This document shows positions 1-64,000 of a stretch of DNA of 64,000 bases, one piece after another; positions within the stretch are counted from its first letter, which is position 1; each line of letters starts with the position of its first letter. The DNA lies in NCBI GenBank assembly GCA_011947345.1, contig JAAVTG010000581.1, positions 620,001 to 684,000 of the forward strand. The letters run 5' to 3'. The notes under the pieces are model-generated. The model made no database searches, was not told where the DNA came from, and saw only the letters and a list, made by a program, of their open reading frames with translations. The DNA comes from Phytophthora quininea. Lineage: Eukaryota > Oomycota > Peronosporomycetes > Peronosporales > Peronosporaceae. Position numbers and translations under genes: made by a program.

Positions 1-3000
1 ACCCACCCTAGAATGGCGTGGAGGGCGTGCCTTTGGACTTGATTATCAGATGAATCACCACTAGCCACCCACAATTGCTGCCACTCGGTCTTTGACACGA
101 AAAGCACTTCGCAGAAGGTGATGGATTGCACCGTTGCTAGTCGCTGTTGGTTTGGGAGGAAAAATGCGATTTCCCAAAGCAAGCGCCTTCCATTAGCATG
201 GCCACGCTTGTGGAGGATTTCGTCCAGTAGACTGCCGCTATTCCTTTCCGGAGCACGCACAATCGGTTGCCAGAAGTACCTTCAACTATAATATTGTCAC
301 CTGGGATGAAAAACTCGGATTGAAGTCGCAACGTGAGATTGTTAATCTGTGATGCTGTGAGGAAGCGACGGAAGGGAAGATTGGCAATCGAGTTGCCATA
401 AATCTCTAGCATCAGCTTAAGGCGAAGGTTAGCTGACAAATCGTGGACGACGCTCCCCATATCCAACCCTTTTGTATGCTCAAACTGCTCCCGAAAGAAG
501 AATGTAACACGCTCCCGCAGAGCTACAGGGAGGTCGTGGACTTTTGCAAAGCGGTCAAAGTTTGCAATACGACTTTTGTACTGCTTCTCTTCTTTTCCAA
601 GCTCGAGGATCAGCTCCGAGATTTCACCAACGATATGTCCAATGACAAACGTGCAACACAAGCAAGTGAATCCTGTCCATACAGTACTAGCTGCATCTCG
701 GGGGACAATTTCACTCGATCCAACTAGCAAAAGCGTGGTGATAGCCCAATAGAAAACTTTACCGTAGAGAATCGGGACAGAGCTTTGATACTCTTCAACC
801 AAATGATCGTGATCGAGCCAACATTCCTTCGTTCGTGAGCATTCATGCTCCGAGACTAAAAAGAAGATAGATCCCGCGTAATGCGCCACCAGTATCAGTA
901 CGACCATGAGTTTCATAGGGCTTAAGTACGCGGATACAGTGCGTGATGCAAAATGCTGCTGAATTTCCACGATAATATCGTCCAGGTATATCCACAGATC
1001 GACACAACGAATGAGTCTTGGTAGTCTGCACAAACAGGCAATACGAGAGCCGTTTGGTCCATAGACTGGCAACGACGTTAACAGGTCCCACTTGAACCTT
1101 GAGCTATGTAGGTAATGTTTGTCAACCTTTTTCGACTTCTAAGATTGCTGATGTCTACTTCAAGGTTACCAAAGTAGTAAACGCGCAGGTAAATATCCAC
1201 TGCAAAGCATGCGTCACAGAATATATCGGCTACCATCACAGAGATAGCAGTATTCGCCCCAAAGTGAAGCTGTGAATAGAAGCAGACGCGGAAGATTACA
1301 AAAAGCGCATTGTACAGATTCCATAGTGCGATGACTGCGTGCCACCCACTTGTAAACGTTGTTCTCCACGTAGTAACATTACTACGCGACTGTTTCTGAG
1401 AGCTTGGAATGATTGCAGTCTCACGCTGATAGAAAAGTGACGGTGTCTGTATCATATGAGACTGCAACTTGAGTTTTTCGAGATTGGCTGCAACACATGC
1501 GAGGAGGCTTTGATCCGCATTTAACAAAGACTCCGCCTCCTGTTTCATATTGCTGATATCGCTTTCAAATTTTCTCTGTATGGCATCGAATTGGTCGCGA
1601 CTCATCACTGATGCATGTACAAGTGACGCTGCCGTTAGGGTGGCAGGATATGGTCGTCTCAGCAAAAATTCGTTAACACCAAAACAGTCTCCACTATGCA
1701 GCGCGCGTATAGGCACCTTACGTGACCGAAAAACACGTTTAGTTTGCTGCCCTGTAGTAAAACAAAAAAGCACGACAGATATCGCCCTCGATACAAAGAA
1801 TTTCACCGTTTTGGTAATTTTTGTGGCGAAACTTCCCAGTGACTTCTTTAAGAAACTCGACACTGGTTGACTCAAAGAGCGGCACGCTCTTGACCGCTTC
1901 AAAATGCAACAGTGAAGAGATTTCGTAGCACAGCTGATTAGGTAAATTGGACAACAATTGGGACTCGTACGCCTGCTTCCGCCCAGTAAAGTGCGTATGG
2001 TAAAAGCGCCGGATTTCGGCACTGAGCTTACCAGAAATATCCATTCGCTCCAGCATCGCGTTGAGCGTATTCATTTTCTCCATGTGATGGTGATGTGTCA
2101 ACAATACATTTGAAATGGTGCTAGACATAGCTCCGACGACACCAAAGTTAATGACACCGCTTAGAAAAATCCACAACGCGGCAAAGTACGATTCTGAAGT
2201 CGAATATGCCACAATGTCACCATACCCGACACCCGTCAAAGTCACAATTGCCCAATACACAGACCGGAGATAGGCGAACGAAGACACATATGTCGAGTCG
2301 AGGTTGTCACGTGGAAAGACTGTACCAATGTGGGAGTAGCAGTCAAACTTTACCCATGAACAGTTTTGAAATTGAGTAGCTTGTTGAAGACATTCAGACC
2401 GAGTTAAATCCACCATTGCGTCGCTCATCCCAAAATCAGACTGGCCGTCAAATGTCATTTGAAACCACAAGCATCCAACAACGTGCAACATCAGGGCTAC
2501 AACAAGCACTAACGAGACAACCAATCGGAGCGTCGAGCTTTGGCCATAAAATTCGAAGATATCTCGAAGTAATTTGGGGGCCAAACGTACGCGAAGCAAT
2601 CGAAGAAGGCGCACTGCTGCCGAATACCCTTGAATCATGCTAATAGGTAGTGCATCAAGAACGAGTCCAGCTGGTAGCACCGCAATAACGTCGAGATAAA
2701 ACCCGTTCGCCTTATAGTGCGCAAATATTAAATGCCCCTGATCAATATTCACCATCACAGTTTCGTCCAAATAAGCGAAGAACCGTGATCGCAGTAGTAA
2801 ATCAACCGCAAAGAACGTCTCCACCAACAAGCTTAGCACATAATGTAAACCATATCCAGGCTGCGCATTGAATAGTGTTTTTCCTTGTGTTGCTGATATA
2901 AAGACAGCAAAATAAGGTACTTCAAACGCCACATAAATAATCCCCACTAGACGCATTGCGTTCCATTGAGCAGAAAACGAAGAATGTGGATCACGCCAAC

Positions 3001-4878
3001 TAGCTCCACGTTGAGAAGAGTTCGAACTATCAGCAACTCCAAGCAATGAGCCATTCTTAGAGCTCCCGTTTTCACGAGCATCACGAAGACCCAACAGTTT
3101 CTTCATTTTAAGGAGCTGCAGTGAATACTTTTCGAATGTGTCAGTCATGCGGGTGCGCACCTGTTCCTCCTTTCCGCGATAGAACTCGGCAAGCGCCCCG
3201 TCAAACTTAGTTTTAGCGAGCACGTATAGCTCACAAAAAGTCTTGGCAACAACTTTCTGTTCGTATTTTTCCGGGTGAAGCAGGCAGATATCTGCGAAGA
3301 AGTCTCCAGCTGTGCATTCCTTTGGGTTTGGTGCAGATAGCAACACTGTCCCCGTATTACAAAAAACATCTCGGTGTTTGTCTTGGGTTCTATAATCTGA
3401 TCGGCTGGTGAGTACACCCGTCGCGACAGAGCGAGGGCCAGCAAGTTCAAAACCTCAACGCTTTCTTTCGCTAGGAAACACACCTGCTTGATTCTGCTTG
3501 TCTTGAGAGTAGACACCACTTTCGACTGCAAATGCCTTGGCATAAGATGCAGAGCCTTCTCGCTGTTAAGGCTGTGATGTGTGTTCCACGAGTAATTGAA
3601 ATATGCGATAACCTGGTGCCGTAGTGGCCTCGGGATATTTTGAAGGCGCATGTATTCTCGAGCATTGTCCACATGAGTAGCGTACGCAGCATAGCGAGCA
3701 TTCCGGAATCGAAAGAGAAATAAAAATTGGCCAGCAACGACGTCCCAAACAGAGCGCCCATGATCGTCACAACCACCGCATAAAGCGTCTCCGCAGTAGA
3801 CACTGGCGTCACGTCGTCGTAGCCGAGCAGTACAAGAGTTCTTGATGCCCAGTACAAAGTGCGCCCATATTTTCGGGTCACTGTCGCACCAAACAACTGA
3901 TCTCGAACCACCCAACTCGTCTCCGCATGCTCGTCGCAACCTTCCAGCGACACACCGCACTGCGTATGTGCAATAAACATGTATCCGCAGGCCACCCAAT
4001 GGCACAACCCAACGTATAAACCTACATTGCGCACTAAGCTGTCTACCCCCGCAGAGGAAAGATGCTGGACCCACACTCGATCGGAGTATATATCGACAAT
4101 ACGTTGCAAGCAGCAGCGCAAGCGATACAGACGACATAGCTTGGAGATTCGCACCACATGCAGCGCATTAAACTTTCTCAGCACGTACGGAATCAACTCC
4201 ACCGGTACCACCGCCATCAATTCAAGTGTAAATTCCAAATTACGCGCCACCGTGTTTTTTGCCACTCGTTTTCCTTCTGACCCAACGCTCCATTCGTGGC
4301 TGCAAACTCCTCTATCGTTGCAATGGTCCACCTCGCTTTATTCGGCCGCCGTTCTCGAAATGAGGAGCGCTGTATAACCGATTCGCTATCCGGCAGTTCG
4401 GTCTCATTCGAGAAAAGCTTGGAGCTCTCTGGTTTTATGGTCGAAATCAATTTGACGATAGAGCTTTTCCACATGCCGTAACACTGCACGAACTGCCACA
4501 TCCCAATTAAATCTGCCACTCCGTCTGCAGCTGCAAACACCGTTAACTCGTCGCTCCAGCAGCTCGGTTGCGCTGCTTCTTCCGTCTCAAAAAGTCGAAA
4601 GTAGAAGGCGACGCGGAAAGGAACCGACAGGAAAATGTACAGCAACATGCAGAGCTCCACCGCCTCGGTCAGAGCGTGCCTCGTGCTCCAGGACAATTGT
4701 CCGTAGAAATCCACGACTGGCTGTACCACCACATTGTTACTGTGTCTGGATAGGTGCCGCAGCAACGCCCCAATAGCTCTGGAATCACGTGTCGGTAGGC
4801 CTTGGACGCTGCTGGCATCGTGCAATAGCAGTGTGGAGGGCCCCTGGCCGCGGCTGGGGCCACTTTGCCGCGAGCCAT
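1..4878 (-). CDS. Channel gene A: fused multi-domain CNBD ion channel (3' end outside window)
   Basis: A membrane channel of the voltage-gated/cyclic-nucleotide-binding superfamily, paralogous along its whole length to the gene at 24642-32875. It starts at ATG 4878 (MARGK, shared with the paralogue). Domain 1 has an arginine-rich S4 (KLCRLYRLR) and filter LGYDD at 3813-3827. Domain 2 has filter GVGYGD within 2213-2236, then a C-linker and CNBD. Domain 3 has filter LVGSSE within 707-730 and a CNBD that is still open at position 1; any domain 4 would lie beyond the left edge. The reading frame is broken about eight times. Each break is repaired by one extra base at or next to: 4856-4859 (G4), 4255-4260 (T6), 3722-3726 (A5), 3346, 1764-1769 (A6), 1729-1733 (A5), 1128-1132 (T5), 173-175 (C3). 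I therefore treat it as a probably intact gene with sequence errors; a recent pseudogene is the alternative. The ion carried is not predictable with confidence. Confidence 0.8.
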
Positions 4879-7800
4879 CCCTTGGCAAGTGGCCGATACA
4901 GATGATAACAGATGAGGAGAAACCGCTGGCGCTTCCCAGGATACTCAGCGCGAAGCAGAGGAGACCCCCATGTTGTCAGTGTGGAAACGCTCGCATCTTT
5001 ATAAAAAGCACAAGAAATATTTTAAGAAATCCCATAACGGACCAGATTAGTATAGTCCACGAGACCTTTTCAGACATAGCTGGTTACACGGTGAATGCCC
5101 CAACTGCACATTGAGTCAGATTGGTATCAGGACTTCTCAAATTGCGATGCCGTACAAATGCTGTTCAAGTACACATTGTTTTTTATACTTCCAACGGAGA
5201 AGACGCTCTTCGATGACATTATCCAGAAGCAACAGAAGAAAGAAAGTTAATCATGTCTGGGTCGCTCACATGGCCAGGGTAATACGCTCGCGCCAGCCGC
5301 CTGGTGATATTATCTGGCCAGAAGTTTTGCGCGAGGTGAGGAAAAAGTGGTCTACAATGGCGTAGATATCAACCACGTGGAAGAAGAGTTCAATCTAGAC
5401 GAATATACAAAGTTCTGGGTGATATTGCTATTGTAGAGTAGCGTAACCACCACTATTATATCTTGTAACCTTTGGCAGTCTGACAGAGCTCTGATAAGTA
5501 GTGGGCCGGGTGAGATATAAAACTCCACGTGAAACCTCGATGGTAATACGGTAGACTCCATCCACAGCAAAACGTCGGCCATCCAGGTTGGCCATTTGTT
5601 GTGAGTGGAATTTATCTGTGGTGGCGGTGGGGTGAGGTGCGGGGACTCAACGCCGAACACAAGCGCTGGCAATTCAGTGGCTACCTGAACACACGATCTA
5701 TCTACACGAACTCTTGGACTGACCGGTGGGCAGACACTAATCAAAGGTATCAAAGGTGATGATAGTATCCACCGACAGACATAACCGAACCTGCAGCCGG
5801 TATCTGACGCAGCACAGCACTTGCTCCTGCGGGACTTGTGCCTGAGGGAAAATTCAGTTCCGTAATTCCTTGGGCAAATCTTTCTTTTGAGTCTCCTATT
5901 CCATATACAGATATGCAATGAAATATGACCCATTTCCTAAATATTGCTTCGTTGAGCCCACCTCTAGTATCCTCGAAGCACCACCTTGGCTCCGCTGTAA
6001 CCACCGAGATCCTGCTCAACCGTCATCTAGTACCGAAAAGGTCGCCAAATCCTATGTTTAGTTGTAGTATCTCCGAGTAGCGATAAAGGATACCGTTGGG
6101 GCTTTTGAAATCCCCGGAATCCAGTGTCACTTGGTCGGACATTGTGGGCTACCACCAATCGTTCGGTGGATTCCTAGAACAGGTTCGATACTTCGTGCAA
6201 TCTACTATACCATAACCGCCCCGGGACAACAAGCGCCTCACCCCTGGCAAGCGTTTGACCGCCTTCGTTCGACGACCATTCAGCCCTACTCAACCTCACG
6301 ATTGGTCCATAGACGATCTGACACAGCAGAATTTCCGTGATCGCGAGGTCTTTCGGTCGGCTATCGCCAACAATTCCACTGCCGTGACCAAGCTTCATTC
6401 AGTGCTACCGCAATCGTCGGGCACTGGTTCCGCGTTGGCTCGTCAGCGTGGGCAGCGGTAGCCTTTGTTGCTGTCCCACACCAGTTCCAGGTACGCGTGT
6501 GTCCGGAACACACGACTGTGTAATCGTTATACTCCCTTTGGCGAACCAGAAGACACACCTCAAGTAAGCCGGGTATTCAAGTGGTGCAAAATGTATTGTC
6601 AGGGCAAATCATTTTGTACACGCTCAACAAAATGACATGCCAGCGTCAAACACACAAGCCAATGCAATCGTTTCCACGAGCAATAGCATAATATAGTATA
6701 CATATTATGTATCGGCAAGTTGTTAAATCCTCTAGATGAAGGCGAACAAGCTGGCCGTCCAGATGGAACATTGAATGACAATCTTAACGGAACTTCACTC
6801 GGTGAGTATGGGGATTACGACTATGGGGTTGAGGACAATTTCGATGGAGTAAATATGGGAGATGAAGACAGTGGAAAACTAGCGAGGTTACGGATGGTGG
6901 TGAAGGTGGTGAACGAGGTAGCACGTCGACATGGATCGACGGATATATTGAAATGTGATGTAGCGATTCTCCAAGGATCGCGGCGCGGCAGCCAGGAATC
7001 AGGTTACCATTTTGGACAAATCCCAGGATCGGACGAAGGTTTGTTAAACCCTAGGGTGTCGCTACCCTGTGTGCCAGTATACCGAGGCGGTCACTACTCT
7101 GAAGGTTCGTCTGGTCGCGAAGATGAATAAGTAGCCCTGCTAGCGCCGACCATATTTCACTTGATATATGTATAAAATCATCGGGAAGTGAGATTTAGAG
7201 CGAGTGAGAGCCCATTAGGGCGGTATAAAGAGAGCAAAATTTTCCCAGACTTCCCAAGCGGCCAAGCGTCTTAGGTAAGCACATTGCCCTGTTGTTGTGG
7301 GTTATGCCTGCCAGCGAACACAGACCTTCGTGAAATGAGTGTTCGTTCGGTCAGGCCAAGAGCAAAGAGTGGTAGCTAGAGTATATTTTGGTTTGACCCT
7401 ATTAATAGTGGATTGGGTGACAGAATCCTTGTGTGGAGTGCTAGAGTCGCATTCCAACGTGACTTCCGGCCAGGGTTATACTCCGGCGCCCCGTAAAAGA
7501 GTCCACGGGAGTAGGCAACCTTCATCTGTTGGTGCCGCGGGGTTTAGTGTGTGTGAAAGAGTGTTTGGGCGCATAGGCGAAAGTTCGTGCCTGTTATGCT
7601 CGTGTATATTGCTAGCAAGCGTAGTAAGTGGGCGAAGGACACACCGGCTCGGGCAGGGTCGAATCTGGTCACTTCAGATTACGCCCCAACATTCGCCTAC
7701 CGTTCTGGAAGTTGCATTGTTGTGTGCGAAAGCTCGCTGCTACATTAGCGAAAGTTCAGTGGATTTCTATACCACAAGTACATTATAGTGAAAATGTATT

Positions 7801-8899
7801 GAAATGGCAAGATCAACGAACAACTCGTTCATTAGTGTAATTATACCTATTGCATTCTATATATTGACATGGCGAATTGAATGTTTTTGTGGCGACGTCA
7901 GAATTATAAAGTATATTTACACCATCAGAATAATTACACCATTAACTTTACATATATTAACACGAAGGTTTACATGTATGATTGTCATCAATGGCATTTT
8001 TGTAATTATTCTTGTAGAGTTCTGCAATTGGTCTCACTGCAAGTACACTCGAACCAGAGCTGATCGCCGTAATCTCAGTAATTTCCTCGTTCTTGCGACT
8101 TGGGCGAATTACTAAGATGAAGACCCGCACGATTCGTCGACTCCTCACCTCGACAAAGATGCAGCTCGCTTTGCACAAATGGTTAATAAATCTGGTTTAC
8201 CCCCCGCACACCCACCCACACACATTTCTTGCGTCAATGAATATCTTTTTAAACTCGACCGAATTAGGAGTTTCAAGGCGTACAAGCTGAGTTGGGCGTG
8301 AACCTTCACGTAATAGTGCGTTGTAAAGATGACTGTGAACTCGCCAACAAATCGACCGGCCGGTATGTTGTTCGTTGCACGGCATTCGTATCCAGTAGTC
8401 ATTGCAACAACTTCAACAGAAGTAATTTTGTACTTGCTGTTGCTGCAACGACCGTCCAAAGCACATTTTGCAGTTGAACAGTAGGTTCCTATTGCGAAGC
8501 GCGGTGAACGTTTTCGCCCAGTGGTGGTTGTTAGGCTCTTACAGCGCGAGCTGTAGTAACCTGGCCAGGATCTAGAAAAGCCTTGATCAAAGTAGGTAAC
8601 CCTTCAGCGAAGAAACGCCTCCAGAGGGTTGACGTATGACCCTTGTGTAATCCCTGTATATTCGACCCTTCGGTCTGCAATTTATCTACCGATCTAGCCT
8701 TTTGACCGGGGCAGAGGTAGCACAAAGAGTTAGAGAGTTAACTAGTTTCAAGTCCGTTCTTCTCCAGTCCACAGTCTTGAACGGAGGACGGAGGTTGAAG
8801 CGGGGTTCTTGGGCAGCGGTTAAAGCGACTGGTAATCCCAGGATCCAACACTAGCTCCGTAGTAAACTCCATATGTAAAGTCTCCACAGCGCGATCCAT
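4879..8899. other. Gene-poor interval, no recognisable gene
   Basis: About 4 kb between channel gene A and the decayed retroelement. Open frames here (for example 5352-5933 -, 6720-7130 +, 7339-7788 +) have no domain, no paralogue in the window and no coding look that I can defend. A stretch around 7790-8060 is visibly AT-rich. The part just right of 4878 must hold the promoter of gene A. The rest is most likely old repeat-derived DNA. Confidence 0.5.
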
Positions 8900-8929
8900 A
8901 GTAAAACACAATTCACATCGTCACAGATG

Positions 8930-11178
8930 GATGTAGAGTCTGCTATTAGCAAGTTCTGTGAAGAACTCCCAGGACACACTTCTGTGCTGCCACCAATCTC
9001 GCATAACCTGCCAGCAGATATTGCACAGCATATATATATATCTGCTACGACGAACGTTTCCACTGGCAGTAATCTTGACGATGGTTGGTGATGTGTCGGG
9101 GCATTTCGCCACATACCAGTTCACGAGGACCACGTCGACATGTTTGCGTTCCCGTTTTGACGACTACATTGTGATCGATCTATCTTGCGGATTTGGCTGG
9201 TGCGGTTCTCCGGCATTTTACGGACTGGCCGGACAGCTCATCCACTCTTTATACGGTTTGAATTCTCCAGATACCCGCTTTGCCGCACTCCATAAAAGTT
9301 CGTTTGGACCAAACACGTGGTGACGATCATACGTGCGTCGAGGTTAACATAGGTTCCCGATGCTTTGAAGCAAACCTAGTACTAAGGCGGTCCTGCAAAG
9401 TGGAGCGCTTTCTATTTCAGCTGTCAGAGAGCTTCTAGGAAGCCTGCGCTACGTGGCAACGTGCTTTCCACCAGCGCGAGCTTTCTATCAAAATGTGCAA
9501 GCCTTTGAGTCAACCTTCAGGCGGTTCGAAATGCGATCGGTCCCACCCGAAGTGGCTGAGGACTTGCGTTGGTTCTTGGAGGTGCTCGCTCAAGAGGATC
9601 AATTAAATTCGATCCCTGTCGAATATTTCTCGCGTGCAGCAGCCTCGTCAATATGGACGCTTCAGACACCGGTTTGTGTGCATTGGAACCCCACCTCAAG
9701 CAGTATATTCGAGTGGAATTCAGCGAGGCAGCCCGACGACAATTTTCCGAGTCCAAATAGGCGAACTCTATCAACGTGCGGGAATTGATGAGTGCCGTTT
9801 TGGCTGCACTGCACTGGGGTCCTCTGTGGGTAAGGCCAGGAAGGGAGCGGACACATGTTTGCTTCAACATCGACAATACAAGTGCTGTCGCGTGGGCCGT
9901 GAAGCGGAGTAGTCCCCATCCAGTGGCAAGGTTGTACAACCGATTGTTATCCTTGGCAGAGATTCAGTATTCGATGGTATTCACAGCAGCGCACATTCCA
10001 GGAGAGGACAAGACCATGGCAGACGCTGGATCGAGGGCCTGGAGCACGGATCACCGTCTTCATAACTTATAGACTGACTTGTCACGTTCAAGGTCACAGG
10101 TACACATTCATCCGCCTTACGACGATCTCTCGGAACTATGGGCGAGCTGCTCTGTGACGTCGCTCTTGCGGACACTACCTCCTCCAAGTACCAGCCGAAC
10201 TGGAACCAGTGGTGCGAATTCTCGCAAATGATGACATGGTCACCGTGGCTTCAGGTCTCCGGCAGCATCAGCAGTAAAAAGCTTGGGTGCTTTGCCGTAT
10301 ATTGCTGGAAATTTGGTTTCAACCGTGCCCAACACGGCGATTGATACGACACTATCAAGCTCAAGATTGCAGCGGTCAGATGGTTCGACCGCCGGTTTGC
10401 CGGCATTGATCTTTCCGACACCCCGGATTTTGCTGTTTTGCTGCAAGGGATCAAGCGGACGTCGGCCCCACGGCGGAATATGCAGCCCATTTCACCCGCA
10501 TTTTTGCGCCTTTTACTTCGCAGCATCGACATTTCTCAGCCTCGACAGCGTCTTCTGTGGGGGCAGCGTGCTACAGGCCTACTTCTTCCTATTGCGGCGG
10601 TCAGAGTACCTCAAAAACGGCTCCAAGCGGAGTTTCTACTGTGTCAAGAGTGCAAATGTGTTCTTTTCGGACGACCTCGGAAGCGAGACATCAACCGCTG
10701 ATGCTACCTCACTCATGCTAGGGCTAGAAGGAGCCAAGAACGGTCAGTACGGCCGGGGTGCCTATCGAACGATGCATAAATCTGGTGACGAGGACATTTG
10801 CCCGGTCGTGGCCCTCAAGCATATTCGGGCGGCTAGGCAAGCAAGCGGTCAAGCCAACCACGAGTACCTGTGCGGTGACCTCGATGACTGGACGCACTCA
10901 AGAAGGTGGCGCGGATGGCCAACGTACCGGCGGAAAACTACTTAACTCACTCCATTCGCATTGGAGGAGCCACCGCGCTGCTAAGCGGCAACGCTGATCA
11001 CCTGTCGATAAAACTGCTGGGGCAATGGGCATCCAACTGCTATCAAGAGTACCCGGCCCAGTCCGCAGCGGCAACGATTTCTCTGTCACGGAGAATGGTG
11101 ACGGCCACACAGCCCTCGGCCCATCAGCAAGGCCGAACGAGCAATTCTTCTAGAGGGCCACTCGCCACGTCCTACTAA
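8930..11178 (+). mobile_element. Decayed DIRS-like (tyrosine recombinase) retroelement remnant
   Basis: Fragments in order of reverse transcriptase, RNase H and tyrosine recombinase, broken by stops and frame changes. The RT piece near 9080-9320 (FGWCGSPAFYGLAGQ) resembles FGWSGSPPYYALFGR in the intact-looking element at 61-62 kb. The RNase H piece (9776-10072) has FNIDNTSAVAW and AHIPGEDKTMADAGSR. The recombinase piece (10138-11178) shows the catalytic pattern: LLRRSEYL near 10590, HSIRIGGATALL near 10950, and YQEYP near 11040. RT followed by RNase H and a tyrosine recombinase instead of an integrase is the DIRS/Ngaro signature. The sequence differs enough from the right-hand element to be another lineage. 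Ends are not visible, so boundaries are approximate. Confidence 0.75.
10138..11178 (+). pseudogene. DIRS-type tyrosine recombinase, degenerate
   Basis: This is the recombinase part of the remnant. The N-terminal part (TTSSKYQPNWNQWCEF) corresponds to TKYSSTWAQWCQWCEW near 63640 in the right-hand element, a helical core-binding region. The catalytic arginine (LLRRSEYL), the H-x-x-R box (HSIR) and a candidate nucleophile tyrosine (YQEYP) are all recognisable. They sit in different frames, so no single protein is encoded as the sequence stands. Known role of the family: integration of a circular DNA intermediate by site-specific recombination. Confidence 0.7.
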
Positions 11179-12833
11179 CGGACTGGCAGGTGCAATAGAT
11201 ATTTCTCCCCCAAGTCACATATCCTGGATCACCAGATGTTTACCCCTGAAGTAGCCAAATCCTGCAATTCTGAGATGCTGAGACCCAGAACTTCAGGTAT
11301 GAAGTGGGGCCCCGGACATTGCCGCAATTTACTATGAATTTTACAAGAGCGTCGTGGGACTCCAACCGTAGTCAAGTCGAGTTGGGTCGGAGATCCTGGA
11401 CGACAAGTGTCTGGGGCTATGCTGGTTGCCCCGGGCGTGAAGCCGAACCACGACCAGCTCATGCCCGAGTCCTCGGCTCAAGAGCAAGGACCTACATATC
11501 GTGACGTATCAAGGAACTCTGAATTTGGATATTTCTGCTATTGTTTGGGATGTTTTGTGTCTAGAAGTCTAGATTCCATGATATCGACCTTGGACTCCTC
11601 GATTTCACGACTGGATTGATGGATTTCAAGTGGAGATCCCGAATATCTGGGTGCTTTTGTGGAGTCTGGAGTCGTACCGCTCGAGACCGGCCTCAACACA
11701 TGAAGCTTCTCCAAGATCCAACGGTGGTGGACGGTGCCTCGGGGCGAATCGGACTTACAGGAATTGCAATAGATACACGCCGCCCGAACAAGTTCCTGAA
11801 TCTCCAATCTTCGAGATCAGGGCGCCAGCGTTGGAGGTATCTTCGATTTCAAGGTACATACATTAATTTATCTGGGACACTATACCTTTTGGGAGTTCAA
11901 GGGACACCGACTTCGTCTCCATGTCGTGCTGCTTACCAAGCCTGAGTTCGTGATGCATCACTCTGAAAGGCAACGAGGCTGGTCTGACGACTCTTCTTCA
12001 CAGGGCAAAATTTTGTGTTAACACGGGGCCACCATGCTCCCCCTCGATAAAGACAATCGCAGAGCCACAGGTGGCTGTGGTAAAAGAAGTTTATGCGGAC
12101 GATGTTCTCAGTATCGTTCGGCCTGATGTTGCCGTCGTAAGTGGCGTAGATAACAGCTTGGATTTCCCAACAACGAAAATGCCGCTACAGCGGCTAGTGA
12201 TCGAGGAGCAGCTACTCAAGTTCCTCAACACGGAGGTGAATTTCCGCCTAATGCCTGCTATTGAGATATGGTAATTGTTGTTCATATCACCAGAGATGTA
12301 TATGTCAGGACCGCTAGTGTTGGAGAAGTTCTACAGGATCAAGCTGCCACCCGATACTGGCCACCGCAACGAACGAAATGGAAAGTGGCTGCAGACCACT
12401 CTTGGCTTGGCTCCAACGGCTGAATCGACTTTGATAGCTCGTGTTGTTATGCTCTGCGCAGCATCAACGTGTTGGGGGCAAACTATGTTGTTCTCAGATC
12501 ACGGATGGCAATCACTCACCACAATGACGAAGCTGGTCGACGTAGGGATCGAGTAGTGAATCTTATTTGCTCGTAGACGTGAGTCCAGTAGCCGATACCA
12601 GATCTATCATAGCCAAATAGCGGTTAGAACGTTGGGTTCTTCTCCATGAGTACGCTTTGAATAGAGTAGAGCATTCCTGGAGTGCGCGGAGATCGGATGA
12701 CGGGCTGACACTGACCTCATATGTCTAGGTGATACCTCTAGTCAACGGAGTTTCCCCAACGCCTGGTACTGGAGCCATCTTCGTCGACGTATCCCACAGG
12801 GTTGCCCAAAACATCATGATTAAAGTTTGTCGG
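11179..12833. other. Interval without a recognisable gene
   Basis: 1.65 kb between the recombinase remnant and the LTR element. Short frames exist (for example 12071-12274 + and 12275-12556 +), but I see no conserved domain, intron signals or paralogue. Probably degraded repeat sequence. Confidence 0.5.
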
Positions 12834-12838
12834 GGTAC
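12834..12838. repeat. Target-site duplication GGTAC, left copy
   Basis: GGTAC directly abuts the left LTR and is repeated at 18305-18309 directly after the right LTR. A 5-bp duplication is the expected footprint of a Ty3/Gypsy integrase. Confidence 0.85.
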
Positions 12839-13176
12839 TGTGCTAACTCGATCGAAAGAAAGCAAAATGCGAAGTGAATTAGTTGGTTAACCGAAAACTA
12901 ACCTGCTCTCGCCGTCCAGGGACGCCGCCCTTGGCACCAACGCCGCGTCACGCAATTCACCATGCGCCATCTTGCCTGCAGCTCCCCAGACTGCAACCGC
13001 ACGCTGCAACATCATTGCAGCGGGCTGCCTTCGTGCTGGCCTGCGTCCGTCGAGCTCCCCATCACGCGCGCTGCCTGCCACTCCTCGCGTCCGCGCCACC
13101 ATCGCCACGCGGCGCCTTACACATCCTAACGCACAGGTGCTGCACCACGCAGCAGCGCCTTCAACCACGCACCACA
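12839..13176 (-). repeat. Left LTR (3' LTR of the minus-strand element)
   Basis: Begins TGTGCTAACTCG and ends ACGCACCACA on the plus strand. It matches 17967-18304 over 338 bp with one visible substitution. Long open frames inside (for example 12883 +) are also present in the other LTR and reflect LTR composition rather than a gene. Confidence 0.9.
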
Positions 13177-13424
13177 GCGCCCTCCAAGGCGCCGCGGAAA
13201 CACAGTGTCGCCCTCGCGCCGTCGCGGAGCCACCAAAATGAAAATCCAGAATTGAAAAGAGAAAACCAGTTTTTGTCGAAGTACCGGTTTTTGGCCGGTA
13301 TCACAGAGCCGGGTCACAACCATGAGACGGGGCACCAACTTCAACGCGTTGAACTTGACCTGCACCAAAATGTACCCATGTCACTCTACTGCGCATAGCG
13401 TGGCCCACAAGGATCGGCTGCATG

Positions 13425-14871
13425 CTACAAGAACTGCTCCAGAACCACCGCATCAGTGCGCTCCACATACTGGCGCACCAATCCCGGGACGTCATGTTGC
13501 ATCGCCCCAAATGGTTCCCACGAGTTCTCTTCGTCTTGCAGCCCACGCCACGCCACCAGCAGCTCCCACTCTTGCGTCGTCTCATTGAAACGGTGCTGGA
13601 GTATGCCACGCACGCCGAGCACGATGCCTTGGTTCCCGACGTGCTGGCGAATCTCCGCCGTCACATTAAGGTCGGAGTCGTGGTAGAATTTCAACCTCGA
13701 TCCATGGACGTCATACTCGTCCCCCGTGAGCAAGTGCTTCACCATAAAAGAGTGTGGTAGCGCTCTGACCACCTGAAAGGGACCCACCCACCGGACTAGC
13801 AGCTTGTTCCCACGCAAGCGCTTGTCGATGCGGGACCACAACACGTAGTCCCCGACCGCGAAGTTGCATGGTGCACCCTTCTGTTTCGCCATTTCTAGTA
13901 GGCGGTGGCGTTCCTTGCGGTCAGTGGCGTCTTGGTGTAGCTTCCGAAGGTGCACTCGTAGTTCCTCAAGAGCTGCTGCGAGCTCCTGACTTTCTGCGGG
14001 GAGTTCACGGGGAGCCGTCTGCCGGCTGCACCACCCGATCCAATGGAGACGCGAGTGGAAGCCCCGTAAACAGCTCGACGGGTGCGTGCCCACCCAAAGA
14101 ACGCACGGGAGTGTGGTTCATGTTTGCCTGAACCACAGGTAGAAGTGTCGTCCAGGCCCTCGTGTCCATCTGCAGCTCCAAAAGAATGACCCTCAGCACT
14201 TGTAGGAGGTCTCTATTCACCCGTTCCACGGTACCGTTAATCCACGGTGTGTATACGGGAACGAACTTGTGAATTGCTTTGAGACGGGTGGCTAACTCAC
14301 GCATCAGCTCGTTCTTGAAATGTGTGCCGTTGTCGGAAATCCACATCTCAGGAAGCCCGAACCGTTTGTGCCAGTCCAGAATTGCTGTGGATGCCACCAA
14401 GCCCGTCGGCGAGTCGCACGCTACCAGTTCAGTATAGTGGGTCAGCTCGTCCTTTAGTACCAGGACATATCGTGCGTCGCCATAGCTGTCGCCAAGGAAA
14501 AGGTAGTCCACATGCAGACACTCGTTCCTCATGGTAGCCATGTCGTGCTCTTGCCACTTCCTTATCAAAAGCTGACCGCCCTTGACGTGTTTGCACAACA
14601 GACACTTTCGGCTAAACGTTTGCACTTGCTGGCGGAGCTGCGGTATTTCGAAGCGCTGTCGAAGCAGTTCCGCTACCACACCCTCCCCACGATGTCCGTG
14701 AGGTCCGCAGTGAGCCACGACCAGTAGTCTTGAAAGGAAATCCACAGCATCACGAGGAACCCAGGGACGGTCGTTCACACGGAGAACACCATCGCGATCA
14801 GTAGTTCCGGTCGGTGCCGACGAGCGATGTTGCTGCTGCACGTGCTTAAGTTCACCGAGGCTCGGCCACAC
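13425..14871 (-). CDS. Retrotransposon integrase with chromodomain-like C-terminus
   Basis: The 3' part of pol. The N-terminal zinc-binding region has HCGPHGH and CLLCKH (HHCC type). The catalytic core shows HVDYLFLG (D), WISDNGTHFKNEL (D) and NGTVERVNRDLL (E), the D,D-35-E triad. Downstream, around 13860-13700, is a GPF/Y-like stretch (WVGPFQVV). The end (about 13640-13470) has chromodomain features (ILQHRF, ELLVAWRG, ENSWEP). Integrase inserts the cDNA; the chromodomain of chromoviruses is thought to steer integration to chromatin. One frame change lies near 14050, joining frames 14871-14005 and 14093-13425. Confidence 0.88.
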
Positions 14872-17041
14872 GAACTCGCCATCCTCCAGGGGCGAAGGAG
14901 AGAGAGCTCAACAGCTTGTCGAGTCGTCACACGCCGGACGGACACGAGTTGCTGGGAAGGCTGTGCCCAGCGCGAAACGAGGTCGGCCCACACGTTCGAC
15001 TCACCGCTCACGTGTTCAATCGAGTAGCGAAAACCCGAAAGTCTTAGAGCCCACCGCTGCAGCTTGCCTCGAATATGCTGACGAACTTCGCGGTGCGGCG
15101 CGAAGATGTGAATTAAATTTGCGTGATCACAAAAGATCCGAAAACCTGCTGGGCGCTCGAGAATGTAGGCGAGATTGGCACAGGCGGCGTCTATCGAGTA
15201 CGCTTCTTTTTCAGCCACACTCCAATTAAGCTCACTATGCGTGAAAGTGCCGCCTTGACATACCAGTAGTTGGTGGGCCTGTTCCACCACGTCCAGACTC
15301 GGGTCCCAGTCTAGCACCTGAGTGAGCACAATTGCCCAGCCAGTAGCGCTTGCGTCGCAGAACAAATTGATGGTGGCGGTCTCCAACGGGTAATGTAGCG
15401 GGAGGAGTGAGCAAGGGCAGCCGTTGCACTCTGGAACGCCTCGCGTTCCTTATCATCCCAATTCAAGTTGACCCCAGTCAACTGTTGACGACGGCGTCCA
15501 CGCATAGCCATCACTGCCTCCAACTTCGCCTGCAACGGGGCGAAAACCCGAGCAAAGTCAACCACAGTGTCGCGGACCCAATTGGCCGCGCACAGAAATT
15601 GTTGCAGTGCTGCTGCCGTAGGTGGCAACTCCATGTTCACGAGTGCCGCGAGTCGAGATGGATCATGTTTCACCTCTTGGCCAGTCACAATCTTGCCACA
15701 CCAACGCACGCTGCGGGCAAACAGACGGCACTTGAGAGCATTGAGCTTGAGTCCTCGTTCCCTTAGAATCCCGAAGAACTGCTCTAGTCTCCCAAGGTAC
15801 TCAGCTTTCGACCTGGCGAAGAGCAAGATATCATCGATCCAGATCAGTACCGCGTTGTACAGCATCTCCTGAAAACTCGCATGCATCTGAAGTTGAAAGT
15901 GCAGTGCAGAGTCGCACGCACCTTGGGGCACACGGGTTGGGGTGAAGACTCCGTCTTCTGTCACAAAGCTGAAAAGCTCTTGGCTGTCCTCGTGCAGGGG
16001 CAGTTGCCAGAACCCCTTAAAGAAATCGAACTGGCCAAAGCCCACGGCCCCTTCGACATTCGCCATTACAGCTGCGAGATTTGGTGTAGCCCCAGCAATA
16101 GGGACGGTCATCTTGTTCACAGCCCGATAGTCCACGGTGATCCGGAACTTATCAGTGCCAGGCTTGCGTACAGGCAAGGCTGGCGAAGCCCATCGGCTTT
16201 CATTGTTGCGTCGGACGAGACCATGCTGCTCCAGTTCTCGAACGTAGTCGCGCAGGAATTGACGCTGGTCCGGCGAGTAGCGTCTGGCACCCGCTCGATA
16301 TGGCCGTGCATTCTCTACCAATTCTACCCGCATTGGCTCTAGATTAGCCGGAGGATCAGACCCAACATTGACGCGCCAAATATCTTCGAAGCGCAACACA
16401 AGTGCACGAAGCTCGGCCGCCCATGCGTCATCGTTGGCCTCTTCGGCTACTTCGGCAAGCATCCGCTCCAGATTCTCACGTACAGCGTCTCGCTCATTGT
16501 CGAAGTCGATCTCAGGTTCAGCAGGCAAGGCACCATCGGCATCTTGCTCGGCCACAAGATTCCCCTCCGCCAGCTGCTCCATTTGTCGTCCGACGTCGAT
16601 GCCCAGTGACTGCATGGTGCGGTGTCCCAACAGGAACTCAGGTTCTTCAGCATCAAGCACCAAGCACTCCAACGCACGTAGCATGACAGGTCCCGCAGCG
16701 GTGCGGACTGACACGTCCAAAGATGCTGTCTCCACGCAGATCATTTCCACCCCGCCAACGGTTGACACAGCGAGAGGAGGATCCAGTTGACGTAGCACCA
16801 CTTCAACGTCTAAGTCACGGACCTGCTGCAGGATGCGCCGAGGCACCACGTTATGGTCCGACCCAGTGTCGAGACAGAGTGGTACTTCGATCACGTCACC
16901 GATAACAGCGTGCAGGTTGAAATCGGCACCATCGTTAAGGTGCTTCAACCTGTCCCCACGACGTTGCTGGCGCTCGCGAGCGAACTTCTGACGCGCTTCC
17001 TCTTTTGCGCTTCTGTAGCAGTTGTACAGTCCTTTAGCCAA
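14775..17041 (-). CDS. Retrotransposon protease, reverse transcriptase and RNase H
   Basis: Pol, 5' two-thirds. The protease active site is LCLDTGSDHNVVP about 50 residues in. RT has VDYRAVNKMT, FGQFDFFKGFWQLPL, VPQGACDSALHF and the catalytic box WIDDILLF (IDD where YxDD or FxDD is usual). RNase H follows with NLFCDASATGW, VAEKEAY and the tail SGESNVWADLVSRW. The frame changes once near 15400, between RT and RNase H. The 5' end overlaps the gag frame by about 97 nt (16945-17041), an arrangement that would require ribosomal frameshifting if genuine. Confidence 0.88.
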
Positions 17042-17934
17042 TGCTGGCCATGGCAGAACAAGCAGCCATTCCTAGGCGGTTCGTGCGTTCGAGCGTTGTC
17101 GCCGCGACTGTCTCCGTTCTGCTGTTGGGCCCGGGCAGCTCCGCCACGGTCACCACTGCGCTGTGGGCGGGCAGGACCTTCAGCTCGGGAGACCCCACCT
17201 ACACGCGCCGGCGTGCGGCTTCTCCCAGCGTCTCGTTGCTCCACGGTGGAGCCTGGTCGTGAACCCCTCATCTCTGAATGAAGAAGGTGCGCCTGATGCT
17301 GGCGCTTTGCCCTGTCCACGATGAGCTCGTACAGCGCGATACCGTCGGTCTTGACCGGGCGATGAGTGACTTGGACCAGTCGCTCTACCTCGCGACGCAG
17401 CACCTCGGGCTGCAGTCGACGCACCAGGAACCGGTACCTCATCTTCGCGAGGTCGGGTCTGCCGTCCCCTGCCGACCCAAAACCCCAACCAGGCCTTGCT
17501 CTTCGACGATCCTGTCGAAGTCGATGAAGTACTGTGCGACTCGGGCCTCAATGTCGGCTTGTTGCATGTTCATCCGCAGCCGCTCAAACAGCCTCTCCAA
17601 GTCGGGCACGTAGTCATTCACCATGTTCCCAGCCTTGGCCTGGATGGCCCTGATCAGGTCTTCATCCGTCACCTCTATCACGGCCTTCTTCAGTATGTAG
17701 AACGCCAGGTGATCCAACACCCGGGGCTCCATGGACGCCTTGATGCTGACGGCGACCGCATACGCGGCTTCGCCTGTCGCCGAACAGCGCTCTTGGATCT
17801 TCTCCTTAGCGGCGTCTCTGCCTTTGGTACTCCACGAGGGCCGGCTGGCTCCACTCGGTCAGTCTCGGTGCGCGGATGTACTCGTAAGTAGGTTGAGCCA
17901 AGGGCATCTCTACGTCTCTGTCGCCTTGAGCCAT
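16945..17934 (-). CDS. Retrotransposon Gag with zinc knuckle
   Basis: Starts at ATG 17934 (MAQGDRDVEM), 33 nt inside the right LTR. The middle is helical (around 17732-17440; VMDHLAFYI-type Gag core, read as VLDHLAFYIL). The C-terminal part is basic and Arg/Gly-rich, then a knuckle CLFCHGQHWLKDC (CX2CX3HX4C, one residue shorter than the usual CX2CX4HX4C). Frame changes occur near 17800 and 17450; the latter is fixed by one extra C in a CCC run. Gag forms the particle and binds RNA. Confidence 0.75.
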
Positions 17935-17966
17935 CTTGGACTTGTTGTCGTTTGCAAAGAATTCTT

Positions 17967-18304
17967 TGTGCTAACTCGATCGAAAGAAAGCAAAATGCGA
18001 AGTGAATTAGTTGGTTAACCGAAAACTAACCTGCTCTCGCCGCCCAGGGACGCCGCCCTTGGCACCAACGCCGCGTCACGCAATTCACCATGCGCCATCT
18101 TGCCTGCAGCTCCCCAGACTGCAACCGCACGCTGCAACATCATTGCAGCGGGCTGCCTTCGTGCTGGCCTGCGTCCGTCGAGCTCCCCATCACGCGCGCT
18201 GCCTGCCACTCCTCGCGTCCGCGCCACCATCGCCACGCGGCGCCTTACACATCCTAACGCACAGGTGCTGCACCACGCAGCAGCGCCTTCAACCACGCAC
18301 CACA
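17967..18304 (-). repeat. Right LTR (5' LTR of the minus-strand element)
   Basis: 338 bp, TGTGCTAACTCG to ACGCACCACA on the plus strand, paired with 12839-13176. It should contain the element promoter, reading leftwards, but I see no clear TATA box. Confidence 0.9.
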
Positions 18305-18309
18305 GGTAC
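18305..18309. repeat. Target-site duplication GGTAC, right copy
   Basis: Matches 12834-12838 and abuts the right LTR. Confidence 0.85.
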
Positions 18310-18892
18310 TCGAGCTTGTTTGGCATGCAACCCGATGCTATCGCGGCGCGCTGGGCCGTGGAATAGATCACGTCGCTGTCCTTGGCAACAACGTGATAGT
18401 TGGGATGGCCTTTTAAAGTAGTTCACTGCCCTAGTCACAGCGATCTTGGCTTGATCACATTCACAGGCTCAGGTAGCCCTTGCGATTTTGTTGGGGGCTG
18501 TGGTAGCATGGCGACGAATAGCAGAGCCAGAAAAGAAATAGGTGGAGTGGACTGTGGGAATCTGACAACAATAAGGTTTTGGTGGAAAGCGCGTCAAAAC
18601 ATGAGCTTAGCATCTTGTTAAGATCGGAGCCGGACCAAAAAGATGTCAACGTTAGCATCCTATCAGACTTGCTTGCCCAGATAGAAATGACACGGGAAGA
18701 AACTCAATCTCAATACCATCACCGAGTACTTCGCTCCCAAAAATAGGTCGCTGTCCTCAGACCTGCCTCTCTCAAGACCCACACCGCTTTCGCGACTGAA
18801 GTCGTCGTGTACTCAACAACTCATGGAACCAACAGCCTTAAAAACATATTTTAATACAAAAAAATGGGCGAAAAGGTTTTTAACGCAGCAGC
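18310..18892. other. Interval between retrotransposon and ANKRD13-type gene
   Basis: Contains the 3' flank of the minus-strand gene that stops at 18893. An A/T-rich stretch at about 18838-18866 (including AATACAAAAAAATG) may hold its 3'-end processing signals. No gene is recognised in the remainder. Confidence 0.4.
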
Positions 18893-21051
18893 TTAAGCAG
18901 CGGTGACGCGCTGCAGCATTTCTTGGTGTGTGCGCGGCGATAACATGTCCTCGGTTTTCATCGTGTAGGTGCTTGGAACGACAAACAAGTTGTGGTCCGG
19001 AGTTTGCAGTTCCATTCGATCGAAACGGAAAGTTGCAGAGATCGAAGGCACCAATGGGAAGCAAAACTGAACGGGGAACCCCTCCGTCGGAGCCTAGCAG
19101 CAAGTACACGTTAGTTCAATACCCATTTTCAAGATGCAACACTAGGTAGTCGTACCGCAGAGAAGAATTTCAGCACGCTCTCAAATGCACTCGTCGTCTT
19201 GGACAGCACTTCAATCACCGGGAGAAACTCCGACACCTGCATCAAGGCAAAATCAGTCCACCAGTGTCAGTCGACTGATTTTGTTTTCATTCTCGAGTAC
19301 TCACGCTGAGGGGGAACTGGTCGCTCATATAAACCGTCGCAGGGAACGATTTCGTGAGTTTGCGGCAAGAAGGCTGTGCGTGCACCATGATGCGACGACG
19401 TGGTCGTAAGTCTCGCAGCGATGGCGGCAAACTTTCGATCGAGACGCCAAACCAGGTTTCAAACGTCATCTCCTCCTCTCTCGCTTTCGATTGTGCTTCC
19501 CAGTCTTCGGTATCAGCGGCATCCTTGTCATCTTCAGCCGCCGGACGGATAGCAAACCGCAGCTTCTTGGCTCTAGCAATAGAGTACGAGTTGTCCCACG
19601 TGAAGACAACTGTGCCGGCACTTGGCGCCTCAAATTCCCCGCGCTGTTCCTTTTCATGTGCTTTAGTGCGCTGTAAAGGGACGATATCATCCCATTCCTC
19701 GCCGTTGTTCTCCTCAAGAAAACGTACACCAAAGCTGATGTCATATTTCTCAGTGGAAAATGTCCACGTCAGCGCTTCACCTTTCACCAGTTCGATGGAC
19801 ACGGTATGGCGTGCACCTGGGCCAACTACCAGCTCTGTGGAATGATCGACCATTGCGGTTGCATCTCTCAGCAACTCGAGCGCGTCTCGGGTGGACGACT
19901 ACAATAGTCTATCAGCATATGAAGAAAAAAACAATCTTAAGATGGCAGTAAACGTACATCGTGCGTAGCGGAAGCAGGAGCCTGGTGCTTGGGATTCTGA
20001 GGGCGACGGTACCGAAGAGAGGCTTCAACACCGCTCATATCAAAAACTCGGGCATCTTTCCAGCAACCAATGCTCTGGCGCTGCTGAGCTGATGAAAACC
20101 AAGCGTGCTTTTCCTCGAACATAGCTTGGGTTGCATCGAAATCGGTTGTGACGATCGAAGTGGTCATCAAAAAGTGAACTATTTGATCCAGATCTGCGTC
20201 TGTCAGCTTCGCATTCATTGCCAACAGATCGGTGCACGTTTGCTCTTCATTGTCCAAGCAGAGAAACTTTCTCTGTGGCCCCAGCAGTAGGAACGAGAGA
20301 TTTCCTCGCAGCCACGACCCGTGGCTAAACCCCACCAAGGAGATGTCAAAGCGAATATCTTGGCCTGCTTTCCAAATCCTTACGGTATCCGACGGAAGCC
20401 AACGAGAGAGACCTGGGAACCACGTGGACACATCGACGTGCATCTCGCAGTAAAAGTCGGGAACATGAGCCAATCGAAGACAGATGTCGTCGATTTTCTT
20501 TGAAGTAGTGCGGGCGATTGCTCTTTCTCTGCGGAAGGACATCAGTAAGTTCATGAAGATCACTACCACCTCGTAGCAAAGGACGTTACTGTTAACACTC
20601 ACCTCGTCGAACTAGAAGACGCAGAAGCTCTTCATTTTCCGCTGCCACGGCCTGGTGAATGGCTTTCCAGCCTTCCAGGTCCCGCGAGCGCACACGAGCT
20701 CCAGCATCCTGGAAGAAATGATGTGGTTTAGTCTCACCCATCATCAGTCTGGGTTATCGTCCTTACCAATAAGGCCTTCACGATCGAGGTAGAGTTTCGA
20801 TGAGCGAACTTGAGGGCCAGGTGCAGGGCACGGTTACCACGCGAGTCTCGTGTCTCCAGCACATCCTGTCCTCCGACCTTGAGAACGTCACGAATCTGCT
20901 GAAGGTTTCCATTCTTCAGCCAAGGCACACATGTAAGTATCGGCTTCTCCTTCACGCTGTTGCGCATCAAGCATGGGCCACTTACCCAGAGCGCGATGTG
21001 GAGTGGAGTGGGCATCGAAGCAGGAGAGACCGAGCTGTTCGTGTCCGCCAT
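18893..21051 (-). CDS. ANKRD13-type ankyrin-repeat protein with an added GOLD-like domain
   Basis: Seven exons give one consistent frame of 587 residues: 21051-20986, 20913-20767, 20708-20603, 20526-19958, 19898-19305, 19236-19156, 19093-18893. All introns are GT-AG with donors such as GTAAGT, GTGAGT, GTACGT. Ankyrin repeats occupy about residues 1-105 (PTPLHIALW, GNRALHLALKFAH, GWKAIHQAVAAEN). Then comes the GPCR-chaperone/ANKRD13 region (DFYCEMHVDVSTW, PSDTVRIWKAGQD, WLRGNLSFLL), interrupted by a GOLD-like beta-sandwich (ALTWTFSTEKYDISFGV, VVFTWDNSYS). The ANKRD13 tail resumes with TFETWFGV, FPLS, EFLPVIEVL and GFPVQFCFPL. Animal ANKRD13 proteins act at the plasma membrane and endosomes in receptor internalisation. 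I see no ubiquitin-interacting motifs here, so membrane recruitment may rely on the GOLD-like part (inference). Confidence 0.85.
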
Positions 21052-21064
21052 GGTCGGCGCAAAA

Positions 21065-24000
21065 TCAGCAATAAAACCTGCAACGTTCGGGTCTTTCTGG
21101 GAAAGGCCATCCTGTCACATCGAAATCGCTAGCTTCGACCTTTTTGGTGGCTTCGGAGGGCTTCTTGCCTCTTAGTTGCTGAGTGTTGCTCCATGTCAGC
21201 TTCATCTCGTACGGGCTAATACGGCGGTCCGATGCAGAACGCTCTAGTCTCTGGCTCACCTCGTCAATCCGTCTGGACTCGTTTCGTATTTCAGCATCGT
21301 GAATATCGTTTAGAGTTTTCTGCCGTAGCAGTGACCGCCGGCCTTTGCGCATGACGTGGATAACGTCGTAGACCGATGATGAGTCGGAATTTGGTGCTAC
21401 GCACGGTGGCTTTGTTAGAGAACTACTGACAGGTAACGACGCCGATGGTGCGAGTCTCCTCGTCACGTGCTTTTCTTCGTCTTTTCGTCGACGCTGCAAT
21501 ACATGAAACTTTTGCTGGCATAAGCGCAAGACAAGGCCGAGGTCCTGGGTACGAATATCGCTCTGGAGCTATCCACTCATCAGCACGTAAGTGTTTCGTT
21601 TGGCAAATAATACGATATGATCGAGCACGATGTACCTCTTCAAAGTCCTTAAATCCGTGCTGGGCGAACGAGTCTTCAACTCCGGGGTAGACCGTTGCGC
21701 AAATTCTAAGCCGTCAGCACAATACCAAAACAATTTTTAATCACAGACTACTTACTTAGTTGCAGCAGTTGCTGAAGCTCTCGTGTAACGAAATGCTCCG
21801 TGGTCAAGATCTCTTCCGACACACCAACAAGTCGCTGCACTTTGTTACGGGACTCCTCCGTTTCTGTCGTCAACGCGAAGGGCTCTTCCAATCCATTTTG
21901 GCCGATGAACTCTAGCTGGTATGCGCGATTCGAAGCTGTAATGTTAATATATTCGGTGAACGCTTCAATGGAGTGCACCAAATGCCTCGACGATAGCTCC
22001 TAGCACACACAAGCACATTAGCTGCTGCATGGGTGAAACAATTCGCGGGGAACTTACCTCCAGAAGCAAGCTGTATGTCTTAATCACATCCTTCTTCCTC
22101 TCCACGAGTGCTTTGGTCTCATTACCAAGCAGCATCTCCTTCATCCGGCGCTTGTCCGGCACATACTGCAACGCCTCACCAATCTCCAGATAGCGCTGGG
22201 CATCAAAATCCAAGAGTAAGAACACGGTCAGTCATGACAACTCAACACCAACCAACCTTAATTGTCGAATGCCATAGGCAAAGATTTTGTATCGGAGCGT
22301 CGAGACAGGAGCGCCAAGCACAAAATTGATCGTTTAGTATATCCAGCGTTTCATGAGGGTTGGCACTAGATGATGCGACAGTCTTTCGTGAACGCAGTGT
22401 GGAAACAACTGCGCACTGCGGCAACCAAATCATAAGCGTAAGCCCTGTCATCCGGTCGCGAAAAAAAAAACTGCTCTTACCTCGATGAAAACGACGTCGG
22501 CATTTTTACGTGCTTCAGGTCTTCTGGAAACGAGCACCCTTTTGCTTGTTCACCTGACGTCTGACCAGTCTTCCATAGACCCCTTGGATACTTCACGACG
22601 CAGAACCGACCACCAGCAGGATCCGTAGGCATTAGCGTGTTCAGTGCATCCGAATGCGCCAAGCTCACTAACAGTTCTCTGGCATCTGTACAAGGGGCCT
22701 CCTCTTGCGACAAATCATGTCGTCCACGGGCCACGTAAATTAAAAGCAGCTCGTGAATATCACGATTAGTCAGCGGTTGCATACAAATGGGTGCTGACCC
22801 GCTCTTGAGATCACTACTGACTGGGACGAATAATGTTGAAAGGCATCCTTCGCCGAAGAGATCAGTTGGATATCTGTCCGCAGGCAAAGCTCAAACATGT
22901 TAGTATCAAGTCTTGCGTTTGAATAAACGCTTTCTCGTACGCTTTCTTCAGGATTTCGACATCATGCGGTGGAAACAGAGGTAGGAAGGTTTTGGCATAA
23001 TAAATTGTCTGCACCAGCTGGAGCACCGATGCACGCGCGAACACCTTGTAGCCTTGATCACTTTGGCGGGTTATATCGCTCGCTTCACAGCTGCTGCGAT
23101 CGCGGGAAATTTGGCACAGAGCGAAGATCGTATCACACGAATACGTTCCCTTTTCATCTCGGCCTCGCTCCAGTATCGAACTCATTTTGCGTAGCGAGCG
23201 TCGGGCAGAGGCCAGCGCTTCGCACGATACCGATGTGTCTTCCATCGCAGCACTAGTGGCATAATTCTGCATCACTGCCGCAAAATTCTGCTCATACTCG
23301 GACGTGTTGAAATAAATGTTTGAATCTGCAGCCCATATACTGCATTCGTCAGTCCTCAAGCACGGAAAATTTGGCGAATGGAGCATCCAACGGATATACG
23401 ACGAACTCAGCGGGACATCACAGGATGTACAAGGGAATTGCAATGTGCTCTCCCTAACTGTCGAAATACCGAGCACTGTCCGCCGCTTGTTGAGTAAAAA
23501 GGCAAGCTGGGAGATTGACGGTGGTGTATCCGTCGAGTCGAGGATGATAGTGCCAAAGTAGGTGCTGGCACTGATCGACGCGACTTTGAATTGCTTGACA
23601 TCTGTACTATGAGTTCGCTCCATAGGTCCGATGCTGAATCCCCAAAGCGAAGTGAAGGTGGAGACTTGGCTTTTTCTGGCGCACGTCGCACTGGTACATT
23701 CCTTGATAAGGAGATCACGGATCGTATTTCCAACGATTGGCTATTTTCCAGTGCAGGTCCATGGTCCTCGAGAACTCTCTGCAATGCACTTTTCACGGAC
23801 AGTTTGCTAGCTTCCTCGATCGTGTTGCTGTTGGTGCTTGTTGGATCCGTAAGCAGGGAAGCTTGGATATTGCTTCGACCTTCCAGCTGCAGTCGAGAGA
23901 GAAAGAGCCGCCATTCCGAGTGCCGCACCAGCTTGTCCACCTGCCAGTCAAAATCAAATTACCCTTTAGTCAGCACCTACCCAATGCGACTCCCCGAGTC

Positions 24001-24580
24001 CCATACCAACATTTACCCTACTTTCAGACTCCCCGACAGTGTCCGTTGCAATGCACTCCATCCGATCCACTGCCTTCTTCATCTCGCCGACGCATTCGAA
24101 AAACAGTGTCTTGCCCAATGCACACAGTCAGCTAGCTATACATCTCGAATGGTCCACAAAGTCTAGTCTTACCTGCAACCGGGACGTGGCTCTTGTGTGG
24201 GTCTCCGTCACATACTGCCGAAATTTGTCGTCGTCGACTGAGGCTTCTTGGATGACTACTTCGCACTCGCGGGCGATGACGACACCGAGTCGTTCCGAGT
24301 GTGTCCGCTTCGTCCCGCAAGCTCTTCTGAGTTCGACACGCTTGCGTCGCAGCTTCTGCAATTTCCCCGTCCAAATCTGTTGTCGAAGAGTGTTCTCCGT
24401 GTTTTGATCGGCCGCTGCCAGAGTCGCCAGTAGAGCGTCGGTGGGAGACGAGAACTCTCGCAGACCGCCATGTAGTAGTGGTGACTGCTTTGGGGCCTTG
24501 TTTGGGGCATGTCCCGGCAGCGAGCGGATCGCTAGACGATTGCGCAGGGCATCGAAGAGAGCGCCACTCGACGGCTCCAT
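21065..24580 (-). CDS. Unrecognised multi-exon helical protein
   Basis: Starts at ATG 24580 (MEPSSGALFDAL). The first exon ends at 24173 with donor GTAAGA. Further introns are visible near 22060-21996 (GTAAGT...GCTAG), 21756-21708 (GTAAGT...CTTAG) and 21636-21570 (GTACAT...ATAG). The last exon stops at 21065, only 13 nt before the ATG of the ANKRD13-type gene. One frame break near 23640 is repaired by an extra base in a C4 run; another near 22870 is unresolved. The predicted protein is about 900-1,000 residues, rich in charged helical stretches (LRRKRVELRRACG, KALVERKKDVIKTY) with no transmembrane segment or motif that I recognise. The very short gap to the next gene suggests close packing, not an operon. 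No function is proposed. Confidence 0.65.
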
Positions 24581-24641
24581 ATATCGATCGGATGGCGACT
24601 CTACACTGGCATGTGGCTACTATACTTTCGATTGCTGTTTA

Positions 24642-27600
24642 TTACGAGTGCATACTTCTTTGACCCAGACCAAGTTCTCTACTAACCCATTTTCGGGCTC
24701 CTGTCCTGCTTTTGATGATGACCTCTTTGGTTTCTTCCGGGTTCATGGCCTGTAGTTGTGCCAGCATTTCCATCGTTGACTTGTACACGAACGTGTATGG
24801 CACCTCGTTTTCAATGTGTTGAGGACTGACGTGCTCGAGATTGCTAGCAGTAGGTCGACGTGCAACAACTGGAGAGATGGCGGATTCCGATTGTTTACTA
24901 ACAACATGGTTTCTTTGAGCAGCCGAGGAGTTTTGCGGCACTGGTTTGGTCCACGACAATTTGTTGCGCTTTCGGTACCCTGGAAAGTCCTGCAAAAGCC
25001 GCTCGTACGGTTCGTGGTCCAGTCGATACAGTTCGACGATGCAGAGAGCCATGCAAGTCTCCAGTCGTGATATCCCGTACAGTAATGAAAGCTCGCCGAA
25101 AAACTCGCCGCGTTCGCGAATGGCTTCACTGGCATCCACCGTGACCATGACTCGCCCTTGCGCGATAAAGTACATGCTGCAGTCCATGTCTCCTTTGGTC
25201 ACCACTTCTTCCCCTTCGGAGCATACAACATACTCCAAACACACTAGTAATCCACGCAAGAAGTTTTCATCTAGGCTGTGAAACACACGAACTTGAGCCG
25301 CAAAGTCTCGTTGCGTTGCAAAAACTACGTCTTCGTACAATGCGCGGGATACCCTCTCGACTGAAGCGAACTCTGACTTACCGTGGTGGCGTTTCCACAT
25401 TCGAGCGTAGTAGGCTTTGATCTGTCGTCGAAGTCCTTTCGGTACGTCATTCAATAGCAGGAAATGCTGCACCTCAGCTAAACTCTGTTCGAAGTCCGCT
25501 TCTTGTTTGCCGGTCGCGTTGAACCATTCTCCTTGAGCACCGACTAGAGCGCCGTAGATGTAGATGCTCCAAAACGTGATGGCAATCTCGACGATCATCT
25601 CCAGCGGATTCATCGACAAAATGTCGCCGTAAAAGAGCGTTGAAACGCACTCGACTGAAAACAGGACGGACCGCAAGTACTTCCGCCCTAACGAGACTAC
25701 ATCCAGTGAGAAATGAGAAGCCGTCGCCTGGAGTATACGAGAGGATTCTGCTGCGGTAGTGGCAGGAATATAAGTCAACATACCCGACGTTGACAACCAC
25801 GATACCTCGTAATGCCAAAGACCAAACTCACTTGTCATGAACCAAATGCAGGCCAATAGATGGCCTGTTGCGAGGTACGACGCCAATGCACGTAGAAAAT
25901 AAAGATGTTCTTCTTTTGCTGGCAGCTTCAAGTCGTGAACAATATACTGGAAAAGTTGCTCCGATAGAGACTGAATTCGTAGTGACATCAGCATCCGGTT
26001 TATTCGTAGCAGCCACCGGGTCGACCACCACGACGCAAAAGCTTCGTCTAGTGTCGATGGCACGTTGAAGACGGGTAGCCGAATGTGGTACGAGAAAAGT
26101 AGTATCTCCAGTGGCAATAGGGCCAAAATATCAATTCGCAGGTCCGAGTTAAAGCGTAGCTTCTTCCAGAGACTACTAGTTGTTGTCGATGAATGTTTTC
26201 TACTCGAATGGGTCAATGAGATTCCGCGGATCTTGTAAATGATGTCCGACAAGCACATTACGTCCAACAACCACTCGAACCCCGACCAGTAATGGAGCAT
26301 CATACTCGGCATTTCCGAAAGTTCATGCGAAAAGCAAATCTTGAAGGGGGTCACAGTCAAGTGGTAAACCGACACCAGCAGCATGCAGAGATCCCAGAGC
26401 TTCCCCAATCTCTTTAGACGGGCCAGGAAGGCTGCTGACTCAAGGTTGGAAATGGCATCGCGCACCGCTTGGTGACTGGGCAGGTTAAGTTGTGTCGAGT
26501 CAGCGACCGCCAGTCGCCGGTTGCTGTAGCCTCGTTGATTGGAGAGCAGTATTTGCTGGCGTAGAGGTAGCGGGGATATTTGTCTTTTGTCACCACGTGA
26601 ACCTCCTCGCCAAAACAAACGTTTTACTATAGGTATCAACCCCCACTGCCAGCTATCTTTCCAACGAGAATACCGATGATACAATTGTAGTTGTGTCGCG
26701 TACTGCGGGCGTTGACAACGTTGGAGAATTTCAAAGTCAATTCCAGATTGTCCTCGGCGTTCGTCATCGACCATTAAGAAGTATTTTTGTAGTGCCGGGT
26801 GTCTTTGAAAAAGCATCGTTAAACAGCGGGAGTGAAGGCGATCGTTGCAGACGCTTAGACTGCCCGATCGTTTGGAACATTTGAAGCTGTCGGGCAACTC
26901 CACTAAAACTGCTTCTAGTTACCGGAGCGACTTTCACAGCGAAGTGGTTAAGTGCAGCTTCAGGAATGCCAATGGCACCATTGAACGCGACCGTTCTACG
27001 TCTGCTCGCTGACGAAGCCATCTGCATGATAGCAGCACTCCATTTCCTACGAGCTCGCTCGTCAATTCGAAATGGCCGCAGCTGCCTCATCGTGTAGATC
27101 CGCTTTACTACTGGTTTCAATTGTGACGGTCGCGAAGTTCTTTTCGTCTCTGTTGGGTCGCCTTCTGAAGGCAAGATGTCTCCGCGTAACTTGTCAACGA
27201 CGTGGTGAAGAGCCGCTAGTAGCTTGAAGCGAGCCCAACTCTCGTTTTCCAGATCGCGAATATCGTCGTCTTTCAGGCTGCCGCAGAGATAATCGTTAAT
27301 CGGGCTAATATCCACAATATATTGACGCTGTTGTAAATCACGCGCCTTAGAGTTTGGAGAGTTCTCTGGCACATTTGCCACACTGCCCCTACCAAAGCAC
27401 CACGCTCTCTTGTTTGTTATGGAACCAACACTAGCTTTAATATTCCCGCTGGAATCAATTTGGCGAGAACCATTTCTCGATTCGGACTCTGAAAGAGGTT
27501 GGGATAGTGCATTGGTCTTTGCTAGAAGGTATTCCGCTTTCTTTTCAAGAAGCTGAATCGCTGGAGATACAAATAAGCGGCAAATTTCAGCCTTCGAAAG

Positions 27601-30600
27601 TCTGCTCGGTGGAGTCGGGGCCCAAACCAAAGTATGAGGAGATTGAGGCTTGTTGATTGTAATCGATGATTTTTCGCGTTGAAATAACGAAGAGCCTCTC
27701 TTGCCGACTTTCTCCTTGAGTTTCGCCCACAAAGATGTGGGTTTCTGTGTCCTCGCGACGATCGTATTCTTAGCCTTCTTTGCAATTTGCAGCGACGATT
27801 GTTGATATCGCCGGAGCCGAGTGTTAACCCAATTGAGGATAGCATACTGCCCTCGCTTTTGAATATTGTTATCAGCCGTGTCATCGCAAGGGTGCCAAAG
27901 CTCCTGCCAATCCTCTTTTGACACCGATAGTACTTCGCAGGGTGTAGTGGCGCGCACGGTTGCTAGTCGTCGTTGATTGGGAAGGAAAAAGCTATTTCAC
28001 CGAAAAAGCTCCTTCTGTTAGCACAGCCACAGTTACAACCGACTTGGTCCAATATGCAGCAGCTAATCCTTTTCGAAGAGTGCATAATCGACTCCCAAAA
28101 GTTCCCTCGACAAGAATACTATCTCCAGGAATGAAAAGCTCTGGCTCCAACCGTAAAGCCAAATTGTTAATCTGCGAGTCGGTGAGGAACTTGACAATGG
28201 GTAAGTTCCTGATGGAATAGCCATAAACTTCGAGCGCTACCTGCAACCGAAGATTAGCAGACAAGTCTTGAACAGTCTCATCCAAATCGGTTCCTTTCGT
28301 ACGTTCAAACTCCATATGAAAGAAGTACGTTACACGTTCCCGAAGAATTGGAGGAAGTTCGTGCTTTTTAGCAAAACTATCGAAGCTCGCGATACGGCTC
28401 TTGTATTGTTTAATATCCTTGCCAAGTTCAAGAATGAGTTCGGAAATCTCGCCGACGATATGTCCAATGATAAATGTACAACACAAACATGTAAACCCAG
28501 TCCACAGTGTGCCAGCGGCATCTCGAGGAACAATCTCGCGACTACCAACAAGAAGCAAAGTCGTAATCGCCCAGTAGAAACTTTTGCCATAAAGAATTAG
28601 AATCGATTCATTGTATTGATGCAGCAAGTGGTCTTGATTCATCCAGCAGTTCTCCGTAAGTACGCACTCGTGCTCCGAGATTAAGAAGAAAATGCAACCA
28701 GCGTAATGGGCCACAAGGACAAGGACGATCATCAATTTAACGGGACTCAGAAACGCCCAGACATTGTGAGACGGAAAATGCTGCTGAATCTGCACGATCA
28801 CGTCGTCCAGATACACCCAGAGATCAATACATCGAATGAGTCTAGGCAGCCGACAGAGACTAGCGGTTAATGACGCGCTAGAATACGGAGTGTAAATTGG
28901 CAACGAAGCCAACACATCCCATTTAAACTCTAAGCCCCGCAAGTATTGACGGTCGATCTCTGCCCTCGTCAATAGGTTATCAATGCCAACTTCAGGGCAG
29001 CCAAAGTAATAAAGTTGCAAGTAAATGTCCACCACAAAGCTAACGTCACAACTCAAATCGGCGACCCACACCACAGTGTTCACCCAGCTCGTAAAATGCA
29101 GGTGAGAATAGAAACAGATTCGAAAATGACAATGATGGCGTTGTACACGCTCCATAGTGTAATAAATCCACGCCAAACGCTAGTGAATGTGTCGGACATC
29201 GCGAGCATACCGTGACCTACGTCGTCTTCTGGGTTGGCAACGAATTTGCCATCCCGTTGTTGGAAAAGACTAGGAGTTTTGTGTAAATGGGGCTGCAATT
29301 TTAGCTTGGAAAAGTTGTTGTTGATCCGATTCAAGACCGTTTTCTCTTCGACCAAGAGAGCTTGAGCCTCTATTCTCATGTCTTTGAGATCATTAGTGAA
29401 CTTGCGTTGGATGGCGTCAAATTGCTCCCGAGTCATCATCGACGCGTGAACAAGCGACGCAGCAACCAAAGTGCACGGATGAGGTCGCTTCAGCAAGAAT
29501 TCGCTGACACCATAGCAGTCACCACCGTGTAGCGCTCGTATCGGCACTTTACGTGCTCGAAAGAACAGGTTGATCTTGCTGCCGCGCAAAAACACGAAAA
29601 AGTCTCGACACATATCGCCTTCGATGCAGATCGTCTCTCCATTCTGGTAATTTTTGTGTCGAAACTTCCCCGTTACTTCTCGAAGAAATTCGATGCTGGC
29701 CGAATCGAAAAGAGACACACACTTCACTGCCTTGGAGTGCAATAACGCTGAGATCTGGTAGCAAAGTTTATCTGGCAAGTGGGCCAGCAGCTCCGACTCA
29801 TAAGCTTGTTTGTGGTCGATGAATTGCTGGTGGTAAAACTTGCGAATTTCAACGCTCAATTTGTCGGAGAGACCGGCCCGCTCCATTACACTGTTCACTA
29901 TGTTTACACGCTCGATATGATGCCGATTCGAAGCCATCATGTTCGAAATCGTGCTAGACATTGCTCCCATTACGCCAAAGTTTATAATTCCACCCACGAA
30001 AATCCACAGCGCAGCGAAGTAGCTTTCGGCAGTCGAGTATGCAACGATATCTCCATAGCCCACACCAGTAAGCGTGACAATCGCCCAATACAAAGCCCGC
30101 AGGTAGGCGAATGACCCTATATATGTTGAATCAACGTTGTCGTGCGGAAAGACTACACCGATATTCGCATAACAATCATACGTTACCCACGAGCAATTCT
30201 GAAATTGAGTGGCTTGTCGAAGACAATCGGATCGCGTTAGCTCATTTCGTAACAAGCCGCCGTCTCCGTGATCCGAGTTGTCACCAGCAGAGATCATCGT
30301 CATTTCGAACCATAGACAGCCCACCATATGCAGCATTAGGGTGACGCCAAGAAGCAGCGCAACAACTGTGTGGAATTTGGAGCTGGTATCATAGACCTCG
30401 CATAGGTCTCCAAGTAGACTTGGTACTAAACGTATTCGCAGCAGACGCAAAAGGCGAAACAATGAGGAAAACATCTGGACAGATTGATATGATAATAAAT
30501 CAAGAATGACACCAACGGGAACCCAAGCCAGTAGATCGAGATAAAAGCCGCTACTTTTGTACGCCGTGAAGATGAGATCTGGTCGTGTAACACTCAACAT

Positions 30601-32875
30601 GACGGTTGGATCTAACAACGCAAAGTACCGTGAGCGCAAAAGAAGATCGATCCCAAAGAAGATTTCCACAAACAGAGTTATCCAGTTTCGTGTGTCACCC
30701 TCAGGTTTATCGTTGAACATGCGCTGCCCCACAGTCATTGAGATGAACACCGCAAAATACGACACTTCGAATGCAGAGTAGACACTCCCTATTAGTCGAA
30801 TCGTATCCCATAAAACCCGAAAATCTGAGCCTGGCAGGGACCAATGTATCGTCTCACGAAATTTGAGGTTCATTGGGCCATTACCACCTGTCGCCTTTGC
30901 ATTTCTTCCGACGGATGTTCGACCCAATGACGTCCTCCCCACCGAGTTGGTCGCTTGAGAATTCCGACCGACGGAACTTTTGCTACGTTTGCTCCCCTCC
31001 CAACGGAACTTCTCCCTACGGAGTTTCTACCGAATGAGGCTCTTGTATTTAACTGCTCAAAACCTTCCCGCAGCCCCAAGATCTTCTTAGTTTTTCGAAG
31101 CTGCATTGCGTACCGATCCAACATCCTGGCCATCCGTGTGCGGTTTTCTTTTCGCGGCCTGGATAGTAGTCGGACAAGACATCGTCGAACTTTGGTTTTG
31201 TAAGAACATAGAGCTCACAGAAAGTTTTAGCGATAGCCATTTGGCAGTACATCTCGGGGTAAAGCAAACAGCTTTCGGCGAAGAAATCTCCAGTCTGGTA
31301 TTCGTGAGGGTTTGCGCCGTTGAAAAGAGATAGCACCACTTGGCCAGAGATGACGAAGAACATTTGTGCGTTCGATTTGGGCTCGATAACTTGGTCTCCA
31401 GGTGAATACACTCGGCGGACCATTGCAACCGCAAGGTCGTTAATCAATTCGGTCCGTTCCTTCATTAGAAAACACACTTGAGCGATACGATTCGCTCTCA
31501 GAGCTGCGATGACTTTTGCCTGTAAATGCTTTGGCATCATATCCAAAGCGTCTTCGCTGTCAAGACTGTGGTGGGTATTCCATAAGTAATTAAAATACGC
31601 GATGACTTGATCCTTTATCGGTCGCGGGATATCTTGTAAGCGCATATACTCCCGAGCATTGTCCACGTGTGCGGAGTAGGCAGCATACCGAGCATTCCTA
31701 AAGCGAAAAAGAAAAAGAAAATTGGCGAGCACCGACGATCCAAACAGCGCTCCCATGATCGTCACAATCACCGCATACATCGTCTCTGAGTTAGATACGG
31801 GAGTCACATCGTCATAACCGAGAAGTACTAGCGTTCTTGTTGCCCAATACAGTGTTCGGCCATATTTTCTTGGCACTGACGCGCCGAACAGTTGATCGCG
31901 AACCACCCAACTGGTCTCGATCGTTCTGTCACAAGCCTCCAGAGAAACACCACACTGTGCATTAGCGATCAGCATATAGCCACAAGCAGCCCAATGACAC
32001 AAGCCAATGCAGGTAGCGATCCTTCTTGCAAGGCTGTCAATTCCTGTCGAACAGAGATGCTGGATCCACGAGCGGTCTGTGTACAGTTTTGCAATCCGAC
32101 TAAGGTTACGTCGTAGTCGATACAAGCGGCACAGCTTCGTTACTCGAACCAGATGAAGAGAATTGTAAGCGCCTGAAGCGTAGGGCAATATTTCCATCGG
32201 AGCGATTGCAATTAACTCCAGCACAAGCTCCACATTCCGCGCTGTCATATACTTTTGCTGTTCCGTGAAGTCGTCGTTTTCGTCGCTGGGTATACTGGAT
32301 ACAGGACTGATGGAAGAAATGGTCCAGTTGATTTTGCCAAGCAGTTCACCGAAGGACGACCTTCTCTTTGTAGCAAATCGATTCGCGTTGAGGCGATCGG
32401 TGTCGCTTGAAGCTTTGTTAGACCGTAAACTTGCAAATACCGAGAGCTGCGTAAACGCCTCCCTCCAAACTTGGTAGAACATCAGGAAATCGACAACTCC
32501 AATGATATCGGCGACTGCGTCCAAGGCTGCAAACATGCTCAACTCCTCAGTCCATTGACGACTCTCTTTCCAGCCGTTATTTGAATACGGATCGTAGTAA
32601 AAGGCGATGCGGAGGGGAACCGTAAAGAACGTGTAGATCACAGCGTACATGCTTAACGTTACGCTGATAGTCTTCCTCGTGAGGGAAGGTAGTCGCTTGT
32701 AGGATCGGACAAGTGAGCCAATTACGTGGTCGTAGAGTTTGTGGCAAAAACGCTGTCTCCTTGCTGGCCGAGCTTTACTTAGAAGAACTGCGGTCGATGG
32801 TCCGCCGATGAGAACGGGGGCGCTTTCATCCACCAAAAGTTGCCGAGGCCCCGGCTGGATCTTACCTCTGGCCAT
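24642..32875 (-). CDS. Channel gene B: four-domain CNBD ion channel, each domain with its own pore and CNBD
   Basis: About 2,740 residues from ATG 32875 (MARGK). Four consecutive units each have S1-S6, a pore loop, C-linker and cyclic-nucleotide-binding fold. Domain 1: S4 KLCRLYRLRRNLSRI, filter LGYDD, CNBD ending near 31170. Domain 2: S4 RLLRLLRIRL, filter GVGYGD, CNBD with FRHKNYQNGE. Domain 3: S4 CRLPRLIRC, filter LVGSRE, CNBD with the start of a phosphate cassette (FFGEIA after repair). A linker of about 300 residues follows (27900-26900). Domain 4: S4 RWLLRINRML, filter TLFYGD, CNBD with FFGELSLLYG. Frame breaks repairable by one base lie at 31144-31147 (T4), 30994-30997 (C4), 29123-29126 (A4), 28003-28007 (A5) and 27986-27990 (A5). 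A frame change between 26764 and 26903 is unresolved and could be an intron. Four domains in one chain imply a single-chain pseudotetramer, as in Nav/Cav channels (inference). Confidence 0.85.
25620..25643 (-). other. Selectivity filter, domain 4 of gene B
   Basis: Encodes STLFYGDI in the position of the K+-channel T-x-G-Y-G signature. FYG replaces GYG and no glycine precedes the aromatic residue. Confidence 0.8.
28532..28555 (-). other. Selectivity filter, domain 3 of gene B
   Basis: Encodes LLVGSREI. The GYG core is replaced by GSR followed by an acidic residue. The paralogue A has LLVGSSEI at 707-730. Confidence 0.8.
30046..30069 (-). other. Selectivity filter, domain 2 of gene B
   Basis: Encodes TGVGYGDI, the only canonical K+-type signature in the protein. 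It is identical in gene A (2213-2236). Confidence 0.9.
31808..31822 (-). other. Selectivity filter, domain 1 of gene B
   Basis: Encodes LGYDD (context VLLGYDDVTP). The second filter glycine is replaced by aspartate; the same residues occur in gene A at 3813-3827. Confidence 0.85.
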
Positions 32876-33048
32876 CGGGGACAAATCGAAAATCAAAAGC
32901 CTCGAAATGGACCCGTCCAGCGCGCACGGCCAAGCAGTTCCTTGGGGACAAAATAATCTGCGGCGGGAACGGGGTTTCGAAAAACACCGACCATTTCGAG
33001 ACACACTAAAACTACTTTTGAGCAGTTATTGTAGTTTAGCTGGTCGGA
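32876..33048. other. Intergenic gap between channel genes C and B
   Basis: 173 nt separating the stop of channel C from the start of channel gene B, both on the minus strand. It must hold the 3' end of C and the promoter of B. No clear TATA box is seen. Confidence 0.5.
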
Positions 33049-36000
33049 TCATTGTGGCGTGTTATGCTGGTGACTGACGAGGTTGGCGATGGAACACATC
33101 TTGGTCGGAAGTTTGTTGACGTGGAAGTGTATCAGAAACCAGCGCGGTTGTTGACGTGGAGAGATGGTGATTTTGCTTCGGGTGTTAACTGGGCGGTAGT
33201 TGCAGTCATGTGTGCATTTTAAAAGTTGGTCCGCGTAGCGTGTCGGCGACGCAGCGCCATTCTTACTCTCGCTTGTACTCCCTGACATTCGAACAAATGA
33301 TCCCATTCGTTGCAGTAGTCTCGGCCGACTTTCGGTTCTTGAAAGCGGCGAGTCAACATCATTGGCAGAGTTGTTTCTGTTTGGTATGTACGGTCGATCA
33401 GCTGCTAATTCTTGAGCTTGAAGGAGGTTAAAGCTCTTCTGTAGTTCTTTCACCGCATTCAATATCGCAACTTCTCGTTCCCCCACTCGACATAAGCGTT
33501 CTTGCAATGACAATTTTCCTTGCGTTGGAGGCTGGACTTGGTCTGTTTGTGGAACATTTGTCAACGCTTGCGTCTTGTGGTCCAGTGGTGTGTTCATTTC
33601 TTCTTGTCTATGCTGATTGGCGTTGGCTGAATTCACACTGTCTTTCTGCTTTACAGTTTTCTTATGTTCGGTTATCCTCCTTATGCTGTCTCGCTTTCGC
33701 CGTCGACGCTCGCGTAGCTCGATCAGCTGGTCCCGAATTCTACCATTGACGCCGAATTTTAAAGTCGTATCCTCCATTTCAACGTTGATAGCTGTGTAAA
33801 TTCTCTCCGCCGCTTGTCGGGTGGTCAGTTCCGTTGGGATAATAGGTAAAGCTTCACCGGATTTCGCAAGCTCTTCTGCAATCGCTTCAGGACTGTAAAC
33901 GCTTCTCACCATTTCTAATAGTGGGCAACGAGTTTGACTAATCTCGTAGCACTGCATGAACGAAGTTAGCATGTCCACGACAACACGATGGCGATCGCCT
34001 GGGTACCTTGCCAACACCGCCTGGAAGTTATCACGAGAGAGCACACACATCTCCACATGAGTGACCGCACGCACGTTTGCTGCTCGAGAATAATTCATGA
34101 GAAGCGCAAGATCACCAAAAGCTTGTCCTCGCGAAACTAGACTGATCAAACCTTTTGCAAAACGACGGCCAGCGTTGCTATAGTAGTAACGTCTTTGGTC
34201 AGCGTCAAGCTCGTAGGCCGATTGTCGGTAGCCATCAGCAACAGTACTAGCGCTTTTAAGCTCGAAGATCGGCGACGAGTTTTCATAATACTGTTTCGTC
34301 GGAAATTGCTGATTCCTCGTCCAGTGCTAACAGCATTGCTTTGAGCGAAGTCGCCCAGCATAGAAGCAGTGACTCTTTCGAATCGATGAGCTTCACGGCT
34401 AACCTCACAATATCCACGGTTCACCATGTAAAACTCGTCGTCGACTTCGCCCTGCCGCATGATAAAGTCGTCCGGCAGGTACACTCGAACATCAAGCCGC
34501 AGCATCAACTGCTTTTGGAAATCGGCGCTGCAATCTGCCCAGAATGGAATCTGCATCACAAGTTCCATGTATTTGAACAGCACCACCTCGAGACCTAGCG
34601 TGTGGGATAACTCCTTTGAAAACTGCACAATTTCACCATCAAGACACTCGTATTCATGCCACAGATGTTCGTAGTATAGATGAATTCGTTCGCGTAATGA
34701 ACTTGGCAGCTGAAGCTTCGCCGTCATGGCGATAACAGCCTCCATCTTGCGTTGGTAGTTCGTAGCGTTTGCATTAAAATTCGATACCAGGATTCCAACA
34801 TGACCGAAAACCACGGCGAGCACGATCGATCCCAAAAGGGTCGACAACGAAGCGAAAAGTTTTGCCCGGCCGTGTTCGATCGCACACCTTGCCCCTGTAG
34901 GAGAAGTAGAGCCACATAAAACCGGCGATATATTGATCTCTCCACGGTCTTATTGAGCCATCGTAATCGTCCGATTCTTCCAGCAAAAGCGTCCAAATGC
35001 AAGCCATATAGTGCGCGATTGCTATGGTTGTCATCACCATCGCACCAATCCGAAGGAGATGTGAATAACGAGAGTAGAGCAGCCATGCCCAGAAACTGTG
35101 GACAGCACCCGATTCATTTATACGAGCGAGCCAAATTAGCCGCACGAAGCGACCAACGTACACAAAGCGTTCAGCGCTTACGATATCGAGCACGAAACGT
35201 AGCCACGTATCACTAACACTTCCACTGCTTGGATAGTTCATGCGAACAATTAACGGAGCCGCTAGAATTGCATCCGACAAGAATCGTGTCTTTACGTAAT
35301 GAAACGCAATGTTTCCGTGGGAGTTCACGACAGAACCATTTTCCGTTACGTAGCTCGTGTGGAATGCGAAAAGGATGTCCAGACCCAAGATAATTCCAAT
35401 GACGCCACTAACACGCGTGAATGGTGTTTCATTGGGGAATGCAAACCCCAACGGGAAGTAAAATATGTATATCGTTGTAGCCAAAAGAATCGTCAAGTAT
35501 CGAGCCTTTACAATCCACGAAAATGGTGACACAGGTGCAATAAGATGGCGAAATACCAGCTTGAGTTTCCCTCTCCATACGATATGGCGACGTTTGTCTT
35601 GGTAGATGCTGAAATTGCCAAGAAATTCATCACCAACCACAGGTGTGGATTGTGGTCTGTTCAAGTCTTGGGCATCTCTATCTTGTGATATGTAGTCATT
35701 TGTCCTTCTGGGGTGGCACCAACTTCAGTCCCGTTCGAAGTTTGATCATCAGCAATAGCTTCCCCTTGTTCAGTCTTGGTTTCTGAAAAATCAGTAAGGG
35801 ACTGAGCCGACAATTGCCGAATCTGGAATCGAACCAGCATTTCTTCATACGGACTTTCCACTCGAGTCTGGGTTTGGTTTTTAGCGCCCAGATCATGTCG
35901 ATTTCCAGAGATCAGCGAAGCCAGAGATTTTGTCGTGTAGGTTGGGCCCCGGCGCGTAGAATTACGTCGCAATATTCTGGCACCATATCTTGGTGTATCG

Positions 36001-36188
36001 CTCGGACCTCTTTCGGGAATTGGAAACACCTCTCCAGAAACCGCTTGGGATGAATGACGTCGAACTATCACCTTGGAATTTCTTTTAAACGTTCCGTTGG
36101 GGGCATTAAAGGACTCAGGTTTTGCTACATCACCGGGAATGAGCGATGAAGCGACAAACCCGATCTCAGTCGTCCTAGTCTCTTCCAT
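33049..36188 (-). CDS. Channel C: single-domain CNBD channel with QGQG filter
   Basis: ATG 36188 (MEETRTTE) begins a long N-terminal tail with RRNS-type basic-Ser motifs and ESPYEEMLVRFQIRQL, shared with channel D. S1-S6 follow (S1 near 35500; S5 YMACIWTLLL). The pore loop reads LLLLQGQG at about 34883-34900, then S6 LLGSIVLAVVFGHV. The C-linker (ERIHLYYEHLWHEYE) leads to a CNBD with a PKA-like phosphate cassette, FGDLALLMNYSRAANVRA. A roughly 60-residue insert rich in RRxS motifs interrupts the CNBD. After the CNBD lies a conserved segment (AINVEMEDTTLKFG), then a basic coiled tail. One-base frame repairs are needed at 35670-35672 (G3), 34918-34921 (A4), 34855-34858 (A4) and 34254-34257 (T4). 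The predicted protein is about 1,045 residues. It is a probable cyclic-nucleotide-responsive cation channel of the plasma or another membrane; selectivity is unknown. Confidence 0.83.
34883..34900 (-). other. Filter-position motif of channel C
   Basis: Encodes LQGQGV directly after the pore helix (YVALLL) and before S6. It occupies the place of T-[VI]-G-[YF]-G, with glutamine instead of the aromatic residue. Frame changes flank it on both sides (A4 runs at 34918 and 34855). Confidence 0.7.
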
Positions 36189-36318
36189 CTGAGTATCTGC
36201 GTTGAAAGCAATTCCTTGGCCAACAAAAAATATAATAATAGGAGAAGCAGATCCGTCGAAACGGATGCGTCGCCTCACCACTACTTAAGATCTCGCCTTC
36301 ACTTAGTGCGCCGTGCCA
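36189..36318. promoter_or_regulatory. Shared divergent promoter of channels C and D
   Basis: Only 130 bp separate the two start codons, which point away from each other. The gap has an A/T-rich block (AAAAAATATAATAATA at 36225-36240) and a perfect 6-bp-arm inverted repeat, ATCCGT-CGAA-ACGGAT, at 36251-36266. The two genes are likely co-regulated from this segment (inference from layout). Confidence 0.6.
36251..36266. repeat. Inverted repeat ATCCGT(CGAA)ACGGAT in the divergent promoter
   Basis: Two 6-nt arms with a 4-nt loop lie near the centre of the 130-bp gap. It could be a dimeric transcription-factor site serving both genes or a chance palindrome. Confidence 0.5.
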
Positions 36319-39300
36319 ATGGACGAAAATGGCAAGACCGAAGCAGGTGATGATGTTGCTGCACTCGATACAGTCGACCATGACAACCAAAGTTCAACTC
36401 TGAATGGCTCCGAAGGAACACCTTCTCTACACACTTCCTCTGCGACTGACATCCTCTCGCTACCTTCGCTACGTAAAAGCCAAGCTCGAATTGCACGACG
36501 TCACTCCACAGCACCAGGATTGGTGTATCCAATTGCAGATCCAGCACAGTCTCTGGTTCGTGTGAAAAGGTCCCGGAGACGCAGTATCTCGTCCCGAGTG
36601 TTAAAGCGGAACTCCAGCATTCTTGCGCGGCGTTCACTTCGAGACGTCTCAAGCAAAACAGTTGAAGAGGAAAGTAGCACCATTCCTGAAAAAGTGTGTC
36701 CAATACTCCCGAACTTCCAAGCGAGTCTCCGTACGATGAAATGATGGTTCGTTTCCAGATCCGACAACTACAACGTACACCTTCTACCATCTCAAATGAC
36801 CACCGCGCTACGGTTGCGTCCAGTCGAGGGTTGTTTGGTTCAACCCGTGGCGCAGTCGTCGATACCAATGAAGGAACCGGCCTGACAGCTCGACACCAGT
36901 TGCATCAAAGACTATCGTCTCGCAATGTTAGCGATTACGCCAACTCTACCAACGATGTTGGCTCTCGGACTGCTAGTTTTCGAGGAGATAGCATTTTCAC
37001 TGAAGCGCATCGACGGTTCGAAAGTGTCGCCAGTAGCGCTCAGCTCGACGAGCAATTTAATCTTGCGTTTGGGGATCTGGATGACCCAGCTGATTCTCGG
37101 ATACACTCTTGGCATCATCGGGTCATGCCGAAAGTACTCTTGTGGCAGCGAAAACTGTTCTGCCCGATCTCGCCGTACTCCCGCATTACTCGAGTTCGAT
37201 ATCTAGCTGTTTTGGTGGCCACCGTCACGTATGTGGTTTGGTTTCCGCTGGAACTCGCGTTTCCAATCCAGCATCAAATCTCCAACATCGATACTGTAGT
37301 GAGCATTATGTTGGGTGTTGATGTGGCGATCTCACTTCACACGGCTTATGTGACGAAAGAAGGAGCTCTCGTCGCTTCACATGGGCAAATCGCTTGGAAC
37401 TACGTGAAAACACGTTTCGTCTTGGATGTACTACTAGCCGTGCCGCTACTTATACGTGTCGAAAACGATAGTAAGACTGGACAATGGCCACAAGTTGTGC
37501 TGGATGGGCTAAGTGTCGAGCGACTCGCTTACGTGGCCCAATTCGCACGCATGGTGTGGCTGGTTCGCGTGAATCAAAGAGGCCGCACTAACATCTGGGC
37601 GTGGCTGCTTTACTCTCGATACTCGCACTTGCTTCGAATCGCTGGAACTGTGGTCATTTTGATCGCCATCGCTCACTATATCGGCTGCATCTGGACGCTG
37701 CTTCTAACGGAGGGTGACAAAGTTGTTGTCCCAAACATGCCGTGGCACGATCGATATTACGCAAGTTTCTATGCCGCACTGTTATTGCTTCAAGGTGAGG
37801 GGTGCCGCCGACACTGCTGCTCAAAATCTGTTTGCTTCGTTGTCGGCGCTCTTGGGCTCCATCGTACTAGCTGTGGTGTTCGGGCACGTCGCCATGTTGG
37901 TGTCTGATTTCAACGCAAACTTCACCAATTATCAGCGCAAAATGGAGGCCGTAATTGCAATGACTGCGAAACTCCAACTCCCAACATCTCTGCGCGAACG
38001 TGTCCACCAATACTACGAGCATCTGTGGCACGAATACGAGTGTCTAGACGGCGAGATTGTACAATTTTCCAAACAGCTCTCGCACACACTAGCGCTTGAG
38101 GTGGTGCTGTTTAAATACATGGAGCTGGTGATGCACATTCCATTCTGGACAGACTCGACTCCTGACTTCCAGAAACAGTTGATGTTGCGGCTTGATGTTC
38201 GAGTATACCTACCAGACGACTTTATCGTGCGGCAGGGCGAAGTCGACGACGAGTTTTACATGGTGAACCGTGGATACTGCGAGCTCAGTCGCGAAGGTCA
38301 CCGATTTGAGCGAGTCACCACAACGATGATGAGATCAGAGCACACGAGTAATAACGGTGGACTTGGAGCACGTCGACGCACTGCGACGCATGTTGCACAA
38401 ATGGATAGTGGTCACTGGCAAAGTGTCTACGAGCTGGACGCAGCGCAACGGCGATACTACAGCCGAGTCGCTCGAAAAGGTTCAAAATATCACGAGAGCT
38501 TGGTCACACGAGGCCAGGCATTCGGCGATCTCGCTCTTCTCATGAGTTATCAACGCGCGGCCAATGTTCGAGCCATCACCCACGTCGAAATGTGCGTGCT
38601 TTCCCGGGAGAGTTTCCAGACCGTGATTGCACGATATCCAGACGACCGGCATCACGTGGTGGTGGAAATGCTCACATCGTACATGCAGAGTTATGCGTTG
38701 GCTCAGTCGCGCTGTCCAATGTTGGAGCTCGTGCGGGATATCTACAGTCCCGAAAATATAGCAGAGGCGTGTGCTAAAGCTGGCGGTGTCCCTCCCTTGC
38801 TCCCTCCAACTTTTACAGCTCGGCAAGCAGCTGAACGAATTTACACGGCAATCAATGTCGAGATGGAAGATACGTCACTTAAATTTGGCGTTGGCGTCCA
38901 AGTCCGAGAACAATTGATCTCGTTGCGGGAGCGTCGGCGGCAAAAGAACAACAATAAAAAGCAGTCTGAGAAAGCAACTTCGACTGTCCCCACCGACGCT
39001 TCCTCGACGCCACAAAACAAGAATATTCAAAGCGGGTACCGGTCTGACAGTGGTTCTCGTTTCCAGAATGAAAGAAGTGATGCTTTACACGCAGCTTCTG
39101 AGGCGACATGCAACGTACCACATCCACCAAGCGTTAAAATTCCTCCGGATCATCAAACCCCATCACAAATTCCGCAACAATTAACCTGGCAAGCACGCCT
39201 GAAGCAAGTAGAAGAACGAGAGGTCGCGATTTTACGTATGGCCCAGGAATTGCACTGCAGCTTGAAAATACTCCAATCTCGACGATCTTGTCAAACAACT

Positions 39301-39950
39301 GCGAGAGGCCCAAGCCGAAAACGTTCTGTTGCTGGTGCTGATACGACAATTCAAACAGAATCACTGATGGCCCTTTCCTCTGGCAGCAATTCGGAGATCA
39401 ATCTCTCACTTGGAGAAAAAACATGTGGCTACTTGAACCATTCGTGGCCCCAGGAAATATTGAAACCCGTGATCGGAGTGTTTCTCCAAAGCAAGAAATT
39501 GAACGCCATCCGCGCCACTTGATGAAAGTTTCGACACCGATCACCATGGGACTTGAGTCCTCCAAACCACGGACAGGCCCATCCACACCTGGACACTCTC
39601 GACGTGGTATTTTCGAGCGCCGGAGAAGCCAGTCGCTACGATCGTTAGATCCTTCCTTCCATGGGCGAACGGCTGCAGCTTCAGCGGCTCCCAGCGAGTC
39701 CCAGCGACGAAAATTATTCCAGCGTACAGTTAGCCACAAGGTTCTGCAGCAAGCGCCAGCACCGCGTGCAAGTATCGGCTCTCTTCCAGCATCCGCGATC
39801 CCCAACGAGCCCTTGCGACGGAATTTTTTCCGGCGTACTCATAGTCAAAAATCGTTTTATAGAGCCTCCGACACGGTGACGACAGCTCCAGCTGCGAGAC
39901 AAGCATCGGTTCCAACGCCGACATCTTCCATCGGATGGCTGCTTTTGTGA
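36319..39950 (+). CDS. Channel D: single-domain CNBD channel with QGEG filter
   Basis: ATG 36319 (MDENGKTEAG). The basic, Ser-rich N-terminus has several RRxS/RRS motifs (RSRRRSISS, LKRNSS). The ESPYDEMMVRFQIRQL block is shared with channel C. The S1-S6 core spans about 37180-37950; S5 is YIGCIWTLLL, the filter LLLQGEG is at 37788-37802 and S6 is GSIVLAVVFGHVAML. The C-linker leads to a CNBD with DDFIVRQGEVDDEFYMVNRG and a PKA-like cassette FGDLALLMSYQRAANVRA. The post-CNBD conserved segment is AINVEMEDTSLKFG, followed by a long disordered tail with repeated RRxxFxR(R/T)xSxK elements. One-base repairs are needed at 36689-36693 (A5), 37799-37802 (G4) and 39416-39421 (A6), giving about 1,210 residues. 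Its whole-length similarity to channel C marks an inverted duplication. Confidence 0.83.
37788..37802 (+). other. Filter-position motif of channel D
   Basis: Encodes LQGEG after the pore helix (YAALLL). It places a glutamate where K+ channels have Tyr/Phe. A G4 run at its 3' edge carries the frame change. Confidence 0.7.
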
Positions 39951-40184
39951 CGGATACGAGCTCCACATCACAAAAGCAATCCCCCACCCGCTATGCAGAC
40001 GCGCTCTTCAACCAACGCTCCAAGCAGGGCAAAGACGACCTCCAAGAAAGCGACGCCACACTCGCGTAACCAACATAACAATAAAAAAATCCTACAGCAA
40101 AACAAAAACACATAAAATAAAGCTCTCTGCAAGCAGCGAGGTCCGTATATATTAACGGAACGATCATCCCGTCCACGGCCAGCC
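39951..40184. other. Convergent intergenic region
   Basis: 3' ends of channel D (+) and the methyltransferase gene (-) face each other across 234 bp. An A-rich tract (40065-40125, with AATAAAAAAA and AAATAAAG) could supply poly(A) signals. No gene seen. Confidence 0.5.
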
Positions 40185-40877
40185 TTACTCGGTCTTGACG
40201 CCCTTCTGGCACACGTAGATGTAGTGCACGGCGTTGGCGTCGGCCTCCGAGACCTGCACAGCACTCACCGTGGGCTTGGGCACCGTGTGCACCGTCACTT
40301 TCCACTGCAGCTCCTTGTTCTCGAGATAGCTGAGTCTGTTGTCAGGCACACCGTACGACACAATGAAATAGACCCCGTTAGGCTTGAGCACGCGGTGCAC
40401 CTCCTGGCACATCTTGGCCACGTTAGCGGTGGAGCCTTCTCCGCACAGGATCGAGTCCAGCGTGCCCTTGTCGACCACCGAGTCGTACGTCTCGTCGGCA
40501 AAGTCAAGCGAGCACATGTTCATCTTCTGCCACTGCAGCTGCTCCACGCGGTCCTCGTACTTGGCGGCCATCTGCTTGGTCACGATCTCGGACACGTCCA
40601 CGTTCATGAGCTTCTGGTAGCCGTCGTTCACCATCTCCTCCGACAGGCGCGAGTTGCCGGCGCCGGCCATCAGGATGGCGTCCGTCTTCTTGACGTACTG
40701 ATTTAGCAGCTCCTTGAGCCCGCCGTAGCGCTGGTACCAGTCGAACTGCTCCGAGTCCCTAACGATTATTGCATTAGTATAGTTTTCTGTTAGTAAAAAA
40801 GAGGTGGGGGAGGGGAAGGATGTCGCGTACTTGGTGTATCGCTCGTCCCAGTACGTGGCCTTGCCGTATTGCGCCAT
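40185..40877 (-). CDS. METTL13/EEF1AKMT4-like SAM-dependent methyltransferase
   Basis: Two exons, 40877-40831 and 40758-40185, encode 206 residues from ATG 40877. The intron (40830-40759, 72 nt, GTACGC...GTTAG) joins YWDERYTK to DSEQFDWYQRYGG, exactly the family's N-terminal signature. SAM-binding motif I is ILMAGAGNSRLSE. The acidic motif follows (NVDVSEIVTKQM), then the hallmark VVDKGTLDSIL and VHRVLKPNGVYFIVSYG. Human relatives methylate elongation factor eEF1A; substrate specificity here is inferred only from the family. The intron keeps the frame open if retained. Confidence 0.88.
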   Translation of the reverse strand: MAQYGKATYWDERYTKYATSFPSPTSFLLTENYTNAIIVRDSEQFDWYQRYGGLKELLNQYVKKTDAILMAGAGNSRLSEEMVNDGYQKLMNVDVSEIVTKQMAAKYEDRVEQLQWQKMNMCSLDFADETYDSVVDKGTLDSILCGEGSTANVAKMCQEVHRVLKPNGVYFIVSYGVPDNRLSYLENKELQWKVTVHTVPKPTVSAVQVSEADANAVHYIYVCQKGVKTE

Positions 40878-41025
40878 GGCTGTGAAGAAGGCGAGAGGTG
40901 CGTGGTGTGTAGCTTGTTGCTTCGGATGCGGAATGGGAAGTGGCGGATCGCAAAAGGGTGAAACCAACACGTTGTAAAATACAGGATGCGATTAAGTACG
41001 AAAGGAAACTCGAGTAAGAACCTAG

Positions 41026-43734
41026 TTATTGTACTGTGCACGCTTGGCTGGCGACTCGATTCCGTGCCAATTGGTCGTTGTCACTGCCATTCATGTTGCT
41101 GGCACTTCGAGCGGATGGCAAACGCTCACCAGTTCGAATTGGCGTAAAGTTGACTTGGAAAATGGCACTCACTGGACGATGGTCCGAGGAGCGAAAGTCG
41201 GTTTGGCTACGATAGTTCAGTAGCTCAATGTCGTAAGTCTTTTCATTCGACAAGTACAGAACACGATCAGTCCAAGACGGGATGCGTTGCTTCGAAGACG
41301 AGTCGTAGACGTCGCTGCGTTTGTCGAATTTGTACGTGGGTCGGAAGTGCAAAGGACCTTCCTGGAAGTGAGGGAACACATGGCCCGCTTGCATCTCTCG
41401 GCGCAGCTGGTCGTTGGCGTACAGAACTGCGTGTTGGTTCCGCAGCAATAGTAAATCCACCATGCGTCGAGTGCCGCTGATTCGGTAGTTGAGGTCGCCA
41501 TACCAAAAACTCGGTCGAACCGCTCGCTGATGGTGCGCTTTGACTCTGCTGAAGCACCTCCAATTGTTGGAATGGAGAAGCGATTAGCGGTAGTACGTCC
41601 GAGTCCGGTCAAACTGGGGTTGGCGACATCGACTGGCATGGGTACTACAGACCGTGGGCTGGCCGGAATGCTTGTGGGGGACAGCTTGAGCTCGTGGTTG
41701 ATGCGGTGGAAGTTCTCGTTGCGTCTCGACACGTTGCGTTGGTGGGCTTCAAAATGGCAGTTGACAAACGCGAAACTCGTAGCGCCAACGGTGAACGCAA
41801 TGCCTACACCTCCTTTATTGCCAAGTTGGTTGCCGAGTCCCGTAGCCACTGCATCGGACTGAATATTGCCCAGCAGTGGCAGAACACTCGCGTGCACAAA
41901 CACAATATTGTGAATAGCCGTAAGTGCATGGGAAGTCACAAGAACGTAGTCGTCCCCCATTGCGCTTTTCAACTGGTCCTCCCACGACTTTTTAGATGTG
42001 AAGACGACGCTCTTTGCGATGGAATTGACGCATTCCTCACTGCCGATCGCCACGATGTGGTACTTGTTCAACCTGATCCATAGACGCAAATCATCCGTCG
42101 GCTTTTTGGCATGCATGTTCCAAGTCCCACAAAAGACTCGTAGCTGGCCGTGTGAAAGGAATCGCGCGTGTCACCTTGTCACCAAGTGCTGTGGCATTTT
42201 CATTGAGCTCCTGCCAATCGTCTAGAGCCTCCAAGTCAATCTGGGCTGGCCATTCGCCAACTTCCTCCGGGTCATTACAAGCTGCAATTTCCTCTTGATG
42301 CAGAGTATTTCTAGGCGAGTTCGCCCCAGCAAAATCGCCACGAAGCTGCGCCCTTTTTCGTCTTCGTCGCCGTCTCTCTCGGTCGGTAATCGGCATACTC
42401 TTTCGTACGAGTAAACCACGAGCTCGGCTCTGAATTTTGCAGCAAGCTTCGTGTTGCAATTCCAGCAGTGCTTCATCCCTTAGCTCTTGGTCTAATTCGG
42501 CTTGGCGCTGATGAGCAATAGCTCTGCCATTGCCACCACGAACCCTTGCCTGAATTCGTGTTGCCATGAAATGATGCAACTCACCGTACTCGATTTCTTG
42601 TCGGAACATCTTTAACAATGCAGATGACGGTCCAATTTTGCCTAAAGGGTTATCGATGGATCCAGCTGAACGACTGCTGCACCGATGGCTCCGCACCGAT
42701 CCACGCTCAGTCCTACTGGTCCTCGCTTTACGCTTTGAGCGCCGATGGCTTTGACGATTTGTGTCAATTTCGGACTCTGATGATGAATTTGAGCTCGGAC
42801 TTGAGCACGAACACGAGCACGAACATGAAGAAGTAGACGAAACTGAAACACTAGACTCGCACGAGCACGACGATGAACACGACGCCGACGTTGGGGAGTC
42901 ATTAGGCCGCGGAAGTAAGCCGTCCGTTCTTTGAGGGAGCAACAATGGAGGTATCATCGGCTGACTCTTCTCAAGTTGAACTTGTTCGTCTGTTGCCGTG
43001 TTAGTTGGAGCTACCTCCGACTTCCCACTTGTGAGCTCCGAAGCACTGGTCGGCAAATCTATGACTTCTGGTGTCTCCGCTGGCGTAGACGTCGGTGCAA
43101 TCATTTCTTCGGCATGAACTCGTGGGGATTGTCGAAACATCGTTTTACACTTCTTGTATCTCTTTTTCAACGCCTTTTGAATCGTCAAAGCAGCAGAATC
43201 TACCTGGCTGGTATGCTGGGATGGCGACTTCTGCACGATCTCTACTGTAGCGGGATAGTGGCTTTCTTCCAACGTCGCCTCAGCATTTTCCACTTCTTGT
43301 GTATGTTCACGGCGAACATCCGAACGGTCTTCACCAATAGTAGTTACCACGGTGTTAGTCTCAAACGCCTTCTCCTTTTCAACGCTCTCAGTTGGAGCAG
43401 CAGACTGCTCGATCGACGGTGTGGTCGATGCCACTGCTGCAATATCTTCTTTGAGCATGCGCTGTATTTCAGCTTTTTGTTTCTTTTCTTCAAGGCGTCG
43501 TTGCTTTTCTTCGGCTCTTTGCTTTGCATGTGCCCGCCGTTCAGCCTTCTTCTTGCGAAGTAGCTCTCTCTGTCTCTGCGCTTTGGCATCTTCCATTGAC
43601 CGTGCCGAATCGGATCGGGTAGGAGATGAAGACCCGTGCACAGGAGACCCGCTTTCATCGTGAGGTTGGTTGTCGTTCAGAGGATCTGGCAAGTCGACCT
43701 CAACGCCGACGCGGTTGTGTCCCCGACGAGGCAT
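41026..43734 (-). CDS. IQ-motif protein fused to an inositol-polyphosphate 5-phosphatase
   Basis: ATG 43734 (MPRRGHNRVG). The N-terminal half has a charged coiled coil (about residues 45-90), three IQ motifs (LTIQKALKKRYKK, TRIQARVRGGNGR, CKIQSRARGLLVRK) expected to bind calmodulin, and a Cys/Ser-rich run near residue 290. The C-terminal half is a 5-phosphatase catalytic domain with GTWNMHAKKP, GNKGGVGIAF, VNCHFEAHQRN, GDLNYRI, PSWTDRVLYL and SSDHRPVSAIF. It would remove the 5-phosphate from phosphoinositides or soluble inositol phosphates, possibly under Ca2+/calmodulin control (inference). The frame breaks at 41505-41509 (A5, inside the FWYGDLNYRI motif, repaired by one base) and near 42150 at the IQ/phosphatase junction (two bases needed). 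Predicted length is about 900 residues. Confidence 0.85.
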
Positions 43735-43896
43735 TCCTACTTGTATCGAAGCGCCTAGTCATGGAAATCCCTAACTATAGCCAACGGTTAGCTAGAGCGA
43801 CGAAGGCAAGAGAAGCAGTGTCAAGAATTACACGTTGATACGATAAAAAAACAATATGCAGAGCGACAAACACACCCAAGCTCACCCTCGTTGTGC

Positions 43897-46800
43897 TTAC
43901 CCCTTGAGTGCGATGATCGCCACGTTGATGAACGGCGCCAGGAAGTAAACAACGACCATGAACAGGACGCAGCAGAAGCAGCACATGAGGCGGTTGCAAA
44001 TCGAAGGACCCAGCAAGTCGTTGAGGACCTTGAACGGGTTGAGTGAGAACGAGAGTCGCCCAGCAGGTGGTGGCAAGTACGGCGAGTTGTTTGGAGCCGA
44101 ACGGCCTTGGCCCACCGGGTTCCGCAATGCCGTTTCCGCAGGCACCAACTCGAGCGATACGCACACCTCGCCCATGAAGTTGCGCGTGTTGGTTTTGTGG
44201 TCGAGACTCTCCAACTTGAGCCACTTCGAGTCGGACGGGTCGTCGTCATCCCAAAGCCCCGTGGCTTCCCGGATCTTCTTGACCGCTGCGTCGTCGTCCG
44301 AGGAAGCTTTCTTCTTTTCTTTCTCGTCTCCTCGTCGTCCTCGAACACCTGGAGGTTCGATTTCAGTTTGTACGCCTGGCGGAAGAAAGGTCCAAGGTCG
44401 AGCATGTGCTCGCCAATCGCATCATTCGCGGAGAGCACATCCTTATCCCAGCCTTGGATGTGGAAGTATGGGGTCTTCGTGTTGGTTTGTTTGTGGCCCA
44501 ATGTGATGGGGAACTTCATGCGCCAGTTGAAGGATCCTTTGCCCTTCTTCGCTCGCCAGTGGATGTCAGTCTCCTGGAAGTCCGAACCTTCCATCCAGCA
44601 GCGGAAGAACAGATCGTTCATGTCCTCCAACGTGTCAAAGGACGGCACATTGCGAGCTTTCCAAACCACGACGCGGAGTTCCATGTCCACCGGTGGCGGC
44701 AGGGAGATGTCAATCGGAGGGTAATCATGCGCTTGGGCGGGACTTAAAATATCGATCCACAGTTTAACTGTTCCCATAGGAGCTCTAGAGGTCGGGATGT
44801 TGAGGGTCCGCGTCTCAAGGGGCTTCAAGCACAACCGATTCGACGTCTCGTACATCTTGCCCATGGCTTGCCATCGCTTGTCAAACAGTCGGTCCTCAAG
44901 ATCAATCGTCGTCTTGCCAATCAGGTCGTCGCCGCCAATCAGGTCGTGGTCCATCGCTTCGATGGTCAGAATACTGGCGCCGGGGAGCTTCGCGTTGATG
45001 ACGAACATCTTGTAGAAGTCTGGGTCCGTCGTATCCTCAATGTAGTTCTTTCGGTCACTGATCTTTTTATTGCCGAGCGTCAAGCGCAGATAAGGATCGG
45101 ACTTACCGGGGCGTCCATTCAAACCGATATCCATCGGAGCAAAGCCAACTCCGTCCAAGACGTAGACCCTAACTTCGTACGGGAGTGACTGCAGCAGAGT
45201 GTCGAAGTCTAACAAGGGCTTCTCATCTTCACGCTCAATGACGCGAATCAAACCCTTAAAGCAGCCAGCCATTTTGTACATACCTACGTCGTCGCCAACC
45301 CCACGCGACTTCTTCGCGAACGGATTGATCGAGTTCAACAGGGAGGACTTCTTCTTCTTCTGACCAATATGCAGGCCATACTTCTCGAATGGCGTCGTCT
45401 TCAGCTGCGATTCCAAGTCGTCATCCAGCAGTTCGCGGTGTTTCAGGTACTTCTTTGATTCTTCGTCCTCTTCACCAGCGAGAGTCGACCGACGCGACGA
45501 AGCATCGTCAAAGTTTCCGTTCGGATCGAAGTCCACGCCCATGCTCTTCAGGGCTCCGAAAACGCCAGCGCCATTGTCAACAGACTCGGCGGTAGGGAGG
45601 TTTTTACTAGAGACTTGGCCTAGCAGCGGTGCGTCCTCGCCCCATTCATCGGCAGACTCCAACTCGATCTCAGCAAACGTATCATGCTGCGGCGGTTTGT
45701 AGTGCTTTGACCATGGGATCTTGGTGCTCATTTCAATGGACGCTGAGCCGACAATGGGGGTCTGGAATCCTCCGAGACGAGTGTCCTTGACGATGATGTT
45801 TAGACGAGGAGCAAAGTGGGCGTTCTCCGGTAGCTCCACCTCCTTCACAATGCGTTGAAGGAAGTTGGGGTTGCTTCCCGACGGACGCTTTGACTTGTCG
45901 GTGATCATTTCCTGAGACGCATGGTCCTTGCCACCAAGGATGAACTCGATGTACGGCAACTGAATGGGCAAGAACTGATACGGTTCCATGTTACGGAGGC
46001 CCAGCACGGTGATTTCCAAGAAGGCCTTGCGGTTTCGAGGCAGAATGGGTAAGGATCGGGGCACCTTTTCATCGGGGAATGTCTTGCGGATCAGCTCGAG
46101 CGATGCCAGGATCTCACCTTCGCAATCTCCGGGTTCCTGGAAAGAATCGGGTTCCATTTAGGGTCCGGAAGAGTGAACGAGTGGTCGTTGGCTAGCTGCT
46201 CCGACGTTCTAATGTGCGCGTCCGAAAGGTTAAGCGCCGCCAATCCAACGAAGTCGTTGGTGTCGAAGTCGTCGTAATCCATGACACGCAGCATCACTTG
46301 AGGGGCATACTTCAGCTCTGGCAAGTTGACATCGAAGTAAATGGTTTCGTACCACAATGGATCCCTCGTCTTTTCTTCCGCGACGTCTGTTTCTCCTTTT
46401 CTCCCATGCATCGAATAATCAGGAACGGGTCCAACAACCCGTTCGAATCGGCGGGAGGTAGACGTCGACCCTGATAGATGTGCACACGGAGCTGGTACGG
46501 GATGCGTTTGTTCACAGCATCAAGGTCTGAGCGATCCCAAAGCGATTTCATCGCCATCTCTTCCGTTCCAAAGCCCATGCGGATTAGCACATTACCTGGG
46601 AACGTCTCATCTTCCAAGGCGTCGATGGCTTGGTCTTCTTTCATCGAAATCCACTTGACAGAGCCGTCGAAGCCATCCTCGATCAGCTCCTTTGCTGTGA
46701 ACCGTCGGAAGCAAACAGCCTTGCGTGTGTCGCCATCGCCCCTGCACAAATATAAGAAGATATCAGGCACTTGCGAGAGATCTTCAGGCAGCAACATCTT

Positions 46801-49115
46801 TTCGCTCTCTGCGAAATTGTTCCACTCCACCACTCCGTTCAGGTTTCGGTTCCGGGAAGACGCGATCTCATTCAGACCGCAAGACATGACAAGCTGCATC
46901 TTGGACTTCTGTCCAGGGCGCTTGGAGCTCAAAAACGATGGGATTTCACTGCCCCACACAAAATGAGCGCGCATCCGATAGATGCGCTCACGAGGATACA
47001 GGTCTCGTGGAATGCGCTTCGTGTTGCGCTTTTGGTTTGTTTCGTCAAACTCATTGTCCTCGTTTTTCAAAATGCGCATACTGATGAGAAGACGGCCGCG
47101 GTACGTGCTGGCAATGTCTGGATACGTGTTCATTTGTTTCTTCATCGAGTCTCCAATCCCAACGGACTTCAGACGCAACGGCGCACCGTAAATGTTGGCC
47201 CAAAACGGAGAAATCTTCCCACCCATCGCCTTGACGAACTTCACGCTTTGATAGACATAACCTACCAACTCGTCCGACCCTACTTGATCCCAATCGTACA
47301 CAGCCAATTGGATCGAATCAGCCATGGATGGCTCGCGAATAACGAGCATCAATTCCTCGTTAAAACTAGGGCAGAGTTCGTCACGTCTGCCCTTCTTGGT
47401 GCGCACACGCGTCCGAATCGCATCTCCACCAGCAATGGATCCCTTCACATACGCGTCAAGACCGCCTTTACCGACGACAGCAATATCCATGGGAGGCAAG
47501 TGTTCTGCCACGTGGATTGTCGCTCCCAAAAAGTGAACTTGCTGCGTAACACTTGGAGGCATGATGACATCGTTCATATCCATTGCTGCTCCAAATGGTG
47601 ACGGCGGCGGAATTAACTTGTCACCAGGCCCAATGATCGAGATAGAGGCACGCAAGTACCCTTGGATACCTTGATTGGTGGTGTTGGTGGTGTCAGTAAG
47701 CCCAATCCAAACATTCGCCAGTTGATGATTCGCCTGGGAGTAAATGTACGACACATCAAACTGAGCCCCACCGATGAGCTCTGCGCGTTGCAGCGTATTA
47801 GCGTCCATCACACTTAACCGGACGTAGCCCATCTCGACTTCGGCCTTGTCCAGATTACGGAACGGGAAGATCAACAAGTCATCCCAAAAGCAATTGAGCA
47901 CCTGCTTCTTCACAGCCGTCTGCTGCTTCTCGCCAAAGACTTCCACATAGACCACAGGGTCCGATGTCCCTGTAGAGTCCTTGGGCACCAAATCTCGCGC
48001 TTGGATGACGTGAACCTGGACGTTGTAGTCGCCAGACTTGATTTCAATATTGCTCAGTTCCGACAGGATGGCGGCTTGCTTCTCCTCCTTTCCTCGCGCT
48101 CCTTTTTCAGCTCCTCCTCGGATTTCTTTTTCACCGCACTGTCATCAATCTCCACGCCTTCATCTTCGTTCGAGTCGTACTCCTGGTCGGGCGCGCCAAA
48201 CTTGGGCAGAAACGACGTTTTCTTCTTCTTGGCTGCGATATCGCGCGCTTCCGGGTCGTACGTCCACAAGAACGACACTTGCAGCGTGCCTCTTTGCTTC
48301 TTATCCTTGCGTCCATTCTTACCTCCGAGTTCTACGGCCAAATTTCTCTCTTCGTTGGGTTTCAAGTCCTTCAGCGACACTTCGGCCTTCCCCATAAAGT
48401 CGTTGATGGTGATATCGTAGTCCTCCACAAGAAACGTCACCTTGTTCTTCAGATCCGACGCAAAGAAGCCGAACTTCTCGTTCCACTGCGGCCGCAGCGT
48501 CTTCTCCTTCTTGGTGGACTCGTGTTTCTGTCCATTAAAGCTAATGAACACGAGGGGGTCGCTCGTGGTGCCATTGTTGTCCATTCCCAGCAGGTCTTTC
48601 CCGGATTTGAGCGTCACATAGAGCAAATTGGGCGGCTCAGAGCTCACAATGGCAGCGGCAGGCTTCTTGTCCTCCAGACTAACCTGCACCTCGGCTGTGA
48701 CCTTCTCCAGCACGAGCCTCAGTTCGCCCTTGGAGTCCTTCTTCATCTTCTTGTGCTTGGTGAGCTGGAACCAGTTGTCAAGCGGCCCTTCCAGCCCCAG
48801 CAGCAGGCTCACGGGGATGTCCACGACGCCCAGCACGTCGTCGCTGTAGAAGGAGCGGTCCGAGTCGGACAGCAGCAGCCGCAGCGTGGTGGCCACGCGC
48901 AGGTCCAGCTTGTCTCCGACCACGAAGGTCTCGTCCCACTTGGGGTCCACCGTCTTCTTGGCTACCTTGGTCTTGAACGTGCCGCCGGCCGCCAGCGCCG
49001 CGCCCTTGGAGTCTAGCAGCGTCATGGTCACGTACGGGTCGCTGGTGCCGCCGCTGTCGGCCGCCAGGATGCTGCGCGCCTCCTTGATGTGCACGCGCAC
49101 GCCCAGAGACGCCAT
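43897..49115 (-). CDS. Ferlin-like multi-C2 membrane protein
   Basis: ATG 49115 (MASLGVRVHIKEAR) to TAA 43897, about 1,740 residues. At least six C2 domains are visible. The first two centre on GGTSDPYVTMTLLD and TTSDPLVFISFNG. Others have STGTSDPVVYVEVFG, NGLLDPFLIIRC, GKSDPYLRLTLGN and a late ELRVVVWKARNVPSFD. The protein ends in a ferlin-style block (GRLSFSLNPFKVLNDLLG) followed by a single C-terminal membrane helix (MCCFCCVLFMVVVYFLAPF) with a very short tail. Ferlins are tail-anchored Ca2+-dependent membrane-fusion and repair proteins. Frame repairs are needed at 48089-48091 (T3), 46397-46400 (T4), 46149-46151 (G3) and near 44330. Acidic C2 loop residues (DPxxxxxF/V) are retained in several domains, so Ca2+ binding is plausible. 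Confidence 0.88.
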
Positions 49116-49611
49116 GGTGGAGGGTCGAGGAGGCCTTTGGGGGTAACCGAGAGGGTCGCGCTCTGGCTTTGGAAAGTGAAGCTTCTTCGGCTAAATACGA
49201 AATCAGACGATAGAACAACCCACGCTTTGCTTGTCAACCTGGCTCGATGAAAGTGCTCGGCCGAAAGCGCTGCAGCTTCGAAAGTGCGTTGGATGGGACT
49301 GCTGCATTCCAACGCTTTCGTTTGCGTCGGATTGAGGTGGGGAGCAATGCCACTGGAACACTGTCTTCGACGAGGTGAACAGATATCACCGCCACGCATG
49401 CGAACTGCATGGTAGAAGCGATTACCTCCACGCCGAGGACTTCTTGAGATGCAGCAGGTGATTAGCCGACTCGACAACAATTCTCCAGCATCTTCATCGA
49501 TCGGATCGGTACGTTCAACTCGATTGTGATCACATCATTGCCATTGAGCAAAGCAAACTGCGAGACGCTTTATCATCAAGCACGCAGCTCTGAGAGTTGT
49601 CATCAGCAGGT
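49116..49611. other. Ferlin upstream region / left flank of the tandem array
   Basis: About 500 bp holding the ferlin promoter on the right of its start. No gene is recognised. The tandem array begins at about 49612 (AAGAACGAACAGCTCG). Confidence 0.5.
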
Positions 49612-49649
49612 AAGAACGAACAGCTCGATAACGATTGATCTAATACCAT

Positions 49650-50639
49650 TTATTGACACTTGCACTTTACTCCTCTCCACTTCTCTTGAGCACCGCGGTT
49701 ATAGCTTTCCGCGCAGGCTCGACTTGTCGCCACCGTTCGCCGGAACTGCAGCAGTGGACGTCGAGTTCGGGTGGGTCGCGTTCTGCTCCGCCAGCTTGGG
49801 GACCGTCGAGGGGTCGGAAGTGGTGCGGGCGTCGACTTGGTCTCGTTGCGATTCGGCAGTTGGGTCGGTGTCGACGGCTGGGTCGCGTTTGTGGAGTTGG
49901 CCGGGATTGGCAGCGGAGTCGGCAGGACGGTGGGCACCACTTTCGTCTCGTTACGCTCCGGCTGCTTGGGAGGTTGTGTCAACGTGGCTGTCAAGTTGAC
50001 TGGCGCAGGAAGCGGGTGGGTCGAGTTGGCCAAGTTGGTGAGGTTGGTGGGGTTGGTGAGGTTGGTGGGGTTGGTGGGGTTGGTGAGGTTGGAGAGGTTC
50101 GCCGGTGCCGTGACTGGTGTGGGGGTCACCTTCGTCTCATTACGATCCGGGAGCTTTGGGGACTGCGTCGACGCGGCTGCGTGGGTCTGGTTTGTGGCGT
50201 CCGTGAGGTTGGCTGGGATCGGGAGCGGCTTCGTCTCGGAAGGCTTCGGCGGTTGTGTCGTCGCGGACGGGCGGGGCGTCGACGGCGACGGCGACGGCGA
50301 CGTAGATGTCGCCGTTGAAGACCGAGCACCCGCGGCCGGAACTGCGTCCGCCATGACACGCAATTGCCGCACGCCGTCAGACTTCGCCGGCACCAGCACC
50401 ACCAAGTCGTCGTCGGACAGATCGTCCGAGTCACTGCTGTCCTCGCTCTCGCCGTCGTCCACAGGCTTCGAGCTGTTCTCTCGACGGTCCGACCACGGCT
50501 CGAAGCTGTCGTCCAAGCTTCCCGATGCTGCGTCCGAGTAGCTCGCGTCGAGTGATGCGGATGACGTCGCGGTTGACTGTGTCGACAGGAAGACTGCGAC
50601 CAGGGCGGCGCTCAGGAGGAGTTGGCGCGGGATCTTCAT
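49650..50639 (-). CDS. Secreted Thr/Pro/Asn-rich repeat protein, array copy 1
   Basis: ATG 50639. A signal peptide (KIPRQLLLSAALVAVFLS, likely cleaved after about residue 24) is followed by an acidic Ser/Asp stretch. The main body is Thr/Pro-rich with many N-x-T/S sequons (NLT, NQT, NET, NST, NAT), suggesting a heavily glycosylated cell-wall or extracellular protein. A short NLTNPT-type tandem block lies at about 50035-50100. The open frame ends at 49650 with a basic tail. A one-base shift near the ACGCCCGC in the last third would instead give the tail PNSTSTAAVPANGGDKSS ending at 49699, which fits the composition of the rest better. RQLR occurs at residues 91-94. No enzymatic domain. Confidence 0.75.
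   Translation of the reverse strand: MKIPRQLLLSAALVAVFLSTQSTATSSASLDASYSDAASGSLDDSFEPWSDRRENSSKPVDDGESEDSSDSDDLSDDDLVVLVPAKSDGVRQLRVMADAVPAAGARSSTATSTSPSPSPSTPRPSATTQPPKPSETKPLPIPANLTDATNQTHAAASTQSPKLPDRNETKVTPTPVTAPANLSNLTNPTNPTNLTNPTNLTNLANSTHPLPAPVNLTATLTQPPKQPERNETKVVPTVLPTPLPIPANSTNATQPSTPTQLPNRNETKSTPAPLPTPRRSPSWRSRTRPTRTRRPLLQFRRTVATSRACAESYNRGAQEKWRGVKCKCQ
50035..50100 (-). repeat. Coding minisatellite of 9-nt units (NLT/NPT block), copy 1
   Basis: GTTGGTGAG/GTTGGTGGG units in tandem encode alternating NLT and NPT. Equivalent blocks lie at about 51951-52017, 53865-53930, 55773-55850 and 57747-57815. Unit number and NPT/NLT order differ between copies. Confidence 0.85.
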
Positions 50640-51651
50640 GGCGGCGGCTGGTTGGCTTTCTTTGGTTTGCTTTGCTTTGCTTGCTTGTTGGCTTTTTCGG
50701 TTGTGCTGTTGGCCGGGTCGATCGATCGGTTCCCACGCGAATGCGTACAGCGCGAGTCGAACACGCTGGGGGATGTCGGTGCATTACAACCGGTGGCCCT
50801 CGTCTTTGGACTCTGTGCCGGGGGCTGACTATCGTTTGGTGGTGCTTTGGATGGAACGGAACGAGGACGCCTCGGTTGGATAAGGTTGAGAGGAGGACAT
50901 TGCCACTCGTTTTGTTACTGCAGCTGCTCTCTGGTGGACAGATCGATCTGAGTGTCCGCAGCCTGAAGCAGCGGCCAACTCGGGGGCCGGCCATCCATCC
51001 GACAGGGCGGCCTCGATTTCCGGCCACGACACAAACCCCACGAGCCACACCAACGAGATTTATGTCGCTGAAACTCCGTCACACTCGTCGGACGGCTCGA
51101 CTGGGTTCGCGGCTGGCGTTCCTCTCGCTGTAGCTTCGAGCCGTTTGGTCTGCTGGTTTGCTCGTCCTAGCGCAGTAGAACATCGCCGAGATTTTCGTCT
51201 TGTTCAACGCAAGGTCAGCGTGTACTTCCCAGCGAACATTCTTCCGGGACCTGGACCCGGACTTCGGGTCGTCAGTGAGCTGCTCTGTCGTGTGTAGTGT
51301 AACCCTTTCATGTGCGTCAGGTCAAACCACCCGCAAGACGCTCTCTCGAAGGCGAACACTGAAAAATGTCCACACCTCGAAGCACCTGGTCAGTCGCAAT
51401 GTCGAGCGTTGCCGGGCTGGGCCGCGATCACCAGTGGGGCTGCCGGGGCTGCCAACCAACTTGGACGGATGATATCGGAGAGAGTAGACGGTTAACGATC
51501 GAGATCTACCTCGGCAAACCTTTGCGAAGAACGAACAGCTCGATAACGATTGATCAAATACCATTTATTGACACTTGCACTTTACTCCTCGCCACTTTTC
51601 TTGAGCACCGCGGTTATAGCTTTCCGCGCAGGCTCGACTTGTCGCCACCGT

Positions 51652-52554
51652 TCACCGGAACTGCAGCAGTGGACGTCGAGTTCGGGTGGGTCGCGTTCTG
51701 CTCCGCCAGCTTGGGGACCGTCGAGGGGTCGGAAGTGGTGCGGGCGTCGACTTGGTCTCGTTGCGATTCGGCAGTTGGGTCGGTGTCGACGGCTGGGTCG
51801 CGTTTGTGGAGTTGGCCGGGATTGGCAGCGGAGTCGGCAGGACGGTGGGCACCACTTTCGTCTCGTTACGCTCCGGCTGCTTGGGAGGTTGTGTCAACGT
51901 GGCTGTCAAGTTGACTGGCGCAGGAAGCGGGTGGGTCGAGTTGGCCAAGTTGGTGAGGTTGGTGGGGTTGGTGAGGTTGGTGGGGTTGGTGGGGTTGGTG
52001 AGGTTGGTGAGGTTCGCCGGTGCCGTGACCGGTGTGGGGGTCACCTTCGTCTCATTACGATCCGGGAGCTTTGGGGACTGCGTCGACGCGGCTGCGTGGG
52101 TCTGGTTTGTGGCGTCCGTGAGGTTGGCTGGGATCGGGAGCGGCTTCGTCTCGGAAGGCTTCGGCGGTTGTGTCGTCGCGGACGGGCGGGGCGTCGACGG
52201 CGACGGCGACGGCGACGTAGATGTCGCCGTTGAAGACCGAGCACCCGCGGCCGGAACTGCGTCCGCCATGACACGCAATTGCCGCACGCCGTCAGACTTC
52301 GCCGGCACCAGCACCACCAAGTCGTCGTCGGACAGATCGTCCGAGTCACTGCTGTCCTCGCTCTCGCCGTCGTCCACAGGCTTCGAGCTGTTCTCTCGAC
52401 GGTCCGACCACGGCTCGAAGCTGTCGTCCAAGCTTCCCGATGCTGCGTCCGAGTAGCTCGCGTCGAGTGATGCGGATGACGTCGCGGTTGACTGTGTCGA
52501 CAGGAAGACTGCGACCAGGGCGGCGCTCAGGAGGAGTTGGCGCGGGATCTTCAT
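51652..52554 (-). CDS. Secreted Thr/Pro/Asn-rich repeat protein, array copy 2
   Basis: Same signal peptide, acidic stretch, sequon-rich body and NLTNPT block as copy 1. ATG 52554. The open frame stops at 51652, earlier than copy 1, because CGG-CGA became CGG-TGA. In the alternative frame the same change is only Ala to Val, which supports that frame as the real C-terminus. Confidence 0.75.
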   Translation of the reverse strand: MKIPRQLLLSAALVAVFLSTQSTATSSASLDASYSDAASGSLDDSFEPWSDRRENSSKPVDDGESEDSSDSDDLSDDDLVVLVPAKSDGVRQLRVMADAVPAAGARSSTATSTSPSPSPSTPRPSATTQPPKPSETKPLPIPANLTDATNQTHAAASTQSPKLPDRNETKVTPTPVTAPANLTNLTNPTNPTNLTNPTNLTNLANSTHPLPAPVNLTATLTQPPKQPERNETKVVPTVLPTPLPIPANSTNATQPSTPTQLPNRNETKSTPAPLPTPRRSPSWRSRTRPTRTRRPLLQFR

Positions 52555-53565
52555 GGCGGTGGCTGGTTGGCTTTCTTTGGTTTGCTTTGCTCTTGCTTGC
52601 TTGTTGGCTTTTTCGGTTGTGCTGTTGGCCGGGTCGATCGATCGGTTCCCACGCGAATGCGTACAGCGCGAGTCGAACACGCTGGGGGATGTCGGTGCAT
52701 CACAACCGGTGGCCCTCGTCTTTGGACTCTGTGCCGGGGGCTGACTATCGTTTGGTGGTGCTTTGGATGGAACGGAACGAGGACGCCTCGGTTGGATAAG
52801 GTTGAGAGGAGGACATTGCCACTCGTTTTGTTACTGCAGCTGCTCTCTGGTGGACAGATCGATCTGAGTGTCCGCAGCCTGAAGCAGCGGCCAACTCGGG
52901 GGCGGCCATCCATCCGACAGGGCGGCCTCGATTTCCGGCCACGACACAAACCCCACGAGCCACACCAACGAGATTTATGTCGCTGAAACTCCGTCACACT
53001 CGTCGGACGGCTCGACTGGGTTCGCGGCTGGCGTTCCTCTCGCTGTAGCTTCGAGCCGTTTGGTCTGCTGGTTTGCTCGTCCAGCGCAGTAGAACATCGC
53101 CGAGATTTTCGTCTTGTTCAACGCAAGGTCAGCGTGTACTTCCCAGCGAACATTCTTCCGGGACCTGGACCCGGACTTCGGGTCGTCAGTGAGCTGCTCT
53201 GTCGTGTGTAGTGTAACCCTTTCATGTGCGTCAGGTCAAACCACCCGCAAGACGCTCTCTCGAAGGCGAACACTGAAAAATGTCCACACCTCGAAGCACC
53301 TGGTCAGTCGCAATGTCGAGCGTTGCCGGGCTGGGCCGCGATCACCAGTGGGGCTGCCGGGGCTGCCAACCAACTTGGACGGATGATATCGGAGAGAGTA
53401 GACGGTTAACGATCGAGATCTACCTCGGCAAACCTTTGCGAAGAACGAACAGCTCGATAACGATTGATCAAATACCATTTATTGACACTTGCACTTTACT
53501 CCTCGCCACTTTTCTTGAGCACCGCGGTTATAGCTTTCCGCGCAGGCTCGACTTGTCGCCACCGT

Positions 53566-54456
53566 TCACCGGAACTGCAGCAGTGGACGTCGAGTTCGGG
53601 TGGGTCGCGTTCTGCTCCGCCAGCTTGGGGACCGTCGAGGGGTCGGAAGTGGTGCGGGCGTCGACTTGGTCTCGTTGCGATTCGGCAGTTGGGTCGGTGT
53701 CGACGGCTGGGTCGCGTTTGTGGAGTTGGCCGGGATTGGCAGCGGAGTCGGCAGGACGGTGGGCACCACTTTCGTCTCGTTACGCTCCGGCTGCTTGGGA
53801 GGTTGTGTCAACGTGGCTGTCAAGTTGACTGGCGCAGGAAGCGGGTGGGTCGAGTTGGCCAAGTTGGTGAGGTTGGTGGGGTTGGTGAGGTTGGTGGGGT
53901 TGGTGGGGTTGGTGAGGTTGGTGAGGTTCGCCGGTGCCGTGACTGGTGTGGGGGTCACCTTCGTCTCATTACGATCCGGGAGCTTTGGGGACTGCGTCGA
54001 CGCGGCTGCGTGGGTCTGGTTTGTGGCGTCCGTGAGGTTGGCTGGGATCGGGAGCGGCTTCGTCTCGGAAGGCTTCGGCGGTTGTGTCGTCGCGGACGGG
54101 CGGGGCGTCGACGGCGACGTAGATGTCGCCGTTGAAGACCGAGCACCCGCGGCCGGAACTGCGTCCGCCATGACACGCAATTGCCGCACGCCGTCAGACT
54201 TCGCCGGCACCAGCACCACCAAGTCGTCGTCGGACAGATCGTCCGAGTCACTGCTGTCCTCGCTCTCGCCGTCGTCCACAGGCTTCGAGCTGTTCTCTCG
54301 ACGGTCCGACCACGGCTCGAAGCTGTCGTCCAAGCTTCCCGATGCTGCGTCCGAGTAGCTCGCGTCGAGTGATGCGGATGACGTCGCGGTTGACTGTGTC
54401 GACAGGAAGACTGCGACCAGGGCGGCGCTCAGGAGGAGTTGGCGCGGGATCTTCAT
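53566..54456 (-). CDS. Secreted Thr/Pro/Asn-rich repeat protein, array copy 3
   Basis: ATG 54456. Nearly identical to copy 2 but lacks four codons in the SPSPSP stretch (TSPSTPRPS instead of TSPSPSPSTPRPS). Stops at 53566 by the same CGG-TGA change as copy 2. Signal peptide and sequons conserved. Confidence 0.75.
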   Translation of the reverse strand: MKIPRQLLLSAALVAVFLSTQSTATSSASLDASYSDAASGSLDDSFEPWSDRRENSSKPVDDGESEDSSDSDDLSDDDLVVLVPAKSDGVRQLRVMADAVPAAGARSSTATSTSPSTPRPSATTQPPKPSETKPLPIPANLTDATNQTHAAASTQSPKLPDRNETKVTPTPVTAPANLTNLTNPTNPTNLTNPTNLTNLANSTHPLPAPVNLTATLTQPPKQPERNETKVVPTVLPTPLPIPANSTNATQPSTPTQLPNRNETKSTPAPLPTPRRSPSWRSRTRPTRTRRPLLQFR

Positions 54457-55387
54457 GGCGGTGGCTGGTTGGCTTTCTTTGGTTTGCTTTGCTCTGCTGC
54501 TTGCTTGTTGGCTTTTTCGGTTGTGCTGTTGGCCGGGTCGATCGATCGGTTCCCACGCGAATGCGTACAGCGCGAGTCGAACACGCTGGGGGATGTCGGT
54601 GCATCACAACCGGTGGCCCTCGTCTTTGGACTCTGTGCCGGGGCTGACTATCGTTTGGTGGTGCTTTGGATGGAACGGAACGAGGACGCCTCGGTTGGAT
54701 AAGGTTGAGAGGAGGACATTACCACTCGTTTTGTTACTGCAGCTGCTCTCTGGTGGACAGATCGATCTGAGTGTCCGCAGCCTGAAGCAGCGACCAACTC
54801 GGGGGGAGGGCGGCCATCCATCCGACAGGGCGGCCTCGATTTCCGGCCACGATTTCACACAACCCCACGAGCCACACCAACGAGATTTCTGTCGCTGAAA
54901 CTCCGTCACACTCGTCGGACGGCTCGACTGGGTTCGCGGCTGGCGTTCCTCTCGCTGTAGCTTCGAGCCGTTTGGTCTGCTGGTTTGCTCGTCCAGGCCA
55001 GTAGAACATCGCCGAGATTTTCGTCTTGTTCAACGCAAGGCCAGCGTGTACTTCCCAGCGAACATTCTTCCGGGACCTGGACCCGGACTTCGGGTCGTCA
55101 GTGAGCTGCTCTGTAGTGTAACCCTTTCATGTGCGTCAGGCCAAACCACCCGCAAGACGCTCTCTCGAAGGCGAACACTGAAAAGCTAGTGGACGACGAC
55201 ACCACACCTCGAAGCACCTGGTCAGTCGCAATGTCGAGCGTTGCCGGGCTGGGCCGCGACCACCAGTGGGGCTGCCAACCAACTTGGGCGGATGATATCG
55301 GAGAGAGTAGACGGTTAACGATCGAGATCTACCTCGGCAAACCTTTGCGAAGAACGAACAGCTCGATAACGATTGATCAAATACCAT

Positions 55388-56379
55388 TTATTGACACTTG
55401 CACTTTACTCCTCTCCACTTTTCTTGAGCACCGCGGTTATAGCTTTCCGCGCAGGCTCGACTTGTCGCCACCGTTCGCCGGAACTGCAGCAGTGGACGTC
55501 GAGTTCGGGTGGGTCGCGTTCTGCTCCGCCAGCTTGGGGACCGTCGAGGGGTCGGAAGTGGTGCGGGCGTCGACTTGGTCTCGTTGCGATTCGGCAGTTG
55601 GGTCGGTGTCGACGGCTGGGTCGCGTTTGTGGAGTTGGCCGGGATTGGCAGCGGAGTCGGCAGGACGGTGGGCACCACTTTCGTCTCGTTACGCTCCGGC
55701 TGCTTGGGAGGTTGTGTCAACGTGGCTGTCAAGTTGACTGGCGCAGGAAGCGGGTGGGTCGAGTTGGCCAAGTTGGTGAGGTTGGTGGGGTTGGTGAGGT
55801 TGGTGAGGTTGGTGAGGTTGGTGAGGTTGGTGAGGTTGGTGAGGTTCGCCGGTGCCGTGACCGGTGTGGGGTCACCTTCGTCTCATTACGATCCGGGAGC
55901 TTTGGGGGCTGCGTCGACGCGGCTGGGTGGGTCTGGTTTGTGACGTCCGTCAGGTTGGCTGGGATCGGGAGCGGCTTCGTCTCGGAAGGCTTCGGCGGTT
56001 GTGTCGTCGCGGACGGGCGGGGCGTCGACGGCGACGTAGATGTCGCCGTTGAAGACCGAGCACCCGCGGCCGGAACTGTGTCCGCCGTGACACGCAGTTG
56101 CCGCACGCCGCCAGACTTCGCCGGCACCGGCACCAGCACCACCAAGTCGTCGTCGGACAGATCGTCCGAGTCACTGCTGTCCTCGCTCTCGCCGTCGTCC
56201 ACAGGCTTCGAGCTGTTCTCTCGACGGTCCGACCACGGCTCGAAGCTGTCGTCCAAGCTTCCCGATGCTGCGTCCGAGTAGCTCGCGTCGAGTGATGCGG
56301 CCGACGTCGCGGTTGACTGTGTCGACAGGAGGACAGCGACCAGGGCAGCGCTCAGGAGGAGTTGGCGCGGGATCTTCAT
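55388..56379 (-). CDS. Secreted Thr/Pro/Asn-rich repeat protein, array copy 4
   Basis: ATG 56379. Differs from copies 1-3 in the signal region (VAVLLSTQSTATSAASL) and carries VPVPAKSGG. One G is missing from the G5 run near 55867 (GTGTGGGGTC versus GTGTGGGGGTC), which throws the NLT block out of frame (frame 56379-55729). The original frame resumes at 55771-55388. Either an assembly error or an inactivating change. Confidence 0.65.
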
Positions 56380-57380
56380 GGCGGTGGCTGGTTGGCTTTC
56401 TTTGGTTCGCTTTGCTCTGCTCTTGCTTGCTTGTTGGCTTTTTCGGTTGTGCTGTTGGTCGGGTCGATCGATCGGTTCCCACCCGAATGCGTACAGCGCG
56501 AGTCGAACACGCTGGGGGATGTCGGTGCATCACAACCGGTGGCCCTCGTCTTTGGACTCTGTGCCGGGGGACTGACTATCGTTTGGTGGTGCTTTGGATG
56601 GAACGGAACGAGGACGCCTCGGTTGGATAAGGTTTAGAGGAGGACATTACCACTCGTTTTGTTACTGCAGCTGCTCTCTGGTGGACAGATCGATCTGAGT
56701 GTCCGCAGCCTGAAGCAGCGGCCAACTCGGGGAGGAGGGCGGCCATCCATCCGACAGGGTGGCCTCGATTTCCGGTCACGACACAAGATTTCGGACACGA
56801 CCCCACGAGCCGCACCAACGAGATTTCTCTGTCGCTGAAACTCCGTCACACTCGTCGGACGGCTCGACTGGATTCGCGGCTGGCGTTCCTCTCGCTGTAG
56901 CTTTGAGTCGTTTGGTCTGCTGGTTTGCTCGTCCAGGCCAGTAGAACATCGCCGAGATTTTCGTCATGTTCAACGCAAGACCAGCGCGTACTTCTCAGCG
57001 AACATTCTTCCGGGGCCTGGACCCGGACTTCGGGTCGTCAGTGAGCTGCTCTGTAGTGTAACCCTTTCATGTGCGTCAGGCCAAACCACCCGCAAGACGC
57101 TCTCTCGAAGGCGAACACTACTCTGAGAACTCGAGCTAGTGGACGAGTACGTTTGGAGGTCGACGGGGAGGAAAATGTCCACACTCGAAGCACCTGGTCA
57201 GTCGCAATGTCGAGCGTTGCCGGGCTGGGACGCGACCACCAGTGGGACTGCCAACCAACTTGGGCGGATGATATCGGAGAGTGTAGACGGTTAACGATCG
57301 AGATCTACCTCGGCAAACCTTTGCGGAGAACGAACATCTCGATAACGATTGATCAAATACCATTTATTGAGACTTGCACT

Positions 57381-58346
57381 TTACTCCTCTCCACTTTTCT
57401 TGAGCACCGCGGTTATAGCTTTCCGCGCAGGCTCGACTTGTCGCCACCGTTCGCCGGAGCTGCAGCAGTGGACGTCGAGTTCGGGTGGGTCGCGTTCTGC
57501 TCCGCCAACTTGGGGACAGTCGAGGGGTCGGAAGTGGTGCGGGCGTCGACTTGGTCTCGTTGCGATTCGGCAGTTGGGTCGGTGTCGACGGCTGGGTCGC
57601 GTTTGTGGAGTTGGCCGGGATTGGCAGCGGAGTCGGCAGGACGGTGGGCACCACTTTCGTCTCGTTACGCTCCGGCTGCTTGGGGGTTGTGTCAACGTGG
57701 CTGTCAAGTTGACTGGCGCAGGGAGCGGGTGGGTCGTGTTGGCCAAGTTGGTAAGGTAGGTGAGGTTGGTGAGGTTGGTGAGGTTGGTGAGGTTGGTGAG
57801 GTTGGTGAGGTTCGCCGGCACCGTGACCGGTGTGGGAGTCACCTTCGTCTCATTACGATCCGGGAGCTTTGGGGGCTGCGTCGACGCGGCTGGGTGGGTC
57901 TGGTTTGTGACGTCCGTCAGGTTGGCTGGGATCGGGAGCGGCTTCGTCTCGGAAGGCTTCGGCGGTTGTGTCGTCGCGGACGGGCGGGGCGTCGACGGCG
58001 ACGTAGATGTCGCCGTTGAAGACCGAGCACCCGCGGCCGGAACTGTGTCCGCCGTGACACGCAGTTGCCGCACGCCGCCAGACTTCGCCGGCACCGGCAC
58101 CAGCACCACCAAGTCGTCGTCGGACAGATCGTCCGAGTCACTGCTGTCCTCGCTCTCGCCGTCGTCCACAGGCTTCGAGCTGTTCTCTCGACGGTCCGAC
58201 CACGGCTCGAAGCTGTCGTCCAAGCTTCCCGATGCTGCGTCCGAGTAGCTCGCGTCGAGTGATGCGGCCGACGTCGCGGTTGACTGTGTCGACAGGAGGA
58301 CAGCGACCAGGGCAGCGCTCAGGAGGAGTTGGCGCGGGATCTTCAT
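57381..58346 (-). CDS. Secreted Thr/Pro/Asn-rich repeat protein, array copy 5
   Basis: ATG 58346. Pairs with copy 4 in sequence. The repeat block is purely NLT-type (57747-57815), without NPT units. A one-base loss near 57685 (CTTGGGGGTTG versus CTTGGGAGGTTG) shifts the frame, so the C-terminus reads differently (ends AVLKKSGEE at 57381). The 5' side of this unit is cut by the retroelement at 58844, about 500 bp upstream of the ATG, so its promoter may be altered. Confidence 0.65.
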   Translation of the reverse strand: MKIPRQLLLSAALVAVLLSTQSTATSAASLDASYSDAASGSLDDSFEPWSDRRENSSKPVDDGESEDSSDSDDLSDDDLVVLVPVPAKSGGVRQLRVTADTVPAAGARSSTATSTSPSTPRPSATTQPPKPSETKPLPIPANLTDVTNQTHPAASTQPPKLPDRNETKVTPTPVTVPANLTNLTNLTNLTNLTNLTYLTNLANTTHPLPAPVNLTATLTQPPSSRSVTRRKWCPPSCRLRCQSRPTPQTRPSRRHRPNCRIATRPSRRPHHFRPLDCPQVGGAERDPPELDVHCCSSGERWRQVEPARKAITAVLKKSGEE

Positions 58347-58988
58347 GGCGGTGGCTGGTTGGCTTTCTTTGGTTCGCTTTGCTCTGCTCTTGCTTGCTTG
58401 TTGGCTTTTTCGGTTGTGCTGTTGGTCGGGTCGATCGATCGGTTCCCACCCGAATGCGTACAGCGCGAGTCGAACACGCTGGGGGATGTCGGTGCATCAC
58501 AACCGGTGGCCCTCGTCTTTGGACTCTGTGCCGGGGACTGACTATCGTTTGGTGGTGCTTTGGATAGAACGGAACGAGGACGCCTCGGTTGGATAAGGTT
58601 TAGAGGAGGACATTACCACTCGTTTTGTTACTGCAGCTGCTCTCTGGTGGACAGATCGATCTGAGTGTCCGCAGCCTGAAGCAGCGGCCAACTCGGGGAG
58701 GAGGGCGGCCATCCATCCGACAGGGTGGCCTCGATTTCCGGTCACGACACAAGATTTCCGGTCACGACACAAACCCCACGAGCCGCACCAACGAGATTTC
58801 TCTGTCGCTGAAACTCCGTCACACTCGTCGGACGGCTCGACTGGTTATTTCGAGAAGTATCGAAAATAGCTTTTGAGCGGTGGCAGCAAAAGATGAAACT
58901 AACGTAGGAGAGTAGGAGTCGCACGAGTAGTTTCGATTTTGCCTTCTCGCGCTTAAGCATCTCACTACAAGTTTCAAACACCGGCAGA

Positions 58989-61011
58989 ATGGTTCGACTT
59001 ACCTCTCGCTCGTTTCTTCACCTCACCCCCGAGTTAGTGGATCAAGATGTCGAGCTACCGTTCTATGCGAGGTTGTCTCGCTGGATGCAGACACGATCAA
59101 GTATCGTAGGTTTGAAGGAGGAAGGCACGCTTGCCCGCTCCGTTGCCGAGGAGCATGTGGTTCGTGCAGCTGAAGTCAACCAATTAGGACGAGTGTCCCT
59201 TCTTCGACGTCCGGTGAGCGCCATCAATGACCAGCAAGTTCACTACGGTCAAGTGGTGAGTGTCTCTGATGGTGCAATTACGATGAGGTCGGGTGGGCAT
59301 GAGCTAGTAGCTGAGGCGTCCGAGATCTCAGTTGTGGCACCAGTGGTAGCACTTCTGCTTGAGCATATTACGTTTAACACCAATGACTGGAGCACAAGTG
59401 AAATTCATGCCCTCGAGAGCTCCATTTTGGCTCATGTACTCGGTCGGGATGGCCAGTCCGGCTCCAATGTTCTCTCTCAAATACTCGGGGAGTTTTGGAG
59501 ATGGATAGCGTCCCCGACCCGGCCAAGTTATGTCAATGGATTGACCCCAAGTCGGGGGACGATCTAGACTTCCCTCTTCAACATGCTGTTGATTTCGCAT
59601 ACTACGTTGACGGAAATCACCAACCGATTCCTCGAAGCGTGGGTGAGTCATTTTGTCGTCCTTCGAACCTTCCGCAGAATTTAAGAGCAGCTTCAATCAG
59701 TGCCTCCGTTCACGATGCGCATGAGCTATTCGACCCATTCTCCGATGACGATGACTCACCACAAGATGTTTCCGAAAGCGCGGGTCATGAGCCGAACTCC
59801 GCGGCGGCCTCAAGCATCCGCGCTAAGAGACCACGTGGTAATACTACCAACGAAAGGGAAACCGAAGTTTCTCACACCAAGTTTTCACGTCGACGCCTCG
59901 CGCTAGATAAAGATGCACTGATAGTTGACAAGCTTGGTGACGATCCCGAGCTTTTGGAACACTTCTTACGTATTCGTAATGAGCGCAGCACAGAAGGGAC
60001 TGTTTCCAAGGCGCTGGTCCGTGACCAAGAAGCTCAAGTGCGGACGGTATCATCTCCAGCGCCAAAGAAATCCTGTGCTCCTTCCAAATATGCGTTTGTA
60101 CCATCGAACGACCAGGTACTTATCCACGACCGCATAACATCAGCCAAGCACGAAGGTAAGTCCGCTGTCTTGTTCTGTAAAAGCTTGATTCGGTCAGAGC
60201 ACGCGGCGTTCAAGGCTCTTCCTGGTGTATGCACACGGGTTTACGACATGAGGTTTGGTTCCGGGGCTTGTCCATCAGGCATTTCGCCAGATTCTCGCGT
60301 GATGAGCGCGTGGCATGGCTTGAATCGGGCGGCTCTAACTTTGATAACATGTCGGCCACTGCAGAGTTTGCTGCTGCAACGCCGGCAACATGCATCGAAG
60401 ACGTCGTGGATGCAACAAGAGTGTTTCTGACTTATACGCGCGAGTTTTGTAGTACCGAACTGACTGAGTTGGTCGAAGGAATTCTTAAGTTTCTCGAGGA
60501 AACCATCAAACTGGTGACATGGTCGGTCAAAGAGCTCTCCAGTTTAGTGTTCTGGGTGAACGATGTTCTTGAAGATTTCCGTGACAGAGTGGAAGCCGAG
60601 GGAGATTTCCGCTCGGTCATTCAACGGTGCTCTACCGAGGATCGCCTTCTTCGAGACTTGATGTTCGTGAAAGTTCACCGTCGAGTAGACGAATTACGGG
60701 TGGAGGCAGCTCCCGTCCAACGGGACATTCCACACAGTTCACGGCAACAGCTACCATATTATGATCATGGTAAGCAAAAGTTTGGGCGAATCCCGAAACA
60801 TGTACTACGCCAGCTGCCATCCCAAATTGACTCCACGTCTGGGAATTCACGTCGGCTTTGCATGAGATTCCTATCTCAGCAAGGCTGCAAGCCCATTGCT
60901 GGCGGGTCTTGCATCAACGCTCATTTTGTCCCTGCGCAACTCCCTGACATCGTAAAGGCTGAAATCACCAAGCGATTCGGGGGTCTAAAAGCTGAACATG
61001 CCGACTTATGA
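58989..61011 (+). CDS. Gag-like protein of the DIRS-like element, with CCCH-type finger
   Basis: ATG 58989 (MVRLTSRSFLHL) to TGA 61009-61011, about 674 residues after two one-base repairs (59493-59496 and 60263-60266). It has a central charged region and helical stretches (ELTELVEGILKFLEETIKL). Near the C-terminus is a zinc-finger-like spacing CMRFLSQQGCKPIAGGSCINAH (C-x8-C-x6-C-x3-H; residues 623-644 approximately), a CCCH pattern typical of RNA-binding proteins and unlike the CCHC knuckle of the Gypsy element. Its stop overlaps the start of the next gene (ATGA at 61008-61011), suggesting termination-reinitiation. Assignment as Gag is by position. Confidence 0.7.
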
Positions 61012-63540
61012 CTCGCTCTAATGGTCAGGTCAAATGGGTTTCACCCCAGCAAGAACCGAAGCAGCCTGACCAACTGAAGTGTGTGGCACAACGGTCCGAC
61101 GAGGTTTCCTGTACTCTGGTAGCTGATCATCCCGCTGACGCTGTTGCGTCGAGTGGTGGGTCAGTGGTGAGCGCATGCGGTCGTCCACCAAAATGTGTTA
61201 CTAGTGATTATTGTGATGACAACGGAGGGCCTGACGAGGTTTCCTGCACTCTGGTAGCTGACTTTCCTGCTGAGGCAAGTGGTGGGTCGGTGGAGGGTGC
61301 ATGCGGTCGTCAGACTAACAAATCCAGAAAAGAAAGTGGAGTGGTGAATGGCATCGGTGACGAAGTTTCCTGCGCTCTGGTAGCTGATCGCACCGCTTAC
61401 TCAATAGAATTAAGTGGTGTGCCAGCAGAGGGTGCATGCGGTCGTCAGCTGGATCTCACCAATGACAAATATGCCGATACAACAGGTAAGATTGGCGAGG
61501 TTCCCTACGCGCGGGTAGCTGAAGTTACTACCGAGTCGGTTGTACCGACTTTGAGGTCAGTGGAGTGCGTATGCGGTCGCCAATCGAGACGTGTTGATGA
61601 AAATGGGTTGATGTGTTCTACCACCAGCACGATCAATGTCAATTTGTCGCTTTCGACGGCACGTACTATTCAGATGGTGCTCGAGGAAGAGCTGTTGCGG
61701 CAAGAGGCTCGTTTATCAATTACTCACACGAAGAGTGGCTTCATCCGCGGAAAATGTAAGGATCATTTCGAAATTGATAAGACGGCGTGTTCAACGTTGT
61801 CTCATCTCATCCGCAGCAAGCGTATGAGCCTGGAAGAAACGACACAATTCTTGAGAGGAGAAAATGCCAACGATTCTAGACCAAATAAGGCAATCGACCT
61901 GGATCGTCTTCGGTTTGTACTTAACGGCTACCCACACCTGGACCTTCTCATCGAAATTGCTGAACACGGGATAGATGCGCTATGGCGGAGCGGTCCAGTA
62001 CCGAGGAGACCACCACCAAAGAACCATGGGTCTTGTCGTCGTTACCTGCGGGCGGTCACCCGTAGCATTCGCGAAGGTCAATCCTCCGGCCAATACCTGG
62101 TTGTGGACGCTGATATTCTGAACCTGTGGCCCGAAGTAGTCTGCAGCCCGCTTGGTGCAGTGGTAAAGAAAGGTGTAAATCCTTACGAGGAAGTTCGCAC
62201 GATCCACGATCTATCATTTCCAAGGCGTACTTCCGTTAATGATGCATTTATTGTGGAGTCAGTCCCCAAGGTTCACTATGAGTCAGTGAAAATTATCGCA
62301 GTTCGAATTGAGTATTTGGCGATAAACGGTCACGATGGCCGTATACGCCTTCTCAAAGGGGATGTCAAAGGTGCTTTTCGACATTTACGCACTCGTGCAA
62401 ACCAAGTTTTCAGAATGGCGGCCTATATAGCGGAACTGGGTATCCTTGTGATAGACCTTGCCGCTCCATTTGGATGGTCAGGTTCACCACCCTATTATGC
62501 GCTGTTTGGTCGAGCAATTTCGTGGCTCATGGGGTCAAATTCACCTGCGTCGGTGTCCTCATCAACAGATGAAAATGCGTTTTTCCCGTATGAGTGGGTA
62601 GACGACCATATACTGGTCGAACCTGATGTGGACGATCGCCTTCACCTTGCTGAAGCTACCTTACGTCACGCCATGCTGGCATCCTGGGTGCTAGATCAAT
62701 CAACGAAGCAAAATTTTCGAAATGGAGCTCCGAATTAGTTGCACTGGGATTGTTGTGGAATACTACGCGCCGAACTGTGTCAATTCCATCAGACAAAGTA
62801 GCCAAAGCCAAAGGACGCGTTACAGCAATGCTGGACCGAGGAACGGCTACCAAAACAGAGTTTTATAAAGTCCTAGGCAGCCTTCGGCATGTGGCTACTT
62901 GCCTGCACACGGCAAGACCCTTCTATCAGCGTTTGCAATACCAAAGTACGTCAACGTCACGATTCAGCAATATTCATCTGTCGGCAGGATCGCGTGCCGA
63001 TTTGTTGTGGTTTCAACAAATTTTAACGCACGGCCACCTTGCCGAATTACCGTTGTCAATGTTCGGTGACACGGTGAAAACTCATGTGGAGCTGTACATG
63101 GACGCCTCTAACACTGGACTTGCTGTTCTCGACCCTGCCGCAAACGAGTTCATTCAGATCGCTTTCGATGACGACGAATTGCTAATGATTTCTCAGGTAT
63201 CTCAAAACGACATCGATTTCTCCATAAATGTCAGAGAACACCTGTGTATTGCATTAGCTCTGTGGTCGTGGGGGTCAAAATGGTATCATCAAGCCGCTGG
63301 AAGCTTGGTGTATATCCAATGCTGGAGTGATAATACGGCTGCAGTTCAGTGGTGCAACAAACTACACTCCAAAAATCCCTTCAGTCAGGAAATTAACAGG
63401 AGTATCGGTCTCGCCGAAGTGTATTACAACTTGCGCGTGTCGGCAAGCCACATACCTGGATCATCCAATTGGATGGCTGATGCTGCGTCGCGAGCCTGCT
63501 CTGAGCCGTACAGAGAACGTTGGACTAACTTTTCTTCGTC
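61008..63540 (+). CDS. Reverse transcriptase / RNase H of the DIRS-like element
   Basis: Starts at ATG 61008, overlapping the Gag stop. The first ~190 residues contain four imperfect copies of a ~30-residue repeat with a DEVSC..LVAD core ending in (A/V)CGRQ. RT motifs follow: VRTIHDLSFPRR, LKGDVKGAFRHL, APFGWSGSPPYY and the catalytic PYEWVDDHILVE (WVDD). RNase H follows with ELYMDASNTGLAV, WSDNTAAVQWCN and ASHIPGSSNWMADAASR. One base is missing in the T4 at 62714-62717, between RT and RNase H. The frame stays open past 63540 and overlaps the recombinase frame; the 3' limit given is where the recombinase becomes recognisable. Confidence 0.85.
61088..61600 (+). repeat. Four ~30-residue tandem repeats at the N-terminus of the RT protein
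   Basis: Repeats contain SDEVSCTLVADH, PDEVSCTLVADF, GDEVSCALVADR and GEVPYARVAEV, and end in SACGRPP, GACGRQT, GACGRQL and CVCGRQS. A conserved Cys sits in each half of the unit; the fourth repeat is diverged and has lost the first Cys. Confidence 0.75.
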
Positions 63541-64000
63541 GTGGTCACAGACACAAGTCCCGCTCGGTTGCAGGAAACTCTACACGAACTTTTCGAGTCT
63601 CTTCAAACCAAGTCATTGGCCTCGTCATCAAGAACGAAATATAGCAGCACTTGGGCGCAGTGGTGTCAATGGTGCGAGTGGCTGCAACTTCCAAGATGGC
63701 TGCCTGAAGAGCCCCGAAAACACTCTTACCAGCTCGGTCTTTTCGCTACCTACTGCTGGCGATACGGGTGGAGTCGCTCAAGCTCTGGAAACTCTGCCAA
63801 CACCGTGCTCTCCAAAGTCAGCCACGTATCGTGGTATCATCGGAGAATGCTCGGATACGGGGTCTCGTTGCTCCCAGGCCATCAACTCGCAATCACAGGA
63901 ATGCGAAGGGAGGATCTTCCCACCAACCCAAAATCGCCTATCACCCCAGATATTCTCAAAGAACTGCACCGCCAGCTCGACTTCTGCTCAACCCAGCACC
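63541..64000 (+). CDS. Tyrosine recombinase of the DIRS-like element (partial, N-terminal part)
   Basis: Open from about 63541 to the window end in a frame different from the RT. The N-terminal core-binding region has TKYSSTWAQWCQWCEW and FATYCWRYGWS, matching the decayed recombinase at 10138 (YQPNWNQWCEF, FAVYCWKFGF). The catalytic residues lie outside the window. No certain start codon; expression may use the overlap with the RT frame. Confidence 0.75.
   Translation, partial: MVTDTSPARLQETLHELFESLQTKSLASSSRTKYSSTWAQWCQWCEWLQLPRWLPEEPRKHSYQLGLFATYCWRYGWSRSSSGNSANTVLSKVSHVSWYHRRMLGYGVSLLPGHQLAITGMRREDLPTNPKSPITPDILKELHRQLDFCSTQH

What the first reader, a model, noticed from the sequence alone, without database searches (positions are those of the whole stretch)
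24642..32875. Single-chain four-domain CNBD channel with four different pore signatures
Seen: four complete S1-S6 plus CNBD units in one minus-strand gene, with filters LGYDD, GVGYGD, LVGSRE and TLFYGD. Known: HCN, CNG and EAG/plant-type channels are tetramers of single-domain subunits; fused four-domain channels (Nav, Cav, NALCN) lack CNBDs. Inference: this is a pseudotetrameric cyclic-nucleotide-type channel whose asymmetric pore could have a selectivity unlike K+ channels, with an acidic residue contributed by every domain. I know of no characterised protein of this design, but cannot search.
Basis: partly seen in the sequence, partly recalled or inferred. Interest (0 to 1): 0.92.

Follow-up and report, generated by a model that had tools for sequence, protein, structure and literature searches.

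The report
Lopsided four-in-one oomycete ion channel
This gene belongs to a family of very long predicted oomycete (water-mould) proteins in which four ion-channel units, each followed by a nucleotide-sensor-like domain, stand in a row; three of the four pore-filter sequences lack the standard potassium signature in a conserved, unit-specific way, so the channel is predicted to pass ions differently from the closest known design, the potassium-selective CNGK channels of sperm.

Summary
A single chain is still well supported. Of 122 relatives fetched, 56 annotated proteins (gene models) carry all four repeats in this order, in 16 Phytophthora species and five other named oomycetes. The filters are repeat-specific: repeat 2 has VGYGD in 56 of 56; repeats 1, 3 and 4 have GYG in 0 of 56 each (one own-genome paralogue, L014, is an exception). 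CNBD ligand residues are kept in repeats 3 and 4, lost in 1 and 2. From oomycetes a survey reported two-repeat CNBD channels (PMC7576140). Best reading: an asymmetric pseudotetramer conserved across oomycete genera, likely cyclic-nucleotide-regulated and not K+-selective. Selectivity, ligand and expression are untested. New variant of a known kind; interest 0.72.

The parts
31052..32875 (-). Repeat D1: S1-S6, C-linker, CNBD (phosphate-binding-cassette Arg replaced by Tyr)
31808..31825 (-). D1 filter LLGYDD (position of second filter Gly is Asp)
   Evidence: coordinates derived from the ORF; conservation
29125..31026 (-). Repeat D2 with preceding SVGR-rich linker: S1-S6, C-linker, CNBD (cassette Glu and Arg replaced by Val and His)
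30049..30066 (-). D2 filter GVGYGD, the only canonical one
27995..29122 (-). Repeat D3: end of S1 to S6, C-linker and first part of CNBD
28535..28552 (-). D3 filter LVGSRE (Tyr is Ser, second Gly is Arg)
26767..27996 (-). Rest of D3 CNBD (FFLPNQRRLATV, cassette Arg kept) and long D3-D4 linker, in another frame
24645..26903 (-). Repeat D4: N-terminal linker, S1-S6, C-linker, CNBD with cassette Glu and Arg kept, C-tail; stop codon at 24642-24644
25623..25640 (-). D4 filter TLFYGD (first filter Gly is Phe)

Best explanation
The locus carries a member (frame-broken in this assembly) of an oomycete family of predicted single-chain, four-repeat CNBD channels that would fold as an asymmetric pseudotetramer, whose pore is likely not K+-selective and is predicted to be opened by cyclic nucleotide binding to the CNBDs of repeats 3 and 4. 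Shown: repeat order, repeat-specific filters, repeat-specific keep or loss of CNBD ligand residues, conservation across Phytophthora, Pythium, Globisporangium and Albugo gene models, purifying selection between two copies. Inferred: the four repeats line one pore; because only repeat 2 keeps VGYGD, the four-fold carbonyl cage for dehydrated K+ cannot form, so the pore passes mixed cations (K+, Na+ or Ca2+) past a narrow site made of an Asp in repeat 1, an Arg diagonally opposite in repeat 3 and a Phe in repeat 4; the S4 segments keep arginines and set voltage dependence; repeats 1 and 2 act as structural CNBDs. A role in spore-stage (sporangia, zoospore) signalling is a further inference.
For: 56 of 122 fetched relatives hold D1-D2-D3-D4 in order, and none has another order at my identity cut of 30%. 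Filters are fixed by repeat (n = 56, near-identical strains included): D1 position 9 D50/S4/N2; D2 VGYGD 56; D3 Ser/Thr for Tyr 56 and R46 at position 9; D4 Phe/Trp for the first Gly 54. Cassette Arg: D1 0, D2 0, D3 56, D4 53 of 56; cassette Glu: D1 6, D2 1, D3 55, D4 54 of 56. Ten own-genome loci (L009-L018; L009 may be an allele, L012, L015 and L016 are close to each other) keep the repeat order; all four filters could be read in eight of them, L009-L016. Single paralogue frames cross every junction: D1-D2 in L012, L017, L018; D2-D3 in L010, L011; D3 to the start of D4 in L012, L017 (with match coordinates). Each repeat is one group at SH-aLRT 100 in a quick tree with 8 of the 56 proteins plus the window. 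dN/dS 0.21 over 1870 codons of D1-D3, window against the 97%-identical copy L009. Where D3 has a basic residue at filter position 9, D1 has Asp in 57 of 58. P. infestans genes classed as cyclic-nucleotide-related, CNG channels among them, are nearly all expressed mostly in sporangia and zoospores (PMC5322657 passages; not resolved to this family).
Against: I saw no electrophysiology, transcript or ligand data for any member. The window copy has at least five frame changes, mostly shared with L009. One own-genome paralogue, L014, breaks the pattern: D1 reads LLGYGD (GYG present), D2 VGYDD, D3 INTPvD. P0090 departs in D1 and D4 (LFVQDE, MPDHGD). The D1 Asp-D3 Arg link is weak once relatedness is counted: two to three independent pairs go the same way, none opposite, and the sign test cannot reach 0.05; exceptions are P0043 (Tyr with Lys), L017 (Tyr with Arg), L010 (Lys with Gly) and L012/L015/L016 (Asp with Ser). 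PMC7576140 warns that selectivity cannot be predicted from the filter sequence (HCN against Kv), which cuts against my inference too. The structure models have mean pLDDT 59 and 54, and the whole chain could not be folded.
Confidence: 0.5

Rival explanations
1. [quoted passage not shown]
For: Three of four filters lack GYG (0 of 56 each); a bulky Phe and an Arg sit in the filter. HCNL1 is a CNBD channel that conducts protons through its VSD (abstract start in the listing; passages).
Against: Degenerate pores should drift; here each filter is conserved across genera, acidic mouth residues are kept in 56 of 56 in all four repeats, and repeat 2 is invariant at VGYGD.
Confidence: 0.25
2. It is still an essentially K+-selective channel, an oomycete CNGK.
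For: Same architecture as CNGK; one canonical filter strand is fully kept; the tree does not exclude a joint clade with the Amia CNGK-like repeats (p-AU 0.246).
Against: CNGK pores carry GYG or GFG (PMC4749565 passages); Amia P0050 reads VGYGD, TGFGD, VGYGD, TGFGD. The CNBD pattern differs: Amia repeats 1 and 3 keep cassette Glu and Arg, the oomycete family repeats 3 and 4.
Confidence: 0.13
3. The window copy is a pseudogene of the family, its frame changes being real. (Not exclusive with the readings of the family.)
For: Frame changes mostly shared with L009, in a gene with many copies. Only 2 of 8 indels between window and L009 lie in homopolymers, so the usual sequencing-error signature is not shown. 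Housekeeping genes could not be checked for comparable breaks (same request unanswered twelve times).
Against: dN/dS 0.21 with dS 0.086 between the two copies, so constraint lasted after they parted; filters intact; all paralogues fetched are broken too, at varied places, and neighbouring channel genes look broken as well, as assembly errors would be.
Confidence: 0.2
4. Two to four separate adjacent genes rather than one chain.
For: The unit upstream (33052-36284) is a separate single-repeat CNBD channel, so neighbours of this type do occur; some database models hold only some repeats: of 99 proteins with any repeat, 43 had fewer than four.
Against: 56 single-chain models in 21 named species, and paralogue frames that cross each junction.
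Confidence: 0.04

Closest known systems
CNGK (tetraKCNG, name recalled) channels of sperm; metazoans and choanoflagellates
   Same: One chain, four 6TM units, a CNBD after each; unequal CNBDs (the sea-urchin channel is gated by one cGMP at the third CNBD, PMC4749565 passages)
   Different: CNGK filters are GYG/GFG and its domains are described as nearly identical, without obvious specialisation (PMC6259924 passages); here the four filters differ, the III-IV linker is long (median filter spacing 947 against 543 and 507 residues), and the hosts are oomycetes
[quoted passage not shown]
   Same: Oomycete CNBD channel with fused repeats, each repeat forming its own clade
   Different: Two repeats, filters TVGYG or close variants; my example P0053 (P. 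nicotianae, 1373 aa; assignment mine) has SVGYGD and TVGFGD and its repeats fall outside D1-D4
HCN, CNG, KCNH/EAG and plant CNBD channels
   Same: Unit fold and order S1-S6, C-linker, CNBD
   Different: Tetramers of one-unit subunits; here four units per predicted chain
Nav, Cav and NALCN four-domain channels
   Same: Pseudotetramer with asymmetric filter; a basic residue in domain III, as the Lys of DEKA (PMC6259924 passages), here by convergence
   Different: No CNBD and another filter type; no Nav/Cav chain is among the rows shown

Membership tests
CNGK | Single chain of four 6TM-CNBD repeats | tested here: met
   56 of 122 relatives (gene models); in the window copy itself the frame is broken
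CNGK | GYG or GFG filter in each repeat | tested here: not met
   D1, D3, D4: 0 of 56 with GYG or GFG; window likewise; paralogue L014 has GYG in D1
CNGK | Common descent with CNGK repeats | tested here: inconclusive
   No supported grouping; joint clade not rejected, p-AU 0.246; one CNGK-like protein only (Amia P0050, named CNG alpha-3-like by its source; the CNGK label is mine)
CNGK | K+ selectivity, cGMP or pH gating | not testable with these tools
   needs electrophysiology
[quoted passage not shown]
   four repeats
HCN/CNG/KCNH | One 6TM-CNBD unit per subunit | tested here: not met
CNBD-channel superfamily | 6TM with C-linker and CNBD | tested here: met
   D3 CNBD and D4 Ion_trans without Pfam hit in the window
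Nav/Cav/NALCN | Four domains without CNBD, EEEE/DEKA-type filter | tested here: not met
   CNBDs present, filters alignable to TVGYGD

The most novel reading that the evidence does not exclude
A K+-channel-type pore was turned, independently of Nav/Cav, into an asymmetric single-chain pore: one canonical strand (repeat 2), a diagonal Asp-Arg pair (repeats 1 and 3) and an aromatic plug (repeat 4) make a non-K+, perhaps Na+- or Ca2+-passing, cyclic-nucleotide-gated channel that drives electrical signalling in oomycetes. It would be the first four-domain CNBD channel with specialised domains, against the published view that only the Nav/Cav/NALCN lineage took this route.
Probability: 0.4. Interest if true: 0.86.

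Novelty: new variant of a known kind. Interest (0 to 1): 0.72.

Why it matters
A review states that CNGK channels show no obvious domain specialisation and that only the Na+/Ca2+/NALCN lineage adopted an asymmetric architecture (PMC6259924 passages), and a survey of CNBD and Kv channels names metazoan CNG as the only clade-wide departure from the filter consensus among those it analysed (PMC7576140). This oomycete family is an exception to both. Its single chain would let each of the four filter strands be changed on its own, which makes the question of what one, two or three non-canonical strands do to a K+ filter directly testable. It is also multi-copy in a group of plant parasites whose zoospores depend on ion signalling.

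Tried and rejected
Intron reading of the frame changes: rejected at D1/linker, D2/D3, inside D3 and D3/D4, where the flanking homology is contiguous in DNA; not excluded between linker and D2, where the window holds about 100-135 extra bases.

The upstream unit 33052-36284 as a fifth repeat: rejected. Its near copy lies beside D1 only in L009, the probable allele; none of its other matches lies beside the other nine four-repeat loci.

D1-Asp/D3-Arg covariation as proof of contact: not accepted. Fisher p 1.7e-7 ignores relatedness; the tree-aware test has two to three informative pairs.

Origin from CNGK or by internal duplication: unresolved. The AU tests reject none of four groupings (p 0.235-0.346).

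Structure: D4 of the window (mean pLDDT 59.3, pTM 0.46) and the D2-D3 protein P0003 (mean pLDDT 54.0, pTM 0.46) give CNBD-channel-like fold matches only; nothing about the filter is read from them.

Indel pattern against L009: 8 indels, 6 not multiples of three, 2 of 8 in homopolymers, so homopolymer sequencing error is not shown.

Genome-wide frame-error control with Hsp70 genes: not completed (the same request each time).

Papers, what I saw: PMC7576140 first of five parts and passages; PMC4749565, PMC6259924, PMC5322657, PMC12223298, PMC4820453 and PMC11700363 passages; all others listings only. That this family is not described in print rests on the searches and 83 of an open-licence library; supplements could not be read, and PMC4820453 and PMC5322657 count CNG-type genes that may include members.
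Full report
What is in the sequence. On the minus strand between 32875 and 24642 lie four units of the CNBD-channel type. By sequence alone each is a relative of SthK, CNG, HCN and KCNH channels. Hydrophobic peaks for S1, S2, S3, S5, pore and S6 are seen in D2 and D4; D1 shows no separate pore peak, and D3 lacks S1 and S3 peaks, its S1 being cut by a frame change. S4 segments with several Arg align across paralogues. The filters, in the register of TVGYGD, are LLGYDD, GVGYGD, LVGSRE and TLFYGD.

The reading frame. The units are not in one frame. Against intact relatives (P0067, P0068, P0074) the window gene changes frame at least five times; four of these places have no intron-sized gap, while between the D1-D2 linker and D2 there are about 100-135 extra bases that read as an SVGR-rich linker but could hold a short intron. 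I altered no base. The single chain is argued from relatives. In this genome, single open frames of paralogues run across every junction: D1-D2 in L012, L017 and L018, D2-D3 in L010 and L011, D3 to the start of D4 in L012 and L017 (with the match coordinates). In public proteins, 56 of 122 fetched (three searches) hold all four repeats in order, 1867 to 3077 residues long. They include 16 named Phytophthora species and five other named oomycetes (Nothophytophthora sp. Chile5, Globisporangium polare, Pythium oligandrum, Pythium insidiosum, Albugo candida). These are gene models, not transcripts; counts include near-identical strains; one search scored only the candidates that shared most words. 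Seven of the 62 fetched proteins of 2150 residues or more failed my four-repeat criterion: P0015, P0031, P0096, P0100, P0116 (partial members), P0118 and P0119 (others).

Conservation by repeat. At the six filter positions of the 56 proteins: D1 L51, L53, G55, Y51, D50, D53; D2 A42 or G8, then V, G, Y, G, D in all 56; D3 L56, V52, G56, S53 or T3, R46 or N5, E53 or D3; D4 T54, L52, F52 or W2, Y52, G55, D55. All four filters could be read in eight own-genome loci, L009-L016: D1 LLGY[D,K,S,G]D, D2 VGYGD, D3 LVGS[R,G,S]E, D4 TLFYGD or TLFNGD. L014 is the outlier: LLGYGD, VGYDD, INTPvD, TLLYGD, so there GYG stands in D1 and not in D2. In the more distant L017 and L018 only part could be read (D4 TVFYGD and TVCYGD). 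The phosphate-binding cassette of the CNBD keeps Glu and Arg in D3 (55 and 56 of 56) and D4 (54 and 53 of 56) and has no Arg in D1 and D2 (0 and 0 of 56). In a quick tree of 70 repeat rows, with 8 of the 56 proteins plus the window, each of D1 to D4 is one group at SH-aLRT 100 that spans Albugo, Pythium and Phytophthora, so the four identities were probably fixed before these split. Relation to CNGK is unresolved.

Selection. Between the window gene and the 97%-identical copy L009, dN is 0.018 and dS 0.086, ratio 0.21 over 1870 codons of D1, D2, D3 and the D3 tail; D4 and the end of D2 dropped out because their alignments hold gaps. Constraint therefore lasted after the copies parted, which speaks against old pseudogenes, although frame changes are mostly shared by the two. 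Of 8 indels between them only 2 lie in homopolymers, so sequencing error is not demonstrated either.

A possible diagonal pair. Position 9 of the filter is Asp in D1 and Arg in D3. In a pseudotetramer these repeats would face each other. Over 69 proteins: D1-Asp with D3-basic 57, neither 8, Asp alone 3, basic alone 1. On the tree this comes down to two to three independent pairs with none opposite, too few for significance. In the own genome L010 (Lys with Gly), L012/L015/L016 (Asp with Ser) and L017 (Tyr with Arg) do not follow it. I treat it as a lead.

What it most likely does. Architecture and filters point to an asymmetric pseudotetrameric channel of the CNBD superfamily. With one canonical strand of four, K+ selectivity of the usual kind is unlikely; the CNBDs of repeats 3 and 4 are the likely ligand sites. 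In the sea-urchin CNGK only the third CNBD counts, and the zebrafish one is gated by pH (PMC4749565 passages), so ligand predictions from CNBD sequence are fallible; PMC7576140 warns the same of filter sequences. In P. [quoted passage not shown]

Against what is known. Tandem CNBD channels in oomycetes were reported as two-repeat, and four-repeat ones in metazoans and choanoflagellates (PMC7576140). The same survey names metazoan CNG as the only clade-wide exception to the filter consensus. A review calls CNGK domains nearly identical and without obvious specialisation (PMC6259924). Long members have been in databases as 'Voltage-gated Ion Channel (VIC) Superfamily', cyclic-nucleotide-binding or hypothetical proteins, so the sequences are not new; I found no description of the design or of its pore in the searches.

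Limits. The frame-error rate of the assembly could not be measured. Structure models have mean pLDDT 59 and 54. No functional data were seen.

Noticed in passing
window 137-4888 (-): D3, D2 and D1 of a second four-repeat copy (L012; its D4 lies just outside the window). Four such copies lie within about 63 kb of contig C573 (590-653 kb).
   Followed up: partly
window 33052-36284 (-): Single-unit CNBD channel gene directly upstream, also in several frames; another family.
   Followed up: partly
window 36696-39522 (+): Another Ion_trans plus CNBD gene in two overlapping frames, 45% identical to the upstream unit over its channel part.
   Followed up: no
window 41220-49115 (-): Run of C2, FerI (below cut-off), IQ and Exo_endo_phos2 matches: perhaps ferlin-like gene(s) next to the channel cluster.
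   Followed up: no
window about 49600-58300: GTTGGTGAG blocks about every 1.9 kb, five times, in a stretch of GC about 0.61: probably a tandem repeat of a 1.9 kb unit.
   Followed up: no
window 15311-17041 (-): Retroelement-like frame with reverse transcriptase and a weak aspartyl protease match.
   Followed up: no
L014 (C718), D1 and D2: A four-repeat paralogue with GYG in D1 and GYDD in D2, as if the canonical strand had moved to the neighbouring repeat.
   Followed up: no
P0120 (Lagenidium giganteum, 2066 aa): Four CNBD-channel-like repeats with non-GYG filters, far from the present family: perhaps a second asymmetric design (filter register unsure).
   Followed up: no
P0118 (JGI source, 2478 aa): Four CNBD-channel repeats, three with GYG/GFG filters, from an unnamed organism.
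   Followed up: no
P0119 (Diplonema papillatum, 3920 aa): 24 CNBD-like stretches in a row in one protein that its source calls a PKA regulatory subunit.
   Followed up: no
L017, L019, P0043, P0045, P0046, P0117: A divergent subfamily with D1 filters such as TVGYYD, TLGYYD or TAGFYD; D3, where read, GSRE or GSKE.
   Followed up: partly
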